The notes under the pieces are model-generated. The model was not told the origin of the DNA. It made no database searches and saw only the letters and a program-made list of their open reading frames with translations. This document shows, in pieces, positions 1 to 64,000 of a stretch of 64,000 nucleotides of DNA; position 1 is the stretch's first letter, and each line of letters opens with the position of its first letter. Source of the DNA: Okibacterium fritillariae. GTDB taxonomy: Bacteria > Actinomycetota > Actinomycetes > Actinomycetales > Microbacteriaceae. The stretch spans positions 186,001 through 250,000 of the forward strand of contig NZ_FUZP01000001.1 of the NCBI RefSeq assembly GCF_900167575.1, in the 5' to 3' direction. The translations under genes were made by a program, and so were the position numbers.

Positions 1-1
1 C

Positions 2-517
2 GACACGACGCACACCCTCGCACCGCTCGGGTTCACGGTCGACGAAGCGCTCGCCGTGATGGTTGCCCTGGGCACCCTGGCCGAGAGCCCTTTTCGTGAT
101 TCGGCGACGTCGGCTCTGCGCAAGATCGTCGCCGTCACAGACGATCGCAGTTTGAGGGAAACGGCCGACCTCGCTTCGCGCATCCATCTGCTCGGCGACG
201 AGAAGCCGGCTGAAGCGCCCAGCGGTCTCGCCGCAGCCTTGCACACGGGGCAGGTTCTTCGCATCTCATACACCGACCGGGATGGCGGCACCACCGAGCG
301 CGATGTCGAACCGATGGGTTTCGTCGGCAAAGGTGACAACTGGTACCTGATCGCATGGTGTCGGCTGCGCGATGGTCTTCGCGCATTCCGGGGCGACCGG
401 ATCGCCGACGCCGAGCCTCTGACTGAGCGGGCACCGCGTCGAACCCTGCGGGCGGAGGATCTCGGCATCGTCGAGGGGCGGCTCCGAGCGATCGGGCCGG
501 GCCAGGATCCAGCCTAA
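2..517 (+). CDS. WYL-domain transcriptional regulator, C-terminal part
   Basis: The reading frame is open from the window edge, so the gene lacks its 5' end (the HTH domain). The visible part has the helical linker seen in YafY-type regulators (GFTVDEALAVMVALGTLAES) followed by a WYL domain (ISYTDRDGG, WYLIAWCRLRDGLRAFRGDRI). WYL domains sense a ligand and control an upstream DNA-binding HTH. The GTG and ATG at 56-61 are internal and should not be taken as starts. The next gene, a VOC protein, lies 76 nt downstream on the same strand and could be a target, but this is only suggested by position. Confidence 0.85.
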   Translation, partial: DTTHTLAPLGFTVDEALAVMVALGTLAESPFRDSATSALRKIVAVTDDRSLRETADLASRIHLLGDEKPAEAPSGLAAALHTGQVLRISYTDRDGGTTERDVEPMGFVGKGDNWYLIAWCRLRDGLRAFRGDRIADAEPLTERAPRRTLRAEDLGIVEGRLRAIGPGQDPA

Positions 518-593
518 ACACCGACACGACGTTGTCGCTCGGGGCCCGCACACTGATGAGGTCGGGCCGAATGGCGCGGCTGGAAGGATAATC

Positions 594-968
594 ATGGACC
601 TCGCATCGATCCGCATCATCACGCACGACGTCGACCGCCTCACCCGCTTCTACGAGGCGGTGACGGGAACCGCAGCCACGCGGCCTGCCCCGGTATTCGC
701 CGAACTTCGAACGACCTCGGGCACCGTGGCGATAGCCAGCACGGCGACGGTTGCCATGCTCGGCGACGCCGCGCCACGGCCGGCCAGCAACAACTCGATC
801 ATCATCGAATTCCTCGTTACGGATGTCGACGCCGAATTCGCACGCCTCGGCGACGCGCTCGACGACGTCGTTCTGCCACCGACAACGATGCCGTGGGGTA
901 ACAGGTCCACGCTCTTCCGCGATCCGGACGGCAACCTGGTCAACCTCTTCTCACGCCCGGCGCTGTGA
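594..968 (+). CDS. VOC family (glyoxalase/bleomycin-resistance-like) protein
   Basis: A 124-residue single-module VOC protein. It shows an N-terminal strand with HDVDRLTRFYEAVTG, a central IIIEFLVTDVDAEFARL segment and the C-terminal FRDPDGNLVNLFSRP signature, in which the last acidic metal ligand of many members is not obvious. The length matches the family. An RBS (AAGGA) sits 7 nt before ATG 594. VOC proteins bind a metal and act as isomerases, dioxygenases or drug-binding proteins; the substrate cannot be told here. Confidence 0.85.
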   Translation: MDLASIRIITHDVDRLTRFYEAVTGTAATRPAPVFAELRTTSGTVAIASTATVAMLGDAAPRPASNNSIIIEFLVTDVDAEFARLGDALDDVVLPPTTMPWGNRSTLFRDPDGNLVNLFSRPAL

Positions 969-1003
969 CCGAATGGAGCCTCGTGCTGAGAGGGGTTCTC
1001 GAG

Positions 1004-2002
1004 TCAGCGGAATGCACGGCTGACCGCACCGCCCGTCTGGAACAGCGTGATCCACACGATGAACTTCTGAATGGGACGCAGGGGTAAAGCGACGAGCCTT
1101 CTCCACCCCGGGCGTCGCGACCATGACTTGGTGATCTTCACCTGCGTGCCGCCAGTCGTGGTCGCCAAGGTGAACTCCGTCAGAACAGCATTGCTGTGCG
1201 GGGCATCGGGGTAGGTGAAGCTCCACGCGATCCTCTCCGGTTGGTGCGCTGTGACGAGTTCGATGCCGCGGCGGCGGAACCCGGGCTTCACCTTCAGCGG
1301 CTTGCCATCCGGGCGGCTTGCGGGAGCAACGCCGTGCCACGCCGTGCCGGGTGTGACGTCCTGGGCTGCATCGTCGATGCAGCCGACACTCATCTCCCAA
1401 TCGGGGATGCGTGCCGGGTCCGCGAGCAACTTCCACACGTCGTCGATCGGCGCTGAAACGAATGCCTCGATCGACCCTGACGCCCGTCCCTTCACCTGTG
1501 TGGGCCTGGTCGCCGTTCTTTCGGCAGTCGCGTCGAACTGTTCGAGATGTTCGAGATGTTCGAGCACAGCCTGAGGTGTCGTGCCGAGGCGGTTGAGGAT
1601 GTCGGCGATCAGTCCGCTGGGCTCGGAGACGAGTTCTCGCAGCACGGCGGCGGCGTCGCCGTTCCTGTCTTTCTCGGCGGAGCGCGCGAAGAGGTAGGAG
1701 GCGCGTTTGCTCCACTCATATCCGTCGGTCTCGTGAAACACGATTCGTCCGGCCTCGGGGAATGAAGCCTCGATGCCGAGTGACGCCAGCTGGGCCGCAT
1801 GTGCTTCCTCGACGGCACGGCGGGCGCCTTCGATGTCGATGCCCATGCTGCGCAGTGAGGCTCCGGCGGGTTGATCGCTGATGACGAGGGCGAGGAACAG
1901 GTGCTCGAGGTCCGCTACGCGAAGCCCTGCTCGGGATGCTTCTTCCATAGCGGCGAGGGACAGAGATTGACTGGTCTGAGCGGCGCGAACGAACTTGCTC
2001 AT
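1004..2002 (-). CDS. Clp_N-domain / SRPBCC fusion protein
   Basis: A 332-residue protein. Residues 1-150 resemble the Clp ATPase N-terminal repeat domain (MSKFVRAAQTSQSLSLAAMEEA, LRVADLEHLFLALV), without any ATPase module. Residues 170-330 form an SRPBCC/polyketide-cyclase-type lipid-binding fold (SIEAFVSAPIDDVWKLLADPARIPDWE). The ATG overlaps the stop of the upstream HTH gene by 4 nt (ATGA), so the two are translationally coupled and probably work together. A role as ligand-sensing partner of the HTH protein is inferred; no enzyme activity is evident. Confidence 0.8.
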   Translation of the reverse strand: MSKFVRAAQTSQSLSLAAMEEASRAGLRVADLEHLFLALVISDQPAGASLRSMGIDIEGARRAVEEAHAAQLASLGIEASFPEAGRIVFHETDGYEWSKRASYLFARSAEKDRNGDAAAVLRELVSEPSGLIADILNRLGTTPQAVLEHLEHLEQFDATAERTATRPTQVKGRASGSIEAFVSAPIDDVWKLLADPARIPDWEMSVGCIDDAAQDVTPGTAWHGVAPASRPDGKPLKVKPGFRRRGIELVTAHQPERIAWSFTYPDAPHSNAVLTEFTLATTTGGTQVKITKSWSRRPGWRRLVALPLRPIQKFIVWITLFQTGGAVSRAFR

Positions 2003-2244
2003 GCGTTCCTCCTGGGGATCGGGATCGTGGGGTCGACTCGTTTGGAGTGCTTCTTATGGGCGGCCTGCCGCGTCACCCCGAGCGCGTCAGCGATGTCCTG
2101 CCAGGTCATCCCCGCCCGCAGTGCGGCCTCGACTTGCCGAAGCTCCAACGTGTCGGCCAGAACCCGCAGCGATGCCACGGCCCGCAATCCTGCTTTCGGG
2201 TCGCTGGTGTCGGCAGCCACCGACGCAATCTGTGAGGACTCCAT
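1999..2244 (-). CDS. Small helix-turn-helix regulator
   Basis: An 81-residue protein with one HTH (MTWQDIADALGVTRQAAHKK, residues 46-65), coupled to the downstream Clp_N/SRPBCC gene by a 4-nt overlap. The upstream region carries a -35 TTGACA and two 17-nt CAAC-N4-GTTG direct repeats, so autoregulation is likely. A partial copy of its 5' end and promoter lies at 12.1 kb. Function beyond DNA binding is unknown. Confidence 0.8.
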   Translation of the reverse strand: MESSQIASVAADTSDPKAGLRAVASLRVLADTLELRQVEAALRAGMTWQDIADALGVTRQAAHKKHSKRVDPTIPIPRRNA

Positions 2245-2246
2245 GC

Positions 2247-2291
2247 TGTCAACTTATGTTGCTAAGGACCGGTTTGTCAACCTGGGTTGCT
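2247..2291 (-). promoter_or_regulatory. Promoter and paired operator of the HTH-Clp_N operon
   Basis: Two 17-nt direct repeats at 2247-2263 and 2275-2291 match at 14 of 17 positions. Each contains a CAAC-N4-GTTG dyad, with 28 nt between their starts. The distal one includes the TTGACA -35 and the proximal one overlaps the expected -10/start region, a layout typical of autorepression. Both repeats are partly kept in the diverged copy at 12.18-12.21 kb. Confidence 0.6.
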
Positions 2292-2356
2292 CTGGGGTTG
2301 TCGGGCCGAGCCTCGACCGGAAGTACCCGCTCTCGATCCAACATGCGACGGAGTAG
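2290..2356 (+). pseudogene. 3' remnant of an XRE-membrane regulator gene
   Basis: This stretch encodes only VVGPSLDRKYPLSIQHATE and a stop, matching the C-terminus of the intact gene at 20265-20750 (VVGPRLDRKYPLSIQRATE). As there, a repeat-element copy (here decayed, 2374-2399) follows a short distance downstream. It marks the left edge of the accessory array and shows that a unit like the one at 19.1-20.8 kb was once here. Confidence 0.75.
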
Positions 2357-2373
2357 CGGCCGGCTGTGCCAAC

Positions 2374-2399
2374 ATCGATATGGGATGCTTCGCCACATC
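2374..2399 (+). repeat. Decayed copy of the array repeat
   Basis: The sequence keeps GATATGGGATGCTTCGCC, close to GATAGGGGATGCTTCACC of the good copies, but has lost the outer GTCC/GGAC ends. Its position just behind an XRE 3' remnant mirrors the intact copy at 20782. Confidence 0.5.
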
Positions 2400-2515
2400 G
2401 AACTGCTACACAAGACCGATGGCGGGTCGGAGGCGGCTCCATGGCGGCTCGCTGGCGGCCGATTGGCGGCCTAGTGACGTGGCGCTGACATGAAGGGCCA
2501 AGCAATGGTTGAACT

Positions 2516-3049
2516 ATGAATCAAACACGAATAATCGAACTCCGACAGGCCAAGGGGTGGACCCAAGAACGGCTCGCAAACGAGAGTGGCGTCGGCCTTC
2601 GGACCGTTCAAAGACTCGAGGCAGGGCAGGACGCGAGCCTGGAAACACTTTCCCTCGTCGCAGATGCCCTGATGGTTCCAGTGCGAAGTCTCTTCTCTAC
2701 GATCGATAGTGAAGACCTCAGTAACCGGGTCGACTCAATGCAAAGCCGCGTCGATGAACAGCAAGCGGCACGCGACCGGATCACAACTGCCTGGCGCTGG
2801 CTCTATGTCGGAATCGGCATTGTGCTGACTTTGCTCAGCTTCACATTTGCTCAGGGCTTTGTTCTGTTCCTGAGCTACTGGACCGGCGGCTATCTCATCC
2901 TGGCCGCAATACGGAGGATCTACCTCGAACCCCATCTGGACGCGAAGTATCCCCTGTCCCGACGCCAGGAAACACGACGAGAGCGACGTCAAAAGGCGCG
3001 AGGCGATGACTCGGCGCACGCTGAGACAATCCGCTCCACAGAGGACTGA
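2516..3049 (+). CDS. XRE-type HTH protein with C-terminal membrane helices
   Basis: A 177-residue protein. Residues 4-60 form an XRE HTH (IIELRQAKGWTQERLANESG, TVQRLEAGQDASLETLSLVA). After a short coiled linker come two hydrophobic helices (about residues 93-135) and a basic tail containing LDAKYPLSRR. It is a paralogue of the gene at 20265-20750. Membrane tethering of an XRE domain suggests a sensor whose DNA binding depends on the envelope or on a missing partner; this is inference. The anti-sigma/sigma pair follows on the same strand. Confidence 0.8.
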   Translation: MNQTRIIELRQAKGWTQERLANESGVGLRTVQRLEAGQDASLETLSLVADALMVPVRSLFSTIDSEDLSNRVDSMQSRVDEQQAARDRITTAWRWLYVGIGIVLTLLSFTFAQGFVLFLSYWTGGYLILAAIRRIYLEPHLDAKYPLSRRQETRRERRQKARGDDSAHAETIRSTED

Positions 3050-3157
3050 GGCCACCCAACAAAGCGGGGTTGCTTGTCGCGTTTTTCTTGGTCACTGAGA
3101 CGGTTTCGCTCGGGTTTGTCATGTTCTTGATGAGTGATCATGGTGAAGGGACCAGCG

Positions 3158-3775
3158 ATGAAAGAACGTGACATGTCCGACCTCGAGTCGGCAAACCCGG
3201 TCGCAGCCGACGGTGACGACAAGCTTCATGAGCTAGTGGGGCAGATGGCGCGTGCCGCTCGGCTCCAGGCCGGGGAGGAAAGGTCCGTGGAGGCGGCGAC
3301 CTGGTGGAAGCGGCCCCGTGCCCTTCTGCCGATCAGTGTCGTGAGCATCGTCGCGCTCACGGGCGGGGCGATACTCATCCCGCTCACCCTGTCGGTCAGC
3401 GGCGTGCAGGTCGAACCCGACGTCGAGATCCCAATCGTCTATACGACAGACACCGGCGTAGACGTGAGTTGTCGCGAACAGATCTTCTTCGGCGAACCGA
3501 GCGAACGCGACGAGGCGGATGTCCGCATCGCTGAATTCATGCGCACCCATGACTGGACGGGTATCGGCCAACGGATCTACGAAGACGCCCTCGCCACTCC
3601 GATCATCCCGGAACGCGACGGTGGCACGGAACCGGGTTTCGACCAAGCATCCTTCTCGGCCGCCGCGAGCCGGCTGATCGAGGCGGAAATCCCCGCCTCT
3701 CTCCGAGGGGCGGGGGAAGAAGAGGGCACGGTCTACAGTTCGGCGACAGATTGCACGGGAGAGCTGCACCGATGA
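3158..3775 (+). CDS. Single-pass membrane protein, probable anti-sigma factor (copy 1)
   Basis: A 205-residue protein. The cytoplasmic N-terminal part (about 60 residues) lacks the HxxxCxxC zinc motif of common anti-sigma factors. One membrane helix follows (about residues 55-78, LLPISVVSIVALTGGAIL), then an external domain with two cysteines (VSCREQ and ATDCTG). ATG 3158 is chosen because GAAGGGA lies 8 nt upstream; in-frame GTG/ATG codons from 3134 are less well placed. Its stop overlaps the start of the sigma gene (ATGA), and this coupling is the main reason for the anti-sigma call. The second copy at 21981-22598 differs by about two residues. Confidence 0.7.
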   Translation: MKERDMSDLESANPVAADGDDKLHELVGQMARAARLQAGEERSVEAATWWKRPRALLPISVVSIVALTGGAILIPLTLSVSGVQVEPDVEIPIVYTTDTGVDVSCREQIFFGEPSERDEADVRIAEFMRTHDWTGIGQRIYEDALATPIIPERDGGTEPGFDQASFSAAASRLIEAEIPASLRGAGEEEGTVYSSATDCTGELHR

Positions 3776-4395
3776 CTCGACCCGCCGCCCCAGACCCCGA
3801 CAGCTGGGCCGAAACGGTCATCATTACCAACGCCGACGACCTTCTTCGCTATTTTCGTCGTCGCGTCGATGAGCCGGAGGATGCCGCCGACCTTTTGGGG
3901 CGAACATTGCTCGCATTGTGGGAAAGCGCGCGAAAGGTGCCTGCGGCTGACGAGGCGGCACGGATGTGGTGCTTCGGGATCGCACGCAACCTGCTTCGCG
4001 AGCATTACCGGAGTGCAACGAAACGCACGTCGATTGCGAATGCTCTGCGGGATTGCCTTGCCGATTCTGCGTCAGTGGGCGAATCCGCGGACACGGTTCT
4101 CGACTCGGACCTGCAGGCACAGTCGGTGCGGCGAGCCGTTCGGCGACTTGATGAGCGCTCTCGGGAGCTCGTCATCCTGATCCATTGGGATGGTTTCAGC
4201 ATTGCGCAGGCGGCACGGCTTCTGTCGATGAATGCATCCACGGCGCGCACCCGATACGGCCGCGCGCTGCAGCGGCTCCGCAACGAGCTGGACGGCCTTT
4301 CCTTCGCGGACGACGCAGGCGACACACCGTTAGGAGGCGGCGGAGGCCACATTGATCGCCTCCACGCTCGATCCGCCGGCGTTACTGACCGATAG
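3772..4395 (+). CDS. ECF-type RNA polymerase sigma factor (copy 1)
   Basis: A 207-residue protein. Region 2 includes DEPEDAADLLGRTLLALWES and FGIARNLLREHYRS. Region 4 includes RRLDERSRELVILIHWDGFS and ASTARTRYGRALQRLRNEL. The start overlaps the stop of the membrane protein upstream, so the two are made together. The stop lies in ACCGATAGAACC, which resembles the left part of the array repeat. The partner copy at 22595-23218 has about three substitutions. Which promoters it serves is unknown. Confidence 0.9.
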   Translation: MTRPAAPDPDSWAETVIITNADDLLRYFRRRVDEPEDAADLLGRTLLALWESARKVPAADEAARMWCFGIARNLLREHYRSATKRTSIANALRDCLADSASVGESADTVLDSDLQAQSVRRAVRRLDERSRELVILIHWDGFSIAQAARLLSMNASTARTRYGRALQRLRNELDGLSFADDAGDTPLGGGGGHIDRLHARSAGVTDR

Positions 4396-4416
4396 AACCA
4401 ACGAAAAATCAGATGT

Positions 4417-4458
4417 CCCCGATAGGGGATGCTTCACCGGACGCCCGGAGCGTGAAAC
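4417..4458 (+). repeat. Array repeat, long form
   Basis: CCCC replaces the usual GTCC, then GATAGGGGATGCTTCACCGG, with CGTGAAAC ending exactly at position 42. It lies 21 nt after the sigma stop and before a minus-strand hydrolase gene. Confidence 0.9.
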
Positions 4459-4532
4459 ACCCGGATGTCCGGCTCAGACCCGCTCACCCGCCAGTAGTTA
4501 CCGGTATGTGTCGGGGTGTGTGATCCGGCGTA

Positions 4533-5477
4533 TTACTTGCTGTCGGCGCGACCAATCGGCTCGACGCTGCTGTCGAAAGCCGTGCGGGCTGCGGACCAGC
4601 TGTTCTCGTCGACATGCAGAGCGGACTGAAGGTAGGCGGTAGTCATCCGCTGGATGACGGCGACCCGCTCAGGGTTCTCGTCGGTGGTCTCGGCCACTTC
4701 GTACCCGACGATCCCGCCCAGGGCGTGTTCCGCGCCATAGAAGGTGAGGAGGTCGGTGGCGCCGGGGCTGTACGTGTACGCGTCGGTGAACCAGTCGGGT
4801 CCGCGGCTAGACATCTTGGACTGGTCGTGGTCGCCTGCGATGACGAGGGTGGGTGTCGTGAGCTCCTGGAAAGAGGGACGCATGAACGGGAAATTCGCTC
4901 GCGCGAACGGGTGAAGGTCATCGCCGCCGATACCTGTAGCGGCCAACAGGATGCCCGCAGTGACACGGCTGTCGGACAGGTCCTCGCCGACCTGACCTGC
5001 TTCGGTGAAGATTCGGGCGCCCAGGAGAGACTGTGCCGTTTGTCCGCCCCAGGAGTGACCGGTCGCAGCGATTCTGCTGCGGTCGATGCGTCCAGCAAGC
5101 GCGGGGATGGCATCCTCGACGGTGTCGAGTTGGTCGAGGATTCGTGTGAGGTCTGCGATCCGCTCGGTCCAGATCGTCGGGAACACCGGAGAGTCGAACC
5201 CGAAGCCGTTTCGGCGCGAGTCGAGGTGGGTGGGCTGAATCACGACAAATCCTCGCGAGGCCCAGAACGCGGTGAGCGGGGCATACCCGTCGAGATTCCA
5301 GCCGTTGCCATGCGAGAACAGCACCACCGGGAGGTTCGTGCCGGTCGTCGGCGCGGATACACGCACCTCGAGTGGGACAGTCCGGTCGGGCGCCGACAGG
5401 GTGACGGGGGCGGCGGAGACCACCGGCGCGCCCGTTCCGACGATGTCGTCTAGAGCGTCAATGAGAAGCGAGGTCAT
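4533..5477 (-). CDS. Alpha/beta hydrolase (chlorophyllase/PAF-acetylhydrolase-like)
   Basis: A 314-residue hydrolase with an oxyanion segment (PVVLFSHGNGWNLDGY), the nucleophile elbow GHSWGG, a late acidic residue (LVIAGDHDQSK) and a catalytic His in GAEHALGG. There is no clear signal peptide, so it is probably cytoplasmic. ATG 5477 has AAGGA 7 nt upstream; an upstream in-frame codon at 5507 is less likely. It is divergent from a TetR gene across a long palindrome, so the TetR protein very likely controls it. The substrate is probably an ester. Confidence 0.85.
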   Translation of the reverse strand: MTSLLIDALDDIVGTGAPVVSAAPVTLSAPDRTVPLEVRVSAPTTGTNLPVVLFSHGNGWNLDGYAPLTAFWASRGFVVIQPTHLDSRRNGFGFDSPVFPTIWTERIADLTRILDQLDTVEDAIPALAGRIDRSRIAATGHSWGGQTAQSLLGARIFTEAGQVGEDLSDSRVTAGILLAATGIGGDDLHPFARANFPFMRPSFQELTTPTLVIAGDHDQSKMSSRGPDWFTDAYTYSPGATDLLTFYGAEHALGGIVGYEVAETTDENPERVAVIQRMTTAYLQSALHVDENSWSAARTAFDSSVEPIGRADSK

Positions 5478-5517
5478 AGCAATTCCTTTTCGAAGTGCGC
5501 TCTGCAATACTTGTTAT

Positions 5518-5555
5518 CGGAGCGTTGTTCCGTAACGTTACGGAACGGTGCTCCG
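5518..5555. promoter_or_regulatory. TetR-type operator between divergent genes
   Basis: A perfect 20-bp palindrome, GTTCCGTAACGTTACGGAAC (5527-5546), is flanked by a further CGGAGC/GCTCCG pair, giving a 38-bp near-perfect dyad. It lies between the hydrolase start (5477) and the TetR start (5595), where a TetR dimer pair would repress both. Confidence 0.8.
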
Positions 5556-5594
5556 AAACGCAAGCTTGTGTTAGAAAATGAAGAGGGCGGGCAG

Positions 5595-6221
5595 ATGTCA
5601 GAGGTACACAGCGACGAATCGCATTCTGCACAGACCCAGCACGTTGGCCGCCCTCGTCGAAGCCAGCAAGCACTCCTTGACGCTGCGGCAGCGGTGTTCG
5701 TGACCTCTGGTGTCGAGGCGCCTGTGCGTGAGATTGCAGCGAAGGCCGGCGTCGGTGTGGGAACGATCTACCGTCATTTCCCGACGCGTTCAGAGCTTGT
5801 GGTGGCGGTCTATCGGCATCAGGTTGAGGCGTGTGCAGACGCCGGCCCGCGGCTCCTCGCCGAGCGCCCGACGCCCGAAGAGGCCCTGCGCGCATGGGTA
5901 GCTCTCTTTGTCGAGTTCCTCGTCACTAAACATGGGCTCGCTGGCGCGCTGCAGGGAGACAGCGCCGGCTCCGACGCGCTTCATACCTACTTCGTTGGCC
6001 GTCTCGTCCCGGTGTGCGGCGAGCTTCTCGAAGCGGCGCTCCAAGCCGTGGGTTCCGCTCCGCACGTCGATGCCTACAACGTTCTCAAGGGCATCGGGAA
6101 TCTTTGCGTTGGTGCTGCAAACGACGCGCGGTACGACGCTTCTGGTCTCGTTCAATTGCTCATCTCGGGCGTGCTCTCGGGGCAGCCCCGCGGTATTACC
6201 ATCGGAGGGTGTTCAACGTAG
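5595..6221 (+). CDS. TetR family regulator
   Basis: A 208-residue protein with an N-terminal HTH (RRSQQALLDAAAAVFVTSG, VREIAAKAGVGVGTIYRHFP) and a C-terminal ligand/dimer domain with ALRAWVALFVEFLVTKHGLA. ATG 5595 follows a GAGGGCGG stretch; the longer frame from 5511 would cross the operator. It probably represses itself and the divergent hydrolase. Confidence 0.9.
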   Translation: MSEVHSDESHSAQTQHVGRPRRSQQALLDAAAAVFVTSGVEAPVREIAAKAGVGVGTIYRHFPTRSELVVAVYRHQVEACADAGPRLLAERPTPEEALRAWVALFVEFLVTKHGLAGALQGDSAGSDALHTYFVGRLVPVCGELLEAALQAVGSAPHVDAYNVLKGIGNLCVGAANDARYDASGLVQLLISGVLSGQPRGITIGGCST

Positions 6222-6451
6222 GTCAGCGCACCGCCGTAGAGGGCGCATTCGCTCTCGCCGGCTACGAAGGGGCGATTCGAACGCTGCCCGTCACCAGTGA
6301 GGACGAACGCATATTCGTGCTCGGGCGAGACGACTTGGGACGGCTTCGCGACATCCGGACGCTGGAGCAGATCGTTGGCCAACTCCTCGGGCGCAAGGTC
6401 GCAATCATCGATGTGGGACCCGATTCCCCTGCATCTGTCCCGTTCACGTAG
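6209..6451 (+). CDS. Small protein of unknown function
   Basis: An 80-residue reading frame (GTG start) overlaps the TetR 3' end by 13 nt and stops one base before the next repeat copy. The product contains EGAFALAGYEGAIRTLPVTS and LLGRKVAIIDVGPDSP. The start is uncertain: GGAGG touches the GTG with no spacing. I do not recognise the family. Its position (last frame before a repeat) and its ordinary codon use speak for a real gene. Confidence 0.45.
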   Translation: MFNVGQRTAVEGAFALAGYEGAIRTLPVTSEDERIFVLGRDDLGRLRDIRTLEQIVGQLLGRKVAIIDVGPDSPASVPFT

Positions 6452-6452
6452 T

Positions 6453-6478
6453 GCCCGGTAGCGGATGCTTGGCCGGGC
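6453..6478 (+). repeat. Array repeat, diverged short form
   Basis: GCCCGGTAGCGGATGCTTGG followed by CCGGGC. The outer ends remain complementary (GCCCGG/CCGGGC). A weak GTGAT replaces the distal CGTGAAAC arm. Confidence 0.7.
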
Positions 6479-6614
6479 GCGACCTCCTGTGATTACTTTG
6501 TGGCCCATCGATGGCACCCGCGCCGGGCGGTACCCGTGTTGTTCAGGCGCGGTGACGCTCGTTCGGGGGTCTCGTTCTGGTGCGGCGAGGAAAACAAACC
6601 TGTCAGTATGAATT

Positions 6615-8714
6615 GTGCCGATCTTCCGCCGCCTGCCCCGCATCCGACGTTCCTCTGCCCGGCCCCTCGGCCGCCGTGCGCCCACAGCGCTGTTGGCCGC
6701 CGCGGTGATCGTCGTCATTCCGCTGGGATCGGCCGGTGTCCGCGCGACTGCCGGAACGGTCGCTCACGCATCCGGAAGCGCCATCGAGGGGCAACATTCG
6801 GGCGTGACGTCGACTGGGATAGCTGCCGCGGCGCCCCGCGAGGCAGGGCTCGGCAGCCGCGCACCCGAACTGACGACCGCGGATGCCGAGGCCTGGCTCG
6901 ACGGCCTGCTTCCCTCGATGCTGCAGCGCGAGGGCATCGCGGGTGCAGTGATCTCGGTGGTGTCGCACGGCGAGGTCGTGACGCAGCAGGGTTACGGCTC
7001 GTCCGAAGCCGGGACCTCGACTACCGAACCGCGTCCGGTCGACGCCGACACGACGCTCTTCCGCATCGGTTCGGTGTCGAAGCTCGTCACCGCGACGGCC
7101 GTCATGCAGCTCGTCGACCAGGGACGCGTCGACCTCGACGAGCCCGTGCAGAACTACGTCGACATCGAGGTGCCGAACCGGTTCGACCGGCCGATCACAC
7201 TGCGACACCTGCTGTCGCACACCGCGGGTCTGGAGGACGAGATCGGCGGCCTCATCACGAGCGACGCGAACGGTCGCCCCACGCTGCGCGAAGCACTCGC
7301 CTCCGAACCGCCGGAGCAGATCTTCGAACCGGGCACGACGCCCGCCTACTCCAACTACTCGAACGGGCTCGCCGCTTACGTGGTCGAGCGGGTGACGGGC
7401 CAGGATTTCGAGGCCTACGCCACCGAGAACATCCTCGAGCCCGCCGGCATGGCAACCGCCACCTACGCCCAACCGCTCTCCGCCGAGCAGCAGAAGAACA
7501 TGTCTCGGGGCTATGACTTCCGCGGTTCGGAGGAGGTGCCCTTCGAGGTCGTCACCCCGTCACCCGCGGGCGCGATCTCGGCGACCGCGACCGATATGAG
7601 TCGCTTCATGCTCGCGCAGCTCGGACACTCCCCGGTGCTCTCGCCCGCCATGCTCGAGCTCATGCACGAGCCGGCTCTCGGCGCCGACACGTTGGGCGGC
7701 CTGGCCGAAGGGCCGCGCATGACGCTCGGCTTCTTCGAACGCGACCGCAACGGTCACCGCATCCTGAGTCACGCGGGCGACCTCACGGCGTTCCACGCGC
7801 AGCTCGAGATCTTCCCCGACGACGACGCGGGAATCTTCATCTCGCTCAACAGCACCGGGGTGAACGGTGACGCCACCACCGCCATCCGCGATGCCGTGAC
7901 GACCGGTTTCGCCGACCGTTACTTCCCCGACACGCGCCCGGCGCCCGCCCCGATCGATACCGCGGCCGCGCACGCAGAGACCCTGGCCGGAACTTACGAA
8001 TTCTCGCGACGCGGCGAGTCCACCTTCATCCGCCTGTTCTTCATCCTGTCGTCGGCCGAGGTCGTGCCCCAGCCCGACGGCTCCCTGACCGTTTCGGCCA
8101 TCGTGGATGCCGCGGGTCAGCCCCTCACCTTCGTCGAGGTCGAGCCGTGGGTGTGGCAGGAGCGCGACGGTCAGCGGCGCATTGCCGCGGACGTGGTCGG
8201 GGGAGAGGTGCGCGCCATCTCGTTCGACCCCGCGTTCACTCTGCAGCCGATGTCGGGTGACCGGGCCGCCGTTCCCCTGATCGCGGCGTTCACCCTGGTG
8301 GTGCTGGCGATCGCGCTCGTGTCGTGGCCGGTCGGTGCCGGCATCCGACGGTTTGCACGCCTACCTTCGACATCGCGTGCGTTCGTGCGGCGGCTGCGCC
8401 TGGCCGTGCATGTGGCCTTGCTCGCGCTCGTGGCCGCCGTGCCGCTGTGGATGATGGTGGCCGAAGCGCTCCTGACCGACTCGGGTTCGCCGGGCCCCGT
8501 CGTCATCCGCGGCGCGCAGGTGCTCACGGCGATTGCGGCGCTGGGCGTCGTTCCGTCAGCCTGGCTGGTCGTCGAGACCATGCGGTCGCGCGAGCCGCGC
8601 CGGGCGTCGTGGTGGCTGCTGCTCGCCGGGCGCGTCATCGTCACGCTGGCCTTCCTCGGCCTCGGATTCCTGTGCCTCGTCGGCGGTATCTTGCAGCCGA
8701 GCCTCAGCTACTAA
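6615..8714 (+). CDS. Class C beta-lactamase-like serine hydrolase with C-terminal membrane domain
   Basis: A 699-residue protein. A signal/anchor helix (about residues 24-42) is followed by a penicillin-binding-type hydrolase domain (about 90-420) with SVSK (SxxK), YSN (YxN) and HAG in the KTG position. A DUF3471-like segment follows, and the C-terminus has about four membrane helices. It probably acts outside the membrane on a peptide or ester; antibiotic hydrolysis cannot be assumed. GTG 6615 is the only start that keeps the signal helix and has no good RBS, so it may be leaderless. Repeat copies flank the gene on both sides, making it a one-gene unit. Confidence 0.85.
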   Translation: MPIFRRLPRIRRSSARPLGRRAPTALLAAAVIVVIPLGSAGVRATAGTVAHASGSAIEGQHSGVTSTGIAAAAPREAGLGSRAPELTTADAEAWLDGLLPSMLQREGIAGAVISVVSHGEVVTQQGYGSSEAGTSTTEPRPVDADTTLFRIGSVSKLVTATAVMQLVDQGRVDLDEPVQNYVDIEVPNRFDRPITLRHLLSHTAGLEDEIGGLITSDANGRPTLREALASEPPEQIFEPGTTPAYSNYSNGLAAYVVERVTGQDFEAYATENILEPAGMATATYAQPLSAEQQKNMSRGYDFRGSEEVPFEVVTPSPAGAISATATDMSRFMLAQLGHSPVLSPAMLELMHEPALGADTLGGLAEGPRMTLGFFERDRNGHRILSHAGDLTAFHAQLEIFPDDDAGIFISLNSTGVNGDATTAIRDAVTTGFADRYFPDTRPAPAPIDTAAAHAETLAGTYEFSRRGESTFIRLFFILSSAEVVPQPDGSLTVSAIVDAAGQPLTFVEVEPWVWQERDGQRRIAADVVGGEVRAISFDPAFTLQPMSGDRAAVPLIAAFTLVVLAIALVSWPVGAGIRRFARLPSTSRAFVRRLRLAVHVALLALVAAVPLWMMVAEALLTDSGSPGPVVIRGAQVLTAIAALGVVPSAWLVVETMRSREPRRASWWLLLAGRVIVTLAFLGLGFLCLVGGILQPSLSY

Positions 8715-9225
8715 ACAAGAAGTTATTTACCGCGGCAGCTTCAGTAACTGGGCCGGAAGCCACACGACCACTTGATCGCGGAGTAACGTGCGGCGGCCCC
8801 AAGGCTGCACTCCAGCGTCGTCCCATCGTTCTGGCCGGCCCTCCGGGGGCTGGAAAGGAAGCTTGCTCGAGAGAATGCGCAGTGCCTGGGCCAACCAACA
8901 TCTCCTCGTCGACGTGTCTGATAGGGGCTGTATACCGGGCGGCTCGCTTGGTGATCCTACGACCAATTGGTGTGCGGTGTAGTTAGCGACCGTTGACGCA
9001 GGACCGCTGGTGCACTGAGAAGGGCGGCACTGAGGAGGACGAGCGCTGGCGCATTCGTGATCTCCCGTGTCGACAGGGGAACCAAGAACAATTTGGCGGC
9101 CAGCAGACGGGTGGTCGCGGTAATGGTTGTGTGACTTAGTTGACCCCCACCTCATACATCGTGGGTATTACGGTGGCATCGATCGGTATTGGACGCGTCG
9201 GCACCCCTTTGCAATCGTTAGATGC
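8715..9225. other. Gene-poor stretch with a repeat copy
   Basis: No convincing coding region. It holds the diverged repeat at 8915-8940 and, near its end, a possible -10 (TTAGAT) 7 nt before the SDR GTG. Confidence 0.5.
8915..8940 (+). repeat. Array repeat, diverged
   Basis: GTCTGATAGGGG is kept, then CTGTATACCGGGC. The right half is altered. CGCTTGGT follows at 8945, as it does downstream of the copies at 16946 and 19064. Confidence 0.65.
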
Positions 9226-9942
9226 GTGATAACAAACCAGACAGCGCTCGTTACGGGTGCGAATAAAGGCATTGGATACGCAATCGCACGCGGGCTCGGG
9301 AAGGAAGGCTTCACCGTCGCCGTAGGTGCGCGTGATGAGCAAAAACGGGAGACGGCTATCAGGTCACTGCACGCGGAGGGGATTGAAGCGTTTGGCGTGG
9401 CCCTCGATGTTTCCTCCGATGTCAGCGTTGCCGCTGCCGCAGAGATCATCGAGCGGACAACGGGCAGGCTCGACGTGCTGGTCAATAACGCAGGTATTGC
9501 CGGCCGCACTGACGCAGGGGCACAGATCCCCTCCACCTTGAACCTCGACGTGCTGCGCACTGTGCTCGAAACGAACGTGTTTGGGGTCATTCGCGTGACG
9601 AATGCGATGCTGCCCCTTCTCCGCCAAGCCGACTCGGCGCGCATCGTCAACATCTCAAGCAATATGGGGTCATTAACACTACAAACCGGCCCTCAAATGG
9701 CTGCCTATGCGCCATCGAAGACCATGGTCAATAGCATCACGGCGCAGTACGCTCGTGAACTCGAAGACACAAGCGTGATCGTCAATGCCGTCTGCCCGGG
9801 CTATGTTGCAACCGATTTCACCGGTTTCGCCTCACCGCGATCAGCGGAACAGGGCGCGGTGATCGCTTTACGTTTCGCGCTTGCGCCGGACGATGCTCCA
9901 CGCGGCGGGTTCTGGGATGACGCCGGCCCCGTGCCTTGGTGA
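9226..9942 (+). CDS. Short-chain dehydrogenase/reductase
   Basis: A 238-residue classical SDR: TGANKGIGYAIA (cofactor loop), LVNNAGIAG, catalytic Ser in VNISSNMGS, and the YAPSK active-site motif. GTG 9226 is preferred because it begins right at the first strand and follows a -10-like TTAGAT; the frame extends to 9127 without homology to SDRs. It converges on a LysR gene 7 nt away. Substrate unknown. Confidence 0.85.
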   Translation: MITNQTALVTGANKGIGYAIARGLGKEGFTVAVGARDEQKRETAIRSLHAEGIEAFGVALDVSSDVSVAAAAEIIERTTGRLDVLVNNAGIAGRTDAGAQIPSTLNLDVLRTVLETNVFGVIRVTNAMLPLLRQADSARIVNISSNMGSLTLQTGPQMAAYAPSKTMVNSITAQYARELEDTSVIVNAVCPGYVATDFTGFASPRSAEQGAVIALRFALAPDDAPRGGFWDDAGPVPW

Positions 9943-9949
9943 CGATCAA

Positions 9950-10825
9950 TCAGGCCGCCCCTACGTTCGGGGAATGGTTCAGTTCGGTGGCTACGCGAAT
10001 CACGCCAGCGAGCTCAGGGGCGAGGCTCGAGGCGGGCAAGGCAATGACGGTGGTGATTTCGAGTGCGTCTGTGACAGGAACGGCAACATGATCCGGCCAC
10101 TGCCAGGCGCGGCTGCATGCTGGTATCACTAGGAGGGTTTTCCCGAGGGCGACCAGTTGGGCGATTTGAGATTGGGTCCGAACCTCGGGCCCAGGGCCCG
10201 GAGGATATGTACCGTCAAGCCGAGGCCAGCGCGCAAGCGGCAGGTCTGACACATCCTGTATCTCTCCCAGAGTGAGCTGCTCGCGAAGTGCGAGGGGGTG
10301 CCCTGCCGGCACAATCACGACTTGACCCTCGACCATCAGGTCTTGCGTCTTCAAACCGGAGAGATCGTCAACCGGCCGATGCATGAGCGCAACGTCCGCT
10401 CGGCCGTCGCGGAATAATATGGCCTGCTCGCCCACCTCGCAGAGCATGACCTCGAGGGGCGGGAGATCTGCAGTAGCAGACACCGCACTAAGTAAACCTT
10501 GGAGCAGCGCGTGTGACGCCCCCGCCTTTGTCGCGAGAATGATGGGCCTCTGCGGTCGCCCTGCGCGCTGCGTTCGGCGGACGGCAGCGGCGATCGCATC
10601 AAGAGTCGACCCTGACTCTCGGAGGAGCACGAGCCCTGCTTTGGTGAGAACAACTCCGCGGCGGTCGCGTTCGAAAAGTTGCACGCCCAGACGCAGTTCC
10701 AACTGCTTGATTGCTCGCGAAAGCGGGGGCTGCGAGATGCCGAGCGCATGGGCGGCGCGCCCGAAGTTCAACTCACGGGCAACGGCAACAAAATAACGGA
10801 GCTCTCGCGTCTCAATATCAGCCAC
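9950..10825 (-). CDS. LysR family regulator
   Basis: A 291-residue protein with a typical N-terminal winged HTH (LNFGRAAHALGISQPPLSRA, LELRLGVQLFERDRRGVVLT) and a periplasmic-binding-like effector domain. It is convergent with the SDR gene, which is unusual for a LysR/target pair, so its target may lie elsewhere. Confidence 0.9.
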   Translation of the reverse strand: MADIETRELRYFVAVARELNFGRAAHALGISQPPLSRAIKQLELRLGVQLFERDRRGVVLTKAGLVLLRESGSTLDAIAAAVRRTQRAGRPQRPIILATKAGASHALLQGLLSAVSATADLPPLEVMLCEVGEQAILFRDGRADVALMHRPVDDLSGLKTQDLMVEGQVVIVPAGHPLALREQLTLGEIQDVSDLPLARWPRLDGTYPPGPGPEVRTQSQIAQLVALGKTLLVIPACSRAWQWPDHVAVPVTDALEITTVIALPASSLAPELAGVIRVATELNHSPNVGAA

Positions 10826-11059
10826 AGGCCTACCTTAGGCACCGGCGGCTGGGTAAAGCGGCCATGTGTTCGCGCTCCGCACCCTCACGAGTGCGGCGCC
10901 CCGGAGTGGCTGCTAAGAGCTGACGCGCGGTCACCTACCGCCCACAGAGCTAACCTCAACGTCGGTGAGCGCAACGTGCTCGCTCCAATGGGCGTCGTCA
11001 GGTTCGTGCTCGGAGTTGGCGTCGGTTGCAGGATTGAACATAGGAGTCGAGCCAGCGCT

Positions 11060-11296
11060 TTATTCTTCTCCCCACTTCAACTTCCTGTACTGCTTTGAGA
11101 GCTTGTACGCGTTGACGCCGGCGAAGATGGTCGCAGGCACGCAAAACACAAGAACTGCCAACCAAACTATCCACGCCGTTGCTGATCCATCGGTCCTCAA
11201 GGCCCACGCCAAAAAAGCTCCTTGTAGAAAGAAGGATGCGACCATGACGAAGATGTACATCCGGATGCGACTCATCAAACGTTCGTTGCTAGCCAT
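11060..11296 (-). CDS. Small two-helix membrane protein
   Basis: 78 residues with two hydrophobic helices (IRMYIFVMVASFFLQGAFLA and AWIVWLAVLVFCVPATIFAG) and a basic tail. ATG 11296 is chosen because the frame upstream has no protein-like character. It lies 29 nt after the CPBP-like gene on the same strand. Function unknown. Confidence 0.65.
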   Translation of the reverse strand: MASNERLMSRIRMYIFVMVASFFLQGAFLAWALRTDGSATAWIVWLAVLVFCVPATIFAGVNAYKLSKQYRKLKWGEE

Positions 11297-11325
11297 ATTG
11301 GTCCGACTACGTAGAAGCTCGCCGG

Positions 11326-12000
11326 TCAGATGATGAACGCTGCCGCCGCGATCGTGCCAGCCGCTGTGACACGGCGGGGGCCGTAAGTGACGATGAGGCC
11401 GTAGAGCACCGCGGCGACGATGGCGTATGCGCCACCGGCTGGGCCCTGCAGGAAGATGTGCATGATTCCCCAGGTGCCGGCGAGCACGATACCGCCCCAC
11501 GGGGCTGCGCGCCGCCCGAACTGTTTCTCGCCCGCGCGCTGCCCGAACAAGATCACCAGAACAATGAGCGCAGCCTCCGCCACGTAGTACGCCAGGAGCG
11601 CGGTGATGCCCAACGGTGCCAAATTGCCTGAATCAGAGATGATGTCGGCGATTTCTGCGCCGATTTTGAATTCGCCGAACGCGGCCGCGCGGATGAGAAC
11701 AGCGGCCGACGCGGCTGCCACGGCGACCAGGGTGCGAGTTGTCACGGAACCGGTCGGCGCCGCGTTCGTCCGATCGGTGAACACGCCAACCCGGGCGGCG
11801 CTTCGCGATAGAAGTGCCGCGCCGAGAGCCCACCCTGCGGCCGTGATCGCGTGATGCCAGATCGGCGCCGCGGGGTCGTTCTCGTCCCGGAAGAGGAACG
11901 GATCTATCAGCAGCAAAACGACGAATTCCCAAGCGAAAACGGCGAAGACAATCAGAGCAGAAGCGAGGTCATCCCAGGCGGAGTGAGGTTTCGTAGTCAC
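11326..12000 (-). CDS. Multi-pass membrane protein, CPBP-like
   Basis: 224 residues with about six hydrophobic helices. WGIMHIFLQGPAGG resembles the second conserved motif of CPBP intramembrane proteases, but the EExxxR motif is not intact (GEKQFGRR), so protease activity is doubtful. It starts with GTG at 12000, overlapping by 4 nt (GTGA) the stop of a 55-codon chimeric frame, with AAAGG directly abutting, so its translation probably depends on that frame. Confidence 0.65.
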   Translation of the reverse strand: MTTKPHSAWDDLASALIVFAVFAWEFVVLLLIDPFLFRDENDPAAPIWHHAITAAGWALGAALLSRSAARVGVFTDRTNAAPTGSVTTRTLVAVAAASAAVLIRAAAFGEFKIGAEIADIISDSGNLAPLGITALLAYYVAEAALIVLVILFGQRAGEKQFGRRAAPWGGIVLAGTWGIMHIFLQGPAGGAYAIVAAVLYGLIVTYGPRRVTAAGTIAAAAFII

Positions 12001-12164
12001 CTTTCGACCTTATTGGGCCAGGCAAATGCGATGCATAAGTTGTGGTCGAGATTCCAGTCCTTAGTGGCCTTTGGGGTTACGTCGACCGTCATCTGCTTCA
12101 TACTCGTTCCCGCTTTCGGGTCGCCGATGTCGGCTGCCACTGCCGCGATCTGTGAGCACTCCAT
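11997..12164 (-). pseudogene. Chimeric 55-codon frame carrying the 5' end and promoter of an HTH gene
   Basis: The first 20 codons (MECSQIAAVAADIGDPKAGT) match the start of the HTH gene at 1999-2244, and the homology continues upstream through its promoter. After that the frame runs into unrelated sequence and ends at the GTG of the membrane protein gene. It looks like a broken HTH gene whose promoter and leader were captured by the next gene, possibly now serving as a translated leader. Confidence 0.65.
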
Positions 12165-12334
12165 GGTGTCGACCTACGTTGCTAGGGATGGGTGCGCCAA
12201 TCTAGGTTGCGTTGGCTCGGTTTGGTGCGCTCATCCTCGAGCGCGGCGACGCTCGGAATCATCCTGCTCGCCGTGCTCATGTGCCATCCGGCGCAGCCTG
12301 GACTGGCTAGGTCGTGCGGCGCTAACCTGTGCAC

Positions 12335-12541
12335 ATGGTGTCGACACAACCGAAACGCAGAGGGTTCTCCGCCTGGTGGTTTGTTCCGATCGGGGTGGCC
12401 GTGCTCGCGATGGGCATGCTGCCGCAGATCTACGGTGACTATGCCGCGTCGTGGTGGCAGATTCTGCTTCTCGTTACCGGCCCTGCTCTCATCATCGTTG
12501 GGATAGCAGGGGGCCTGACCGGCTCTGGCACCAAGAAATAG
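12335..12541 (+). CDS. Small two-helix membrane protein
   Basis: 68 residues: a basic N-terminus, then WWFVPIGVAVLAMGML and WQILLLVTGPALIIVGIAGG. A -10-like TAACCT lies 6 nt before the ATG, so the transcript is probably leaderless. Function unknown. Confidence 0.65.
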   Translation: MVSTQPKRRGFSAWWFVPIGVAVLAMGMLPQIYGDYAASWWQILLLVTGPALIIVGIAGGLTGSGTKK

Positions 12542-12690
12542 TCTGGGCGGTATTCCGTCAGGCTTGCCACTCGCGTCTCGTCGCGATTTTCGGTTCGGAA
12601 TGAGAGTGCGGCTCATCCGGGCAATCGCGGCGGCGCCGTGTACAGCGCGCGGAACCTCCCCCGCGACGCTGGTCCCTTCTTCGCGCTGGG

Positions 12691-13233
12691 TTATGGGGTG
12701 TGCGACCCTCTCAACGCATCGACAATGACCCGGGGATCGACGTCGACGGTGCCGGTAGCGATCGAGCGTCGGCGCCGTTTGCCCGCGTCTTGCCGGGTGA
12801 ACTCTATGCGCGACCCCTGCAAGCCAGACGCGGGGATAATCGAGGCGCTTGTGCCGTCCCTGGCCCATTCCTCGGCACGGATTCGAGGTGCCAGCCCAGA
12901 CGGCCGATCCATGGCAGGGAAAGTCACGGCGGTGGACGTGATCGTGACGGCGATCTCGGGCAGGCGCGGCTGTCGCCGAAGTTGCCGCACGCCCAGCACC
13001 CCCAGCGTGATCGGAACGAGGAGAAGCGCGATGGCGGCGAGGATCAACACAACGTCGGTGTCGTTCGTTTCGATGAGTGCGGCGCCGAAGGGCACCACGA
13101 TCAGGAGCCCGAGGAGCACGCCCAGAGCCAGCATCGAGATGCCCTGGCCCCGGGCAAGCTTGTGGAGCGTCGTCTCGGCGGATGCGCGGCGGGCCTCGTC
13201 GTAACGCACGACCAGCGCCGCACCGGTGGTCAT
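12691..13233 (-). CDS. Two-helix membrane protein of unknown function
   Basis: 180 residues. Two hydrophobic helices (about 32-54 and 63-84) are followed by a soluble domain. The start is coupled (ATGA) to a 20-codon upstream frame. A copy of the first 59 or so residues, truncated, lies at 24158-24385. It is the first of several minus-strand genes shared with the 24-25 kb region. Confidence 0.65.
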   Translation of the reverse strand: MTTGAALVVRYDEARRASAETTLHKLARGQGISMLALGVLLGLLIVVPFGAALIETNDTDVVLILAAIALLLVPITLGVLGVRQLRRQPRLPEIAVTITSTAVTFPAMDRPSGLAPRIRAEEWARDGTSASIIPASGLQGSRIEFTRQDAGKRRRRSIATGTVDVDPRVIVDALRGSHTP

Positions 13234-13292
13234 CGGTCGCTCCCGGCCACGGCGCCGCCGCGTTCGGTGGATGTTCCCGCTTTCTCAGTCAT
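13230..13292 (-). CDS. 20-codon leader microprotein, conserved in the paralogous block
   Basis: ATG at 13292 to TGA overlapping the next start encodes MTEKAGTSTERGGAVAGSDR. The homologous frame at 24382-24444 has the same length and encodes a related peptide (MAEEAGTAVERGGAAGEIDR). Frame and overlap are conserved despite base changes, which suggests a translated leader. Confidence 0.45.
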   Translation of the reverse strand: MTEKAGTSTERGGAVAGSDR

Positions 13293-13342
13293 GCGTGTGC
13301 CCTTCGCGTGTTTGTCGTCAGCGTGCAGTGTGGCGTCAGCTG

Positions 13343-13852
13343 TTATTGCTGTTGCCGCCAGCCGGTGAGCCGTTCGAAGCTTTGGCCATCGATCGGAGCT
13401 GACACGTCGATCGGTGGGACGGAGGAGGAGTGTTCAGCGCCGAGGTGTGCAGCGGCGTTCTCGATGGCGGACTTCGTGCGTTTGGCGACCAGGTTGACCG
13501 TTCCGGCGTCGCCGCGGTGACCCCAGACCGTCGTTGCGAGCAGTTGGGCGCCGTCGCCTCGGGAACGCACGGCGACCGGCACGGCACACCGCGCAAACGG
13601 GCGTCCCACCCCCACGAGACTCAGCAGGGGCACGACCTCCAACAGGAACGCGTTCCGGGTCGAAGCTTTGTTGCTACCGATCACTCCATACCGCACATTC
13701 CATCCCTCGAACTCGTACGTGTTCGTCTCGATGGTGAACCCCTCGTTGTGCAGTGCTTGTAGGACCGCACTCTGGGTTTCCTGAGGCGATTGACGCGAGA
13801 GAAGCTGATGGAAGCGCACGATGCTCCCAATCGCGAAGGCGCTGTCACTCAC
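13343..13852 (-). CDS. Conserved protein of unknown function (copy A)
   Basis: 169 residues, soluble with one hydrophobic strand (FLLEVVPLLSLVGVG). It has a close paralogue at 24495-25004, and most changes between the two are conservative, so both look functional. I do not recognise the family. It is part of a colinear block shared with 24.2-25.4 kb. Confidence 0.7.
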   Translation of the reverse strand: MSDSAFAIGSIVRFHQLLSRQSPQETQSAVLQALHNEGFTIETNTYEFEGWNVRYGVIGSNKASTRNAFLLEVVPLLSLVGVGRPFARCAVPVAVRSRGDGAQLLATTVWGHRGDAGTVNLVAKRTKSAIENAAAHLGAEHSSSVPPIDVSAPIDGQSFERLTGWRQQQ

Positions 13853-13934
13853 AGATCACTACCGGTCTCTCGTTAGGACGCCAGCGGCCGCCCGACAGAG
13901 CGCCGGTCCGTGACGCAGTCTCTACGCGCGTGAA

Positions 13935-14219
13935 TTACGCACTATTTTGTGCGACGAGAACTCCGTTCACGTAGGCGTACACCGGTTGCGGCCGGAAGCC
14001 CGCGAAGAAGGCCGCTCGGTGCTTCTCGATCCGGACGATGTGTCGTTCATTCCAACCAACGGGGAATTCCCACGTCGCGACTCTGCTGAGGGATACGACG
14101 CGCACGGTGTCGACGACGCTCTGACCATCGACCGTGATGCTGAGGCGACCCCAGACCTTATCGAACGAGAACACAACGGTGTGCTGCTCTTGCACGCCAA
14201 CGACGACAGTCATGATCAT
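13935..14219 (-). CDS. Small beta-rich protein of unknown function (copy A)
   Basis: 94 residues, strand-rich (HTVVFSFDKVWGRLSITVDG, VYAYVNGVLV), with a paralogue at 25087-25371 differing at about a dozen positions. The alternating hydrophobic pattern suggests a small beta-sandwich. No family recognised. Confidence 0.65.
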   Translation of the reverse strand: MIMTVVVGVQEQHTVVFSFDKVWGRLSITVDGQSVVDTVRVVSLSRVATWEFPVGWNERHIVRIEKHRAAFFAGFRPQPVYAYVNGVLVAQNSA

Positions 14220-14261
14220 GCCATCACGATAGTGGTTCCGCGCTGGCAGGCGAAAGGGCGG

Positions 14262-14816
14262 TCACTGCCACCAGAATGCTCGACCCGGGCCCACCATCTG
14301 AGCGAAACCGGCGGGGGAGGACGCAAGGTGTGCGGGGAGGTTTCTGCTGTCGAACCACTGGCTGATGGCGACGTCGCGGAAGTGCGAAGACAAGTCGGTG
14401 AGGACCGGGCCGAACACCTCGTGTGGGTCGTAACGGGTCCGCAGCGTCTGATCGATTCCGTGCACGCTCAGCAGCGCCTGATCCGCCTGCGCACGTTCGA
14501 CGACGACGTGGTAGCTGATATTGAACCTGCCGCCTCCTCCGGATACGAGGAAGTCCGCGAGGTTCGCGCGCAACCACCTCCCTCGCCCACCCAACCGGTA
14601 GAGACGCACATTCGCGCTCGAGCTCGGTAACTCTCGCGGGCGAAAGGAGAGAGCGGCCTGGAGTTGGTTGTCAAGTCTCTCGAGGAAGAGCTCGAGCCGT
14701 CGGGGTGGTGCAGCAAATGCGATCGCCGGTGAAACGCTCATTTGTAGATACGCGAGGTTTTGCGCCCCGGCGTCGTGCGGGTTGGACGGTCCACGGTGCG
14801 TTTGGTCGGCGTTCAC
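14262..14816 (-). CDS. Hypothetical protein
   Basis: 184 residues, soluble, with a YHVVVERAQADQALLSVHGI strand-helix segment. The start is GTG 14816 with a TACTGT -10-like hexamer about 8 nt upstream (leaderless); an internal ATG at 14741 is an alternative. It ends at the boundary where the duplicated block stops (14221), so it has no counterpart at 25 kb. Confidence 0.55.
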   Translation of the reverse strand: MNADQTHRGPSNPHDAGAQNLAYLQMSVSPAIAFAAPPRRLELFLERLDNQLQAALSFRPRELPSSSANVRLYRLGGRGRWLRANLADFLVSGGGGRFNISYHVVVERAQADQALLSVHGIDQTLRTRYDPHEVFGPVLTDLSSHFRDVAISQWFDSRNLPAHLASSPAGFAQMVGPGRAFWWQ

Positions 14817-14976
14817 GCCATCACAGTAGCAAAATTGCCCCGCCCCGCCGATGGGTATTCAACGCCGCGCATTCGCCGAGCGAGAAGCTCCTTCTGATAT
14901 GACCGGGTCAACAAACAATCAAGAGCTGTCCGCCGGACGGGGGTGCGCGAATTGGCTGCCTGACATCACAGCCTCG

Positions 14977-14999
14977 TGCCCCTACGGGCACCCTTTTCC
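14977..14999 (+). terminator. Possible intrinsic terminator hairpin
   Basis: A 6-bp GC-rich perfect stem (GTGCCC/GGGCAC) with a 4-nt loop and a short T run. No plus-strand gene directly precedes it, so its role is unclear. Confidence 0.35.
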
Positions 15000-15224
15000 G
15001 CCCGCGGAGTGCGGATCCGTCTGGGCGCCATGTCTGAGGCTAGGCGGTAACAAATCAGGACCATCGGTGCGAGGTAACTCTCGTTCGCATCGAGGATGTT
15101 CTTGGTGTATCGCGACGTAATAGTTACTTGACCCATACTTTGCGAGGCTCAAAACAGGAGCGTGTCGGGCTGCGATAACGCAGGCCTCTCCCACGGGCAC
15201 CGCCAGATTTTGTTTCCCACAGTG

Positions 15225-15244
15225 CGATATTGGGTGCAATATCG
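15225..15244. promoter_or_regulatory. Dyad operator upstream of the Xre-RES operon
   Basis: CGATATT-N6-AATATCG is a perfect 7-bp dyad lying 24-43 nt before the antitoxin ATG, where Xre antitoxins usually autoregulate. Confidence 0.55.
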
Positions 15245-15267
15245 GGTGGCGGCGGTAAGCTGGGTAT

Positions 15268-15666
15268 ATGAGTATCGCTAGCGAGACGTCCGCCCGCCCA
15301 GGGCTGCAGGCATATAACGACTCGGTCCGGTTAGAAACTGGCGACGTTGTTTCGGGGTTGCGGGAGATTGTTGGGGCGAAGCTTGTCGCATACATTGGCC
15401 ATGTCTCGAATACGCGATCGGTGCGGGAGTGGGCTGATGGTGAGCGGGCGCCTGGCGCCGAGGTGATCCAGCGGCTTCGCGTTGCCTATCACGTTGCCGG
15501 CCTGCTGTATGAGCGCGAAGGGAAAGCCACGGTCCAGTCCTGGTTCCAGGGCATGAACCCGCAACTGGACGATAATGCGCCGGCGCGTCTTCTGCGCGAT
15601 GAACCGCTTGACGTGGTTGGCCCGCAGGTGGTCGCTGCGGCTCGCGCGTTCGCGGCTGTCGGCTAG
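15268..15666 (+). CDS. Xre/MbcA/ParS-type antitoxin
   Basis: 132 residues: an N-terminal HTH-like region (LREIVGAKLVAYIGHVSNTR, VREWADGERAP) and a C-terminal toxin-binding segment (WFQGMNPQLDDNAPARLLRD) typical of antitoxins paired with RES toxins. Its stop overlaps the toxin GTG by one base. It should bind and block the RES toxin and repress the operon through the dyad upstream. Confidence 0.85.
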   Translation: MSIASETSARPGLQAYNDSVRLETGDVVSGLREIVGAKLVAYIGHVSNTRSVREWADGERAPGAEVIQRLRVAYHVAGLLYEREGKATVQSWFQGMNPQLDDNAPARLLRDEPLDVVGPQVVAAARAFAAVG

Positions 15667-16388
15667 TGGCGGGGGAGGGGCTGCCGGTCTCGCGTGAACC
15701 GGGAACGGTGTGGAGGGTCGGCTACGCACCGAACCCGTGGGAGTGGACGGACTGGAAGTTCGCCAACACGGACGGCCGCTTCGACGGACGGTGGGATGAC
15801 CCTGCAGGACAGTACCGAACGCTGTACGTCGCGGAGAGTGCCATAGCCTGCTTTATCGAGGTGCTGGCTAAGTTCCGTCCAGACCCGCGGGTTGCGGAGG
15901 GCCTCGGCGAGATCGAATCTGATGACGTCGACGAGATTGCGTTCCCGACCCTATCGCCCGGGAGTGTGTCGACGGACTGGATCGAGAACCGGCGGATTGG
16001 CAGCGCCACGCTTCGGGGTGCCTACGTCCAGGTGACGCACGCCGCGGCCGTCGCATCATTACGGCCCGACTGGGTGTCCCCGGCGCGGCGACTGGGCGTG
16101 ACCGAATTCGACACGTCCGCGTTGAAAGACTCTGGATCCCGCGCCCTCACGCAAGCCATATCACGCTATCTCTACGAGACGACGGTCGAAAGCCAGCCGG
16201 CCTATAGCGGTGTTGAGTTCGCCTCGAGACACGGCGACGACCTACGACTCTGGGCGATCTTCGAATACCCGAACCATGCGCTCGTTTCGCCCGAACTCGC
16301 TGACATCACGGATGAACCGCTCACGGCAGCTCATCCAGCCCTTCAAGAAGCGATGACCCTGTTTCAGCTCACCTGGGTCGACCAATGA
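15666..16388 (+). CDS. RES-domain toxin
   Basis: 240 residues with the RES-domain landmarks: an early Arg (VWRVG), GRFDGRWDDP, the acidic YVAESAIACFIEVLA and a late Ser (YSGVEFASRHG). RES toxins attack NAD+; this is family knowledge. The domain is longer than minimal RES toxins. The order antitoxin-toxin with a one-base overlap is typical. A third gene overlaps its end. Confidence 0.85.
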   Translation: MAGEGLPVSREPGTVWRVGYAPNPWEWTDWKFANTDGRFDGRWDDPAGQYRTLYVAESAIACFIEVLAKFRPDPRVAEGLGEIESDDVDEIAFPTLSPGSVSTDWIENRRIGSATLRGAYVQVTHAAAVASLRPDWVSPARRLGVTEFDTSALKDSGSRALTQAISRYLYETTVESQPAYSGVEFASRHGDDLRLWAIFEYPNHALVSPELADITDEPLTAAHPALQEAMTLFQLTWVDQ

Positions 16389-16759
16389 CCGAAGTCATCA
16401 TCCGTATTGGTGACTGGGAGCACGAATGCTGCGGCGAGGCGGTCGAGGTGAATCAGATCGTCGAATTCAGATGCCTCACGCTCCGGCGGGCGTCGGGCGA
16501 GGAGCAGCTTGTCGAGACTCATCATGACAGCGAGCCGGATGTCTATGTTCGAGGCCGGGTGAGCGAGATCTCCGTCGTCGATGGCGCGGGAGTGCAGCGC
16601 TCAATCGTCCGCGTTCCGAGCGGATTGGCCCTTCGTGGTTTCGATCCGCGGGACGACGGCCACCTCGAGGAACAGCACACAGGCGTGGTCGTCGACGCCA
16701 TGCTGGACGACTTCGACGTGAAGGTCATAGCAAACGAGATCTCGAAGGAGTCCACGTAG
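16385..16759 (+). CDS. Third gene of the RES operon, DUF6578-like
   Basis: 124 residues, overlapping the toxin stop by 4 nt (ATGA). The N-terminus (IRIGDWEHECCGEAVEVNQI) resembles small DUF6578-type proteins with a GDWxxECCG motif; this recall is uncertain. A fragment matching its DDGHLEEQHT region lies at about 31.67 kb. The role is unknown; coupling to a toxin gene suggests a modulator or a passenger. Confidence 0.6.
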   Translation: MTEVIIRIGDWEHECCGEAVEVNQIVEFRCLTLRRASGEEQLVETHHDSEPDVYVRGRVSEISVVDGAGVQRSIVRVPSGLALRGFDPRDDGHLEEQHTGVVVDAMLDDFDVKVIANEISKEST

Positions 16760-17069
16760 CTGCTGGCATCCAGGTTGACAAACTACTGAAAAGCGCGACG
16801 TTTATGTTTCTGAACCATTCCAGTTGTCGTGGCCGAGCAGGGATCTTGATAGGCACTGAGTGGAGTCTCGGCAAATAGTGGGCTGGCCCACGTATGTCTG
16901 CTGGTTGCGCCAGGTACAACCCAGGCGCGATCCCGCCGCACTTATGTCCGATAGGGGATGGTTCGCCGGACGTTTTCCACGTGAAACAAAATCGTCGACG
17001 GTGTGCGGATCGATTCGCTTGGTGGCGTGCTGATCTGAGCGTTCAGTGGCGTCGCAGCTTGCGCGGCTC
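16760..17069. other. Gene-free stretch with repeat copy
   Basis: No coding region seen. It contains the long-form array repeat at 16946-16987, followed by a CGCTTGGT block. Confidence 0.6.
16946..16987 (+). repeat. Array repeat, long form
   Basis: GTCCGATAGGGGATGG, CCGGAC at 21-26 and CCACGTGAAAC ending at position 42. The distal arm forms most of a CACGTG-centred palindrome that resembles, but does not equal, a parS site. Confidence 0.9.
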
Positions 17070-18038
17070 TCAGGCGGAGGTCGTGATGACGAGCTTGCCA
17101 TGAACTCCACGGGCTTCCAGCGCGGTGTGGGCTTCGGCGGCGCGAGACAACGAGAATGTCCGGTCTAGTACGGGCCGAAGCTCGCCGCGCTCGACTCGAG
17201 TGGTGAGGAGTTCGAGGTCGAGCCGACCAGGGTTCCCGCGGAAGAAACGGATGCGCCTGGAGCCGAAGACCCCGCTGGCGGTGATCGCGAGTAGGCTGCG
17301 CGCCGGGGCGTCCGCGTCGACCGCGATCGAGACCATCCTGCCCCCCGGTGCTAGAAGACGCCGGAAGGAGAAGAGACTGCTCCCGTGCGCATCGAAGACA
17401 ATGTCGAACGCGCCTAGCTGTGCTGGCGATGTTGCCCGGTAGTCGATCACCGCGTCAGCTCCCAGGTTGCGGACGAACTCCGAGCTCGACGCGCTGGCGA
17501 GTGCCGTCACCGTAGCTCCGAGAGACTTCGCGAGCTGCACTGCCACGCTCCCCACGCCACCCGCTGCACCGCGCACGAGCACCCGCTCGCCGGGTTGCAC
17601 CTTGGCGTGATCGACTAGAGCAGTGTGGGCAGTCGTGCCGCCCGCGATGAGTGTCACAGCCTCCTCCGCAGTCAGGTTGCCGGGCGCCCGGGCGATCTGG
17701 GTTGCAGGTACGCTCACCCATTCGGCAAGCGAGCGAGGACCTCGTCGGGGGTCCACCGCCCCCCATACTCGGTCGCCGATCGATAGACCGTCAAGATCGG
17801 GATCAGCCTCAACCAGGGTGCCGACGAAGTCGATACCGAGCTGCTTGGGGAAGCGTCGGCCGGTGACGAGCGCGAGCTTGCCCGACCTGAGCATCAGGTC
17901 GGCACCATTAACCGATGTGGCATCGACTCGCACAACGACATCGCCCGCTCGCGCCACTGGCATCGCCACATGTCTTTCGTGCAACACCTCCGGGCCGCCG
18001 TAGCGGTCGAACACGACTGCGCGCATACTCTTTTCCAT
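17070..18038 (-). CDS. NAD(P)H:quinone-oxidoreductase-like medium-chain dehydrogenase
   Basis: 322 residues of the zinc-free MDR/quinone reductase type: VVFDRYGGPEVL at the start, TSVNGADLMLRSG, and the nucleotide-binding RGAAGGVGSVAVQLAKSLGA. The catalytic-zinc cysteines are absent, as expected for this branch. ATG 18038 has GAGGAG 6 nt upstream; the frame to 18119 is non-homologous. It is divergent from a TetR gene, so it is probably repressed by it and may reduce a reactive carbonyl or quinone. Confidence 0.85.
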   Translation of the reverse strand: MEKSMRAVVFDRYGGPEVLHERHVAMPVARAGDVVVRVDATSVNGADLMLRSGKLALVTGRRFPKQLGIDFVGTLVEADPDLDGLSIGDRVWGAVDPRRGPRSLAEWVSVPATQIARAPGNLTAEEAVTLIAGGTTAHTALVDHAKVQPGERVLVRGAAGGVGSVAVQLAKSLGATVTALASASSSEFVRNLGADAVIDYRATSPAQLGAFDIVFDAHGSSLFSFRRLLAPGGRMVSIAVDADAPARSLLAITASGVFGSRRIRFFRGNPGRLDLELLTTRVERGELRPVLDRTFSLSRAAEAHTALEARGVHGKLVITTSA

Positions 18039-18171
18039 CTGGTTCTCCTCATCGCACTCATAAATGGTGTGGCTTCTCCACTTACGGCACGGTAGCATCA
18101 ATTGGGTAGTACTCACCACTTATTAGCAGCGGCCCGCTGACATGGCTCGCGACGAGGAGAGAGGGCGGGGC

Positions 18172-18774
18172 ATGGCACATGCGCCTCGCCGCCTGCGGGC
18201 GGATGCAACACGAAACCGGGCACTGATCCTCACCGCCGCGCGCGAGGCGTTCGTTGAGAACGGACTCCACGTCTCCATGGCTGAGATCGCGCGTAGGGCT
18301 GGGGTCGGATTCGCGACGGCGCAACGCCGTTTCCCCACAAAAGCGGACCTCATCCGCGAGATTGTCGCCGAGGAACTCGCCGAGCTACGCGACACTGCAA
18401 CCGATCCCGATTCGGCAACCCACCCGTGGGAGGCGTTCACCGAGGCGATTCGCGCATGCGCGGCGCACCAGGCCACGCAGCCCGGACTTGCAGGGGCGAT
18501 TGCCGATGCGGTGAGCGAAGCGGCCCATACAGATGCCACCGGCGGTATCAGCTCGATCTTCGCCGCCGTCACACAGCACGCACCCGGCTCCGGTGTGCTG
18601 AGTTCGGACATTACCCTGGACGACGTCTTGGCGATCTTGTACGGAAACGCCGGGGTGATTGCTCACTCGCCGGGTTCGGAACAACCTGCATCTGCTCGCT
18701 ACGTCGAAGTGGCGCTGCGGGGTATCCGTTCCGCACCGGCGCAAGGCGTGACGCCACCCGCGGTGCCGTCGTAG
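18172..18774 (+). CDS. TetR family regulator
   Basis: 200 residues with a TetR HTH (ALILTAAREAFVENGLHVSM, AEIARRAGVGFATAQRRFPT). ATG 18172 follows GAGAGGG at a good distance; ATG 18142 is an alternative without RBS. It is divergent from the oxidoreductase gene, and together they form a complete regulator/enzyme unit between repeats at 16946 and 19064. Confidence 0.85.
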   Translation: MAHAPRRLRADATRNRALILTAAREAFVENGLHVSMAEIARRAGVGFATAQRRFPTKADLIREIVAEELAELRDTATDPDSATHPWEAFTEAIRACAAHQATQPGLAGAIADAVSEAAHTDATGGISSIFAAVTQHAPGSGVLSSDITLDDVLAILYGNAGVIAHSPGSEQPASARYVEVALRGIRSAPAQGVTPPAVPS

Positions 18775-19216
18775 ACAAGCGCTCAGCTTGAACGCGTCCA
18801 AACCCTCACCCCAGAGCTCGTCGATGCCGCCAACGAAGCCTTCGCGTCTGCCAATGAGTGGTCCCAGAAGCACGCGATCAAGCGATGCGATCCACACTCT
18901 TCCGTGAATGGTCCATCGAAAAGGTTGTCTCACGGACGACTGTTCATGAGGCAGCCAAGAGTCAAGGCGCCTAGTTCCACCATTCGTATCTCAAGACGGG
19001 TGTTAACGATCTATGTGAAGCAGGCGGCTTTCGCGTTTGGGTTCATGCTCAGCTGTAGACCCTGCCCGATAGGGGATCGTCCAGCGGACACTTTTCACGT
19101 GGAATCAGCCGTGCCGCTTGGTTTTCGCTCCGCGGCCGGTGACCCGTTCATTCAAGGCTTTGCTCTTGCGTCATCTTTGGCATCACGCAGTGCTGACCCT
19201 TTGAGAGGATGCAGAG
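18775..19216. other. Gene-free stretch with repeat copy
   Basis: No supported coding region. It contains the array repeat at 19064-19106 and the RBS region of the next gene. Confidence 0.55.
19064..19106 (+). repeat. Array repeat, long form
   Basis: GCCCGATAGGGGATCG, CGGAC at 22-26, and TTTTCACGTGGAATC at the end. The CACGTG core makes a nearly complete palindrome. Confidence 0.85.
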
Positions 19217-20086
19217 ATGACCGGAGATAACGCGATGGGCCAGGCTCGGGCACGTATTGCGGCGGGCCGGCGGCACTCCGTCGCGGTGGCGTCAGGGGGA
19301 GTGGTTCTGACGGCCGGCCGGGGGTCATCGGGAGAGCGCGACGTGGCGGAGTGGCGCGACATCGTCGCCGTGGCGGCCGGCAACGTACACACGGCCTCTA
19401 ACACAGGGCGCTCCCATACGGTCGGTCTGCGTGGTGACGGCACGGTGGTCGCCGTCGGGTGGAACTCGGACGGACAGTGCGACACCGACGGTTGGACCGA
19501 CGTCGTGAAGGTCGCGGCCGGCTGGCGGCGCACCGTGGCTGTGCGTGCCGACGGAACGGCTGTGGCAGCCGGTCGGCAGAGTGAAGGCGCGAACGCCATC
19601 GGCGATTGGAGTGATCTGGTCGCCATCAGTGCGGGGGACTGGCATACTGCCGCGATTCGTGGCGATGGGACGGCCGTCGCCGTCGGCAACGGCCGTCGAG
19701 GGCAATGCGCAGTCGACGGATGGCGCGGGCTGCGGGCGATCAGCGCCGGTTACCTCCATACGGTTGGTCTCACTCGCGACCATCGGGTGCTTGCCGTCGG
19801 CGATCGGATGGCGGGAATCTCGGACGTCACTGCGTGGCGGGATGTCGTCGCGATCTCTGCGGGCAGTGCTCACACGGTCGCGGTTCTGAAAACGGGTCGC
19901 GTGCGCGCGGCGGGGGACAACAGTCGAGGTCAGTGTGACGTGGCCGCATGGACCGAGGTCGTGGCCGTGGCGGCAGGGTCGACGCATACCCTCGGTCTTC
20001 GTTCGGATGGATCGGTGCTCGCCACCGGCAACAACGACGATGGACAATGCGATGTCGCGGGGTGGCACGCGGCAAGCATCATGTGA
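19217..20086 (+). CDS. RCC1-like beta-propeller protein
   Basis: 289 residues made of about seven copies of a 36-38-residue unit. A typical unit reads VAISAGSAHTVAVLKTGRV with the recurring elements SAG/AAG-xxHT-V-L, DGTVVAVG and GQCDV-W. This is the regulator-of-chromosome-condensation fold; in bacteria such proteins are mostly uncharacterised binding platforms. There is no signal peptide or membrane helix, so it is probably cytoplasmic. GCAGAG precedes the ATG. Confidence 0.8.
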   Translation: MTGDNAMGQARARIAAGRRHSVAVASGGVVLTAGRGSSGERDVAEWRDIVAVAAGNVHTASNTGRSHTVGLRGDGTVVAVGWNSDGQCDTDGWTDVVKVAAGWRRTVAVRADGTAVAAGRQSEGANAIGDWSDLVAISAGDWHTAAIRGDGTAVAVGNGRRGQCAVDGWRGLRAISAGYLHTVGLTRDHRVLAVGDRMAGISDVTAWRDVVAISAGSAHTVAVLKTGRVRAAGDNSRGQCDVAAWTEVVAVAAGSTHTLGLRSDGSVLATGNNDDGQCDVAGWHAASIM

Positions 20087-20264
20087 TCGGGGCTCGTACC
20101 ATCCATGAGGTAAGTCATTAGGCGAGAGGTCGACCGTGCGGCCGGGCATAGTGGGCGCGGAGAACCAGCCACTTTCGCAAAGGATTGGGTTGGAGGTTCG
20201 CTGTCGGGGAGATGTCGGGTTGGTGTCGTGGCCCGAAACCCTCTCGGTTCGTAGGGTTGGGGCT

Positions 20265-20750
20265 ATGAATGAGACACGAATCGTGGAGCTGCGAAAAGCT
20301 CGTGGATGGACTCAAGAGAAGTTGGCCGAGATGAGTTCGGTGACGGTGCGCACCATTCAGCGGTTGGAGGCCGGCAGCGACGCCAGTCTCGAGACCCTGA
20401 CTCTCTTGGCTCGCGCCCTGCAGGTGCCTGTGCGTGACCTTTTCGCTGACATCCAGGACGCCACGCTCGATGATGCCGTCACCAACCTTGACAGGCGGAC
20501 CGCGCTGCAACAGGAAAGGCGGCGAACGATCACCAAGGGCCTCGAGAGCCTGTACTACGGGGTCGGGGCTCTGTTGACGTTGGGTGTTCTGGCTGCCATA
20601 GCTACCGACCTGTGGCCCAATATCGCGCTACTCATTGTTCCGGGCTACTGGGTGGGCGGGTGGCTTCTGTCGATCTTCCTGCTCTTCGTTGTCGTCGGAC
20701 CGCGCCTCGATCGGAAGTACCCGCTCTCGATCCAACGTGCGACGGAGTAG
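20265..20750 (+). CDS. XRE-type HTH protein with C-terminal membrane helices
   Basis: 161 residues, paralogue of 2516-3049: HTH (VELRKARGWTQEKLAEMSSV, IQRLEAGSDASLETLTLLA), two hydrophobic helices (about 95-145), and a conserved tail LDRKYPLSIQRATE. A TAGGGT hexamer lies just before the ATG, so it may be leaderless. The tail is also found as a remnant at 2290-2356. Confidence 0.8.
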   Translation: MNETRIVELRKARGWTQEKLAEMSSVTVRTIQRLEAGSDASLETLTLLARALQVPVRDLFADIQDATLDDAVTNLDRRTALQQERRRTITKGLESLYYGVGALLTLGVLAAIATDLWPNIALLIVPGYWVGGWLLSIFLLFVVVGPRLDRKYPLSIQRATE

Positions 20751-20781
20751 CCGCCGGGCGTGCTGAGCGTCCGAGGGCAGA

Positions 20782-20807
20782 GTCCGATAGGGGATCCCTG
20801 GCCGGAC
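20782..20807 (+). repeat. Array repeat, short form
   Basis: GTCCGATAGGGGATCC with CCGGAC at positions 21-26. No CGTGAAAC arm follows. It lies 31 nt behind the XRE stop. Confidence 0.9.
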
Positions 20808-20944
20808 GGTGGCGTTGCGCCGGCATGGTGCGGTGTCTTCAACGAGCGGCTCGAGTGTGAAGGTTGCGCGTGTCGCCGATGGGGCTCGCGGTAAGCGATA
20901 CCCGGCCAACAGCGACAAGCGTTTGTATAGGCAAAGATCGACGT

Positions 20945-21382
20945 ATGAGAATCGGAGAACTGTCTGCCCGGAGCGGGGTGAGCGCTCGGTCACTGCGGTA
21001 CTACGAGACCCAGCGCCTGCTGAGCCCGGGGCGCACTACGGGAGGCCAACGTGTCTACTCAGAAGAACAGCTCGGTTTCGTACTTCAGATCCAAGAGTTG
21101 TTCCGAGCCGGATTCTGCAGCTCAGTGATTCAGGAGCTATTGCCGGTTCTCGGCTCGTCCCGCCGAGACGCCGAGGAACTTCGCTCTGCATTTGATGCGG
21201 CCGCGGCCCGGCTCGAGAGCGAGAAAGAGTCGATTGAGGCAGAGCTTCTCGCGCTGAACGCTATGCGGTTGCGGCTGGGGCTTGCACCTGACACCCGTGT
21301 CAGCCTGCAGGGTGGTGGTCATGACTCTTCACCAGCCGCCGCGCCAGCTCCGTTTGATCATCGAGACCGACGACTTCGATGA
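20945..21382 (+). CDS. MerR family regulator
   Basis: 145 residues: MRIGELSARSGVSARSLRYY with the two-helix MerR wing (ETQRLLSPGRTTGGQRVYSE) and a coiled-coil dimer helix (ARLESEKESIEAELLALNAM). No cysteine metal site is seen. Its 3' end overlaps the VOC gene by 62 nt in another frame. It probably controls that gene. Confidence 0.85.
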   Translation: MRIGELSARSGVSARSLRYYETQRLLSPGRTTGGQRVYSEEQLGFVLQIQELFRAGFCSSVIQELLPVLGSSRRDAEELRSAFDAAAARLESEKESIEAELLALNAMRLRLGLAPDTRVSLQGGGHDSSPAAAPAPFDHRDRRLR

Positions 21383-21785
21383 GGCTGTTCGCTTCTATCG
21401 CGATGTTCTCGGGATGCCGGAGCAACCGGCGTTTGCCACCCAGGGAGATGATCGTGTGTCGATCTTGCAGGTAGGCGCTGCCACGATCGAATTGGCCACA
21501 CCTACGCACGTGCGTGCGATCGACGCGTTAGAGAAAGCTCCTACGTCTGATGGAGCGACGCTGCGTATCGCGCTCGAAGTGGCAGACACGGCGCTGGCGG
21601 TAGCGGCCTCGGAGGAGTCAGGCGCGGAGGTTCTTGCGCGACCCACGGATACGCCGTTCCAAACAATCAACGCACGGGTGCAGGGGCCCGCCGGTTGGCA
21701 GGTCACATTCTTCCAAGAAGTCGAGTCGCTTGAACAACGCGGAACACGAGAAGGCTTCACGACGGATGATAGACGCGTCCGATAG
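21321..21785 (+). CDS. VOC family protein
   Basis: 154 residues: LRLIIETDDFDEAVRFYRDV, then ILQVGAATIELATPTHV and GPAGWQVTFFQEVE at the end of the module. The start overlaps the MerR gene. The stop codon TAG (21783-21785) lies inside the array repeat that begins at 21777, so the last codons (GTC CGA TAG) are contributed by the repeat. It could be a drug- or metabolite-binding protein paired with the MerR sensor. Confidence 0.8.
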   Translation: MTLHQPPRQLRLIIETDDFDEAVRFYRDVLGMPEQPAFATQGDDRVSILQVGAATIELATPTHVRAIDALEKAPTSDGATLRIALEVADTALAVAASEESGAEVLARPTDTPFQTINARVQGPAGWQVTFFQEVESLEQRGTREGFTTDDRRVR

Positions 21786-21818
21786 GGGATGCTTGGCCGG
21801 GCACCCGACGCGTGAAAC
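21777..21818 (+). repeat. Array repeat, long form
   Basis: GTCCGATAGGGGATGC, CCGGGC at 21-26 and CGCGTGAAAC ending at position 42. It overlaps the last nine bases of the VOC gene and supplies its stop. Confidence 0.95.
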
Positions 21819-21980
21819 GGATCTAGTTGGCTAGCAAGGAGTACCGTGCTGTGTTCGCGCGGCTAGGCGCCGGCTTTCTTTGAGCGGTGTTTTTTCGATT
21901 CGCTACTTTTCATGTGACTGAGACGTTTTCGCTCGGGTTTGTCATGTTCTTGATGAGTGATCATGGTGAAGGGACCAGCG

Positions 21981-22598
21981 ATGAAAGAACGTGACATGTC
22001 CGACCTCGAGTCGGCAAACCCGGTCGCAGCCGACGGTGACGACAAGCTTCATGAGCTAGTGGGGCAGATGGCGCGTGCCGCTCGGCTCCAGGCCGGGGAG
22101 GAAAGGTCCGTGGAGGCGGCGACCTGGTGGAAGCGGCCTCGCGCCCTCCTACCGATTGGAGTCGTGAGCATCGTCGCGCTCACGGGCGGGGCGATACTCA
22201 TCCCGCTCACCCTGTCGGTCAGCGGCGTGCAGGTCGAACCCGACGTCGAGATCCCAATCGTCTATACGACAGACACCGGCGTGAACGTGAGTTGTCGCGA
22301 ACAGATCTTCTTCGGCGAACCGAGCGAACGCGACGAGGCGGATGTCCGCATCGCTGAATTCATGCGCACCCATGACTGGACGGGTATCGGCCAACGGATC
22401 TACGAAGACGCCCTCGCCACTCCGATCATCCCGGAACGCGACGGTGGCACGGAACCGGGTTTCGACCAAGCATCCTTCTCGGCCGCCGCGAGCCGGCTGA
22501 TCGAGGCGGAAATCCCCGCCTCTCTCCGAGGGGCGGGGGAAGAAGAGGGCACGGTCTACAGTTCGGCGACAGATTGCACGGGAGAGCTGCACCGATGA
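21981..22598 (+). CDS. Single-pass membrane protein, probable anti-sigma factor (copy 2)
   Basis: 205 residues, differing from the 3158-3775 product at about two positions (PIG for PIS before the membrane helix, and Asn for Asp in TGVNVS). RBS, start context and the ATGA overlap with the sigma gene are the same. Having two nearly identical anti-sigma/sigma sets means cross-interaction is almost certain. Confidence 0.7.
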   Translation: MKERDMSDLESANPVAADGDDKLHELVGQMARAARLQAGEERSVEAATWWKRPRALLPIGVVSIVALTGGAILIPLTLSVSGVQVEPDVEIPIVYTTDTGVNVSCREQIFFGEPSERDEADVRIAEFMRTHDWTGIGQRIYEDALATPIIPERDGGTEPGFDQASFSAAASRLIEAEIPASLRGAGEEEGTVYSSATDCTGELHR

Positions 22599-23218
22599 CT
22601 CGACCCGCCGCCCCAGACCCCGACAGCTGGGCCGAAACGGTCATCATTACCAACGCCGACGACCTTCTTCGCTATTTTCGTCGTCGCGTCGATGAGCCGG
22701 AGGATGCCGCCGACCTTTTGGGGCGAACATTGCTCGCATTGTGGGAAAGCGCGCGAAAAGTGCCTGCGGCTGACGAGGCGGCACGGATGTGGTGCTTCGG
22801 GATCGCACGCAACCTGCTTCGCGAGCATTACCGGAGTGCAACGAAACGCACGTCGATTGCGAATGCTCTGCGGGATTACCTTGCCGATTCTGCGTCAGTG
22901 GGCGAATCCGCGGACACGGTTCTCGACTCGGACCTGCAGGCACAGTCGGTGCGGCGAGCCGTTCGGCGACTTGATGAGCGCTCTCGGGAGCTCGTCATCC
23001 TGATCCATTGGGATGGTTTCAGCATCGCGCAGGCGTCACGGATTCTGTCGATGAATGCATCTACCGCGCGCACCCGATACGGCCGCGCGCTGCAGCGGCT
23101 CCGCAACGAGCTGGACGGCCTTTCCTTCGCGGACGACGCAGGCGACACACCGTTAGGAGGCGGCGGAGGCCACATTGATCGCCTACACGCTCGATCCGCC
23201 GGCGTTACTGACCGATAG
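22595..23218 (+). CDS. ECF-type RNA polymerase sigma factor (copy 2)
   Basis: 207 residues, about three substitutions against copy 1: Tyr for Cys in ALRDYLADS, and ASRIL for AARLL next to the region-4 HTH. Region 2 and 4 motifs are intact. The substitution near the recognition helix could alter promoter choice, but this is not shown. Confidence 0.9.
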   Translation: MTRPAAPDPDSWAETVIITNADDLLRYFRRRVDEPEDAADLLGRTLLALWESARKVPAADEAARMWCFGIARNLLREHYRSATKRTSIANALRDYLADSASVGESADTVLDSDLQAQSVRRAVRRLDERSRELVILIHWDGFSIAQASRILSMNASTARTRYGRALQRLRNELDGLSFADDAGDTPLGGGGGHIDRLHARSAGVTDR

Positions 23219-23239
23219 AACCAATGAAGGCTCAGGTGT

Positions 23240-23281
23240 GTCCGATAGGGGATGCTTAGCCGGGCACCCGAGACGTGAAAC
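23240..23281 (+). repeat. Array repeat, long form
   Basis: GTCCGATAGGGGATGC, CCGGGC at 21-26 and GACGTGAAAC ending at position 42. It lies 21 nt after the sigma stop. Confidence 0.95.
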
Positions 23282-23322
23282 GGATTGGTCCTCGAGCGAC
23301 CGCTCTCATAGAGTTTTCGTGT

Positions 23323-23955
23323 TCAGCAGCTCGAGTGGACCACAGTTGCCGTCTCGCCATCGATGAGGAGTGCTTGATCGTCGCGGAGGGGAATCAAGGG
23401 GTATTTGTCGCCGAACGTGTCCAGGGTTTCGCGGATGAGCTCAGGTGGGTAGGGCGGGAGCTGCCCATCGGCGTGTGGAATTACCGTTTTGTCGATCAAA
23501 GCCAATCCAGCGAAATCCGTGAGAGCGGGCCCGTCTGCAGGATCGTCCATCAATGAGGCTGGGGTTACATCCGGCCCAGCGATGATCGACCCTGCGCTGG
23601 CGCCGACGTACGGCAACCCTTTTCGCACGTGTTCAGTAAGCACGGCGGAATTGCCCGTTGTTTGCAATGCCTCGAGGAGCGCGAACGTGCTTCCGCTCGC
23701 GACGTAGACCGCATCGAGCTCTGCAAGCATTCGATCAAAGCGAGCAGGGCTTGTCTCGCGGGTGGTGATTCGCGTCACCCTGTGGACGAGTTTCTCCACG
23801 GACTCGCTCTCTGCCTGAACGAAGGGGGCCCCCGGGAAGGCGAGTTGCGCGTCGTCGATATAACCGATGTGGAGGGAGCTGGGCGTTGCGCTGGTCGCCC
23901 CGGCGAGGAAGGGGGCCATCGCTCCGATGTGGCGTGAGAGGAGGAGAATCTTCAT
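23323..23955 (-). CDS. Peptidase E-like (S51) protein
   Basis: 210 residues with the class-I-glutaminase-like fold of family S51: ELDAVYVASGSTFALLEAL, the nucleophile segment GASAGSIIAGPDV, and IDKTVIPHADG. Peptidase E cleaves Asp-X dipeptides, and relatives process cyanophycin dipeptides; the specificity here is open. It is the only gene between the repeats at 23240 and 23988, giving a 0.75-kb one-gene unit in minus orientation. Confidence 0.8.
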   Translation of the reverse strand: MKILLLSRHIGAMAPFLAGATSATPSSLHIGYIDDAQLAFPGAPFVQAESESVEKLVHRVTRITTRETSPARFDRMLAELDAVYVASGSTFALLEALQTTGNSAVLTEHVRKGLPYVGASAGSIIAGPDVTPASLMDDPADGPALTDFAGLALIDKTVIPHADGQLPPYPPELIRETLDTFGDKYPLIPLRDDQALLIDGETATVVHSSC

Positions 23956-23987
23956 GCCAGCACGCTAGCGACCGCCCCCGACACTCT

Positions 23988-24013
23988 GTCCGATAGGGGA
24001 TCGTTCACCGGAC
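23988..24013 (+). repeat. Array repeat, short form with extended tail
   Basis: GTCCGATAGGGGATCG and CCGGAC, without the CGTGAAAC arm. The following 60 or so bases (GAGATCCGCGCA, GGCGTGTC, GTGAATC) also match the sequence behind the copy at 28803. Confidence 0.9.
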
Positions 24014-24157
24014 GCCTTTCTCGCCGGTCGAGATCCGCGCAACGGCGTGTCCTGTGAATCGCAGCGCTAAGTGGCCGCGTTTTCACACGCTATTTGGCGC
24101 CCCGAACCCGTTTGAGGTCGCATTCAAATGGAGGTTCACCCAAACCGGATCACCCGG

Positions 24158-24385
24158 CTAAACCTCATAAGCACGGCCGGGATCGCGCCGGGAAGCGGAT
24201 CCATCAGCGGTGTCGTTTGTTTCGACGATTGCGGCGCCGATCGGCACCACGATCAGGAGCCCGAAGAACACACCGAGAACGAGCATCGAAATACCCTGGC
24301 GGCGGGCAAGCCTGTGGAGCGTCGTCTCGACGGATGCGCGGCGGGCCTCGTCATAGCCCACGACCAGAGTCGCGCCGGTGGTCAT
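24158..24385 (-). pseudogene. Truncated copy of the 12691-13233 membrane protein gene
   Basis: The first 58-59 codons match (MTTGATLVVGYDEARRASVE to VETNDT), then the homology stops abruptly at about 24208 and the frame continues into unrelated sequence. The second helix and soluble domain are lost. Confidence 0.75.
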
Positions 24386-24444
24386 CGGTCGATCTCGCCC
24401 GCGGCGCCGCCGCGTTCGACAGCTGTTCCCGCTTCCTCAGCCAT
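24382..24444 (-). CDS. 20-codon leader microprotein (copy B)
   Basis: MAEEAGTAVERGGAAGEIDR, the counterpart of the frame at 13230-13292 with the same length and the same overlap with the next start, although that gene is truncated here. Confidence 0.35.
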   Translation of the reverse strand: MAEEAGTAVERGGAAGEIDR

Positions 24445-24494
24445 GCGTGTCCACTTTATGCGTTTGTCGTCAGCGTGCGATCTGGCGCATGTCG

Positions 24495-25004
24495 TCATTG
24501 CTGTTGCCGCCAGCCGGTGAGCCGTTCGAAGCTTCGCCCATCGATCGGAGCTGACGGGTCGATCGGCGGCACGGACGAGGAGTGTTCGGCTCCGAGGTGC
24601 GCGGCGGCGCTCTCGATGGCGCTCTTCGTGCGTTTGGCTACCAGGTTGACAGTCCCGGCGTCGCCACGATGGCCCCAGACCGTAGTTGCGAACAGTTGCG
24701 CGCCGTTGCCTCGAGAACGCACAGCGACGGGCACGGCGCACCGCGCAAACGGGCGCCCCACCCCCACCAAGCTCAGCAGCGGCACCACCTCCAACAGGAA
24801 TGCGTTCCGTGTGGAAGCGCTGTTGCTTCCGATCACTCCGTACCGCACATTCCATCCCTCGAACTCGTAACTGTTCGTCTCGATGGTGAATCCCTCATGG
24901 TGCAGGGCTTGTAAGACGGCACTCTGGGTTTCCTCTGGCGATTGCCGCGAGAGAAGCCGGTGGAAGCGCACGATGCTCCCGATCGCGAAGGCGCTGTCAC
25001 TCAC
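24495..25004 (-). CDS. Conserved protein of unknown function (copy B)
   Basis: 169 residues, the same length as the 13343-13852 product. Differences are few and mostly conservative (for example Arg for Gln in FHRLLSRQSPEETQ, Ser for Lys in GSNSASTRNAF). Intact frame. Function unknown. Confidence 0.7.
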   Translation of the reverse strand: MSDSAFAIGSIVRFHRLLSRQSPEETQSAVLQALHHEGFTIETNSYEFEGWNVRYGVIGSNSASTRNAFLLEVVPLLSLVGVGRPFARCAVPVAVRSRGNGAQLFATTVWGHRGDAGTVNLVAKRTKSAIESAAAHLGAEHSSSVPPIDPSAPIDGRSFERLTGWRQQQ

Positions 25005-25086
25005 AGGTCTCTACCGGTCTTTCATTGGGATGCCAGCGGACGCCTGACAGGAGGTCGATCCGTGACGCGGTCACGACGTGCGTACT

Positions 25087-25371
25087 TCACGCACTATTTT
25101 GGGCGACGAGATCTCCGTCCACGTATGCGTACACAGGTTGCGGCCGGAATCCAGCGAAGAATGTCGCTCGGTGCTTTTCGATCCGGACGATGTGTCGTTC
25201 ATTCCAACCTACGGGGAACTCCCACGTCGCGACGGTGCTGAGGGATGCGATTCGCACGGTGTCGACGACGCTCTGGCCATCGACCATGATGCTGAGGCGG
25301 CCCCAGACCTTGTCGAAAGAAAACATCACGGTGTGCTGCTCTTGCACGCCAACGACAATGGTCATGATCAT
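25087..25371 (-). CDS. Small beta-rich protein of unknown function (copy B)
   Basis: 94 residues, paralogue of 13935-14219. ATG 25371 is used to match the paralogue; the frame runs to 25410. The block of similarity ends 2 nt beyond this start. Confidence 0.65.
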   Translation of the reverse strand: MIMTIVVGVQEQHTVMFSFDKVWGRLSIMVDGQSVVDTVRIASLSTVATWEFPVGWNERHIVRIEKHRATFFAGFRPQPVYAYVDGDLVAQNSA

Positions 25372-25435
25372 GTGGCCAGGGTATCGACGGAGCGCCAGCC
25401 CGTCCAGCATCCTCCCGGGGGCGAGGCTCGATTCG

Positions 25436-26052
25436 GATGTCGGGTGGCACCGTCATCTCAGCCAGCAAGTCCGAGCATCGAGGCCACCACCGCGGGCGAG
25501 AGCGCGACTGGTTGTTTGGCGATGAGTGGGCTGAGGATCACCATGACGATTGCCGCCAGGCCTACTTGTGCAGTCGCGATAGTGATCGCGGCGAGCCCTC
25601 GGGGGAGAGGCGAACCGGCGCATGTAGACGAACGCCATCCCGTAGCTGAGTGTCGCTCCTAGGCAGGCGAGATAGCCGAGCGGGCCGGTGTCGCCGTCGA
25701 ATCCGCTGAACGGATCGAGAACGAGCAGGATTCCGACGAACCCCATGCCAAGACCGCCCACTTTTCAACGGTCCGAACGCTCGGAAGGCAGCGCCAGCAG
25801 CGCGGCGGCCATGGTCATCAATGGGGTCGTCGCATTGATGATGCTCGCCACGCTTGACGGGACATGCTGTTGTGCCCACGCGAACAGTAGGAACGGCACA
25901 ACGCAGAGCAGCATCGCCACGACGAAGAGGTGCGCCCAGATGCTCCATCCGCGAGGAAGTCGCTGACGGCTCACCAGGCAGACGGCGAGCACTGGCCCCC
26001 GTGACCGAGCATTCAATCGGAAGGGACGTGCATCACCGTGCCAGCAGTGCAC
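25436..26052 (-). pseudogene. EamA/DMT transporter, frameshifted remnant
   Basis: Pieces of a DMT-superfamily transporter appear in different frames. In order they are WAQQHVPSSVASIINATTPL (25.83-25.9 kb), then GGLGMGFVGILLVLDP and LACLGATLSYGMAFVYMRRF (25.6-25.76 kb), then VGLAAIVMVILSPLIAKQPV and SPAVVASMLGLL (25.44-25.56 kb). At least two frameshifts and loss of the N-terminal half make it non-functional. Confidence 0.75.
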
Positions 26053-26226
26053 CGGTTAGCGATTCCGCTTGTGGGCGGGCGCTGGCAGGCCGCCTTTTAG
26101 GCTCACGGGTCGACTGTGAGGGGATCCAGTCGAAGAGCACGGCGGTGGAGGTGAAGCCCGTCACTCGACGGATGTACGAGGACGGCTGTCCTTCTAGCCT
26201 GGATGAATAAGCAGAAAGGGCACACC

Positions 26227-26409
26227 ATGAATAGCGCATCGAACTCGAAAGTGGATCTCTTCCGGGCCGCGACGGTCTTGACGGTCGTCATTGCTGTCGC
26301 GTTCATCGTTTTCGGACTCGTCGTCCAGAGTTGGATAGTAGTCGCCGTGTTCACCCTCATCGGCATCGCGGGACTCAGCACTTGGCCGACGGCCACTCAT
26401 AACCCCTGA
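26227..26409 (+). CDS. Small two-helix membrane protein
   Basis: 60 residues: a short polar N-terminus, then TVLTVVIAVAFIVFGLVV and IVVAVFTLIGIAGL. ATG 26227 has AGAAAGGG at good spacing, better than the in-frame ATG at 26203. Function unknown. Confidence 0.6.
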   Translation: MNSASNSKVDLFRAATVLTVVIAVAFIVFGLVVQSWIVVAVFTLIGIAGLSTWPTATHNP

Positions 26410-26584
26410 ACGGGCGTGGCATCCGCACCCTGTTGTCAACACTCTGCGACGGAGTCAGTCGGGTAGTTGACCGAACAGTGGGGAAACACACTCGGTGCTC
26501 CGAGCCGCAACAGTACTGTTTGACACCGGGCCATGACCAAGGCGAGCGAGAGAGCATCTGCCGGCTTGGCTCGGGCATACTTCG

Positions 26585-27136
26585 TTAGTCGTCGCCCTCG
26601 ACGAAACTGCAATCGACTGTTCCGGCGCGCTCGTCGGCGACCAAGACGGTGCCGTCGCGGCGGATCTCGCACGAGATGACCGTGGTGGAGACCGCCGTTC
26701 GCGCGTTGATCCCGATGACCGTCGCGTTCGAGTCGAGGGTGATGGTGTTTCCCGAGTCCCACGTCACGCTCGTGCGATCGGCACCGTCCCTGATCACCAC
26801 GTCGACAGGATCCGGGGAGTCGACCTCGATCATGTAGACCGAGGACGGGGCCGCGGCCCCTGAGTAGATCACCGAGCCGACGACGACAGCGGGAACGATC
26901 ATTGCCAGCGTAGCCAGCATGAACGCGATGACGGGCCCGGGGCGAGCGACGGCGGATCCTCGAGCCATGAGAGCGAGAACGAGTGCGACCGCACCGAGGA
27001 CGACAGGTCCGACCAGGAAGGCGACGCGCGACGACGACAGGAGCATCGCCATCGCGAAGAAGACGAGCGCGACGATCGAGAGCACCACACTCGCCAGGCG
27101 CAGCCGCGACACCGCGAGAGTCCGACCTTCAGGCAT
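26585..27136 (-). CDS. Membrane protein with MmpS-like external domain
   Basis: 183 residues. Three or so hydrophobic helices (about 18-95) precede an external domain of about 80 residues (MIEVDSPDPVDVVIRDGADR, ISCEIRRDGTVLVADE, VDCSF) with two cysteines that could pair. The external part resembles the beta-sandwich of MmpS-type proteins; this is weak. ATG 27136 has GAGGGGG upstream. It lies just behind a 50-residue membrane protein gene. Confidence 0.65.
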   Translation of the reverse strand: MPEGRTLAVSRLRLASVVLSIVALVFFAMAMLLSSSRVAFLVGPVVLGAVALVLALMARGSAVARPGPVIAFMLATLAMIVPAVVVGSVIYSGAAAPSSVYMIEVDSPDPVDVVIRDGADRTSVTWDSGNTITLDSNATVIGINARTAVSTTVISCEIRRDGTVLVADERAGTVDCSFVEGDD

Positions 27137-27162
27137 GGGATACCCCCTCATCGAGCGCGACC

Positions 27163-27315
27163 TCACAAGCCCGCGATCTCGGCCGATCCCACGACGAAGT
27201 ACACCAGTATTGCGACGAACGCCACGACGAGCACGACCGCGCTCCAGAACATCGCGATGCGGAGCCGACGTGTCTGTGTGGATTCGCCGGGTCTGTTCCA
27301 GGGTGCACGGGCCAT
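27163..27315 (-). CDS. 50-residue single-pass membrane protein
   Basis: ATG 27315 to TGA 27163 encodes a polar, Arg-rich start (MARAPWNRPGES) followed by one strong helix (FWSAVVLVVAFVAILVYFVV). It sits 26 nt before the next minus-strand gene, so the two are probably co-transcribed. It is short but has a clear membrane-protein pattern. Confidence 0.55.
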   Translation of the reverse strand: MARAPWNRPGESTQTRRLRIAMFWSAVVLVVAFVAILVYFVVGSAEIAGL

Positions 27316-27350
27316 AGAAGAACAATATCTCGCGGTCGGTGAACCAACCT

Positions 27351-27935
27351 AGTTTCGGGCCGGGGTGGCGCTGCGCGGTCGGGGGCGCTCTCAGTTGCCG
27401 GCGCAGCTTCGGGGCGGTGGCGGGTGTCTTCAGGTAGTGAGCCGGCGTGAGTGGTGAGCTCGCGCAGCTGCTGTTTCAGGGCACGGCTTTGCTGGCTCCT
27501 CGCCGCCTGCAGATCGGTGAAGGACACGGTCTCGGAGGAGCGTTCGGGTGCGATCGCGCGACACAAGCACGTGTTGTCGTGGAACACTCGCACCTCGCCG
27601 AGGTCGCGGGGATGCTACCGCACCGTGACGTCTTCGCCGACGTATGCGGCGAGGACCGGTGAGATGTATCGGGTCGATGCGAAGCGGATCCCGTCGCGTT
27701 GTACACGTCGCGTTGCGACCGCAGTCAACAGGAGCGAATCGAGGTCTTCCGGATGGGCGGGCATTCGAGAAATGAAGCTCTCACTCCGCCAGCGAATGTG
27801 AGGGGCTGCGCCGGTCGCTGAATGTGGACGTTCCTTGTACTCGTTGACGATGAATCGCTCGAGCACGTCAGCGAGTTGGTGCAAGGTAATCGTGGATCGA
27901 AAGATACCTTTCCCCGGGAGGCCCCTAGTCACCAA
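27351..27935 (-). mobile_element. Remnant of a DDE/Mu-type transposase gene
   Basis: Read 5' to 3' on the minus strand, fragments of one protein appear in shifted frames. One is an integrase-core end (LADVLERFIVNEYKERPHSA), then YISPVLAAYVGEDVTVR, then a Mu-transposase C-terminal piece (RVFHDNTCLCRAIAPERSSE, FTDLQAARSQQSR). The catalytic DDE part is missing and at least one frameshift is present. No terminal inverted repeats were identified. Its truncated 5' end lies within 30 nt of an array repeat. Confidence 0.75.
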
Positions 27936-27960
27936 GCAGATCTATCCGGTGCGGGATCGC

Positions 27961-28002
27961 GTCCGATAGGGGATGCTTCACCGGACTGGGATTTCGTGAA
28001 AC
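27961..28002 (+). repeat. Array repeat, long form
   Basis: GTCCGATAGGGGATGC, CCGGAC at 21-26 and TTCGTGAAAC ending at position 42. Confidence 0.95.
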
Positions 28003-28009
28003 GGGTGTC

Positions 28010-28720
28010 TCACGGGGTGGGTGTTGCGGTTCCGCGCTTACTGGGGAGGACGGGCTTGATAACGCTCGTGGCGTCAGAAACGGTAGAAGGCGTGGGGGCC
28101 GGGTCGAAAACCCCGACCTTGATGTCAACGCCCTCACAATCCAGGCCGGGTTTGCTGATTCTCGACGTCAGCTTCAGGCCTCCTTCCACCTCGGTGAAAC
28201 CGTAGATGGCGCCTAGTACTCGGATCGGTTTCTCGGGCACCGTTCCTTCCTCGGAAGCCCAGTTGTCGATCTGGCACCCTATGACATGGATTTCTTGTCC
28301 GTCGTCGGTCATCCAGCCTTTCTCCACCGTGAGCGGGGTGAAGGGTCTCGGCCCCGGATATATGAGGAAAGGTGCATCGCGATTCAGCTCCCATTTCGCG
28401 GTCGACGCTTGGTTCGCGAGGTCTGGGTAACCGATGGTTTCGTAGGCTTCCGGCAGCGTGTAGTTGCGTTGGTTGTGTGCGGCGGCCATGGCGGGGAGTG
28501 CTTTGCGGAGTACCTGCACGTACTCGTTGGACTCGAGCTCCCCGGTCGGTGCCCCGTCTTGCCAGACGATGGTCGGGACCGGCTCCGGGGTTGGCTCGGT
28601 TTTCGGGCTGATGACGCCGCACGCAGATGTGCTGATGATGACGCCGGCGAGAATAGCTGCGGTCGCGAGAATGCGTGCGGGGTTCCGCAATCGGTTCCCA
28701 AGAAACGTGTGGTCGGTCAT
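28010..28720 (-). CDS. Lipoprotein of unknown function
   Basis: 236 residues. The signal peptide ends in a lipobox (IISTSAC, Cys about residue 34), followed by a Pro/Thr linker and a mixed alpha/beta domain (PLTVEKGWMTDDGQEIHVIG, two further cysteines). ATG 28720 is chosen; the frame to 28822 would overlap the repeat. Probably anchored on the outer face of the membrane. It is the only gene between the repeats at 27961 and 28803. Confidence 0.75.
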   Translation of the reverse strand: MTDHTFLGNRLRNPARILATAAILAGVIISTSACGVISPKTEPTPEPVPTIVWQDGAPTGELESNEYVQVLRKALPAMAAAHNQRNYTLPEAYETIGYPDLANQASTAKWELNRDAPFLIYPGPRPFTPLTVEKGWMTDDGQEIHVIGCQIDNWASEEGTVPEKPIRVLGAIYGFTEVEGGLKLTSRISKPGLDCEGVDIKVGVFDPAPTPSTVSDATSVIKPVLPSKRGTATPTP

Positions 28721-28802
28721 GCGCCCGCGATAACGGTGTGTGGTATCGGCTGGAACGGGCACGACTACCCATCGCGGTGCACCGGACCGGCGCCCCCAGC
28801 GT

Positions 28803-28827
28803 GTCCGATAGGGATCCTTCACCGGAC
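28803..28827 (+). repeat. Array repeat, short form
   Basis: GTCCGATAGGGATCC (one G fewer) and CCGGAC. The downstream 60 or so bases match those behind the copy at 23988. It is the last copy in the window. Confidence 0.9.
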
Positions 28828-29005
28828 GCCATCCTTGGAGTGCGAGATCCGCGCACTGGCGTGTCTGTGAATCCCAGCACTAACTGGCCGCCAGTTCGCA
28901 GCGTTATCTGACCGCGTACCGGCCTTGGCCAGGTGCTTGCGCCGTTATCTGGCAGCTAGCTCGGTCCGTGTAGCGCTAAATCGACCAATCGGCCTCGAGT
29001 GACGG

Positions 29006-29536
29006 TCAGAAATTCTGATGTGTCTTCCGTGTGGCGTCGTCATAAATGGTGATGAGTTGGTCTAGGAAGCGTTGTATCGTCATTCGCTCTTCCGGAGTCA
29101 TGGATTCCACGAGTTGTTCGACGCCTTCAATCATTGGTAGGACGTGCGAGTACGCCAGTTCCGCCGAGTTCTGCTCGGCGGTGACCACGAGTTTTCGCCC
29201 GTCGGTGGGGTGGCGTTCTCTGTGGATGTGGCCCGCCGTCTCGAGGCGGTTAAGAACAAGCGTGGTCGCGGCGGTGGATATTTCGAGACGTCGGGCGAGT
29301 TCTGTGGGTGTAGCTGGTCCAGTAGATATGAGGTGGTCCATTGCTTCGATGCCGGCCGCGTCGACGCCGAGCTCTTTGGCGAGGTGGCGTTCGAATCGTT
29401 GCTGGCGCACGCCGAGCTGCTGAATCCGAGCCCGGATATCGTCGTCCGCCATGGCTCGCCCGTCACGTCTGGCGGCTTCTCTGTCGCGCCGATCGTCGCG
29501 CTCGGGCGTAGGCCTGACAGAGGTTGCTTTGCTCAT
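29006..29536 (-). CDS. MarR family regulator
   Basis: 176 residues. Winged HTH: ATPTELARRLEISTAATTLV, LNRLETAGHIHRERHPTDGR. A 35-residue charged N-terminal extension precedes the domain. Divergent from a drug-efflux MFS gene, with a TTGATAATCAA palindrome between them, so it very likely represses the pump. Confidence 0.9.
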   Translation of the reverse strand: MSKATSVRPTPERDDRRDREAARRDGRAMADDDIRARIQQLGVRQQRFERHLAKELGVDAAGIEAMDHLISTGPATPTELARRLEISTAATTLVLNRLETAGHIHRERHPTDGRKLVVTAEQNSAELAYSHVLPMIEGVEQLVESMTPEERMTIQRFLDQLITIYDDATRKTHQNF

Positions 29537-29570
29537 TTGCCCATGGTACTACTGATACTTGCTAAAAAAA

Positions 29571-29581
29571 TTGATAATCAA
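29571..29581. promoter_or_regulatory. MarR-type operator
   Basis: TTGATAATCAA, a perfect 11-bp palindrome in the 59-nt space between MarR and MFS starts, the classic MarR-family site type. Confidence 0.65.
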
Positions 29582-29595
29582 GAAATGAGACGATC

Positions 29596-31056
29596 ATGTC
29601 GGATCAGACGGTGCGAGGCACATACAAATGGCGGTGGGTGATTCTCGGCGTGATGCTCGCGGCGGAGATCATGGACCTGCTGGATTCGACGATCGTGAAC
29701 GTCGCCGGGCCTGACCTGGAGAGCTCGTTGGGAGCCTCGGCTCTGGGCCTGCAGTGGGTGATCGGCGGATATGCCCTGACACTGGGCGCCGGTCTCATCC
29801 TCGGTGGGCGCCTGGGTGATCGGTTCGGTCGCCGCCTGATGTTCCTCGTCGGGCTCGCCGGCTTCACGGTCGCGTCGCTTCTCTGCGCGATCGCTCCGAC
29901 AATCGAAGTTTTGATCATCGTCCGACTGGTGCAAGGCCTCGCTGGTGCGATGCTCCTGCCGCAGGGGCTCGGACTTCTCCGTGAAAACTTCTCCGGGAAA
30001 GAGCTCGCGAAGGTATTCGGTGTGTTCGGTCCGGTGCTGGGTCTGGGAGGCATCCTCGGCCCGCTTATCGGCGGTGGGCTCATCGAAGCAGACCTTTTCG
30101 GGTTGGGGTGGCGCGCGGTTTTCCTCGTCAACGTCCCGATCGGGGTCGCCTCGCTGATCATCGCGTGGCGCATCCTGCCGCACCGGACCGGCGACAAAAC
30201 GCTAGGCGTCGACGTAGTCGGGGCGGCCATCATCGTGGCTGCTTCCGCGCTGCTGGTGCTGCCGCTGAACTTCGGTCAGGAAGAAGGGTGGCCGCTGTGG
30301 ACGTGGCTCAGCATTGCTGCCGGCCTGCTGGGCTTTGTACTGTTCGCGTGGCAGCAACGTGCCGCATCAGCACGAGGGCGCACACCTCTGGTGGTACCGG
30401 GGATCTTTTCCCGGCCCGCATACACGCTAGGACTGGCCGGTATCGCGTTGTTCTTCAGCGCTCTCATCGGAACCCAGCTGATCCTCACGCTGTTCCTGCA
30501 GATCGGACAGGGCTTCACCGCGGGCGAAGCGGGACTCGGCAACCTTCCCGTCGCCTTGGGCACAGCAGTCGGTGGAGCAATCAGCGGCGCGTTCCTCGCT
30601 GAAAAGCTTGGCCGGGCAGTGCTCCAGATCGGTGCCTTGGTGCAGATCCTCGGCGCAGCCCTGTTGTGGGTCGAATTAGGAGCCAGCGGGACTTTTAGCA
30701 TCTGGCAGATCGTCCCCGGTATTGCCATTGCCGGCGTCGGGTCCGGCCTGGTAATCGCTGCGCTGTTCAGCATCATCCTCGCCGCGGTCCGCGACGACGA
30801 AATCGGATCCGCGTCGGGTGTACTGACCGCTGTGCAGTCCCTCGCGAGTTCGATCGGTGTCGCCGTCTTCGGGTCAACCTTCTTCTCCGCAATCACGTCC
30901 GGGTCTCCGGCGGACGCGTTCCGCACGACGCTTCTCATCCAAGCGTGCTTCCTCGTCGTATTCCTGGCCCTCACCTTCTTGTTTCCGAAGAAAGGCCGCG
31001 AAGACGAATTCGCCGACACCAGTGATGCCACGAGCGACACGAATGCCCCCGTATGA
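29596..31056 (+). CDS. MFS multidrug efflux transporter, DHA2 (14-helix) type
   Basis: 486 residues with 14 predicted helices. DHA2 landmarks: MDLLDSTIVNVAGPDLE in helix 1, LGDRFGRRLMFLVGLAGFT (motif A), VRLVQGLAGAMLLPQGLGLL, and LGGILGPLIGGGL (motif C). It should export hydrophobic drugs by proton antiport. The stop overlaps the next ATG (ATGA), and the MarR gene is divergent. Confidence 0.9.
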   Translation: MSDQTVRGTYKWRWVILGVMLAAEIMDLLDSTIVNVAGPDLESSLGASALGLQWVIGGYALTLGAGLILGGRLGDRFGRRLMFLVGLAGFTVASLLCAIAPTIEVLIIVRLVQGLAGAMLLPQGLGLLRENFSGKELAKVFGVFGPVLGLGGILGPLIGGGLIEADLFGLGWRAVFLVNVPIGVASLIIAWRILPHRTGDKTLGVDVVGAAIIVAASALLVLPLNFGQEEGWPLWTWLSIAAGLLGFVLFAWQQRAASARGRTPLVVPGIFSRPAYTLGLAGIALFFSALIGTQLILTLFLQIGQGFTAGEAGLGNLPVALGTAVGGAISGAFLAEKLGRAVLQIGALVQILGAALLWVELGASGTFSIWQIVPGIAIAGVGSGLVIAALFSIILAAVRDDEIGSASGVLTAVQSLASSIGVAVFGSTFFSAITSGSPADAFRTTLLIQACFLVVFLALTFLFPKKGREDEFADTSDATSDTNAPV

Positions 31057-31346
31057 CTGACGGGCCCGCGCACCCAAGAACGACCCAGCTAACGACGCGT
31101 GCCGTCCATGTACTCGACCAGCTGATCGCAGGGAGCCCACACGCCTACGTGGACCTCGCATCACGATTACGCTGCACCACCCTCGAGGTCCACAACGCTC
31201 TCTGGGAACTGCACTGCGCCGACAAGATCGATTTCCAGCTCGGACACCGCGGACAGATGACTCACGTTACCCTCCGCCAGCCACCCCGCGCCGCTAGTCG
31301 CGAACCTCGCAATGAAGTGACGACCCAGAAGGATCAAAAGCTATGA
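31053..31346 (+). CDS. Small winged-helix-like protein
   Basis: 97 residues, coupled to the MFS gene. TTRAVHVLDQLIAGSPHAYV, LASRLRCTTLEVHNALWELH and a beta-hairpin (QLGHRGQMTHVTLR) fit a winged helix. It could be a second regulator in the efflux operon; no close family recognised. Confidence 0.6.
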   Translation: MTDGPAHPRTTQLTTRAVHVLDQLIAGSPHAYVDLASRLRCTTLEVHNALWELHCADKIDFQLGHRGQMTHVTLRQPPRAASREPRNEVTTQKDQKL

Positions 31347-31402
31347 GTGAGAAAACCGTCCTGATCTCCGGAGCAAGCATCGCGGGCCCCGCACCGGACT
31401 GA
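31342..31402 (+). pseudogene. 5' fragment of an FAD-dependent monooxygenase gene
   Basis: ATG 31342 overlaps the upstream stop, with AGGAT before it. It encodes MSEKTVLISGASIAGPAPD and then a stop. The GxSIAGP nucleotide-binding start is typical of FAD monooxygenases that often follow MFS drug pumps. The rest of the gene is gone, so this marks a deletion junction. Confidence 0.75.
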
Positions 31403-31765
31403 ATCTCGGCCCAGCAAGGTTGGATCGCCGCTGAACGCGACCAGCTATGACTATGTCAAGGCTATTCGGACCCACCGGGGCAATCTAAGCAGGACTCACT
31501 TCGGGCGCCGCTGCTGGCACTTTGCTCTAGTCGGCGAGTTGGGCTTCGGGGCACGCGTGGTGCGTCGCGATCGTCGCGTTCTCAACGAGAGAGGGCGTGA
31601 AGAACGGCCAGATCTCCGTGGCGCATTCGCGATGCCAACGAGAAGATCAATTGCGGCCGCGGCGGCCACCTCGAGGAACAGCACACGGCACGTGTGAAAA
31701 CCTGAACCCCATCTAGCGCAGGCTAAGAGCGACGAGTCTTTGCGCTCAGCGGCGAACGGGCAGCG
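31403..31765. other. Decayed sequence behind the efflux operon
   Basis: No intact gene. At about 31661-31697 a fragment encodes GGHLEEQHT, matching the third gene of the RES operon (DDGHLEEQHT at 16.65 kb). The rest is unrecognised. Confidence 0.5.
31659..31698 (+). pseudogene. Fragment of a RES-operon third-gene homologue
   Basis: About 30 bases, including GGCCACCTCGAGGAACAGCA, are identical to 16659-16678 in the intact gene. A short but exact match implies another copy of that gene once lay here. Confidence 0.5.
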
Positions 31766-32464
31766 TCACTCGAAGAAGCGAAGACTTTCGAACTGTCTGA
31801 GGTGACGCGCGCAGCATGGACATGTGCGAAGGTGATGTGCAGCCAGTTTTGGTAGCGAGGCTGGCCGGGTCGAGATTCGTGCCGCGTGACGCTTGCATTC
31901 AGGGCCACCTCGCATGAGAAGCAGACGACAGACCTCATTTCCGAGTGCTACGCGCGCTCGGCGTGATCGGGTTGCGATGACTGCCGCCGTCACACAGAAT
32001 TCGCGCGCGAGTTCCTTCGGGCGGCGCCCGCGTACTGCGGTTTCGATCAAAATGCGCTGTTGGCCTTCCGGCAGGTTTGCAACAGCTTGATGGAGAAGTG
32101 TCACATCGTCGGCAAGCTCAATCAGGCGTCGTCGATTGTCGTCTTCATTGATGAACAGTTCCGAGAGCTCAAGGTCGCGTGGATCAGTGACGTATTCTCG
32201 CGACATTGGCGATCGATAGAAATCGATCACGATGTTCTTTGCTGATCGGAGCACATAGGCGCCGACATCGTTTGGTAAAGGCTTGCCTGCACGAGATCGT
32301 TCGGCAAGTCGAAGTATTGCCTCAGATAAGACGTCCTCAGGATCGAGGCGTCCACAGTGGGATCGCAAACGACTGATCAAATAGGCGCGTTGCTCCGCCA
32401 GTTGCACCATAGCAGCGACGGTGGTGTCCAATGTGGCCCCCTCGACCAAAACGAACATGCCCAC
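31766..32464 (-). CDS. ECF-like sigma factor with Cys-rich C-terminus
   Basis: 232 residues. Region 2: CGRLDPEDVLSEAILRLAER and AYVLRSAKNIVIDFYRS. Region 4: VANLPEGQQRILIETAVRGR, RPKELAREFCVTAAVIATRS. A C-terminal tail of about 45 residues carries CKRH and HLRTCPCC, like a built-in zinc-finger anti-sigma module. The first codons are uncertain (GTG 32464 or the ATG two codons on). A broken relative lies at 35.96-36.48 kb. Confidence 0.75.
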   Translation of the reverse strand: MGMFVLVEGATLDTTVAAMVQLAEQRAYLISRLRSHCGRLDPEDVLSEAILRLAERSRAGKPLPNDVGAYVLRSAKNIVIDFYRSPMSREYVTDPRDLELSELFINEDDNRRRLIELADDVTLLHQAVANLPEGQQRILIETAVRGRRPKELAREFCVTAAVIATRSRRARVALGNEVCRLLLMRGGPECKRHAARISTRPASLPKLAAHHLRTCPCCARHLRQFESLRFFE

Positions 32465-33181
32465 TTCGTTGTGAACATGAGAGTGGTTCGTAATGGAGCC
32501 CGTTCTGGTTTGGTTCGGATTTCCTCACTTGCGAGATGCCGATTGTGGCGCGAAGTAGGCCAGTTGGAGGGAGACGTGAACCCGGAGAGTGATGTCGAAT
32601 GTCTTTCTGAGAATTGCTCCATCGCGTGTCATAAATCCGGCTCGACCTCGTCCACATTTAGGTGAGCTTTGTCCGTCGAATCCGCCCGATCGAAACTGAG
32701 CGTTGCGACGACAATCATCGCTTCGGAGTGCGCGGTGTCGCTCTGAACCACTTCTCATAATCGGATGGATCAGCATGGCCAACACTTCGCCCGATGGTGG
32801 AGCGGCTCCCTCGCCGAACGCCTAAATAGCAGCTCACGCAGTGGGCGTTTCGCGAGGCACTCCACTGGGCGCGTAATAGGCGTGAAGCTCGAGGCTCCCA
32901 ACGCTTGAAAGCGGCGAATTCGAGATTAGACGCTCAGACGGAACAGCGAAGTCCCAAGTGGAAGCATCTCGATTCGCGAAGTTATCTCAATATGGGGCAG
33001 ATGGATGACTTAGATGCCATCTGACTTGGGGGCTTCGTGAGCGAATGTGAGTTTCCTCATAAAAAAAGATATGTGCATCACGAAAACCAATTCAGTGCGT
33101 CGTTAAGCATGTAGAAATTCGGCGGCGAAGTGAGCCTACCTGCAGCTAGAAGTCGTCCCGCCTTTAGAGAATCTGAGTGAT
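32465..33181. other. Long gene-free stretch
   Basis: About 0.7 kb without a convincing gene, less GC-rich than the surroundings near 33.05-33.15 kb. It probably holds the promoters of the flanking divergent sigma genes and decayed sequence. Confidence 0.5.
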
Positions 33182-34933
33182 ATGTTCAATTACCCTCCGA
33201 AGTACGAGTCTGCAAGTGAACAGGAATTGGTGGTGTATCTCCGAACCGGAGATACCGCAGCTCTCGCTGAATTGTGGAAGCGCCATGCGCCAGCGGGACG
33301 CATTGCTGCTGCACGATTCCCCGACCATTCAGCGGACGACCTAGTGTCGGAAGCTTTCACACGCATACTCGCAGCCGTTCAGAACGGGAAGGGGCCAGAA
33401 GAATCCTTCCGCCCCTACCTGCTCACAACAATCAAACACCTCGGGTACGAACGGACACATCTGCCTTTGCCGATAGATCCGGCGAACGTCGAGCAACGAC
33501 TCGATAAGGTTTTTGCCGGCCCCTCCGTCGAGACCCTCGCTCTACGAAACGCGGCCAAAAACGTCGGCATAAAGATTTTCCAACAGCTGCCCAAGCGCTG
33601 GCAGGAGGTTCTATGGCTATCCGAAATCGAAGGTCTCAAGCCACGGGAAATCGCGCCGTTACTCAATCTGAAACCGAACGCAGTTTCCGCACTCCACGCC
33701 CGTGCGAGGAAAGGTATGCGCGACGCTTGGTTGCGAGATCACCTCTCTCACTCGCAGAGCCCTTTCTGTGAAAGCGTTATCAACCAGATTCCCGGATACT
33801 TGCGAGGTGCCCTCACTCCAGAGCGAGAGGCAGCAATAAACGAACACCTTGGAAGCTGTGACGGATGCTCCGCATCCCTCGAGGAAGCCAGGACCATTGC
33901 GTCAGGTTTGCTATGGGTCCTCCTTCCAATGCTGTTCACGGTGGCTGGAATCGCACCGTCGATTGTCGGTGCTGACTCATCAGCGATGGCAATGTCGTCG
34001 GCAAGCGCGATGGCAGCAGCTGACCGAACGCGCTCACGTAGCCTCTTCACCGGAGCGGCCTGTGGACTGGTCGCCGTGTCGCTGAGCGCTATCGTCACTT
34101 TCGCGATTGTGGCAGAGCCCACGGCTAAAGGCCCAATATCCGCGAGCGAATCGATCAACCCGCACGAAACGGAACCCACAGAGACTCCGTCGGACACGCC
34201 CATTTACACTCCAACGAATGATCCCGACGCGGAATCCAACACAGCACCGATCCCTGGGCCGCCAACCCAATCTGCACCGACATCGCCGCCCAAACCTGAA
34301 ACGGTCCTCGAGAACTCAACTCCGGTCGTCTCTTCGGACGAGACCACCCCAGCACCCCAGGAGGGACTCGAGGGCAAGTCCGGAATGAAGGTTGCAGACA
34401 TGCAGGTACTTTCATTGGTTGTAGAAAGTGACCCAACCGGCCGTTACCTTCCAATCATCTCCGGGGGTAAGGCGGAAGTTGGGGCGACTATTCAAGTGTT
34501 GTCATCCGAAGGGGCACTACTGGGCAGCGTCGTCGACACTGACGGAGGTGAGTGGCAAATCACTGATCTACCTGGAATGGGCTGGGGTGCACAAACTTTC
34601 GCCGTCCGACAGATAAATGGTGCACGAATGTCTCAGCTCAGCGGCTCATCGACGGTTGAGATCACTGAACCACCCACTCTCATTTCTCCGAAAGAAGGTG
34701 ACCTTGTCGACAGCAGCAGCTATGTGATGGAAATTGTTGGTGAACCGAACGCGACAATGCAGCGCATCGCAAACGGTTCCTTTCGGGACCAAATCATGCT
34801 CTTGGATGATGACGGAGAGTTCGTGCAATCGTTCTCTGCACCGGTCGGAGAAATGGCCCTTGGGCTGCGATACGTTGATCCCTCTTTTGGTCGTTTCGGA
34901 CCCACGCGCATCCAGAGTTTCACCGCGCAATGA
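33182..34933 (+). CDS. Sigma factor fused to zinc finger, membrane segment and Ig-like ectodomain
   Basis: 583 residues in one frame. Region 2 (about 15-85: DHSADDLVSEAFTRILAAVQ, YLLTTIKHLGYERTH). Region 4 (about 118-178: LPKRWQEVLWLSEIEGLKPR, VSALHARARKGMRDAWL). A zf-HC2-like anti-sigma module (about 197-235: PGYLRGALTPEREAAINEHL then CDGC). A hydrophobic stretch at 243-260, and a membrane helix at 285-308 preceded by RTRSRS, which predicts the C-terminus outside. A Pro/Thr-rich linker (310-410) and two Ig-like domains follow. Single-chain sigma/anti-sigma/sensor proteins of this kind are known in Actinobacteria (ECF groups with C-terminal extensions). Release by proteolysis is the likely activation mode, inferred. 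It sits between a second sigma gene and a sortase-anchored protein that may be a target. Confidence 0.85.
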   Translation: MFNYPPKYESASEQELVVYLRTGDTAALAELWKRHAPAGRIAAARFPDHSADDLVSEAFTRILAAVQNGKGPEESFRPYLLTTIKHLGYERTHLPLPIDPANVEQRLDKVFAGPSVETLALRNAAKNVGIKIFQQLPKRWQEVLWLSEIEGLKPREIAPLLNLKPNAVSALHARARKGMRDAWLRDHLSHSQSPFCESVINQIPGYLRGALTPEREAAINEHLGSCDGCSASLEEARTIASGLLWVLLPMLFTVAGIAPSIVGADSSAMAMSSASAMAAADRTRSRSLFTGAACGLVAVSLSAIVTFAIVAEPTAKGPISASESINPHETEPTETPSDTPIYTPTNDPDAESNTAPIPGPPTQSAPTSPPKPETVLENSTPVVSSDETTPAPQEGLEGKSGMKVADMQVLSLVVESDPTGRYLPIISGGKAEVGATIQVLSSEGALLGSVVDTDGGEWQITDLPGMGWGAQTFAVRQINGARMSQLSGSSTVEITEPPTLISPKEGDLVDSSSYVMEIVGEPNATMQRIANGSFRDQIMLLDDDGEFVQSFSAPVGEMALGLRYVDPSFGRFGPTRIQSFTAQ

Positions 34934-35064
34934 TGCCCCGTAACTTTTGCTCGGACAAAGATCTGATCTCACTGAGATCACAGGTTCGATAGACGTTTTC
35001 GACATGAAATAGGCACGTTGGCTCACGCGCCGTGGTTGCCAGAATGCGCCGATGCGGAGAGCTC

Positions 35065-35223
35065 CTAGCCGTGTATGTGCGCCGCTATGCCGTATAGGGA
35101 AAGGGTCAGGCCCACAGCGATCCATGACGGTAGGAGCACTAACCAGGCGATCCTCGCAACACCTGAGTCGCTCCGCGCTTCCTCCTGGCTAGCTTTCAAC
35201 GTGATGCGTGCAGACCTCCGCAT
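35065..35223 (-). CDS. Small single-pass membrane protein
   Basis: 52 residues: a basic N-terminus (MRRSARITLKASQEEARSDS) and one helix (RIAWLVLLPSWIAVGLTLSL). ATG 35223 has AGAAGG upstream. Function unknown. Confidence 0.5.
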   Translation of the reverse strand: MRRSARITLKASQEEARSDSGVARIAWLVLLPSWIAVGLTLSLYGIAAHIHG

Positions 35224-35954
35224 ATGACCCTTCTCTCTGCTTGATGCCGAGCCCAAAAGATCGGCAGGCGTTGGCTGCACATACTTGAGCCAGGAACAAC
35301 GTCGTCAGAGTGGTGAAACTTTTCAACCTGGTTCGTCGACGCCTCTTTTTTCCTTTTCTGAAGTTGTACTCGATATCAGATAGGAGGGATTCTGACGCGT
35401 TACGTGACGCGTGGGCGAGGCCGTGAACAAATAGACCCTTGGCGCTGGACTCCTTCTTCGCCAAAGAGGAAGAGCATGGCTGGTAAGAACCGACTCGCAT
35501 CAATTTCCGCGACAAGTCACGCTCCGAAGGCTTTAGTGGGAGGTGTCGCTTGACGCCCGGTCGGGTCGCAACTGTGGGCGCTCACGGTAATAGACGTGTC
35601 GAGGATTTTCGTTGCTAGAGGCCGCGGCCGTTTAGAAAACTGCCTCGTCTTATGTCTGGCGGCCAGGGGAGGGGGTGGCTTCCATCCAAAGAAGGTCGGA
35701 TACGTCGACATATAGGTGCAGCTGATGATGGCTGCTACCGGCGGCTCTTTTATTGGACTGACGATCGAGTGCATATATCTCGGCCGGTAGTGGTGGATAC
35801 ACAGTCGAGGACGGCTGCGCAATATTTGTTAGGAGATATGCGTCATGTTTTTCGAGATTTCGCGTCGTTATATATGGAGGGCTTAGACAACCTTCCAGGA
35901 TGCGGCTCTTGCTCCATCCCCCGATACGGGCGAGAGCCGCATCATTTGAAACTC
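35224..35954. other. Gene-free, decayed stretch
   Basis: No supported gene; relatively AT-rich around 35.7-35.9 kb. It probably contains degraded accessory DNA. Confidence 0.5.
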
Positions 35955-36480
35955 TGAAATTCTGAGCGCTAAACGTGCTGACTGCTCGGGTTGCGATCAG
36001 TGTTGCCGAGAGGCAGAACTCCCGGGTGAGCTCCTTAGGGCGGCCCTGCGCATGGATGTTCGAACAAGAGGCCCTCTTGGCGTGACGGCCGGCTTGCCAC
36101 CGCCTGATCGAGAAGTTGAACATCGTCGGCTATCTCGATTTAGCGTCGTCGATCGTCGTCTTCATCGATAAGTAGATCTGAGAGCCCGTGTCCGTGCGGA
36201 TCAATGGGGTCCTCTCGCGACAATCGTGATCGGTAGAAATCGATCGCATTATTTTTTGCTGATCGGAGAACGTGGGCGCCAAGATTTCGGGGCAAGGTTC
36301 CCCCGGCACGAAATCTCTCCGCTAGCCGGAGTATGGGCTCGGACAGGACATCCTCCGGATCGAGACGTCCACAGTGCGGTCGCAGGCGTTTGACGAGGTG
36401 GACGCGCTGCCTTGCCAGCTGCGCTGCTGTGAGGGTGTCCAATGTGGCTCCCCAGACCAGTATCGGGCGGGCCGCATCAT
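35955..36480 (-). pseudogene. Frameshifted sigma factor, relative of 31766-32464
   Basis: The first part in one frame reads VWGATLDTLTAAQLARQRVH, CGRLDPEDVLSEPILRLAER and AHVLRSAKNNAIDFYRS. It stops near 36140. The region-4 part continues in other frames (GRPKELTREFCLSATLIATR at about 36.0 kb). Compared with the intact relative it has at least two frameshifts and has lost its C-terminus. Confidence 0.8.
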
Positions 36481-36791
36481 TGTGGCTATGGCTGTGATTC
36501 GCAGCGAACTCCCTCCTGGTTTAGCTTGAATCTCTCCCTTTCTGCTTACAGATCGAGCCGGTGAGACCGGTTCGCCGAATCAGGATCAGATCCACCAAAG
36601 AACAACGCTCAACTTTTTTGGCGAAAATTCGCCAACTAGGCGTCATAAATCTGGATCAATTCCGTCTGTTAGTTCGAGGGCTTTGTCAGTTGCTGATTGA
36701 TCGAACCAAGGCGCTGCAACGACGTATGCCACGTCTGAATGCGTGGCATAGCTCTGAACTAGCACCTAGGAACCTGCTCCGAAAGGACCCC
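36481..36791. other. Upstream region of the surface-protein gene
   Basis: The coding frame of the next gene is open here from 36561 but shows no protein-like character before the ATG at 36792. It presumably carries the promoter; no clear element was identified. Confidence 0.5.
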
Positions 36792-39596
36792 ATGCACGCA
36801 ACAAGACCACCGACCGCCGGAGGCAATACCGGAACGGTCAAGAAAAGCACCGCGGCTGCCGTGCTATTCGCCCTCCTAATGGGCATGATCACCGTCCTGA
36901 ACGTGTTCATCCCAACTCAGACTGCCCTTGCGGCGCCGATCTGCGCACCCGGGAACATCTACGTAAACACAGGAAGTGCTACACCTGTCCTGAACCAGTA
37001 TTCAGACGCAGGTGCGCTCGAAAGCAGCGTGCCGGTTCCGCATTCGTATACGGACATCGCTTTCTCCAGCAATGGCTTGACCCTCTACGGCATCCTCCCC
37101 GGCGTGCCGTTTTTGTACACAATCGACCCCAACACCGGGGCGGAGACTGCACAAATCGCCATAACGGGCCTCCCGGCAAGCAACTACTTCGTCAATGCTC
37201 TGAGTTCGTTGGCTGATGGTTCGCTCCTGGTCGGTGCCTCGCCAGGCGGTGGAGCGACCGCCCAGCAAATCTTCCGCATCAACCCCGCGTCCGGCGTCGC
37301 AACGCTTTACGAAGCCGCTTTCCCAACGGGCTTCGGATCTGCCGGCGACTTCCTCTCCCTTGCGGACGGCGACATCCTCGCGGTTGGTGCGGGGTCGAAC
37401 GGCAATGCACTGTTCCGCATCTCGCCAAGCTTCGCGGTGACCCAGGTCGGTACTGTCCCCGAATCGTTCGGCGCGGCACAAAGCGGTGGCAAGGTCTTCC
37501 TTGCGGGTTCCACTGGCACTATCTACGAGATCACGTCGATCCCCACGGCTGCCTCGACAGCACCAGTGGCCACTACGGCCATCGCAACGACAGGGCTTAC
37601 TCTCTTTGGTGCCACGTCTCAGCAGGACAGCGGCTTATGCTCCGAGCTGACCATCGCAAAATCATCCGATCCAACGTCGGGTACCTTGGTGGCTCTTGGA
37701 CAGACGGTGACTTACTCGATCACGCTGGCGAACGCGAACGGGACCGCTCCTGCGCAGGTCGACCTCACTGATGACCTCTCGTCGGTTCTCGACGACGCGA
37801 CGGTCACAAGCGCACCCGCAGTTTCGTCTGGTACCGCGCTGACTATCGACCCCGTCGCGAATAACGGCTTTAGGATAAGTGGGATTATTCCGGTCGGCGG
37901 TCAGACAACCATCACCTATGCGGTGACGATCAACGACCCAGCAACTGGTGACCGACAGCTGTCGAACTATGTCATCCCTACCGGTACAACTCCACCAACG
38001 TCGTGCGACCCCGACAACCTTGCCTGCACCACGAACCCCATCTCAGATCCGGCTTTGACGATTGCGAAGACGGTTGCTCCGGCTGATCAGACCTCGTATG
38101 AGGTGGGTGAGGAGTTGACGTATTCGTTCCTGGTCACGAACACGGGCAACGTGACGTTGACAGATGTGGTCGTGAACGAAGGTGACTTCAACGGTTCGGG
38201 CGAACTGGGCGCAGTTACGCCAGCATCGGTTGCAACGCTCGCTCCTGGAGCGTCGACGACGTTCACGGCGACCTACACACTGACGCAGGCGGATGTTGAT
38301 CGCGGGAACACGGCGAACACGGCGACGGCCACGGGCGTTCCGCCCACCGGTCCCCCCATTGAGTCGCCGCCATCGACGGTCGAGGTTCCCTCAGTCCCCG
38401 CACCGGCTTTGACGATTGCGAAGACGGTTGCTCCGGCTGATCAGACCTCGTATGAGGTGGGTGAGGAGTTGACGTATTCGTTCCTGGTCACGAACACGGG
38501 CAACGTGACGTTGACAGATGTGGTCGTGAACGAAGGTGACTTCAACGGTTCGGGCGAACTGGGCGCAGTTACGCCAGCATCGGTTGCAACGCTCGCTCCT
38601 GGAGCGTCGACGACGTTCACGGCGACCTACACACTGACGCAGGCGGATGTTGATCGCGGGAACACGGCGAACACGGCGACGGCCACGGGCGTTCCGCCCA
38701 CCGGTCCCCCCATTGAGTCGCCGCCATCGACGGTCGAGGTTCCCTCAGTTTCCGCACCGGCGATCACCGTCGTAAAGACGGCCGACATTGCAGCCCAGGA
38801 AGACTACGTCGTCGGTCAAGTCGTCACTTATTCCTTCCTCGTCACTAACACCGGCAACGTCTCACTCACCGACATCACTGTGAATGAGGGTGAGTTCTCA
38901 GGTGCGGGTGAGCTCTCCGAGGTCACCTGTCCTGCAGAACCGGCCGCCCTGGCACCCGGCGAGCAGATCACTTGCACCGCCACCTACACGGTGGTGCAGG
39001 CAGACGTCGATGCGGGCACGATCACGAACAATGCCACTGTTACCGGTACGCCACCGAACGGGGGCACCCCGCCCACCTCGCCGCCGTCCGAAGTCACGGT
39101 CCCGTCGCCGCCTGCGCCGGGCATCGCGGTCGTCAAGACTGCGAACGTTGAGAAGGCGACCGCGGTTGGTCAGCTCATCACCTACTCGTTCCAGGTGACC
39201 AACACCGGTAACGTGACGCTGAGCAACGTAGCGGTTGATGAAGGTAAGTTCACTGGAGCAGGATCGCTTTCAGCGATCATCTGCCCGGCGGAAGCTGCTT
39301 CCCTCGCGCCTGGTCAGCAAATCACCTGCACCGCCACCTACAAGGTGACGCAGGCCGATCTGACCGCCGGATCGATCAGTAACACCGCGACCGCTACGGG
39401 TGTCCCGCCCACCGGTCCGCCGATCGAGTCGTCACCGTCGACAGTCAAGGTGTCGACAGTCAAGGTGTCGACACCTGGTCTGGGGCTCGCTTCTACCGGC
39501 GCCAACGTGCTGCCTCTAGGCATCGGCGCGATCATCCTGCTTTTCGTAGGAGCCGGTCTAGTCGTAATTCGTCGCACCCGTCGCGGCGCCGCATAG
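36792..39596 (+). CDS. Sortase-anchored surface protein with DUF11-type repeats
   Basis: 934 residues. Signal peptide (VLFALLMGMITVLNVFIPTQ, cleavage near ALAAP). An N-terminal domain (about 45-285, NIYVNTGSATPVLNQYSDAG, with repeated SLADG blades) like a YVTN/DUF6923 propeller. One diverged DUF11-type module (290-415). Four modules of about 118 residues follow, starting near 420, 538, 655 and 775 (YEVGEELTYSFLVTNTGNVT). The last two have a Cys pair (TCPAE, ITCTATY) absent from the first two. The C-terminus is LASTG (about 898), a membrane helix and RRTRRGAA: a sortase signal of the LAxTG type used by class E sortases. ATG 36792 has GAAAGGA at 5 nt. It is probably a cell-wall adhesin. Confidence 0.9.
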   Translation: MHATRPPTAGGNTGTVKKSTAAAVLFALLMGMITVLNVFIPTQTALAAPICAPGNIYVNTGSATPVLNQYSDAGALESSVPVPHSYTDIAFSSNGLTLYGILPGVPFLYTIDPNTGAETAQIAITGLPASNYFVNALSSLADGSLLVGASPGGGATAQQIFRINPASGVATLYEAAFPTGFGSAGDFLSLADGDILAVGAGSNGNALFRISPSFAVTQVGTVPESFGAAQSGGKVFLAGSTGTIYEITSIPTAASTAPVATTAIATTGLTLFGATSQQDSGLCSELTIAKSSDPTSGTLVALGQTVTYSITLANANGTAPAQVDLTDDLSSVLDDATVTSAPAVSSGTALTIDPVANNGFRISGIIPVGGQTTITYAVTINDPATGDRQLSNYVIPTGTTPPTSCDPDNLACTTNPISDPALTIAKTVAPADQTSYEVGEELTYSFLVTNTGNVTLTDVVVNEGDFNGSGELGAVTPASVATLAPGASTTFTATYTLTQADVDRGNTANTATATGVPPTGPPIESPPSTVEVPSVPAPALTIAKTVAPADQTSYEVGEELTYSFLVTNTGNVTLTDVVVNEGDFNGSGELGAVTPASVATLAPGASTTFTATYTLTQADVDRGNTANTATATGVPPTGPPIESPPSTVEVPSVSAPAITVVKTADIAAQEDYVVGQVVTYSFLVTNTGNVSLTDITVNEGEFSGAGELSEVTCPAEPAALAPGEQITCTATYTVVQADVDAGTITNNATVTGTPPNGGTPPTSPPSEVTVPSPPAPGIAVVKTANVEKATAVGQLITYSFQVTNTGNVTLSNVAVDEGKFTGAGSLSAIICPAEAASLAPGQQITCTATYKVTQADLTAGSISNTATATGVPPTGPPIESSPSTVKVSTVKVSTPGLGLASTGANVLPLGIGAIILLFVGAGLVVIRRTRRGAA
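38051..38746 (+). repeat. Two near-identical 354-nt tandem modules
   Basis: 38051-38392 and 38405-38746 appear identical base for base, with the only visible differences in the junction (CCCTCAGTCCCC against CCCTCAGTTTCC). The unit is 354 nt (118 codons), in frame. Neighbouring modules are much more diverged, so this pair is a recent duplication or is kept alike by recombination. Confidence 0.9.
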
Positions 39597-39613
39597 GGAT
39601 ACGTAAGTAACTT

Positions 39614-39655
39614 CGGGCGGGTGGAGTTTCCAAAATCCACTCGCCCGGAGTTATT
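39614..39655 (+). terminator. Intrinsic terminator of the surface-protein gene
   Basis: A stem of about 15 bp (CGGGCGGGTGGA / TCCACTCGCCCG core) with a short loop, followed by TTATTTT, 18 nt after the stop codon. Confidence 0.85.
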
Positions 39656-39730
39656 TTGCGGAACTTGCTTTCATCGGCAGCAATAGATTCGCCGTCATCT
39701 GCGGCTCGTGCACCTGTGGATGACTCGTAG

Positions 39731-39997
39731 TCGCCCACGTCCGAGACACACACGTATAAGGCCTCTTCTCTCGAAGACACGTCTTTCGCAGCGCTGCAGG
39801 AAAGTCGCTGGGCCTTTGCTCAAGCGTTGTATGAACTCTGGCAACGTCTGCCCCTGCGCGTAAAAGACCGTCGAACGGGCGAGGTCAATCTGTGGCTCGT
39901 GAAGCGGGAACTGAATGGGCTCGACGCGGTGCGCGCCGAGATCGAAGCCTGGGACGTTTCGGATGTCGCGACTTTTGTTCGAGAACTCGACGACTAA
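39731..39997 (+). pseudogene. Possible remnant or unstarted small coding region
   Basis: An 88-codon open stretch without ATG or GTG ends in protein-like sequence (ALYELWQRLPLRVKDRRTGE, LDAVRAEIEAWDVSDVATFV). A TTG at 39827 would give 56 residues. Either a 5'-truncated gene or a rare TTG start. No family recognised. Confidence 0.35.
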
Positions 39998-40293
39998 CCA
40001 GCCAGATGCGCGACCTCGCCGGGATCATTACGGAGCCGGGCGATCTCGGCGCCCGCCAGATACCTCCAGGACCGCCCCCTCGGCGAAACGTGACAGGTTG
40101 TCCGGGTGAGGAGCGGCCTGAGCCTGGCTGCCGAACGTAAAGTAGTCGCGTTGAGTGCTTGGCCGGCGGGCGCGCAGGTGCGAAACGATCACACCAGCTG
40201 TCGTACGTGCGGAGAAGAACCGATGCCGTTCCGAAGTAAAGAGACTCTCGAGCGGTGGCTGTCTGAGTTCCGCACTTCTTTCGCGGCCGCCGG

Positions 40294-40857
40294 TCAGCCG
40301 CGCAGGGCGAGCTGTTCGCTGCGCCAGAGCGCATAGAGCTGCCACGGGTCGTCGACGCCCCGGCGCAGAGTGTCGATGTGGGCCAAGAGTTCGTCGTGGG
40401 CCTCGAACCATTCCGAGCGGCCCAGGCGGTGGGCCGCGAACTGCGCGTGGCGCCGCTGCTCGAGCGACCGGTTGCCGCGCTCGAACGCGAGCAGCTCGTC
40501 GTGGCGGATGGCCGCGAGCCGATGCCGCGGCGTCGCCGAGGTGCCGATCTTGATCTGGTCGCGAAAGCGCAAGTAGTAGACGACGTCGACGCGCACGGCG
40601 ATGACATCGGCCTGGTCGACGACGGCGCCGACCCGCCACTCGCAGATCGCGCACATCCACCCCGAGGGGTAGCGGACGCCGAGGCGCGAACCGCACGCGA
40701 GGCACGGTGAGGGCAGCAGGTCGGTCACGCCCGCGTCGCCGGCCACCCAGTCGTGCGCGGCGAGGAGGTGGTCGTGGCACAGGTCGATCGGCGCGCCCGA
40801 GGCGACCGGTTCGCCGCACGCGAGGCCCGTCGAGAGTGGGATGACGCAACCGTCCAT
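40294..40857 (-). CDS. GIY-YIG (T5orf172/MUG113-like) protein with zinc ribbon
   Basis: 187 residues. N-terminal Cys/His-rich part (LCHDH, CLACGSRLGV, CAICEW) likely binds zinc. The C-terminal domain (VVYYLRFRDQIKIGTSATPR, HRLAAIRHDELLAFERGNRS, a later EWFEAHDELLAHI) fits the T5orf172 branch of the GIY-YIG superfamily. Nuclease activity is not certain; members occur on phages and in chromosomes. Confidence 0.75.
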   Translation of the reverse strand: MDGCVIPLSTGLACGEPVASGAPIDLCHDHLLAAHDWVAGDAGVTDLLPSPCLACGSRLGVRYPSGWMCAICEWRVGAVVDQADVIAVRVDVVYYLRFRDQIKIGTSATPRHRLAAIRHDELLAFERGNRSLEQRRHAQFAAHRLGRSEWFEAHDELLAHIDTLRRGVDDPWQLYALWRSEQLALRG

Positions 40858-40915
40858 GCTCGAAGGCTACGGGTCACGGCCGACATCCGACCCGCGCTGG
40901 CTATAACGTTGCAGG

Positions 40916-41584
40916 GTGCAACCCGACAGCAACGCGAGCGATCCTCGCCAGCCCCGAACCCCGCGCACCTCTCGCCCACCCCGCGAGCGCCAGGTCAAAC
41001 ACAGCCGCCTCGAAGACGCCTTCGGCCTCTTCACGGGGGCCTTCGTCGTCTCGTTCGGCCTCTTCCTCTTAAAGGCGTCCGGCGCCGTGACCGGTGGAAC
41101 CGCCGGACTCGCCCTCCTCCTCAGCTATTCGACGCCCGTCTCGTTCAGCATCTGGTTCGTGCTCGTGAACGCACCGTTCATCGCCCTCGCGTTCTGGAAG
41201 AAGGGCGTCGTCTTCACGGTGCGCACCATCATCGCCGTGGTCATCGTCTCGTTGCTGGCCTACCTGCATCCCACCCAGTTGGATGTCTCGAGCATCGGCC
41301 CCGTCTATGGCACGCTCACCGGCAACCTGCTCGTCGGCATCGGCCTGCTCATCATCTTCCGCCACCGCGCCAGCCTGGGCGGCATCAACATCGTCGCGCT
41401 GCTCGTGCAGGACAAGACGGGCTTCAAGGCCGGCTACGTGCAAATGATCTTCGACGTCATCATCGTGGCATCGGCCTTCGCCGTCGTCTCGCCGCTGACC
41501 GTGCTGCTCTCCGCGCTGGGCGCGGTGTTGCTCAACCTCGTCCTCGCGATCAACCACCGGCCCGACCGCTACATCGGGCACTAG
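40916..41584 (+). CDS. YitT family membrane protein
   Basis: 222 residues. After a polar N-terminus of about 35 residues come six or so helices with the YitT-type LLKASGAVTGGTAGLALLLS and SLGGINIVALLVQDKTGF signatures. It lacks the soluble DUF2179 domain of longer members. Function of the family is unknown, probably transport. Confidence 0.85.
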   Translation: MQPDSNASDPRQPRTPRTSRPPRERQVKHSRLEDAFGLFTGAFVVSFGLFLLKASGAVTGGTAGLALLLSYSTPVSFSIWFVLVNAPFIALAFWKKGVVFTVRTIIAVVIVSLLAYLHPTQLDVSSIGPVYGTLTGNLLVGIGLLIIFRHRASLGGINIVALLVQDKTGFKAGYVQMIFDVIIVASAFAVVSPLTVLLSALGAVLLNLVLAINHRPDRYIGH

Positions 41585-41692
41585 CCCAGATTGCCGGGCA
41601 ACCGGTCGCCCCACGTGCCTGGCCGCTCATCGCGAACCGTTCATCGTCAACCGTTGGCCGCGCTATCGAGCGGCCGCCGGGGCTCCCGTTGC

Positions 41693-42583
41693 CTACGGTC
41701 GGCGGGCTAGCCAGAGGCTGCGCGTGCCATTGACGGTGAGGTCGCCTCGGTTGAGCAGGCTGTGGGGGCCGTCTGCGGCGAGCAGGATGTCGAGCGTGTC
41801 TCGGTCTTCCTGGTTCAGGCCCGGCCATGCGGCGTCGCGTAGTCGCAGCAGCGACGTGTGTGCGTAGCGGGCGAGAACCGAGGCGCGCTCGCCGGGCGTC
41901 GGGCCGGAAGCGAAGCGGGCGAGGGCCTGCGGGGACGGGGCGATCTCGAAACGGTGGCGCGCGACATCCGTGAATCCGGCGCGCACCAGGGCGTCGGTCC
42001 AGTCGGGGTGCAGGTTCATGGGGGCGCGGGCGGGCGCGACGGCGGTGTGGATGCGCGCCTCGAGGCCTGGCGTGCCGAGGCCCAAGTCGTCGGGCAGCAC
42101 GAAGGGTCGCGTGTCCATCTCGACTACTGCGAGTAGGCCGCCGGGCGCTAGAGCCGCGAGGATGTTTTCGAACACGCGGTCGGGGTCTGCCACCTCGTGC
42201 AGCGACAAAGACGCCCACGCCACATCGAACGGTTCGAAGGCCGGCCACACGTCGTCGAGGTCGGCCCGCACGGTGTGAACGCGCTCGGGGATGCCGCGGA
42301 AGAACGCCTTGCTGCGCACCAGGTCGAGCATCTGCTCGGAGCGGTCTAGAGCGTAGATATCGGCGCGCGGAAAACGCTCGGCGAGAGCCATCGTGCCCGT
42401 TCCGGTGCCGGCGCCGAGGTCCAGAACGCGGCGCGTACGCTGCCCGTCGCGGGCCGCGCGCAGGGTGTTCGTGATCGCGAACAGGGCCTCGTGCAGAACC
42501 TCGGCGTCCAAGTCGAGGAGCGGCGCGATCCCCGCGTGATCGTGGCCGTAGTGTTGCGGGCTGTGGGCGTGTGGCTGCGTCAT
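41693..42583 (-). CDS. Class I SAM-dependent methyltransferase
   Basis: 296 residues with motif I VLDLGAGTGTGTMALAERFP, acidic motif II (IYALDRSEQML), and a post-motif FDVAWASLSLHEVADPDRVF. The substrate is unknown; overall it resembles small-molecule methyltransferases. It is divergent from an XRE-cupin gene with 47 nt between starts. Confidence 0.85.
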   Translation of the reverse strand: MTQPHAHSPQHYGHDHAGIAPLLDLDAEVLHEALFAITNTLRAARDGQRTRRVLDLGAGTGTGTMALAERFPRADIYALDRSEQMLDLVRSKAFFRGIPERVHTVRADLDDVWPAFEPFDVAWASLSLHEVADPDRVFENILAALAPGGLLAVVEMDTRPFVLPDDLGLGTPGLEARIHTAVAPARAPMNLHPDWTDALVRAGFTDVARHRFEIAPSPQALARFASGPTPGERASVLARYAHTSLLRLRDAAWPGLNQEDRDTLDILLAADGPHSLLNRGDLTVNGTRSLWLARRP

Positions 42584-42630
42584 CCCTCAACCGTAGACGC
42601 CACATGCGCCGACGGCATAGACTCTTGCGC

Positions 42631-43215
42631 ATGAAGCAAGAAGAGCCCGACCTCGATGCCGTCATCCGCCAACGCATCCGGGCCCTGCGGGTGGCGCGCG
42701 GGTGGTCGCTCGACACGCTCGCGGCCCGCTGCTTCCTGAGCCCCTCCACGCTGAGTCGCATCGAGACGGGTCACCGCCGCATCGCGCTCGACCAGCTCGT
42801 GCCCATCGCGCGCGCCCTCGAGACCACGCTCGACCTGCTCGTCGAAACCGAAGACGAGGATGTCGTCATCCGCCCCCAGCGCAACGAAATGCGCGGCCGC
42901 ACCGTGTGGACGCTCGCCAAGGAGCGCGCCCCGCACAACATGACGGTCGCCAAGATGCTCATCGAAGAGAAGCTGGCGCCGCGCGATTCAGAGGAGTTCG
43001 CGTCGCAGGGTGGCGTGCACCCGGGCCGCGACTGGTTCATGGTGTTGTCGGGCACGTTGCACCTGCGTTTGGGGGAGCGCGACATCCTGGTCGAGGCGGG
43101 GTCGGCGGCCGAGTTCTCGTGCATGACGCCGCACGCCGTCGGCGCCCACAACGGCCCCGTCGAGATCCTGTCGATCTTCACGCAGGAGGGCGAACGCGCG
43201 CACCTCGACGACTGA
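42631..43215 (+). CDS. XRE-cupin transcriptional regulator
   Basis: 194 residues: HTH at about 10-65 (IRALRVARGWSLDTLAARCF, STLSRIETGHRRI) and a C-terminal cupin (DWFMVLSGTLHLRLGERDIL, HAVGAHNGPVEIL). Cupin-fused XRE proteins sense a small ligand. TAGACT lies 8 nt before ATG 42631, suggesting a leaderless start; the upstream in-frame codons are less likely. It may regulate the divergent methyltransferase gene. Confidence 0.85.
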   Translation: MKQEEPDLDAVIRQRIRALRVARGWSLDTLAARCFLSPSTLSRIETGHRRIALDQLVPIARALETTLDLLVETEDEDVVIRPQRNEMRGRTVWTLAKERAPHNMTVAKMLIEEKLAPRDSEEFASQGGVHPGRDWFMVLSGTLHLRLGERDILVEAGSAAEFSCMTPHAVGAHNGPVEILSIFTQEGERAHLDD

Positions 43216-43219
43216 GTGG

Positions 43220-43666
43220 CTATTCGCCCAGTCGGTGCGCCCCCGCACCCAACTGTCCGAGCGCGTCATCGGGGTTGAGCAGCCCACACGCCTTCATCGA
43301 CAGGCATCCGCAGCCGATGCATCCGGTCAGCTCGCGCTCGAGCCGCTCGATGCCCAGCCGCCGCTCTTCGAGCTGCTTCTTCCACCGCAGGGATGCGCGC
43401 TGCCAATCCTCTTGGCTGGGCGTCTCGTCGTGCGGCAACGCCTCGAACGCCGACTGCACATCGCTGAGCGGAATGCCGAGGCGTTTCGCCACCGAGATGA
43501 GCGACACTCGCCTGATCATGTGCCGCGGGTAGCGCCGCTGATTGCCGACGGTGCGGCGCGACGCGATGAGCCCGAGATCTTCGTAGAAGCGCAGGGCGGA
43601 GGCGGCCACCCCGGTGCGCCGACACATCTCGGCGACCGTGAGCAATTCTTCGGATGCCTGTGACAT
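43220..43666 (-). CDS. soxR: Redox-sensitive MerR-family activator SoxR
   Basis: 148 residues. MerR HTH (TVAEMCRRTGVAASALRFYE) and the SoxR [2Fe-2S] cysteine cluster CIGCGCLSMKAC (C-x2-C-x-C-x5-C). SoxR is activated by oxidation of the cluster by redox-cycling compounds. It is divergent from a flavin reductase gene whose promoter holds a SoxR box. Confidence 0.95.
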   Translation of the reverse strand: MSQASEELLTVAEMCRRTGVAASALRFYEDLGLIASRRTVGNQRRYPRHMIRRVSLISVAKRLGIPLSDVQSAFEALPHDETPSQEDWQRASLRWKKQLEERRLGIERLERELTGCIGCGCLSMKACGLLNPDDALGQLGAGAHRLGE

Positions 43667-43687
43667 CGCCTCACCTTTCGCCAGCCC

Positions 43688-43718
43688 TTGACCTCAACCA
43701 TACTTGAGGTTTTAGAGT
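43688..43718 (+). promoter_or_regulatory. SoxR-controlled promoter with SoxR box
   Basis: The -35 TTGACC (43688) and the -10 TAGAGT (43713) are 19 bp apart, the long spacer that MerR-family activators need. Inside lies CCTCAACCATACTTGAGG (43692-43709), whose CCTCAA/TTGAGG arms match the SoxR consensus. The ATG at 43725 is only 6 nt from the -10, so the mRNA is leaderless. Confidence 0.9.
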
Positions 43719-43724
43719 GAGGAC

Positions 43725-44234
43725 ATGCACGAAACCGAATCGTTGGCCTCCCAGGCGGCCACGGCCCAATCCTTCAAGAACGCCTTCCGCGAGCATCCGG
43801 CGGGCGTGGCCGTCATCACCGCCATCACGCCAGAGGGTCCCGTCGGCCTGACGGCGTCGAGCGTCGCCTCTGTGGCCGTCGACCCGCCCGCGCTCTCGTT
43901 CTCGGTCACGCGGGCCACCGGTTCGGCCGGCGCGCTCCTCTCGGCCGACACCTACGTCGTGCACCTGCTCGGCACGCAGCACATCGACGTGGCCGAGGCC
44001 TTCGCCCGCTCGGGCGCCCCCCGCTTCACGCCCGAACAGGGTTTCACCACCCTGCCGACGGGCGAGCCGCTCCTCGCCGACGCCCGCCAGGCACTGCGCT
44101 GCCGCACCATCCAGGTCGTCCCCGTCGGCAGCTCGCTGCTCGTCGTCGCCGAAGTGCTCGACGTCATCACGGGCCCCGCATCCGAACCGCTCGTCTACCA
44201 CGACCGCCGGTTCCTGCGACTCAGTCACGACTGA
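43725..44234 (+). CDS. Flavin reductase domain protein
   Basis: 169 residues of the FMN-binding flavin-reductase family: FKNAFREHPAGVAVITAITP, GLTASSVASVAVDPPALSFS, VHLLGTQHIDVAEAFA. Such enzymes supply reduced flavin to monooxygenases or act on quinones. Position under the SoxR box makes it part of the redox-stress response. Confidence 0.9.
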   Translation: MHETESLASQAATAQSFKNAFREHPAGVAVITAITPEGPVGLTASSVASVAVDPPALSFSVTRATGSAGALLSADTYVVHLLGTQHIDVAEAFARSGAPRFTPEQGFTTLPTGEPLLADARQALRCRTIQVVPVGSSLLVVAEVLDVITGPASEPLVYHDRRFLRLSHD

Positions 44235-44273
44235 TCAGCCTCCCTCCATCCCACAACAGAAAGAGAACATCGG

Positions 44274-44906
44274 ATGCCCAGCTACACCCTGCCCGACCTG
44301 CCCTACGACTACTCGGCCCTCGCCCCGCACATCTCCGCGCAGATCATGGAGTTGCACCACTCGAAGCACCACCAGACCTACGTCACGGGCGCCAACACGG
44401 CCCTCGAGCAGCTGGCCGAGGCCCGCGACTCGGGCAACCTCGCGGCCGTCAACAAGCTCGAAAAGGACCTCGCCTTCAACCTCGGTGGTCACATCAACCA
44501 CAGCGTGTTCTGGCAGAACCTGTCGCCCGAGGGCGGCGGAGAGCCCACGGGTGACCTCGCCGAGACCATCGGCGCCAACTTCGGCTCGTTCGAGAAGTTC
44601 CAGGCCCACTTCACGGCCACGGCGCTCGGCGTGCAGGGCTCCGGCTGGTCGGTGCTCGGCTGGGACAGCATCGGCGCGCGTCCCGTCATCTTCCAGCTCT
44701 TCGACCAGCAGGGCAACGTGCCCGTCGGCATCACGCCGCTGCTGCAGCTCGACGTCTGGGAGCACGCCTACTACCTCGACTACCAGAACGTGCGCGCCGA
44801 CTACGTGAAGGCGTTCTGGAACATCGTCAACTGGGCGGATGTCGAGGCGCGCCTCACCCGCGCCCGCACCGCGACGAACGGGCTCATCGTTCCGTCGGCC
44901 GTCTAG
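44274..44906 (+). CDS. sodA: Superoxide dismutase (Mn/Fe type)
   Basis: 210 residues. Metal ligands: His in MELHHSKHHQTYV, His in GGHINHSVFWQNL, Asp and His in LDVWEHAYYLDYQ. The GGHINHS and GSGWSVLG signatures fit the family; metal choice (Mn or Fe) cannot be read safely. AGAAAGAGAA precedes ATG 44274. It lies 39 nt after the flavin reductase, so it may share the SoxR-controlled promoter. Confidence 0.95.
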   Translation: MPSYTLPDLPYDYSALAPHISAQIMELHHSKHHQTYVTGANTALEQLAEARDSGNLAAVNKLEKDLAFNLGGHINHSVFWQNLSPEGGGEPTGDLAETIGANFGSFEKFQAHFTATALGVQGSGWSVLGWDSIGARPVIFQLFDQQGNVPVGITPLLQLDVWEHAYYLDYQNVRADYVKAFWNIVNWADVEARLTRARTATNGLIVPSAV

Positions 44907-45031
44907 CTGACCCCGCCGCGCCTGCCCCCTCGCGCCCCGTCCCTCCCTCGTCGGAGGAACGAGCGTCACGGTCCGTCGATGTCCGACGCGAGGGGGAGGC
45001 CCGGCAATCCAGCCGTCCCTAGGCTGGATGT

Positions 45032-46144
45032 ATGACGAACCACACGCCGAATAACGGATGGGTAGAAACGGCACCGCGTCCCGTCGTCACGCACGACCAG
45101 GGCTTACGCGTGAAGCCTCAATGGTGGCGCGGAACCCTCGCGATCGTCGCCCTCGTCGTCCTCTTCTTCGTGCTCTCGACCATCCTGAGCCTCGCTGGCG
45201 TCTTCTTCGACGTCGCCACCGGCCAATACACGTTCGACGAATGGGCCGAGAACCCGCTGCGCCTCACGCCCGCCGTCATGCTCGCCAACAACCTGGCGCT
45301 CGGGGCCATGTGGCCCGTCTCGATGCTGCTGCAGTGGCTGCTGTTCGGCGTGCGGCCGGGCAACCTGTCGTCGGTGACGGGTCGCTTCCGGTGGCGCTGG
45401 ATGGGACGGCTCGCGCTCGTCATCGTGCCCGTCTGGCTCATCTACGTGGCCATCTCGTTCATCGGAACGCCGCCCGACGAGTTGCAGTTCACCGCCAGCA
45501 CCATCTCGATGCTCGTCATCGTGTTGCTCACCACGCCGCTGCAGTCGGCCGGCGAAGAATACGGTGCGCGCGGCCTCATTCAGCGGTCGGTGGGCTCGTG
45601 GTTCGGGCATCCGACGGCCGCGTTCGTGTCGGCGACGTTCATCTCGTCGTTCGTGTTCATGCTGGCGCACGCGGCGTCCGACCCGTGGCTGCTGGCCTAC
45701 TACTTCGTCTTCGGCGTCTCCATGGCACTGGCGGCGCGCGGCACCGGCGGGCTCGAGGCCCCCGTGCTCATCCACGCCACCAACAACGTGCTGCTCTTCA
45801 TCCCCACCGCCCTGCTCGACCAGACCGACCAGGTCTTCGAACGCGAGGCGGGCGTCGCCGACGCCTGGATGCTGATTCCCATGGCCATCGTGCTCGCCGC
45901 GGGCCTCTTCAGCGTCTGGTGGGGCCGCCGCTACGGCCTCGTCACGCGCGCGCCGCTGCCCCGCTCCTCCTACGAAAAGCGCCCGCAGCCGCCGCAGTAC
46001 TCGCAACCCTGGCCGCCCCAGACGAACGCTTCGCAGCCGGGATATCCGCAGTCTTGGCCACAGTCGTACCCGCCTTCCTCACAGGGAAGCGGTGAGTCGG
46101 CGCCCCCAGAGTCTTACCCTGGCCGCCCCGATCAGCGAGGATGA
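45032..46144 (+). CDS. CPBP family intramembrane protease
   Basis: 370 residues, about eight helices, with the ABI/CPBP active-site motifs GEEYGARG (EExxxR), FMLAHAASD, and HATNN (HxxxN). Members cleave prenylated or other membrane proteins or confer bacteriocin immunity. The C-terminal 60 residues are rich in Pro, Gln and Ser, probably a disordered cytoplasmic tail. Confidence 0.85.
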   Translation: MTNHTPNNGWVETAPRPVVTHDQGLRVKPQWWRGTLAIVALVVLFFVLSTILSLAGVFFDVATGQYTFDEWAENPLRLTPAVMLANNLALGAMWPVSMLLQWLLFGVRPGNLSSVTGRFRWRWMGRLALVIVPVWLIYVAISFIGTPPDELQFTASTISMLVIVLLTTPLQSAGEEYGARGLIQRSVGSWFGHPTAAFVSATFISSFVFMLAHAASDPWLLAYYFVFGVSMALAARGTGGLEAPVLIHATNNVLLFIPTALLDQTDQVFEREAGVADAWMLIPMAIVLAAGLFSVWWGRRYGLVTRAPLPRSSYEKRPQPPQYSQPWPPQTNASQPGYPQSWPQSYPPSSQGSGESAPPESYPGRPDQRG

Positions 46145-46148
46145 GGGA

Positions 46149-46895
46149 ATGTCACACATTCTCATCACGGGGTCGACCGATGGGCTAGGCCGCGGGGCGG
46201 CGGAGTCGCTTCTCGCAAACGGGCATACGGTTATCGTGCACGCTCGGAATGAGCAACGGGCCGAGGCCGTCGCGCCGCTGATCGGGCGCGGCGCGGAGCT
46301 CTTCGTCGCCGACCTCTCTGATCGCGAGCAGGTCATCGACGGTGCGGCGCGGCTCAACGCCGGTGGGCCGATCGATGCCGTCATTCACAACGCCGGAATC
46401 CTCTCCGGTGCCGCCGTCTTGCCGGTCAACGTGGTCGCGCCGTACCTCTTCACCGCGCTGCTGCGCACGCCGACTCGGCACGTCTATCTGAGCAGCGGCA
46501 TGCACCGGAGCGGCCAGCCCACCATCGACGGGCTCGACTGGTCAGGTCGCGAGGCGACGGCGAGCTACTCCGACAGCAAACTCTTCGTATCGACGCTCGC
46601 CGCGGCGGTCGCACGACGGTGGCCAGACATCCAGGCCAACTCGGTCGACCCCGGCTGGGTCGCCACCAAGATGGGCGGCACGGGCGCCCCGGATGACTTC
46701 GACCTCGGCTACGAGACCCAGGCGCGCCTGGCCACCGACCCGCAGGCCCACATCAGCGGCGGCTACTGGCACCACGGCGCGCAGCAGAAGCCTCATGCAT
46801 CCGTCGAGGACCTGGCGTTTCAGGCGCGGCTGATCGACGCGCTCGCCGCCGAGACCGGCATTGAGCTGCCCGAGCGCATGCCGCCCTCTGCTTAG
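46149..46895 (+). CDS. Short-chain dehydrogenase/reductase family protein
   Basis: 248 residues: ITGSTDGLGRGAAESL, VIHNAGILSG, YLSSGMHRSG, and YSDSK as active-site motif. The central part is shortened against classical SDRs. The ATG is 4 nt behind the protease stop, with GAGG before it. Confidence 0.85.
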   Translation: MSHILITGSTDGLGRGAAESLLANGHTVIVHARNEQRAEAVAPLIGRGAELFVADLSDREQVIDGAARLNAGGPIDAVIHNAGILSGAAVLPVNVVAPYLFTALLRTPTRHVYLSSGMHRSGQPTIDGLDWSGREATASYSDSKLFVSTLAAAVARRWPDIQANSVDPGWVATKMGGTGAPDDFDLGYETQARLATDPQAHISGGYWHHGAQQKPHASVEDLAFQARLIDALAAETGIELPERMPPSA

Positions 46896-46988
46896 ACTCG
46901 AGCGCCCGCTCGATCAACCCACGTCGCATGACTCGCTCGGGCGGAACGCTGATCGTTGCCTTGAGCGATCCACCCTCGCTTCGACCGC

Positions 46989-49586
46989 CTATAGGCGCGG
47001 GTCGATAGGCTCCGACTCCATGGCGAGCACGCCGAAGACGGCCTGGTGCACGCGCCAGGTGGGTTCGCCGGCGACGAAGCGCTCGATGGCCTCGACGCCC
47101 AGCGCGTATTCGCGCAGCGCCATGGAGCGTTTGTGGCCGATGTCGCGGTCGCGCAGCCGGGACAGGTTGCGCGTTTCGGTGTAGTCGGGGCCGTAAATGA
47201 TGCGCAGGTATTCTCGGCCGCGCACCTTGATGCCCGGCTGTGCGAGCGACTTCGTGCCGCGGGTCAGGCCGGCGACGGGTTTCACGACCATGCCCTCGCC
47301 GCCCGCGCCCGTCAGCTCCTCCCACCAGAGTGTCGCCGCATCCTCCGACGCGGGGTCGGTGAGGTCGACCGACACCGAGCGGGTGGCGCGGATGAAGTCG
47401 GGGTCGGCGTCGACCAGTCGCCGCGCGATGTCGAGGTGCCACGCGTGCTCGCGGCCCAGGTGGCTGGCCCCCTCGGATGCGAGCAGCTGGAACGGCGCCA
47501 ACTGCACGCCCTCGAGACCCTGCGACGGTGCGGCATAACGACGGTAGGCGTCGACGTAGGCCGAAGCATCCTCGGATCGTCGGCGGGTGCGGTCGAGTAG
47601 GTCGCCGACATCGATGCCGGCCGAGGCGGCGCGCTCGAGCACCGACACCGCGGCGGGCAGCGAGGCGGTCGCGGCCGCCCCCACCGACGCGTACTGCTCG
47701 CGGATGATGGGGCCCGCCTTGAGCGACCAGGGCAGCAACTCGGCGTCGAACAGCAGCCACGAGGTGTCGAGCTCGTCCCAGAGTCCGGCCGCCGAGACGG
47801 CCGCGTCGAGCCGAGTGAGGAACGCGTCGGTCAGGGCGTCGTCGAAGAAGGGCCGCCCGGTGCGCGTGTGCACCACGCCCCGCCATCCGTCGGGCGCGTC
47901 GAACCGGCCGGGGTCGCGCGTCAGCAGCACGACGGCGCGCGAACCCATGTGCTTCTCCTCGCAGATCACCTGGCCGAGCCCCTCGCGGCGGTAGGCCTCG
48001 AACGCATCGGCGGGGTGTTCGAGCAGGTCGTCGCGCTTCGATGTGGCCGGCGGGCTCATGGTCGGGGGTAGGTAGACGAGGTGGCGCGGGTCGGTCGCGA
48101 AACGGCTCATAACCTCGAGGGCGCCGGCCGCGGCATCCTCGCGAATGCCGACCTTGCCGAACACGCGCGTCTCGACGATCTGTTTGCCGAGCACATCGTC
48201 GATGCGCAGCAGGCCCGGGTCGCGTTCGTCGACGGATGCCTGCGCGGCACGTCCGAGCGGAGCGGCCGGTTCATACCAAACCTGCTCGGCGGGCACGTCG
48301 ACGACCTCGCGTTCGGGCCACCGCAGCGCGCTGAGCTTGCCGCCGAACACGCAGCCCGTGTCGAGGCACATGGTGTTGTTCACCCATTCGGCCTCGAGCG
48401 TGGGCACGTGGCCGTAGAGCACGGTGGCGTCGCCGCGGTACTCGTTGGCCCACGGCAGGCGCACGGGCAGGCCGTATTCGTCGGTCTCGCCCGTGGTGTC
48501 GCCGTAGAGCGCGAAGGAGCGCACGCGCCCGGAGGCCCGACCCTGATACTTCTCGATCAGCCCGGCGTGGGCCACGACGAGGGCGCCGTCGTCGAGCACG
48601 AGGTGGGACACCAGCTCGCGGCAGAAGCGCTCGACCTCGGCGCGGAATTCGTCGGTCTCGCCGGCCAATTGTGAGAGCGTCTCGGCGAGGCCGTGGCTGG
48701 TCTGCACCTTCTTGCCCTGCAGCGCGCGCACCAGTTTGGCCTCGTGGTTGCCGGGCACGGCGAGGGCGTGTCCCGCGCGCACCATGCCCATCGCGAGCCG
48801 CAGCACGCCGGGGGCGTCGGGTCCGCGGTCGACGAGGTCGCCGAGGAAGATCACGCGTCGGCCCTCGGGGTGCACGGCGTCGACGGGGCGGCCTTCGGCG
48901 TCGCGCACGAGCTCGTAGCCGAGTTTTCCGAGCAAGGTTTCGAGTTCGGAGCGGCAGCCGTGAATATCGCCGATCGCGTCGAACGGCCCGCGCTCCTCGC
49001 GCCGGTCATTGAGCAGGGGCTCGCGCACGAACCGCGCCTCGGCCACCTCCTCCTCGCTCGACAGCAGGTGCACCTTGCGGAACCCCTCCTTGCCGAGGTG
49101 CTTCAGCGACCGTCGCAGCTGGTCGTGCTGCCGCTTGATCACCGAGGCGCCGAACGTGCGGTCGGTGCGCTGGGCGTTGCGTTCGACGCACACGCTTTCG
49201 GGGATGTCGAGCACGATCGCCACGGGCAACACATCGTGTTCGCGGGCGAGCTCCACGAGGGACCGCCGCGATTCGGGTTGCACGTTGGTCGCATCGATCA
49301 CGGTGAGCAGGCCCTTGCGCAGCCGCTGGCCGGCCACGTGTTTGAGCGCCTCGAAGGCCGCCGCGGTCGCCGACTGGTCGTTCTCGTCGTTGGAGACGAG
49401 CCCGCGGAAGAAGTCACTCGAGAGGGTCTCGAAGCGACCGAAGTGCTTCGCGGCGAACGTCGACTTGCCCGAGCCGCTCGGGCCGACGAGCAGCACGAGC
49501 GACATGTCGGGCAGCGCCAGCGGCGGCTTCGCGGCATGCTCGGCCACGGTCGTCTCGGGACTACCGGGTTCGGTGTGCTGGCTCAT
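46989..49586 (-). CDS. pnkp: Bacterial polynucleotide kinase-phosphatase-ligase (Pnkp)
   Basis: 865 residues with three catalytic modules in the order of bacterial Pnkp. Kinase (about 28-190) with P-loop GPSGSGKST. Metallophosphoesterase (about 190-440) with GDIHGCRSE, GDLVDRGPD and GNHE. Ligase-type adenylyltransferase (about 480-865) with EEKHMGSR as motif I lysine. It heals and seals cleaved RNA ends. ATG 49586 overlaps the stop of hen1 by 4 nt; the frame to 50558 upstream is antisense shadow. It acts as a complex with Hen1. Confidence 0.95.
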   Translation of the reverse strand: MSQHTEPGSPETTVAEHAAKPPLALPDMSLVLLVGPSGSGKSTFAAKHFGRFETLSSDFFRGLVSNDENDQSATAAAFEALKHVAGQRLRKGLLTVIDATNVQPESRRSLVELAREHDVLPVAIVLDIPESVCVERNAQRTDRTFGASVIKRQHDQLRRSLKHLGKEGFRKVHLLSSEEEVAEARFVREPLLNDRREERGPFDAIGDIHGCRSELETLLGKLGYELVRDAEGRPVDAVHPEGRRVIFLGDLVDRGPDAPGVLRLAMGMVRAGHALAVPGNHEAKLVRALQGKKVQTSHGLAETLSQLAGETDEFRAEVERFCRELVSHLVLDDGALVVAHAGLIEKYQGRASGRVRSFALYGDTTGETDEYGLPVRLPWANEYRGDATVLYGHVPTLEAEWVNNTMCLDTGCVFGGKLSALRWPEREVVDVPAEQVWYEPAAPLGRAAQASVDERDPGLLRIDDVLGKQIVETRVFGKVGIREDAAAGALEVMSRFATDPRHLVYLPPTMSPPATSKRDDLLEHPADAFEAYRREGLGQVICEEKHMGSRAVVLLTRDPGRFDAPDGWRGVVHTRTGRPFFDDALTDAFLTRLDAAVSAAGLWDELDTSWLLFDAELLPWSLKAGPIIREQYASVGAAATASLPAAVSVLERAASAGIDVGDLLDRTRRRSEDASAYVDAYRRYAAPSQGLEGVQLAPFQLLASEGASHLGREHAWHLDIARRLVDADPDFIRATRSVSVDLTDPASEDAATLWWEELTGAGGEGMVVKPVAGLTRGTKSLAQPGIKVRGREYLRIIYGPDYTETRNLSRLRDRDIGHKRSMALREYALGVEAIERFVAGEPTWRVHQAVFGVLAMESEPIDPRL

Positions 49587-51034
49587 CGCTGACCGCCCTT
49601 TCGAAAGAGTGCGAGCTGGGTGGGCGACCCGAGGGCCGCATCGACGTCGCCGACCGTGCGGTATTCGACCGTGTAGCCGAACCGTTCGCACACGCTCGCG
49701 GCCCACGCCTCGAACTCGGCCCGGCTCCACTCGAACCGGTGGTCGGTGTGCCGGAACTCGCCCGCGGGCAGCGACGGGTACAACGCGTTGTAGTCGCTGT
49801 TCGGGGTGGTGACGATGACGGCGGCGGGGGCGGCGGCGCCGAAAACGGATGCTTCGAGCGCACCGTGGCGTGCGGCATCCACGTGTTCGATGACCTCCAT
49901 GAGCACGATCGCGTCGAGCCCCGCGAGCCGGGAATCCTGGTAGGTCACCGACGACTGCAGCAGCTGGATGCGGTCGCGCACCCGGTCGCTGGCCTCGCGC
50001 AGGTTCAGGCGGCGGGCCGCCTCCTCGAGCGCGCGCGCCGACACGTCGGTGCCGATGACGCGCGAGAACGCGGGCTCGGCCATGAGGTGCACGAGCAGCG
50101 CGCCCGGGCCGCAGCCCACGTCGGCAACGCTGTGGGCGCGGAGATCCGAGAGCGCCTGCAGAACGGCGGCGGCGCGCAGGCGGGCGAGCGACGGGGAACG
50201 TTCCTGAACGGCTCGCGCGCGGCCGTCGGCCGCAACATCTCCGGCCGCAGCATCTCCCGCTGCGACATCCGAGCTCGCTGACAAGTCCGTGGCGCTCGCG
50301 TCGCCATCGAGCAACGCCTCGGCGTCCCCGACCATGCCGCGCTGATGCGCCAGGTAGCGCCGCGTGATGAGGTCGCGCTCGGGGTGCTCGGCCAGCCATC
50401 CCTCGCCGGCGCGCATCAGTTTGCCGATCTCGTCGTCGGACACCCAATAGTGTTTGGCGTCGTCGAGCACGGGCAGCAGCACATAGAGGTGCCTCAGGGC
50501 ATCCGACAACCGGATGTCGCCCGTCAACGTGAGGTCGACGTAGCGCGAGTCGCCCCACTCGGGATGCTCGGGGTCGAGCGCGATCGGGCGCGCATCGACC
50601 TGCCAGCCGAGCGGCTCGAACAGCTGCCGGACGAGGTCGGCGCCACCGCGGGCCGAGACGGCGGCGACGGTCACGGTCAGGGGCAGCGTGCCGGCGGCGA
50701 GCTCGGGGAACGCGTCGCTGCGGCCACCCATCGCGGTGCGGAACACCTGCCCGATGGCCACGGCGACCATTGAGGAGGAGGCGTACGGCCGGTCGTTCAC
50801 ATACTGCGCGAGGGTCGACGCATCGCCGCCGCGGAAGCGTTTGTCGCGCACCAGGCCGACGGGGTCGACCTCGAGCATCATCGCCGCGGTGCAGCGCTCG
50901 TCGTTCGCCTCCGGGTAGAACACGTGCGCCTGCCCGACCGACAGGTCGAACACCTGCGCCTTGCCCGGATGCTTGCGCAAAAGGTGGCTCAGGTTCGATG
51001 CCTCCGGCGCGGTCGACGTCAACGTCACGAGCAC
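49583..51034 (-). CDS. hen1: Hen1 3'-terminal RNA ribose 2'-O-methyltransferase
   Basis: 483 residues. The N-terminal half (about 1-240, PYASSSMVAVAIGQVFRTAM) is the Pnkp-interacting domain. The C-terminal methyltransferase has VADVGCGPGALLVHLM and the Hen1 metal-site residues EVIEHVDAARHGALE and RHTDHRFEWS. The start is GTG 51034 (AGAGGG 6 nt upstream), which gives the conserved LVTLTSTAPEASNLSHLL start. Hen1 methylates the 3' end at the break so that the repaired RNA resists re-cleavage. Confidence 0.95.
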   Translation of the reverse strand: MLVTLTSTAPEASNLSHLLRKHPGKAQVFDLSVGQAHVFYPEANDERCTAAMMLEVDPVGLVRDKRFRGGDASTLAQYVNDRPYASSSMVAVAIGQVFRTAMGGRSDAFPELAAGTLPLTVTVAAVSARGGADLVRQLFEPLGWQVDARPIALDPEHPEWGDSRYVDLTLTGDIRLSDALRHLYVLLPVLDDAKHYWVSDDEIGKLMRAGEGWLAEHPERDLITRRYLAHQRGMVGDAEALLDGDASATDLSASSDVAAGDAAAGDVAADGRARAVQERSPSLARLRAAAVLQALSDLRAHSVADVGCGPGALLVHLMAEPAFSRVIGTDVSARALEEAARRLNLREASDRVRDRIQLLQSSVTYQDSRLAGLDAIVLMEVIEHVDAARHGALEASVFGAAAPAAVIVTTPNSDYNALYPSLPAGEFRHTDHRFEWSRAEFEAWAASVCERFGYTVEYRTVGDVDAALGSPTQLALFRKGGQR

Positions 51035-51281
51035 AGTGTCCCTCTTCCCCTCGACAACACTCCCCTCACCGTAACAACCCGCCCCGGCCGCCCGCGCCGC
51101 GCCCACCCCGCGCGGCACCCCCACTCCGGGAGTCGCGCCGCCTTCGCGGGGCGCGGCGGCCCGAGATGCGCGGTGGCGCGGGCATCGTCGGGCGCTACAC
51201 TTCAGCTGTGATTCCCCAGGACCAGCACGCGTCCCGTGCTCCTGAACAGCCGCTTCTTTGCACTCAACGGGCGACGACGGT

Positions 51282-52535
51282 TCAGGGCGTTATTCGGAGG
51301 GCCCCCAGAACGTCGACCAGTGTGTCGGGGTCGCCGACGTTGCCGGGCACGACGATGTAGAGCAGCTCGCGGCCGTCGTGGGCATTCAACCGCCACACGG
51401 AGACCCCGGGCAAGATCTGCCCGAGCACGTAGGCCGAGGAGGCGCCGATTCCGGTGCGGGCAACCTCGGCCGAGGTGATGCCGCCCTTCGCCACGACGGC
51501 GGACACCTCGGGCAGCAGCGCGCGGACCGCCGTCGTGAGCGCCGTCATGACTCGTTCGCCGTGTTCGAGGGTGTTGTGGCCGCCCGACCGCACGCGTTCG
51601 CTCGTCACGACAGCGAGGGCGTGATCGGCGAGTCCCGGCCGCGCCCGTTCGGCGGCATCGAGCCCGGCCAGCGCGGCAGAAGCAAGAGCCTGCTCCGTGT
51701 CGACGACGGCCGCCTCGCCGAAGGCGGCCACCACCGGGGCCAACTGCTTGGCCGCTCCCGCGGTGTGTGAACCGCAGACGAGCAACGTGGCGACGGGGGT
51801 AACGACGAGGGGGCTGGGCAACAGGCCGTCGCTGGCCACCCCGGCGAGTTCGGCGGCGAGGGGTGCCGCCGAGCGGATGACGAGGCTCGCGCCCGCATCG
51901 ATGGCCGTGTCGACGGCCGCCGCGATCATCCGGATGTCGTCGGCATTCACAGCGTCCGGCACGACGACCGCGCCGGGGGCGGCGCTCGTCAGAACGTCTG
52001 CGAGGCCTCCCGCGTGGACGACGTCCAGTGCGACCGGGATGCCGCGCCGGCCCGACTTCTCGGCTACGTACTGGGAGAGGTCGCTGTTCGCGAACGGGAA
52101 GACGGGGTCTTCGGCGTACTCGGTATGGTGAGCCGGAACGTCGTGCCCGTCGACGCGCACGTAGTGCACGCCGCCGCGGGTGGTCCGCCCGCCGTCGGGG
52201 AACGCGGGCACGAACAGCAGAACGCCGCCCGCGTCTTCGTCGAGGAAGACCTCCGATTCGGCGAACACGTGACCGCGCAGCGTCGAGTCCCCCCGGAGCA
52301 CGAACCTCACCGGCTCGTCGAGCGAGGCGCCGGCCGCTTCGCCGTCTGCGCGAATCCGGCGGGCGAGGGAAACCGCGGCCGCTTCGTCGAGCGCTCGGCT
52401 GTTGGTCTGCACGTAGACGCTGTCGGCGTGCCGAAGCGCGTCGGTCAGCAGCTCGGCGTCACTCTCAAGCAGCACGGTCACGCCGGTCGCCGACTGCGTG
52501 CCGGTCGGGTCGTCGTCGAGAACGATTGTCTTCAT
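51282..52535 (-). CDS. Four-carbon acid sugar kinase family (DUF1537) protein
   Basis: 417 residues. The N-terminal half reads IVLDDDPTGTQSATGVTVLL with FVLRGDSTLRGHV, and the C-terminal nucleotide-binding part VVAKGGITSAEVARTGIGAS, both hallmarks of the family. Members phosphorylate four-carbon sugar acids such as erythronate/threonate or related 3-oxo acids. ATG 52535 has GGAAAG upstream. It lies next to a transporter, regulator and oxidoreductase, a catabolic set. Confidence 0.9.
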   Translation of the reverse strand: MKTIVLDDDPTGTQSATGVTVLLESDAELLTDALRHADSVYVQTNSRALDEAAAVSLARRIRADGEAAGASLDEPVRFVLRGDSTLRGHVFAESEVFLDEDAGGVLLFVPAFPDGGRTTRGGVHYVRVDGHDVPAHHTEYAEDPVFPFANSDLSQYVAEKSGRRGIPVALDVVHAGGLADVLTSAAPGAVVVPDAVNADDIRMIAAAVDTAIDAGASLVIRSAAPLAAELAGVASDGLLPSPLVVTPVATLLVCGSHTAGAAKQLAPVVAAFGEAAVVDTEQALASAALAGLDAAERARPGLADHALAVVTSERVRSGGHNTLEHGERVMTALTTAVRALLPEVSAVVAKGGITSAEVARTGIGASSAYVLGQILPGVSVWRLNAHDGRELLYIVVPGNVGDPDTLVDVLGALRITP

Positions 52536-52624
52536 CAGGTCGCTTTCCTTGCAATCAGCGAGAGGCGTTCGCCTGTCACTGGTCATGTGTGCGGGCCGGC
52601 GACATGAGCCGTCGGGCGAATCGG

Positions 52625-52681
52625 TGGGGGCGGAACGCTGGGGGTGGAACGCTGGGGCGGAACACTGGGGGTGGAACGGTG
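52625..52681 (+). repeat. Short degenerate tandem repeat
   Basis: Four units of 13-14 nt based on TGGGGGTGGAACGC, in the space between the kinase and transporter genes. It may be a small minisatellite; no function visible. Confidence 0.7.
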
Positions 52682-52724
52682 CAGGGTGCGGGTCCCCGGG
52701 CGCCCTGCACCGGATCGGCAGGGG

Positions 52725-54059
52725 TTATTCGCCGGCGATCACGCGGTCGGCGGCTGCCCGTTCGGCGGGGCCCCAGGTTTCACGGGTGAGGAGCGCTCCG
52801 ATGAAACCGAGGAGGCCGCATCCGAGATAGACCCAGGCGACGCCCTGCCAGCCGAGAGGAACGGCGACGGCCGTGGCGATGAGCGGGATGAAGCCCGAGA
52901 TGGCCGCCGAGAACTGGTAGCCGATGGATGCGCCGGACGAGCGCGTGTTGGTCGAGAACAGTTCGGAGAACCAGGCGCCCTGCGTGCCGGCCAGCGAGTC
53001 GTGGATGATCGACATCGCGACGATGTAGACGAAGACGATCAGGTAGGGCAGCCCCGTGTTGACGAGCAGGAACATGGGGAACGCGAAGGCCATCAGCAGC
53101 ACGGAGCCGGCGATGTAGACGGGCCGTCGGCCGATGCGGTCGGTGAGGCGCCCGAACAGGATCGTGGTCACGAGCCCGATGGCCGCGGCGATGATGAGGC
53201 CGGACAGCGCCGTGGACCGTTCGGCGATCGGCTGATCACCGGTCGTCAGGTAGGACAGCATGTAGGTGACGATCACGTAGAAGCCACCCGACTCGGCGAG
53301 GCGCAGCGAGATGACGCGCAGAATCGTGCGCCAGTCCCGCTTGAAGACCTCTTTGATGGGGTTCTTCACGACGAGGCCGGCGGTCTTGGTGTCGGTGAAC
53401 TCCGGCGATTCCGAGACCTTGTAGCGGATGATGAGGCCCGCGACGATCAGCACCGACGACAGCAGGAACGGCAGCCGCCAGGCGAGTTCGCTGTCGAGGG
53501 TGCTCGACCACAGGAAGACGAGGTTGGCGAGCAGCAGGCCGAGCGGCACGCCGGCTTGGGGGATGGCGGTGTAGCGACCGCGTTTCTTCCAGGGGGCGTG
53601 CTCGAAGGTCATGAGAATGGCGCCGCCCCACTCCGCTCCGAAGGCGATGCCCTGGATGACGCGGATGAGCGTGAGCAGGATGGGGGCCAAAATGCCGACC
53701 TGCTGGTAGGTCGGCAGCACGCCGATGAGCACCGTCGAGATGCCCATGAGCAGCAGGGCCCCGACGAGGACGGGTTTGCGGCCGATCTTGTCGCCCAGAT
53801 ATCCGCCGATCACGCCGCCGAGGGGGCGCATCGCGAAACCGATGCCGAAGGTGGCGAAGCCGAGCAGCACGCCCACGACGGGGTCTTCGGCGTGGAAGAA
53901 CACGGTGTTGAAGTAGAGCGCGGCGGCGGTGCCGTAGGCGAGGAAGTCGTAGTTCTCGATCGTCGTGCCGACGGCGCTGCCGATGGCCGTGCGCAACTTG
54001 TCGGGTGACCCGTGTTCCGCGCGGCGCGCGAGGTCGGGGGCGGGGCTGGTGGTGGTCAT
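52725..54059 (-). CDS. MFS transporter, metabolite:H+ symporter (MHS) family
   Basis: 444 residues, 12 helices. MHS landmarks: IGSAVGTTIENYDFLAYG at the start, GGVIGGYLGDKIGRKPVLVG, and GIAFGAEWGGAILM. Such carriers take up organic acids. The neighbouring sugar-acid kinase suggests a hydroxy-acid substrate. Confidence 0.9.
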   Translation of the reverse strand: MTTTSPAPDLARRAEHGSPDKLRTAIGSAVGTTIENYDFLAYGTAAALYFNTVFFHAEDPVVGVLLGFATFGIGFAMRPLGGVIGGYLGDKIGRKPVLVGALLLMGISTVLIGVLPTYQQVGILAPILLTLIRVIQGIAFGAEWGGAILMTFEHAPWKKRGRYTAIPQAGVPLGLLLANLVFLWSSTLDSELAWRLPFLLSSVLIVAGLIIRYKVSESPEFTDTKTAGLVVKNPIKEVFKRDWRTILRVISLRLAESGGFYVIVTYMLSYLTTGDQPIAERSTALSGLIIAAAIGLVTTILFGRLTDRIGRRPVYIAGSVLLMAFAFPMFLLVNTGLPYLIVFVYIVAMSIIHDSLAGTQGAWFSELFSTNTRSSGASIGYQFSAAISGFIPLIATAVAVPLGWQGVAWVYLGCGLLGFIGALLTRETWGPAERAAADRVIAGE

Positions 54060-54126
54060 CGCGTGGTCCTTATCTCCGTTGATAATCGGACGGGGCGGCG
54101 CCCCGGCCGTCGCGGGAGACCGCCCG

Positions 54127-54870
54127 TCACTCGATGGGCGTCGTCCCGCGTGCCTTCGTCGTCTTGTAGAAATCGTTGATGTGGGTGTTCACCCGTTGTG
54201 AGGCCAGCAACCCGTCGCGTTCGATGATCGCGGCGAGGATGTCTCGGTGTTCGGCCCGCACGATGGTGGCCGTCGCCCGCCAATCGGCGAGTTCGGCATA
54301 CCGGTCGACCATCTGTTGGTGGATGGCGGTGCGCAGCGAGCTCATGAAGTGGGCGGTGAGCGCGTTACCCGTCGATTCGGCGATCCTCACGTGGAATGCG
54401 GCATCCAGTCGGTTGAATTCGGCCGAGTCGATGCCTAGGTCGTCCATCCTGTCGAGGATCTTGGCGAGCTCGCGATGGTCGTCGTCGTTCGCCCGGGCCG
54501 CGGCTTCGCGCACGCTCCACTCTTCGAGCGTCAGCCGGGTCTCGACCACGTCGTTCGAGCTGAAATGCGCGAGGGCGATCTGCAGCTTGAGCAGGTTGAC
54601 GAGGCCGTCGCCGGGCGTCTGAACGAGTGCTGCGCCACCATCCGGGCCGCCGCCGCGACGGATCTCGACCACGCCGAGGGCCTCGAGAACCCGCAGCGAC
54701 TCTCGCAGCGACGGGCGGGACACCCCGAGCAGGGCGGCGAAGTCCCGCTCGCTGGGGAGATGGTCTCCCGCTTTGAGCCGTCCATCGAGAATGCGCTGCT
54801 CGATCTGGGCCATCACCTGTTCGTAGGTGCGGAGTCGCTGCACCGGCTCCCACTGCTCGGTCGATGCCAT
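54127..54870 (-). CDS. GntR family regulator, FadR/FCD type
   Basis: 247 residues. Winged HTH (GDHLPSERDFAALLGVSRPS, LRESLRVLEALGVVEIRRGG) and an FCD domain with the metal-binding Asp/His pattern (FNRLDAAFHVRIAESTGN). ATG 54870 starts the homologous region. Three TGGTNNGACCA sites in the neighbourhood are candidate operators. It probably represses the sugar-acid genes until a pathway acid binds. Confidence 0.9.
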   Translation of the reverse strand: MASTEQWEPVQRLRTYEQVMAQIEQRILDGRLKAGDHLPSERDFAALLGVSRPSLRESLRVLEALGVVEIRRGGGPDGGAALVQTPGDGLVNLLKLQIALAHFSSNDVVETRLTLEEWSVREAAARANDDDHRELAKILDRMDDLGIDSAEFNRLDAAFHVRIAESTGNALTAHFMSSLRTAIHQQMVDRYAELADWRATATIVRAEHRDILAAIIERDGLLASQRVNTHINDFYKTTKARGTTPIE

Positions 54871-54943
54871 TGTCGAACTCCTCAGGTCCCCCCAGCGCGG
54901 CTGATCCCGCGGTGATGATGTCCATCGTAGTTCTCGCGGTGAA

Positions 54944-54954
54944 TGGTTAGACCA
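54944..54954. promoter_or_regulatory. FadR/GntR-type operator
   Basis: TGGTTAGACCA overlaps the end of the oxidoreductase gene, 74 nt upstream of the regulator start. One arm base differs from the two sites at 56.35 and 56.39 kb. Confidence 0.55.
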
Positions 54955-56311
54955 ACGCGGCGGTGTGCTCGGCGCGGAACTCGTTCTCGAGTTGGCGACG
55001 GATCTGCACGGCGAACTGCGACTCGTCGAGCTGCACGTCGTCCCATGAGACCGTCTGGTCCTTCGGCACATCGCGGATGAGCTTCGCGCCGTGGGCGAGG
55101 CCCAGGGGGAGAGCGTTCCGGCCCAGGGAGATGTGGGCGGGCGCGAGCTTGCCGAACACCGTGTAGCCGCCCTCACCGTCGAGCGTTTCGCCGGCCTTCA
55201 GCGCGCGCTTGGCGGTGGTGACCACGTCGCCGCGGAACCCGGTCGGGGCGCCCGTCGCCTCGCCGCGCAGCACGGCCGCGGCGATCGACACATTCAGCTC
55301 GAGTCCGATCATGTGGTACGGCCGGTAGAGCGAACCGTAGCGCCCGGTCTCGTCGGTGTGCACGCCGTATTCCTGGAAGCACTGCACCGCGTAGTCGGTC
55401 GTCGCCTCGAACGTGACGTAGACGCCCCAGCGCAGGTTGTCGGGAACCTCGGTGCCGTCGCGATACATGCTCGATGCGATCTCGACCGTTCCGCGACGCG
55501 TCAGGCTTCCGCCCTGGTGGGTGTTCTCGCGGAACACGGTGGGCAGGTCATCCTTGCTCGCGGCCGGGAAGAGCAGGCCCTCGTCTTGCGGGATGAGGCC
55601 GGTTCCGTTGGCGACGGCCGCCATCTCGATCGCCGACTTCGTGCCGTCGAGGAACGAGTTGAACATCTTCGGGTTGTAGTCGCCGCTCTCGAGCTGCTCG
55701 GCGCTGAAACCGTAGTAGTCCCAGACGGTGTCGGGCGTCGAGTAGTTGTACTCGGGCAGGTACTTCGTTCCCTTGCCGGCCGCGACCACGTCGAAACCGA
55801 CGGTGCGGCACCAGTCGACGAGCTCGCAGATGAGCGCCGGCTGGTCGCCGTAGGCCATCGCATAGATGACGCCGGCTGCCTGGGCGCGGCGCTGCAGGAT
55901 GGGCCCGACCATGCAGTCGGCCTCGACGTTGACCATGATCACGTGCTTGCCGTGGTCGATGGCCGTGACGGCGTGATAGGTGCCGACGAGCGGGTTTCCG
56001 GTGATCTCGAGGATGACCTCGATGGCGTCTGATTTCAGCAGCGCGTCGGAGTTGTCGATGACGGCGGTGCCACCCGTGCGCAGCGCTTCGTCGATGGATG
56101 CCGCGGCGTAACGCTCTTGCGGCCAGCCCGTGCGAGCGAGTGCCGCCTTCGCTTTGGTCGGGTCGATGTCGGCGACTCCGACGACGTGGATGTTGTCGCT
56201 CCCGACGGCCTGGGTGAGGAACATCGACGAGAACTTGCCGGCGCCGATGACGCCGACTCGGATGGGGCCGGCTTCGGCCGTGCGCTTCTGCATCAAGCTG
56301 AACAGGTTCAT
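54947..56311 (-). CDS. NAD(P)-dependent oxidoreductase with C-terminal SAF domain
   Basis: 454 residues. N-terminal Rossmann domain (RVGVIGAGKFSSMFLTQAVG) of the homoserine-dehydrogenase-like type, a central catalytic part (AAGKGTKYLPEYNYSTPDTV), and a C-terminal SAF-like domain (ALKAGETLDGEGGYTVFGKL). The substrate is unknown; context with a DUF1537 kinase points to a branched or short sugar acid. The promoter region has two GntR-type operators. Confidence 0.85.
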   Translation of the reverse strand: MNLFSLMQKRTAEAGPIRVGVIGAGKFSSMFLTQAVGSDNIHVVGVADIDPTKAKAALARTGWPQERYAAASIDEALRTGGTAVIDNSDALLKSDAIEVILEITGNPLVGTYHAVTAIDHGKHVIMVNVEADCMVGPILQRRAQAAGVIYAMAYGDQPALICELVDWCRTVGFDVVAAGKGTKYLPEYNYSTPDTVWDYYGFSAEQLESGDYNPKMFNSFLDGTKSAIEMAAVANGTGLIPQDEGLLFPAASKDDLPTVFRENTHQGGSLTRRGTVEIASSMYRDGTEVPDNLRWGVYVTFEATTDYAVQCFQEYGVHTDETGRYGSLYRPYHMIGLELNVSIAAAVLRGEATGAPTGFRGDVVTTAKRALKAGETLDGEGGYTVFGKLAPAHISLGRNALPLGLAHGAKLIRDVPKDQTVSWDDVQLDESQFAVQIRRQLENEFRAEHTAALV

Positions 56312-56349
56312 GGGCTACTCCTTCGTAGTGGGACGCGGTCTCGGCTAGA

Positions 56350-56397
56350 TGGTCAGACCAATGACGTCTCGCAACAAAGTAACTGATGGTCTGACCA
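56350..56397. promoter_or_regulatory. Pair of FadR/GntR-type operators
   Basis: TGGTCAGACCA (56350-56360) and TGGTCTGACCA (56387-56397), centres 37 bp apart, lie 39-86 nt upstream of the oxidoreductase ATG. They match the TGGTCNGACCA dyad typical of FadR-subfamily regulators, and the third site is before the regulator gene itself. Confidence 0.8.
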
Positions 56398-56512
56398 TCT
56401 GTCAATAACTTCTGAGAGTGGTGCCGAGACAGGAGCCGTCAGAGCGATTTCATGCCGGTAGTGGTGTCGCCAGCACGATGTCGACTGTCGCGCGCTGTTG
56501 CCTCAGTCGCAG

Positions 56513-57022
56513 TTAGGCGCCGTCGGCATCGAGGGAGGCGAGGTAGTCGGCGTTGCCGCGTAGGGCGGGTTTGTAGCGTTCGAGCTCGTCGGCGTGCACG
56601 TGGTCGGCGAGGAGTGTCAGCAGGCTGCCAAGGGCCGTGTTCGCGCGGCCGGCGGCGTGCAGTGTGAGCGCCTCGAAGGCGCCGAGGGCGACCGAGCCGG
56701 GGAACTCCTCGCGGGCTCGCGCGAAGATGTCGAGGGACTCGTCGAGCCGCCCGAGGTTGCGCAGGGTGCTGCCGTATTGCAGATAACAGCGGCGGCGGAT
56801 GTCTCCCGACAGCCCGGCGGCCATGGCGCGTTCATAGAACCCGACGGCGGTTTCTTCCTCGCCCGCCGTGTCATAGGCGCCGCCGACCTCGTAGAGCACG
56901 CGAGGCTCGGACGGGTGCGCTTCGTAGATCGGCAGGAGTGCCGCGATCGTGGGTCCCATGTCGTCGCGGTTGCGGGCGGCGAAGATGCGGTCCAATTGGG
57001 CGTCGAGGGCGGCAGGCGTCAT
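56513..57022 (-). CDS. Tetratricopeptide-repeat protein
   Basis: 169 residues forming about three to four TPR-like helix pairs (PIYEAHPSEPRVLYEVGGAY, ETAVGFYERAMAAGLSG, YLQYGSTLRNLGRLDESLDI). Similar short TPR proteins are common in Gram-positives; partners are unknown. A run of 8-bp repeats lies directly upstream of its start. Confidence 0.85.
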   Translation of the reverse strand: MTPAALDAQLDRIFAARNRDDMGPTIAALLPIYEAHPSEPRVLYEVGGAYDTAGEEETAVGFYERAMAAGLSGDIRRRCYLQYGSTLRNLGRLDESLDIFARAREEFPGSVALGAFEALTLHAAGRANTALGSLLTLLADHVHADELERYKPALRGNADYLASLDADGA

Positions 57023-57035
57023 GCCCCTATCCTGG

Positions 57036-57129
57036 CCGACGAGCCGACGAGCCGACGAGCCGACGAGCCGACGAGCCGACGAGCCGACGAGCCGACGAGC
57101 CGACGAGCCGACGAGCCGACGAGCCGACG
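57036..57129. repeat. 8-bp microsatellite, CCGACGAG x 11.75
   Basis: 94 nt of perfect 8-bp tandem repeats between the stop of the epoxide hydrolase gene (57134) and the start of the TPR gene (57022). The unit is not a multiple of three, so any gain or loss changes all frames. It lies 14 nt from the TPR start codon, in its 5' leader. Confidence 0.95.
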
Positions 57130-57133
57130 GGTG

Positions 57134-58255
57134 TCAGCGCTCGTCCGGGCGCAGCCCACTGACGAAGGCCGTGAGCTCGGCCGCCACGAGCTGCGGCGTC
57201 TGCCAGGCCGTGAAGTGGCCGCCGCGGTCGAGGTCGGTCCATCGGCGGATGTCGCGATAGGTGCGCGCCGCATAGCTGCGCGGCAGCCCGCGCTCCCCGT
57301 GCTGCACCGCCACCCCGGCGGGCACCGTGATCTCGGGCAACTCGGCTTGCAGCCGGTGGTCGCGGTAGGGCGCGAACGACGTTCCGATGCTGCGCGTAAA
57401 CCAGTAGAGGGACACCGTGGTCAGGAGTTCGTCGTCATTCCACCATTCGCCCTCGCCCGACCAGGCGAGCAGCTTCTCGACGATCCACGCCGCCAGACCC
57501 GCGGGCGAATCGCTGAGCGCGACGGCGAGCGTCTCGGGTCGCGTCGACTGCATGGCCGCGTAGGCGAGTGAGCGCTTCCAGGCGGCATCGTGGTCGGCCA
57601 CCCAGCCGGCCTCCTCCGCCGTGAGGTTGTGGGCGCGCGATTCCGACGGGAACGCGGCGTGCGTGGCGAAGAGGCCGAGCACGGATTCGGGGTGGAGCGC
57701 CGCCATCCAGTCGCTCGTCGTCGACCCGACGTCTTCGCCGTAACAGACGTAGCGGTCGTAGCCGAGCGTGTCGACCATGAGCGAGTGCATGAGCTCGGCG
57801 ACGATGGGGCCGGTGAAGGGGCGGTCGACGAGCGCGGGGGACGGCCCATAACCGGGCAGCGAGGCGACGACCACATCGAAGACCACGTCGGCGTCACCAT
57901 CCGCGGTCAGCAGGCGTGCCAACGGCAGCATCTCGATGAACGAATAGGGCCACCCGTGAAAGACGATGACGGGCACTCGGTGCCCGCGAGCCTCGGCCGG
58001 CGCCTGCATATGGGCGAAGTGGATGACCTGACCGTCGACCGTCGCCGTGAATTGCGGCACCGCCGCCAGCTCGCGCTCGACCCGCCGCCAGTCGAATCCT
58101 TCCCGCCAGCGATCGAGCAACCCGCCCAGGCGCTCGAGACTCAAGCCGCTCTCCACCGCCGCATCACCGATCGGCTGCGGGAGCGCCGTGCGCTCGAGCC
58201 GGGTGCGCAGGTCGGAGAGCGCGTCGTCGTCGATCGTCAGGCGATAAGGCTGCAT
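57134..58255 (-). CDS. Epoxide hydrolase (alpha/beta fold, EHN domain)
   Basis: 373 residues. An N-terminal EHN-type lid (LERTALPQPIGDAAVESGLS, FDWRRVERELAAVPQFTATV) precedes the hydrolase core with HGWPYSFIE (oxyanion), nucleophile Asp in YGEDVGSTTSDW, and catalytic His in DRGGHFTAWQTPQ. The usual GGDWG elbow is changed to GEDVG. Converts epoxides to diols; physiological substrate unknown. Confidence 0.9.
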   Translation of the reverse strand: MQPYRLTIDDDALSDLRTRLERTALPQPIGDAAVESGLSLERLGGLLDRWREGFDWRRVERELAAVPQFTATVDGQVIHFAHMQAPAEARGHRVPVIVFHGWPYSFIEMLPLARLLTADGDADVVFDVVVASLPGYGPSPALVDRPFTGPIVAELMHSLMVDTLGYDRYVCYGEDVGSTTSDWMAALHPESVLGLFATHAAFPSESRAHNLTAEEAGWVADHDAAWKRSLAYAAMQSTRPETLAVALSDSPAGLAAWIVEKLLAWSGEGEWWNDDELLTTVSLYWFTRSIGTSFAPYRDHRLQAELPEITVPAGVAVQHGERGLPRSYAARTYRDIRRWTDLDRGGHFTAWQTPQLVAAELTAFVSGLRPDER

Positions 58256-58390
58256 ACCAGCAGGCTAGGGCAGACCACCGACGCCGAACCCGCCCCTGGT
58301 TGCCGCGCCATCAATTGACGGCTGGGTGCGCGCGTGCCCCAATGTCGGGCTCGTTCTTACTACTTGGCTGCATTGTCAGCTCGGCGATCT

Positions 58391-59107
58391 TCAGGTTGCG
58401 ATGCCGAGATATGTCGTGGGAGGCGGGCTAAGCAGTGCTTCCGGGGCCGCCTTGATCAGCGGCACCACCGTTGAACGCTGCCCCACCCATAACGCAACCT
58501 CGGGGCTGAGCCTGTTGAACATGTCGTCAACCTGTGACAGCTGTCTCATCAGACCTGTCGTCTGGCTGAACACCGGTTCCCAGTGCGCCAGGCGGTTCCG
58601 GAACGAGTTCAGCCTTTCCATCCGGTTGTGCACCGATCCGCGTGTCAAACCCGGGAAGATCGGGTGCAGGATTGGAGTCCAGAAAGTCGAGTCTCTTTCT
58701 GACCGCGTGAGAGCAGTCCAGAAGCCGAAGGTGAGATTTGCAATCACCTGCCCGTGGGTCGGATGGTGCAGGTTTCGGCGGGCAGCTGTCAGAGCCTTTC
58801 GCGAGGTGGCGTTGCTCTGGGCCTGGAGCGCCCGAGCGCTTCGGTAACCAGACTCACGCGTCCACATCGGATCCACGTCTGAGGTCCAATTCGTACTGAC
58901 CTTCTTCAGCTCGCCGTCATAGCGGTTGCGCACCAAAACCTCAAGATGCCCAATGTCCCGGAGGCAAGCGGTGGTTACCCGAGCATTCCAGTCGTATAAA
59001 CGGAGGGCTGAATCCGGATCGCTCCGCGCAGCGTTCAGATAGACCTGCATGCGTCCCACCGAGAGCCATTGGTCCGCTTCGGCGACGGTCAACTGGGATG
59101 TTGGCAT
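58391..59107 (-). CDS. Abi-like (abortive infection) protein with HEPN-type motif
   Basis: 238 residues. Abi_2-type features: LYDWNARVTTACLRDIGHLE, a central helical part, and RMERLNSFRNRLAHWEPVF holding the RxxxxH motif of HEPN ribonucleases. Relatives give phage resistance, probably by RNA cleavage. No partner gene is adjacent, so it seems to stand alone. Confidence 0.75.
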   Translation of the reverse strand: MPTSQLTVAEADQWLSVGRMQVYLNAARSDPDSALRLYDWNARVTTACLRDIGHLEVLVRNRYDGELKKVSTNWTSDVDPMWTRESGYRSARALQAQSNATSRKALTAARRNLHHPTHGQVIANLTFGFWTALTRSERDSTFWTPILHPIFPGLTRGSVHNRMERLNSFRNRLAHWEPVFSQTTGLMRQLSQVDDMFNRLSPEVALWVGQRSTVVPLIKAAPEALLSPPPTTYLGIAT

Positions 59108-59238
59108 TTGCAGAGCGTATATGAGTTGACTGTGAAGACCTGGCTATGGGTACCCGCTCATGAGATGATGGACCCATTACCGATGGATCTCAGTCCTCTG
59201 GCCCGTCTCGGGTTAGGCACCACTCGGCTTCAGAAACG

Positions 59239-59273
59239 CAGTTGGGCCCGTCATTGGCGGGCTCAACTGGTTT
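59239..59273. terminator. Strong hairpin between Abi and SDR genes
   Basis: CAGTTGGGCCCG / CGGGCTCAACTG with a 7-nt loop, followed by GTTT. A nearly perfect 12-bp stem. No gene reads into it directly on the plus strand, so it may be a remnant or a bidirectional terminator. Confidence 0.45.
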
Positions 59274-59378
59274 AACCCAGGCATGCACGCGGCAGTGCGC
59301 TTAGGCAGACCACCGACGCCGGCCGGGCGGCGCCGCAAGCCCCCTGCGCGATGCGCCGATCGGTGCTGGGATGAGGGC

Positions 59379-60047
59379 ATGACTACTCTTGCTATCGTCG
59401 GGGCCGGCCGTGGCCTCGGTGCCGCCGTCGCCCGCCGTTTCGCCCGCGAAGGTTTCGCCGTCGCCCTCATCTCGCGCAACCGCAAACACGTGGATGCCCT
59501 CGCATCCGACCTGGCCGCAGAGGGCATCAGCGCCGCCGGTTTCGTCGCCAACGTGCGCGAGCCGGCCAGCATCGCGGCCGCCCTCGAGGCTGCCACCGAG
59601 AAGCTCGGACCCATCGAGGTGCTGCAGTACAGCCCGCTGCCGCAGAAGGACTTCATGCGCCCGGTGCTCGAGACGACGCCCGCCGACCTCGTCGGACCCG
59701 TCGAGTTCTCGATCTTCGGGCCCGTCGCCGCGGTGCACCAGGTCGTGCCGGGGATGCGGTTCCTGGGTGGCGGAAGCATCCTGTTTGTCAACGGGGGCAC
59801 GGCCGTGAAACCGGTCGGGCGGCTCGCGGGCACCTCCATCGCGTTTGCGGGACAGAGTGCCTTCGCGACGATGCTGCACGACGAACTCGCGGGTGACGAC
59901 ATCCATGTCGCGCAGCTCATCATCCCGGGATCGATCGACGAGAACCACCCGCAGAAGAACCCGGCGGCGCTCGCCGACCTGCTCTGGAACATGCACAAGG
60001 AACGCAACGAGTTCCGCACCTACGCCACCGAGCTCGACGCCGACTGA
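59379..60047 (+). CDS. Atypical short-chain dehydrogenase family protein
   Basis: 222 residues. Cofactor loop GAGRGLGAAVARRF and LISRNRKHVDALA are typical, but the YxxxK active site is replaced by SIAFAGQ in the right position, and the NNAG motif by LQYSPL. It is therefore probably not a standard dehydrogenase. ATG 59379 is chosen because the upstream frame is not protein-like. Confidence 0.75.
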   Translation: MTTLAIVGAGRGLGAAVARRFAREGFAVALISRNRKHVDALASDLAAEGISAAGFVANVREPASIAAALEAATEKLGPIEVLQYSPLPQKDFMRPVLETTPADLVGPVEFSIFGPVAAVHQVVPGMRFLGGGSILFVNGGTAVKPVGRLAGTSIAFAGQSAFATMLHDELAGDDIHVAQLIIPGSIDENHPQKNPAALADLLWNMHKERNEFRTYATELDAD

Positions 60048-60065
60048 CGGGGCCGCCGGCGAGCG

Positions 60066-61358
60066 TCACTCCATGACGTAGGCCTGCGCCGTCGCGCGAG
60101 ACAGGTCGAGTTCCATGCCGATGCCGGGTTCGACGTTCGGCGTCAGCAGCCCGCGCACGGGTGTTACGGGGTTGCGCAGGAACAGCTGGTGCACAGCGTT
60201 CCACTTGATCAGGTCTTCCTGCATGGGCGTGGATGACGGCGACTGCGCCAGCGAGAAGTGCAATGTGGCGGCGGCCGAATGCCCGTGCGGGATGACCATG
60301 ACGTCGTGCGCGCTCGCGGCCGCAGCGATCTTGAGCGTCTCGCTCAGGCCTCCGCACCAGTAGATGTCGGGCTGCAGAACGTCGACCGCTCCGGCATCCA
60401 GGAATCGTTGGAAGCCCCACCGCGTGTACTCGTGCTCACCGCCGGCGATGGGGATGTCGAGCCGATCGCGCAGCCGTGCATACCCGTCGATGCGGTCGGG
60501 CATGAGCGGTTCTTCGAGCCACCGCGGCTGGTAGGGCGTGATGCGGCGGGCCAGCTCGGCCGTGTAGGTCGGGTCGAAGGACTGCCAGCAGTCGAACATG
60601 AGGTCGTAGTCGGGTCCGACGGCTTCGCGCAGCGTGCGGACCAGTTGCACGTTGGCGCGCATCCCCTCGTAGCCGCTCGACGGGCCGTTGGCGAAGAACC
60701 ACTTCTGGGCCACGTAACCGGCGTCGCGATAGGCGGTGGCGCGCGCGGCGACCAGGTCGGGGTCGCTCACCGAGAAGCCCAGCATCGAGGCGTAGGCCGG
60801 GATGGATGTCCGCGTGGGCCCGCCCAGCAGTCGGTAGACGGGCTGATCCATCCACTTTCCGCGCAGGTCCCACAGGGCGGCGTCGACGGCCGAGATGGCG
60901 AGCATCGTCTGGCCCTGGCGGCCGTGCACCTGCGTGCGGTGCATGACATCCCACAGCTTCTCGCCCGCGATGCCGTCGGCGCCGACGAGGAGCGGGCGCA
61001 GGTCGGAGGCGATGATCTGGGCGATGCCCGCCGTGATGGGGCCGCCGCGGCCGACCACGCCCGAGCGCGTCGTGATCTCGACGAAGTACGTCTGCACGGC
61101 GAACCCGTCGGGGCCCTGCTCGCCGCCCTCGGCGTAGTGCGCGTCGCGGATCTCGGGGTAGATGTGCGCCGGGCGCACCAGCCAGTCCTCCCAGAGGTCG
61201 CCCTCGGTCGGCAGCGTTCCCGCGAGGCTCAGGATGCGGACGGATGCGATCGCGGTGTCGGGAAAGGCCCCGGAAAGGGCGGATGCGCCGGTTCCCGCGG
61301 TAACGGCAGGGTCGACGGTAACAGGTGCGTCGGTGGGCGTCTCGGTGTATTCGGTCAT
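60066..61358 (-). CDS. Enolase-superfamily dehydratase, rhamnonate-dehydratase-like
   Basis: 430 residues with the mandelate-racemase fold. Metal ligands: LMFDCWQSFD, WLEEPLMPD, AGGEHEYTRWGF. LQPDIYWCGG and PHGHSAAATLHF complete the acid-sugar dehydratase pattern, closest in memory to L-rhamnonate dehydratase. A 45-residue N-terminal extension precedes the domain. It overlaps the transporter gene by 4 nt (ATGA), so the two are one operon. Confidence 0.85.
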   Translation of the reverse strand: MTEYTETPTDAPVTVDPAVTAGTGASALSGAFPDTAIASVRILSLAGTLPTEGDLWEDWLVRPAHIYPEIRDAHYAEGGEQGPDGFAVQTYFVEITTRSGVVGRGGPITAGIAQIIASDLRPLLVGADGIAGEKLWDVMHRTQVHGRQGQTMLAISAVDAALWDLRGKWMDQPVYRLLGGPTRTSIPAYASMLGFSVSDPDLVAARATAYRDAGYVAQKWFFANGPSSGYEGMRANVQLVRTLREAVGPDYDLMFDCWQSFDPTYTAELARRITPYQPRWLEEPLMPDRIDGYARLRDRLDIPIAGGEHEYTRWGFQRFLDAGAVDVLQPDIYWCGGLSETLKIAAAASAHDVMVIPHGHSAAATLHFSLAQSPSSTPMQEDLIKWNAVHQLFLRNPVTPVRGLLTPNVEPGIGMELDLSRATAQAYVME

Positions 61359-62698
61359 CGGAGCTCCTTCGAGGGGCGGAACGCGGTTCCGCTGGCCTGG
61401 GCGATGCCACCGGCCTGCTTCGCCGCGATGCGGATGGCGAACGTGAGGGCGACGGCCGCGAGCACGCCCATGAGCGCCAGCCACAGCAGGCCGCCCTGGA
61501 ACGTTCCGGTCGACTCCTTGATGGCGCCGATGACGGCCGGGTTGACGACACTCGAGATGTTGCCGAAGGCGTTGATGAACGCGATGCTTCCGGCCGCGGC
61601 GGCGCCACCGAGCAGTGCGGTCGGCACGCCCCAGTAGGCGGGCAGCACGCCGAAGACGCCGATCGCGGCGATGCACAGCGCCACGAACTGGATGATGGGG
61701 GTGGGGGCCAGAGCGGCACCCACGAGCCCGACGACCGCAATGCCGAGCGCGAGGTAGACGGCATCCGATCGACGCTTGGCCCGGTCGGCGTAACGGCCGA
61801 GCAGGATCATGCCGAGCAGGCCGAAGGCGTAAGGCACGGCGGCGACGAACGTGGTGCCCGTGTTGTCGAGGCCGAGCGGTCCGAGAATCTGGGGCAGGAA
61901 CGTGCTGATGGCGCCGTTGAGGTTGGTGAGGCCGTAGTAGGCCAGGGCGAAGACGAGGATGCGGGGGTTCAGCAGCATCCGAAGAATGCTCTGGTGCTTC
62001 TTTTCGCCGGGGGCTTCGGCGCGCTCACGCTCGAGGGTGGTGGTGAGCCAGCTGCGTTCGGAGTCGTTGAGGAACTTCGCCGTTTCGAGGCTCTTGGGCA
62101 GCATGAAGAAGAGCATGAACGCGATGACGACGGCGGGCAGGCCCTCGATGATGAACAGCCACTGCCAGCCGCGCAGGCCCAGGATGCCGTCCATGTGCAG
62201 CAGCAGGCCCGAGAGGGGCGTGCCGATGACGAGGGCGATGGGGATGCCCATGGTGAAGATGGCCATCATGCGCCCGCGGTATTCGCGAGGGAACCACTGC
62301 GTCAGCAGGAAGATGACGCCCGGGAAGAAACCGGCCTCGGCGGCACCGAGGAACGCGCGCATGACGAGGAAGCTCGTGCCATCCCAGACGATGGCGTGCA
62401 GCGCCGAGAAGATGCCCCAGGTGACCATGATGCGGGCGAGCCAGACGCGCGCGCTGAAGCGGGCGAGTGCCAGGTTGGACGGGATTTCGAGCAGCACGTA
62501 GGGGATGAAGAAGACACCGGCGGCCAGGCCGAAGATGGCGGGTGTGATGCCCAGGTCGGCGTTCATCGTGAGGGCCGCGACGCCGATGTTGGCGCGGTCG
62601 ATGATGGCGATGAAATAACCGGCCACGAGCAGCGGCATGACGCGCCAGGCGAGTTTGCGGATGACCGCTTTTTCTTGAGTGGGGGTCGTAATGGCCAC
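61355..62698 (-). CDS. MFS transporter, anion:cation symporter (ACS) family
   Basis: 447 residues, 12 helices: GYFIAIIDRANIGVAALTMN, LLEIPSNLALARFSARVWLA, GAAEAGFFPGVIFLLTQWFP, PREYRGRMMAIF. Such carriers import sugar acids. GTG 62698 with GGAGG 4 nt upstream is the start; the very long frame beyond is antisense shadow of the LacI gene. A LacI-type operator lies 37-50 nt upstream. Confidence 0.9.
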   Translation of the reverse strand: MAITTPTQEKAVIRKLAWRVMPLLVAGYFIAIIDRANIGVAALTMNADLGITPAIFGLAAGVFFIPYVLLEIPSNLALARFSARVWLARIMVTWGIFSALHAIVWDGTSFLVMRAFLGAAEAGFFPGVIFLLTQWFPREYRGRMMAIFTMGIPIALVIGTPLSGLLLHMDGILGLRGWQWLFIIEGLPAVVIAFMLFFMLPKSLETAKFLNDSERSWLTTTLERERAEAPGEKKHQSILRMLLNPRILVFALAYYGLTNLNGAISTFLPQILGPLGLDNTGTTFVAAVPYAFGLLGMILLGRYADRAKRRSDAVYLALGIAVVGLVGAALAPTPIIQFVALCIAAIGVFGVLPAYWGVPTALLGGAAAAGSIAFINAFGNISSVVNPAVIGAIKESTGTFQGGLLWLALMGVLAAVALTFAIRIAAKQAGGIAQASGTAFRPSKELR

Positions 62699-62734
62699 AT
62701 GTCCTCCTTTGGACGTTGCTTGCCGACACGCTAC

Positions 62735-62748
62735 CGGAAACGTTTCCG
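62735..62748. promoter_or_regulatory. LacI-family operator
   Basis: CGGAAACGTTTCCG, a perfect 14-bp palindrome with the central CG typical of LacI-family sites, between the divergent transporter and LacI genes. Confidence 0.85.
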
Positions 62749-62800
62749 TTAAGTCGAGCCCCGCGTATGGCATTCTTGGATGACCTCGAAAGGAGTCCAC

Positions 62801-63841
62801 ATGGCGCAGGTCGGCATACGCGATGTCGCCGAGGCGCTCGGGCTCTCGATCTCGACCGTTTCGCGGGCCATGAGCGGGCATCCAGAGGCCAGCCCGCAGA
62901 CCGTTGCGCGCGTGCGCGAGGCCGCATCTCGTCTCGGCTATCGCCCGAACCAGGCGGGTCGTGCACTGCGGCGCGGATCCACGGGTTCGGTCGCCCTGTT
63001 CGTTCCCGTCGATACGGCTCGAACCTCGCTCGGTGAGACCTTCTACTTCTCGCTCGTGGGCGGGCTGCAAGACATCCTGAACGACAGCGGCCTGGATGTC
63101 GTCATGGTGCCCACGCGGTCGGGTGGCGACGGCCTGCGACAGGTGCGCGGCATGGTCGAGCGCTCGATCGCCGACGCCTACGTGCTGACGAACACGAGCT
63201 GGATCGATGCGCGCGTCGACTATCTGCAGAACGCGGCCGTGCCCTTCGTGACGTTGGGGCGCACCGAGCGCCGCGACCATCCGGCGATCGATCTCGACTT
63301 CGCGGGTGTGGCGCGCCAGGCGGTCGAGCGGCTCGCGGGTGAGGGGCGGCGGCATCTCGCGCTGGCCAGCGACGACCGCGACATCACCGGCACCAATATC
63401 TTCATCGAGGCGTGGCACGACGCCGTGCGCGCCGCCGGGCTGGCCGAATCGACCGTCATCCGCGTGCGAGACTCGGCGGCTGGCGGCAATGAGCTGGCCT
63501 CGCGGTTGCTGGCGGGGCAGGGTGAGCGGCCCGACGGGTTGATGCTGCTGCAAGAGACGCTGGCGCTCGGCCTCTATCCGGAGCTCGAGCGGGCTCGCGT
63601 GACCATCGGCTCTGAGCTCGCGGTCATCGGTTTTCGCGACAACCCCGTCTGCTCGATGCTGCAGCCCCACCTCTCGACATTCCACCTCGACCTGCACGCG
63701 CTCGGCACGCGCCTCGGCCAGCTCGTCATCGAAGCCGCGTCGGGTGCCCCCGCGAGCCCCGCCGAAGAGGTGTGGCCGCTCACCTTCGCGGAGGAACCTG
63801 CCGGGGCGACCTCATCCACAACCTCAAGAGCGACGAGCTGA
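62801..63841 (+). CDS. LacI family transcriptional regulator
   Basis: 346 residues. HTH (IRDVAEALGLSISTVSRAMS) with hinge (LGYRPNQAGRALRRGSTGSV) and a sugar-binding-protein-like effector domain. ATG 62801 has AAAGGAG upstream. It most likely represses the divergent ACS transporter/dehydratase operon through the palindrome at 62735 and responds to the sugar acid or a product. Confidence 0.9.
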   Translation: MAQVGIRDVAEALGLSISTVSRAMSGHPEASPQTVARVREAASRLGYRPNQAGRALRRGSTGSVALFVPVDTARTSLGETFYFSLVGGLQDILNDSGLDVVMVPTRSGGDGLRQVRGMVERSIADAYVLTNTSWIDARVDYLQNAAVPFVTLGRTERRDHPAIDLDFAGVARQAVERLAGEGRRHLALASDDRDITGTNIFIEAWHDAVRAAGLAESTVIRVRDSAAGGNELASRLLAGQGERPDGLMLLQETLALGLYPELERARVTIGSELAVIGFRDNPVCSMLQPHLSTFHLDLHALGTRLGQLVIEAASGAPASPAEEVWPLTFAEEPAGATSSTTSRATS

Positions 63842-63851
63842 GCGGCGCGGC

Positions 63852-64000
63852 ATGTATGTCTCCGAGTCCGGGCCGCCCGACGCCGATCCGGTTCTCCTGC
63901 TGCACGGCGGGGGCGTTGCCGGCTGGATGTGGGATGACCTCCGCGCGCGACTCGAGACGACGCACCGGGTCGTCGTCCCCGACCTTCCCGGGCACGGCCG
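63852..64000 (+). CDS. Alpha/beta hydrolase, N-terminal part (cut by window end)
   Basis: MYVSESGPPDADPVLLLHGG is followed by GVAGWMWDDL and VVVPDLPGHG, the classic start of an alpha/beta-fold hydrolase with an HGGG oxyanion turn. The nucleophile region is outside the window. It starts 11 nt after the LacI stop and may belong to the same transcript. Confidence 0.8.
   Translation, partial: MYVSESGPPDADPVLLLHGGGVAGWMWDDLRARLETTHRVVVPDLPGHG

Follow-up and report, generated by a model that had tools for sequence, protein, structure and literature searches.

The window, that is, the whole 64,000-nucleotide stretch of Okibacterium fritillariae DNA analysed here, carries on the plus strand, at 33182..34933, a gene for a 583-residue protein in which sigma, anti-sigma, membrane and Ig-like parts are joined in one piece, as assessed from its intact frame, from Pfam and from an AlphaFold2 model. 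Translation of the 583 codons gave one open frame with neither a stop nor a frameshift. From the N terminus, the chain comprises sigma region 2 (residues 13-111; 33218..33514) and sigma region 4 (residues 116-190; 33527..33751), both delineated using Pfam and AlphaFold2, and a zinc anti-sigma domain (residues 194-241; 33761..33904) with the ligand set C196-H222-C226-C229, assigned from a zf-HC2 match above cut-off and from ligand conservation. These are followed by a probable membrane helix (residues 288-312; 34043..34117), a Pro/Thr-rich linker (residues 313-404; 34118..34393), evident from the sequence and present in the model as low-confidence coil, and two Ig/FN3-like, putatively external domains (residues 405-495 and 497-583; 34394..34930), assigned from AlphaFold2 and from FN3, SiiE and Bap matches.

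Pfam searches placed Sigma70_r2 (residues 41-87), Sigma70_r4_2 (residues 133-177) and zf-HC2 (residues 196-229) above cut-off and Big_6 (residues 429-461) weakly, below it, and the NCBIfam sigma70-ECF model scored 53.6 bits against a cut-off of 42.9. With both sigma regions present and the ECF model above its cut-off, the protein belongs to the ECF sigma factors, and with a zinc domain and a membrane segment C-terminal to the sigma regions in the same chain, it carries a fused membrane anti-sigma. A FecR-type C-terminal anti-sigma is a feature of ECF243, the group of IutY; no FecR family was found in the one-piece protein in Pfam at E 0.1, zf-HC2 being present instead, nor was any carbohydrate-binding family at the same threshold, Ig/FN3-like domains being present instead. 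Of the zinc ligands, H222, C226 and C229 are conserved without exception and C196 is found in at least 90% of the aligned sequences; the pattern C/H-x(22-30)-H-x3-C-x2-C is present in 75 of 75 family members, the window protein included. Because several relatives align with the one-piece protein over nearly its whole length, no separate start is needed between its sigma and membrane parts.

The AlphaFold2 model of the protein was built with 48 relatives. Helical sigma2 (13-111) and sigma4 (116-190) domains and the anti-sigma helices (194-241) were predicted with confidence, low confidence extended from residue 251 to about 400, and two C-terminal beta-sandwich domains, at about 405-495 and 497-583, were modelled with a pLDDT mostly above 95. 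The docking of the anti-sigma on the sigma part was not confidently predicted (pTM 0.41 for the full model and 0.49 for a second model encompassing residues 1-262). The solved structures nearest to the sigma part were those of E. coli sigmaE (1or7; Z 11.3, 159 residues aligned, rmsd 9.8) and SigW (5wuq; Z 11.1, 88 residues aligned, rmsd 3.1), with the proviso that helical parts can give unspecific matches at Z values below about 13; both are sigma factors crystallised with their anti-sigma factors, and the sequence matches agree on the sigma identity. The C-terminal domains matched FN3 and Ig-like domains, including those of the adhesins SiiE and Bap; the second domain aligned with a CbhA FN3 module (3pe9; Z 9.4, 82 residues, rmsd 2.4) and the pair with SiiE (2yn3; Z 9.6, 158 residues, rmsd 24.4).

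Two hydrophobic stretches are present in the protein, at about residues 243-262 and 288-312, with mean hydrophobicities of 1.94 and 2.13, respectively, across 75 family members. From hydropathy and charge bias in these members, the second is most likely an inside-to-outside membrane helix, the exact ends of which we infer. This assignment is favoured because the charges before and after the stretch fit it, the 12 residues preceding carrying on average 0.47 K/R and 0.08 D/E and the 12 residues following 0.16 and 0.92, although by K/R alone the balance is inside-to-outside in 16 of the 75, the reverse in 4 and even in 55. Ig/FN3 pairs of the adhesin type, moreover, are usually external, and the first stretch begins directly after the anti-sigma helices in the AlphaFold2 models. 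These points argue against an arrangement in which both stretches span the membrane, so that the Ig domains would be cytoplasmic and the protein would act at the membrane without release; such a double span, to which the hydrophobicity of the first stretch and the one to two membrane helices stated for fused-type ECFs in PMC8999054 lend some weight, is considered unlikely. The original prediction had described a single chain composed of sigma regions 2 and 4, a zinc-finger anti-sigma module, one membrane helix, a Pro/Thr linker and two Ig-like domains. The single chain is borne out by the intact frame and the nearly full-length alignment of relatives, and the sigma and anti-sigma domains, the linker and the Ig-like pair by the family models, the sequence and the structural matches; a membrane segment is likewise present, but two hydrophobic stretches were seen rather than one.

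On the same strand, at 36792..39596, lies a gene for a predicted wall-anchored surface protein of 934 residues, recognised from its signal peptide, its DUF7927/DUF7507/DUF11 repeats (Pfam) and a LASTG sorting signal. The hydrophobic N terminus, together with LASTG, a hydrophobic helix and an RRTRR tail, identifies it as sortase-dependent; the NCBIfam LAVTG domain scored below its cut-off (18 against 27). The best start, on our reading, is the ATG at 36792, which lies 1.86 kb after the sigma stop, in agreement with the distance of about 1.9 kb given originally, and some 120 bases behind the promoter-like motif described below. Four sortase matches and one M50 site-2 protease match were found in the genome.

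The one-piece protein gave one match in its own genome, and its gene gave none in one other genome of the same genus, which was searched in whole. Relatives at E <= 1e-8 were found in 155 of the 398 Microbacteriaceae genomes sampled; beyond this family, named relatives occur in Cellulomonas and kin, Actinokineospora, Amycolatopsis and others, and plasmid relatives in Arthrobacter, Paenarthrobacter, Nonomuraea and Streptomyces. Scanning of genome contigs using the window protein alone as the query returned no relative, and a search of plasmids at the DNA level gave no match; an alignment query of the genome contigs did find relatives, and 80 of the 452 resulting loci were kept. The one-piece layout was inspected in 75 loci and 10 named or plasmid proteins, a smaller set than the 155 sigma-bearing genomes. 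Six of 81 loci (L038, L048, L049, L054, L065 and L102), in which no sigma gene was called, were excluded from the gene-context, tree and membrane counts and kept in the motif scans; the gene caller was crude, with shadow frames merged (cluster 1) and approximate starts. In several loci (L115, L135, L137, L139, L142, L145, L146 and L164) the one-piece sigma frames reach about 1300-2150 residues, with very large C-terminal parts that include DUF11 in L115.

A sortase-type gene lies within four genes of the sigma gene in 21 of the 75 family members, the window included. On a tree of the 75 N-terminal modules this proximity was clustered, requiring 13 changes compared with 18.5 in shuffles (0 of 500 as low). 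The window protein pairs with that of locus L039 (100/97), both on long branches, so that their join in the tree may be false.

To search for shared promoter elements, word pairs with a gap of 14-19 were scanned over the 350 bp upstream of 161 family genes, duplicates and the window included. CGTCA-N18-GTCT was found in 50 of the 161 upstreams, the window not among them, whereas in one resampled set no pair was found in more than 11. After removal of near-duplicates, 122 upstreams remained, and a two-box model was trained on 121 of these with the window left out. It reads cGCGTCAT[GA] and gcGTCTCTc, 23 bases start to start, and 56 of the 121 real upstreams reached at least 14 bits as against 1 of 605 resamples; the nulls employed for the word pairs, the model and the local motif tests were first-order resamples and not exact shuffles. 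Because the motif was found in loci with differing neighbours, it is not merely a shared flank. At 18 bits, a copy pointing at the sigma gene was present in 64 of the 161 loci.

The exact form GCGTCAT-N17-GTCTCT has 133 sites in 76 of the 398 Microbacteriaceae genomes, occurring in 66 of the 155 genomes with a sigma match versus 10 of the 243 without one (Fisher p about 1e-21, kinship ignored), so that 89 sigma-bearing genomes have no exact site. Sigma-bearing genomes hold 121 of the 133 sites; for a reversed control pattern the count was 16, with 10 in sigma-bearing genomes. G040, a genome that is 83% complete and lacks a sigma match, has three exact sites, one of which precedes an anchored surface protein (L264). 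In the loci nearest to the window on the tree the motif scores are low, at 9.5 bits before the surface gene of L039 and at most 7.0 bits in L031; in L044 a site of 13.8 bits points away from the sigma gene.

Forty distal sites, away from sigma genes, were chosen from the 133 for genus spread before what follows them was viewed. A surface rule of our own, requiring a signal peptide and an LxxTG-type anchor, was passed by a protein starting within 320 bp at 13 of the 40 sites, in 8 genera, compared with 46 of 4000 random positions in sigma loci under the same rule; 31 of 815 called genes of at least 150 residues in those loci pass it. The remaining 27 sites precede other genes, point into intergenic stretches or possibly lie inside genes, and the rule missed three proteins that look anchored by eye (L232, L244 and L252). 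Of the distal targets scanned for domains, L225 and L243 are of the choice-of-anchor G type, L235 and L236 of the choice-of-anchor A type, and L253 carries pAdhesive_15. Motif-bearing surface proteins near a sigma gene include one with LRR and CshA repeats (L043), another choice-of-anchor G protein (L068) and one with SdrD_B (L128).

Within the window, the two highest plus-strand sites of the 64 kb both lie in the gap between the sigma and surface genes. The top-scoring one, GCGTCAT-N17-GTCGTT at 35839..35870 (+), reaches 19.8 bits, a score that 3 of 1500 resampled versions of the 1.86 kb gap also attained. The other, GCGTCAT-N17-GTCTGT at 36639..36670 (+) before the surface gene, reaches 18.3 bits and matches GCGTCATN17GTCT without a mismatch; when the 300 bp upstream of that gene were resampled, 1 of 5000 sequences did as well. 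On the minus strand, a site of 17.5 bits lies at 62644. Two sites of at least 18 bits compare with a mean of 0.125 in forty resampled windows. Upstream of the sigma gene itself, where it might serve autoregulation, the promoter-like variant GCATCAC-N17-GTCGTT at 33074..33105 (+) scored a weak 12.1 bits under the model from which the window had been withheld, and 18 of 5000 resampled versions of its 300 bp upstream stretch scored as well. Because sites of this strength are not rare here (5 at 12 bits or above in the window against a resampled mean of 2.8 in forty resampled windows), it is notable only for its place.

The window sites are variants, the full 13-base consensus GCGTCATN17GTCTCT being absent from the genome as a whole; of the 11-base form GCGTCATN17GTCT the genome contains three sites, one of them in the window. 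A loosened GCRTCAYN17GTCKNT has 4 genome sites, 3 of them in the window, a pattern fitted to the window and therefore circular for two of the three, and its fourth site is also present in the sister genome. The motif shared by the upstreams of 33182 and 36792, for which a check had been proposed originally, is strong before the surface gene and weak before the sigma gene. The proposal that the surface protein is a plausible target gains support, at the level of predicted promoters, from the 36639 site and from the same motif preceding sortase-type proteins elsewhere.

The best explanation overall, which we regard as probable, is that of a tethered one-piece ECF sigma factor that is released on a signal and reads GCGTCAT-N17-GTCTCT promoters of its own gene and of surface genes. 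At rest, the anti-sigma part and the membrane would hold the sigma part inactive; a signal at the external Ig-like domains would then release it, most likely by regulated intramembrane proteolysis, as suggested by the kind of protein, and the freed sigma part would read these promoters. In the relatives, the predicted promoters stand before the sigma gene itself, allowing positive feedback, and before sortase-anchored surface proteins; in the window, variants stand before the sigma gene (weakly), before the surface gene at 36792 and, in the gap separating these genes, before a stretch that can fold into a hairpin. As far as sequence comparison can establish it, sigma factor, motif and surface protein go together; that this sigma factor reads this motif, like every signalling step, is what we infer.

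Some of the family's gene contexts would also suit an ordinary orphan one-piece ECF sigma factor with another regulon, the surface gene being a chance neighbour in a variable region. Many relatives occur in recurrent contexts without an adjoining surface gene (clusters 1, 2, 8 and 15, read by eye as what we take to be glyA, MFS gene, purU and sdh gene contexts), and in 54 of the 75 family members the four-gene neighbourhood lacks a sortase-type gene. The motif before the surface gene, at the resampling level given above, and its presence before distal surface genes in 8 genera both count against such a coincidence, to which only a small chance is given.

Behind the site at 35839, the stretch 35868..35975 (+) folded as a candidate small RNA with a 16-bp terminator-like hairpin (-42.9 kcal/mol, z -5.1, a stability reached by 0 of 200 shuffles), its transcription being presumed. 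In many loci of the family a second strong motif copy points away from the sigma gene, divergently within 500 bp in 54 of the 161 loci and from just behind the sigma gene in others. No common reading frame was seen behind this outgoing motif in most Microbacteriaceae, as judged by eye and by a simple frame rule. A frame of 216-275 residues starts directly behind the divergent copy in L115, L133, L137, L150 and L183; that of L133 has no Pfam or NCBIfam match and that of L115 no NCBIfam match.

Fifteen units, all belonging to the single genus Agromyces (L070, L076, L078, L091, L116, L136, L138, L159, L161-L163, L166, L170, L171 and L180), show a hairpin with a fixed GGGGAACA loop after the outgoing motif; 11 are named loci and four come from the genus that includes the Agromyces sp. 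S2-1-8 contig. In the alignment 83.3% of the cells are paired, both partners vary in 9 of 14 pairs, and the covariation score was 0.292 compared with 0.151 in shuffles (0 of 500 as high) and at most 0.197 when the alignment was slid, which makes this hairpin a candidate RNA family. The fixed loop is absent from the window hairpin behind 35839. Rfam at gathering scores gave nothing in 9 kb of the window and five hits in eight whole relative loci, namely four FMN riboswitches and a ZTP riboswitch, each lying kilobases away from the outgoing motif. The hairpins may be either regulatory RNAs or short leaders that end at terminators also used by convergent genes. More tentatively, and at less than even chance, one-piece sigma factors across Microbacteriaceae might run a compact adhesion switch in which autoregulatory feedback is coupled to sortase-anchored adhesins and to a small structured RNA made from the second promoter copy next to the sigma gene; the window RNA would then fall within 35868-35975, the Agromyces RNA being divergently placed.

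For the genomic setting, the window was aligned with a sister genome of the same genus. Positions 40290-45164 and 1-8811 align at 93-97%, no match to about 23282-40289 (about 17 kb) was found in the 40 kb used for this comparison, and GC is 54-57% at 32-37 kb versus 67-69% right of 40 kb. A second, small ECF-like sigma gene of 232 codons is located at 31766-32464 (-) and, like the one-piece sigma gene, is absent from the whole sister genome. A decayed copy of it (72% DNA identity) occupies 35960-36459 (-) in the sigma-surface gap, so that the gene and its copy each lie on the minus strand upstream of a plus-strand module gene. Because of the missing sister-genome counterpart, the low GC and the decayed small-sigma copy, the sigma-surface module looks like an acquired, partly duplicated unit. 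Elsewhere in the window, identical or near-identical motif hits at about 3448-4196 and 22271-23019, always 18823 bases apart, indicate an internal duplication, and both stretches match the same stretch of the sister genome; a frame at 22574-23218 (+), of 214 residues, appears sigma-like by eye and lies behind a frame with a membrane segment.

The same features, namely the decayed sigma copy in the gap, the low GC and the absence of an equivalent from the matching position in the sister genome, together with the weak promoter variant at 33074 and the missing full-consensus site, could indicate a locus in decay that has lost its function in this strain. The sigma and surface frames are nevertheless long and intact, and the zinc ligands and sigma domains are kept, which leaves this reading improbable. 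Least probable is that the motif is read by the small sigma factor of 31766-32464 (-), an ECF-like neighbour with a decayed copy beside the surface gene, since the motif was discovered before one-piece sigma genes and co-occurs with them, the small sigma is absent from the other genome of the genus, and its tblastn hits among the collected loci outside its own genome have 25-31% identity, those that could be placed being one-piece genes.

The preferred reading, a tethered sigma factor freed to act on surface genes, can be set against several known or related systems. Neighbourhoods were examined for 9 of the 17 plasmid records with a match. In plasmids of Arthrobacter alpinus and Paenarthrobacter sp. 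OM7 (L273 and L274), the sigma gene stands beside genes for a SpaH/EbpB pilin, SpaA and a class C sortase, with no Microbacteriaceae-type motif of 14 bits near it; no site of 14 bits was found in 8 of the 9 plasmid stretches, three Micrococcaceae and five Streptomyces stretches among them. The Streptomyces plasmid proteins L271, L272 and L277-L279 resemble the window protein in joining sigma regions and an external-type domain in one chain, and the gene of one of them adjoins that of an LAETG surface protein; four other Streptomyces plasmid neighbourhoods carry no sortase-type annotation, and two further records carry no annotation there. These proteins differ in that their C-terminal domain is a ricin-type lectin, Pfam at E 0.01 detects no zf-HC2 in them, their identity of about 31-33% is confined to the sigma part, and no motif site reaches 14 bits.

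As one-piece proteins, these sigma factors join sensor, brake and transcription factor in one chain. The motif and the target class, that is, sortase-anchored proteins, alongside pilus genes that neighbour the sigma gene in two Micrococcaceae plasmids, make the predicted function directly testable and suggest how these bacteria may decide when to build surface structures. Among the matches listed in a literature search by title and abstract opening, which covered few subscription papers, none links one-piece ECF sigma factors to sortase-dependent proteins, and the putative promoter motif and surface-protein regulon are the new part relative to the literature consulted.

IutY of Pseudomonas putida (ECF243) likewise combines a sigma factor and a membrane anti-sigma in one chain and is activated by regulated proteolysis, as described in PMC8999054, but it serves iron-starvation surface signalling, whereas in the window protein the anti-sigma is of the zinc-finger type and Ig-like domains are present. 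Closer in layout are the fused sigma/zinc-finger/membrane proteins of Actinobacteria, which the same source assigns to ECF48, ECF52 and ECF53; it gives ECF48 and ECF53 a C-terminal zinc-finger anti-sigma and one or two membrane helices, names no regulon for them in the section consulted, treats proteolytic release as an expectation for the actinobacterial fused groups and presents SCO4117 as the best understood case (PMC8999054). For SCO4117 (ECF52, Streptomyces coelicolor), autoregulation is reported and proteolytic release proposed in PMC5826349, and its single chain of sigma factor, zinc finger, membrane region, Pro-rich linker and external domain is that of the window protein. According to the same source, SCO4117 differs in carrying a carbohydrate-binding module outside, where the window protein has Ig/FN3-like domains, in a proposed motif of CSGYN-17bps-SRHA as against GCGTCAT-N17-GTCTCT for the window family, and in targeting development and antibiotic genes, where surface-protein targets are predicted here (PMC5826349). 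By architecture as described, the layout is therefore of the known ECF48/52/53 kind, exemplified by SCO4117, from which it differs in the Ig-like domains and the predicted regulon.
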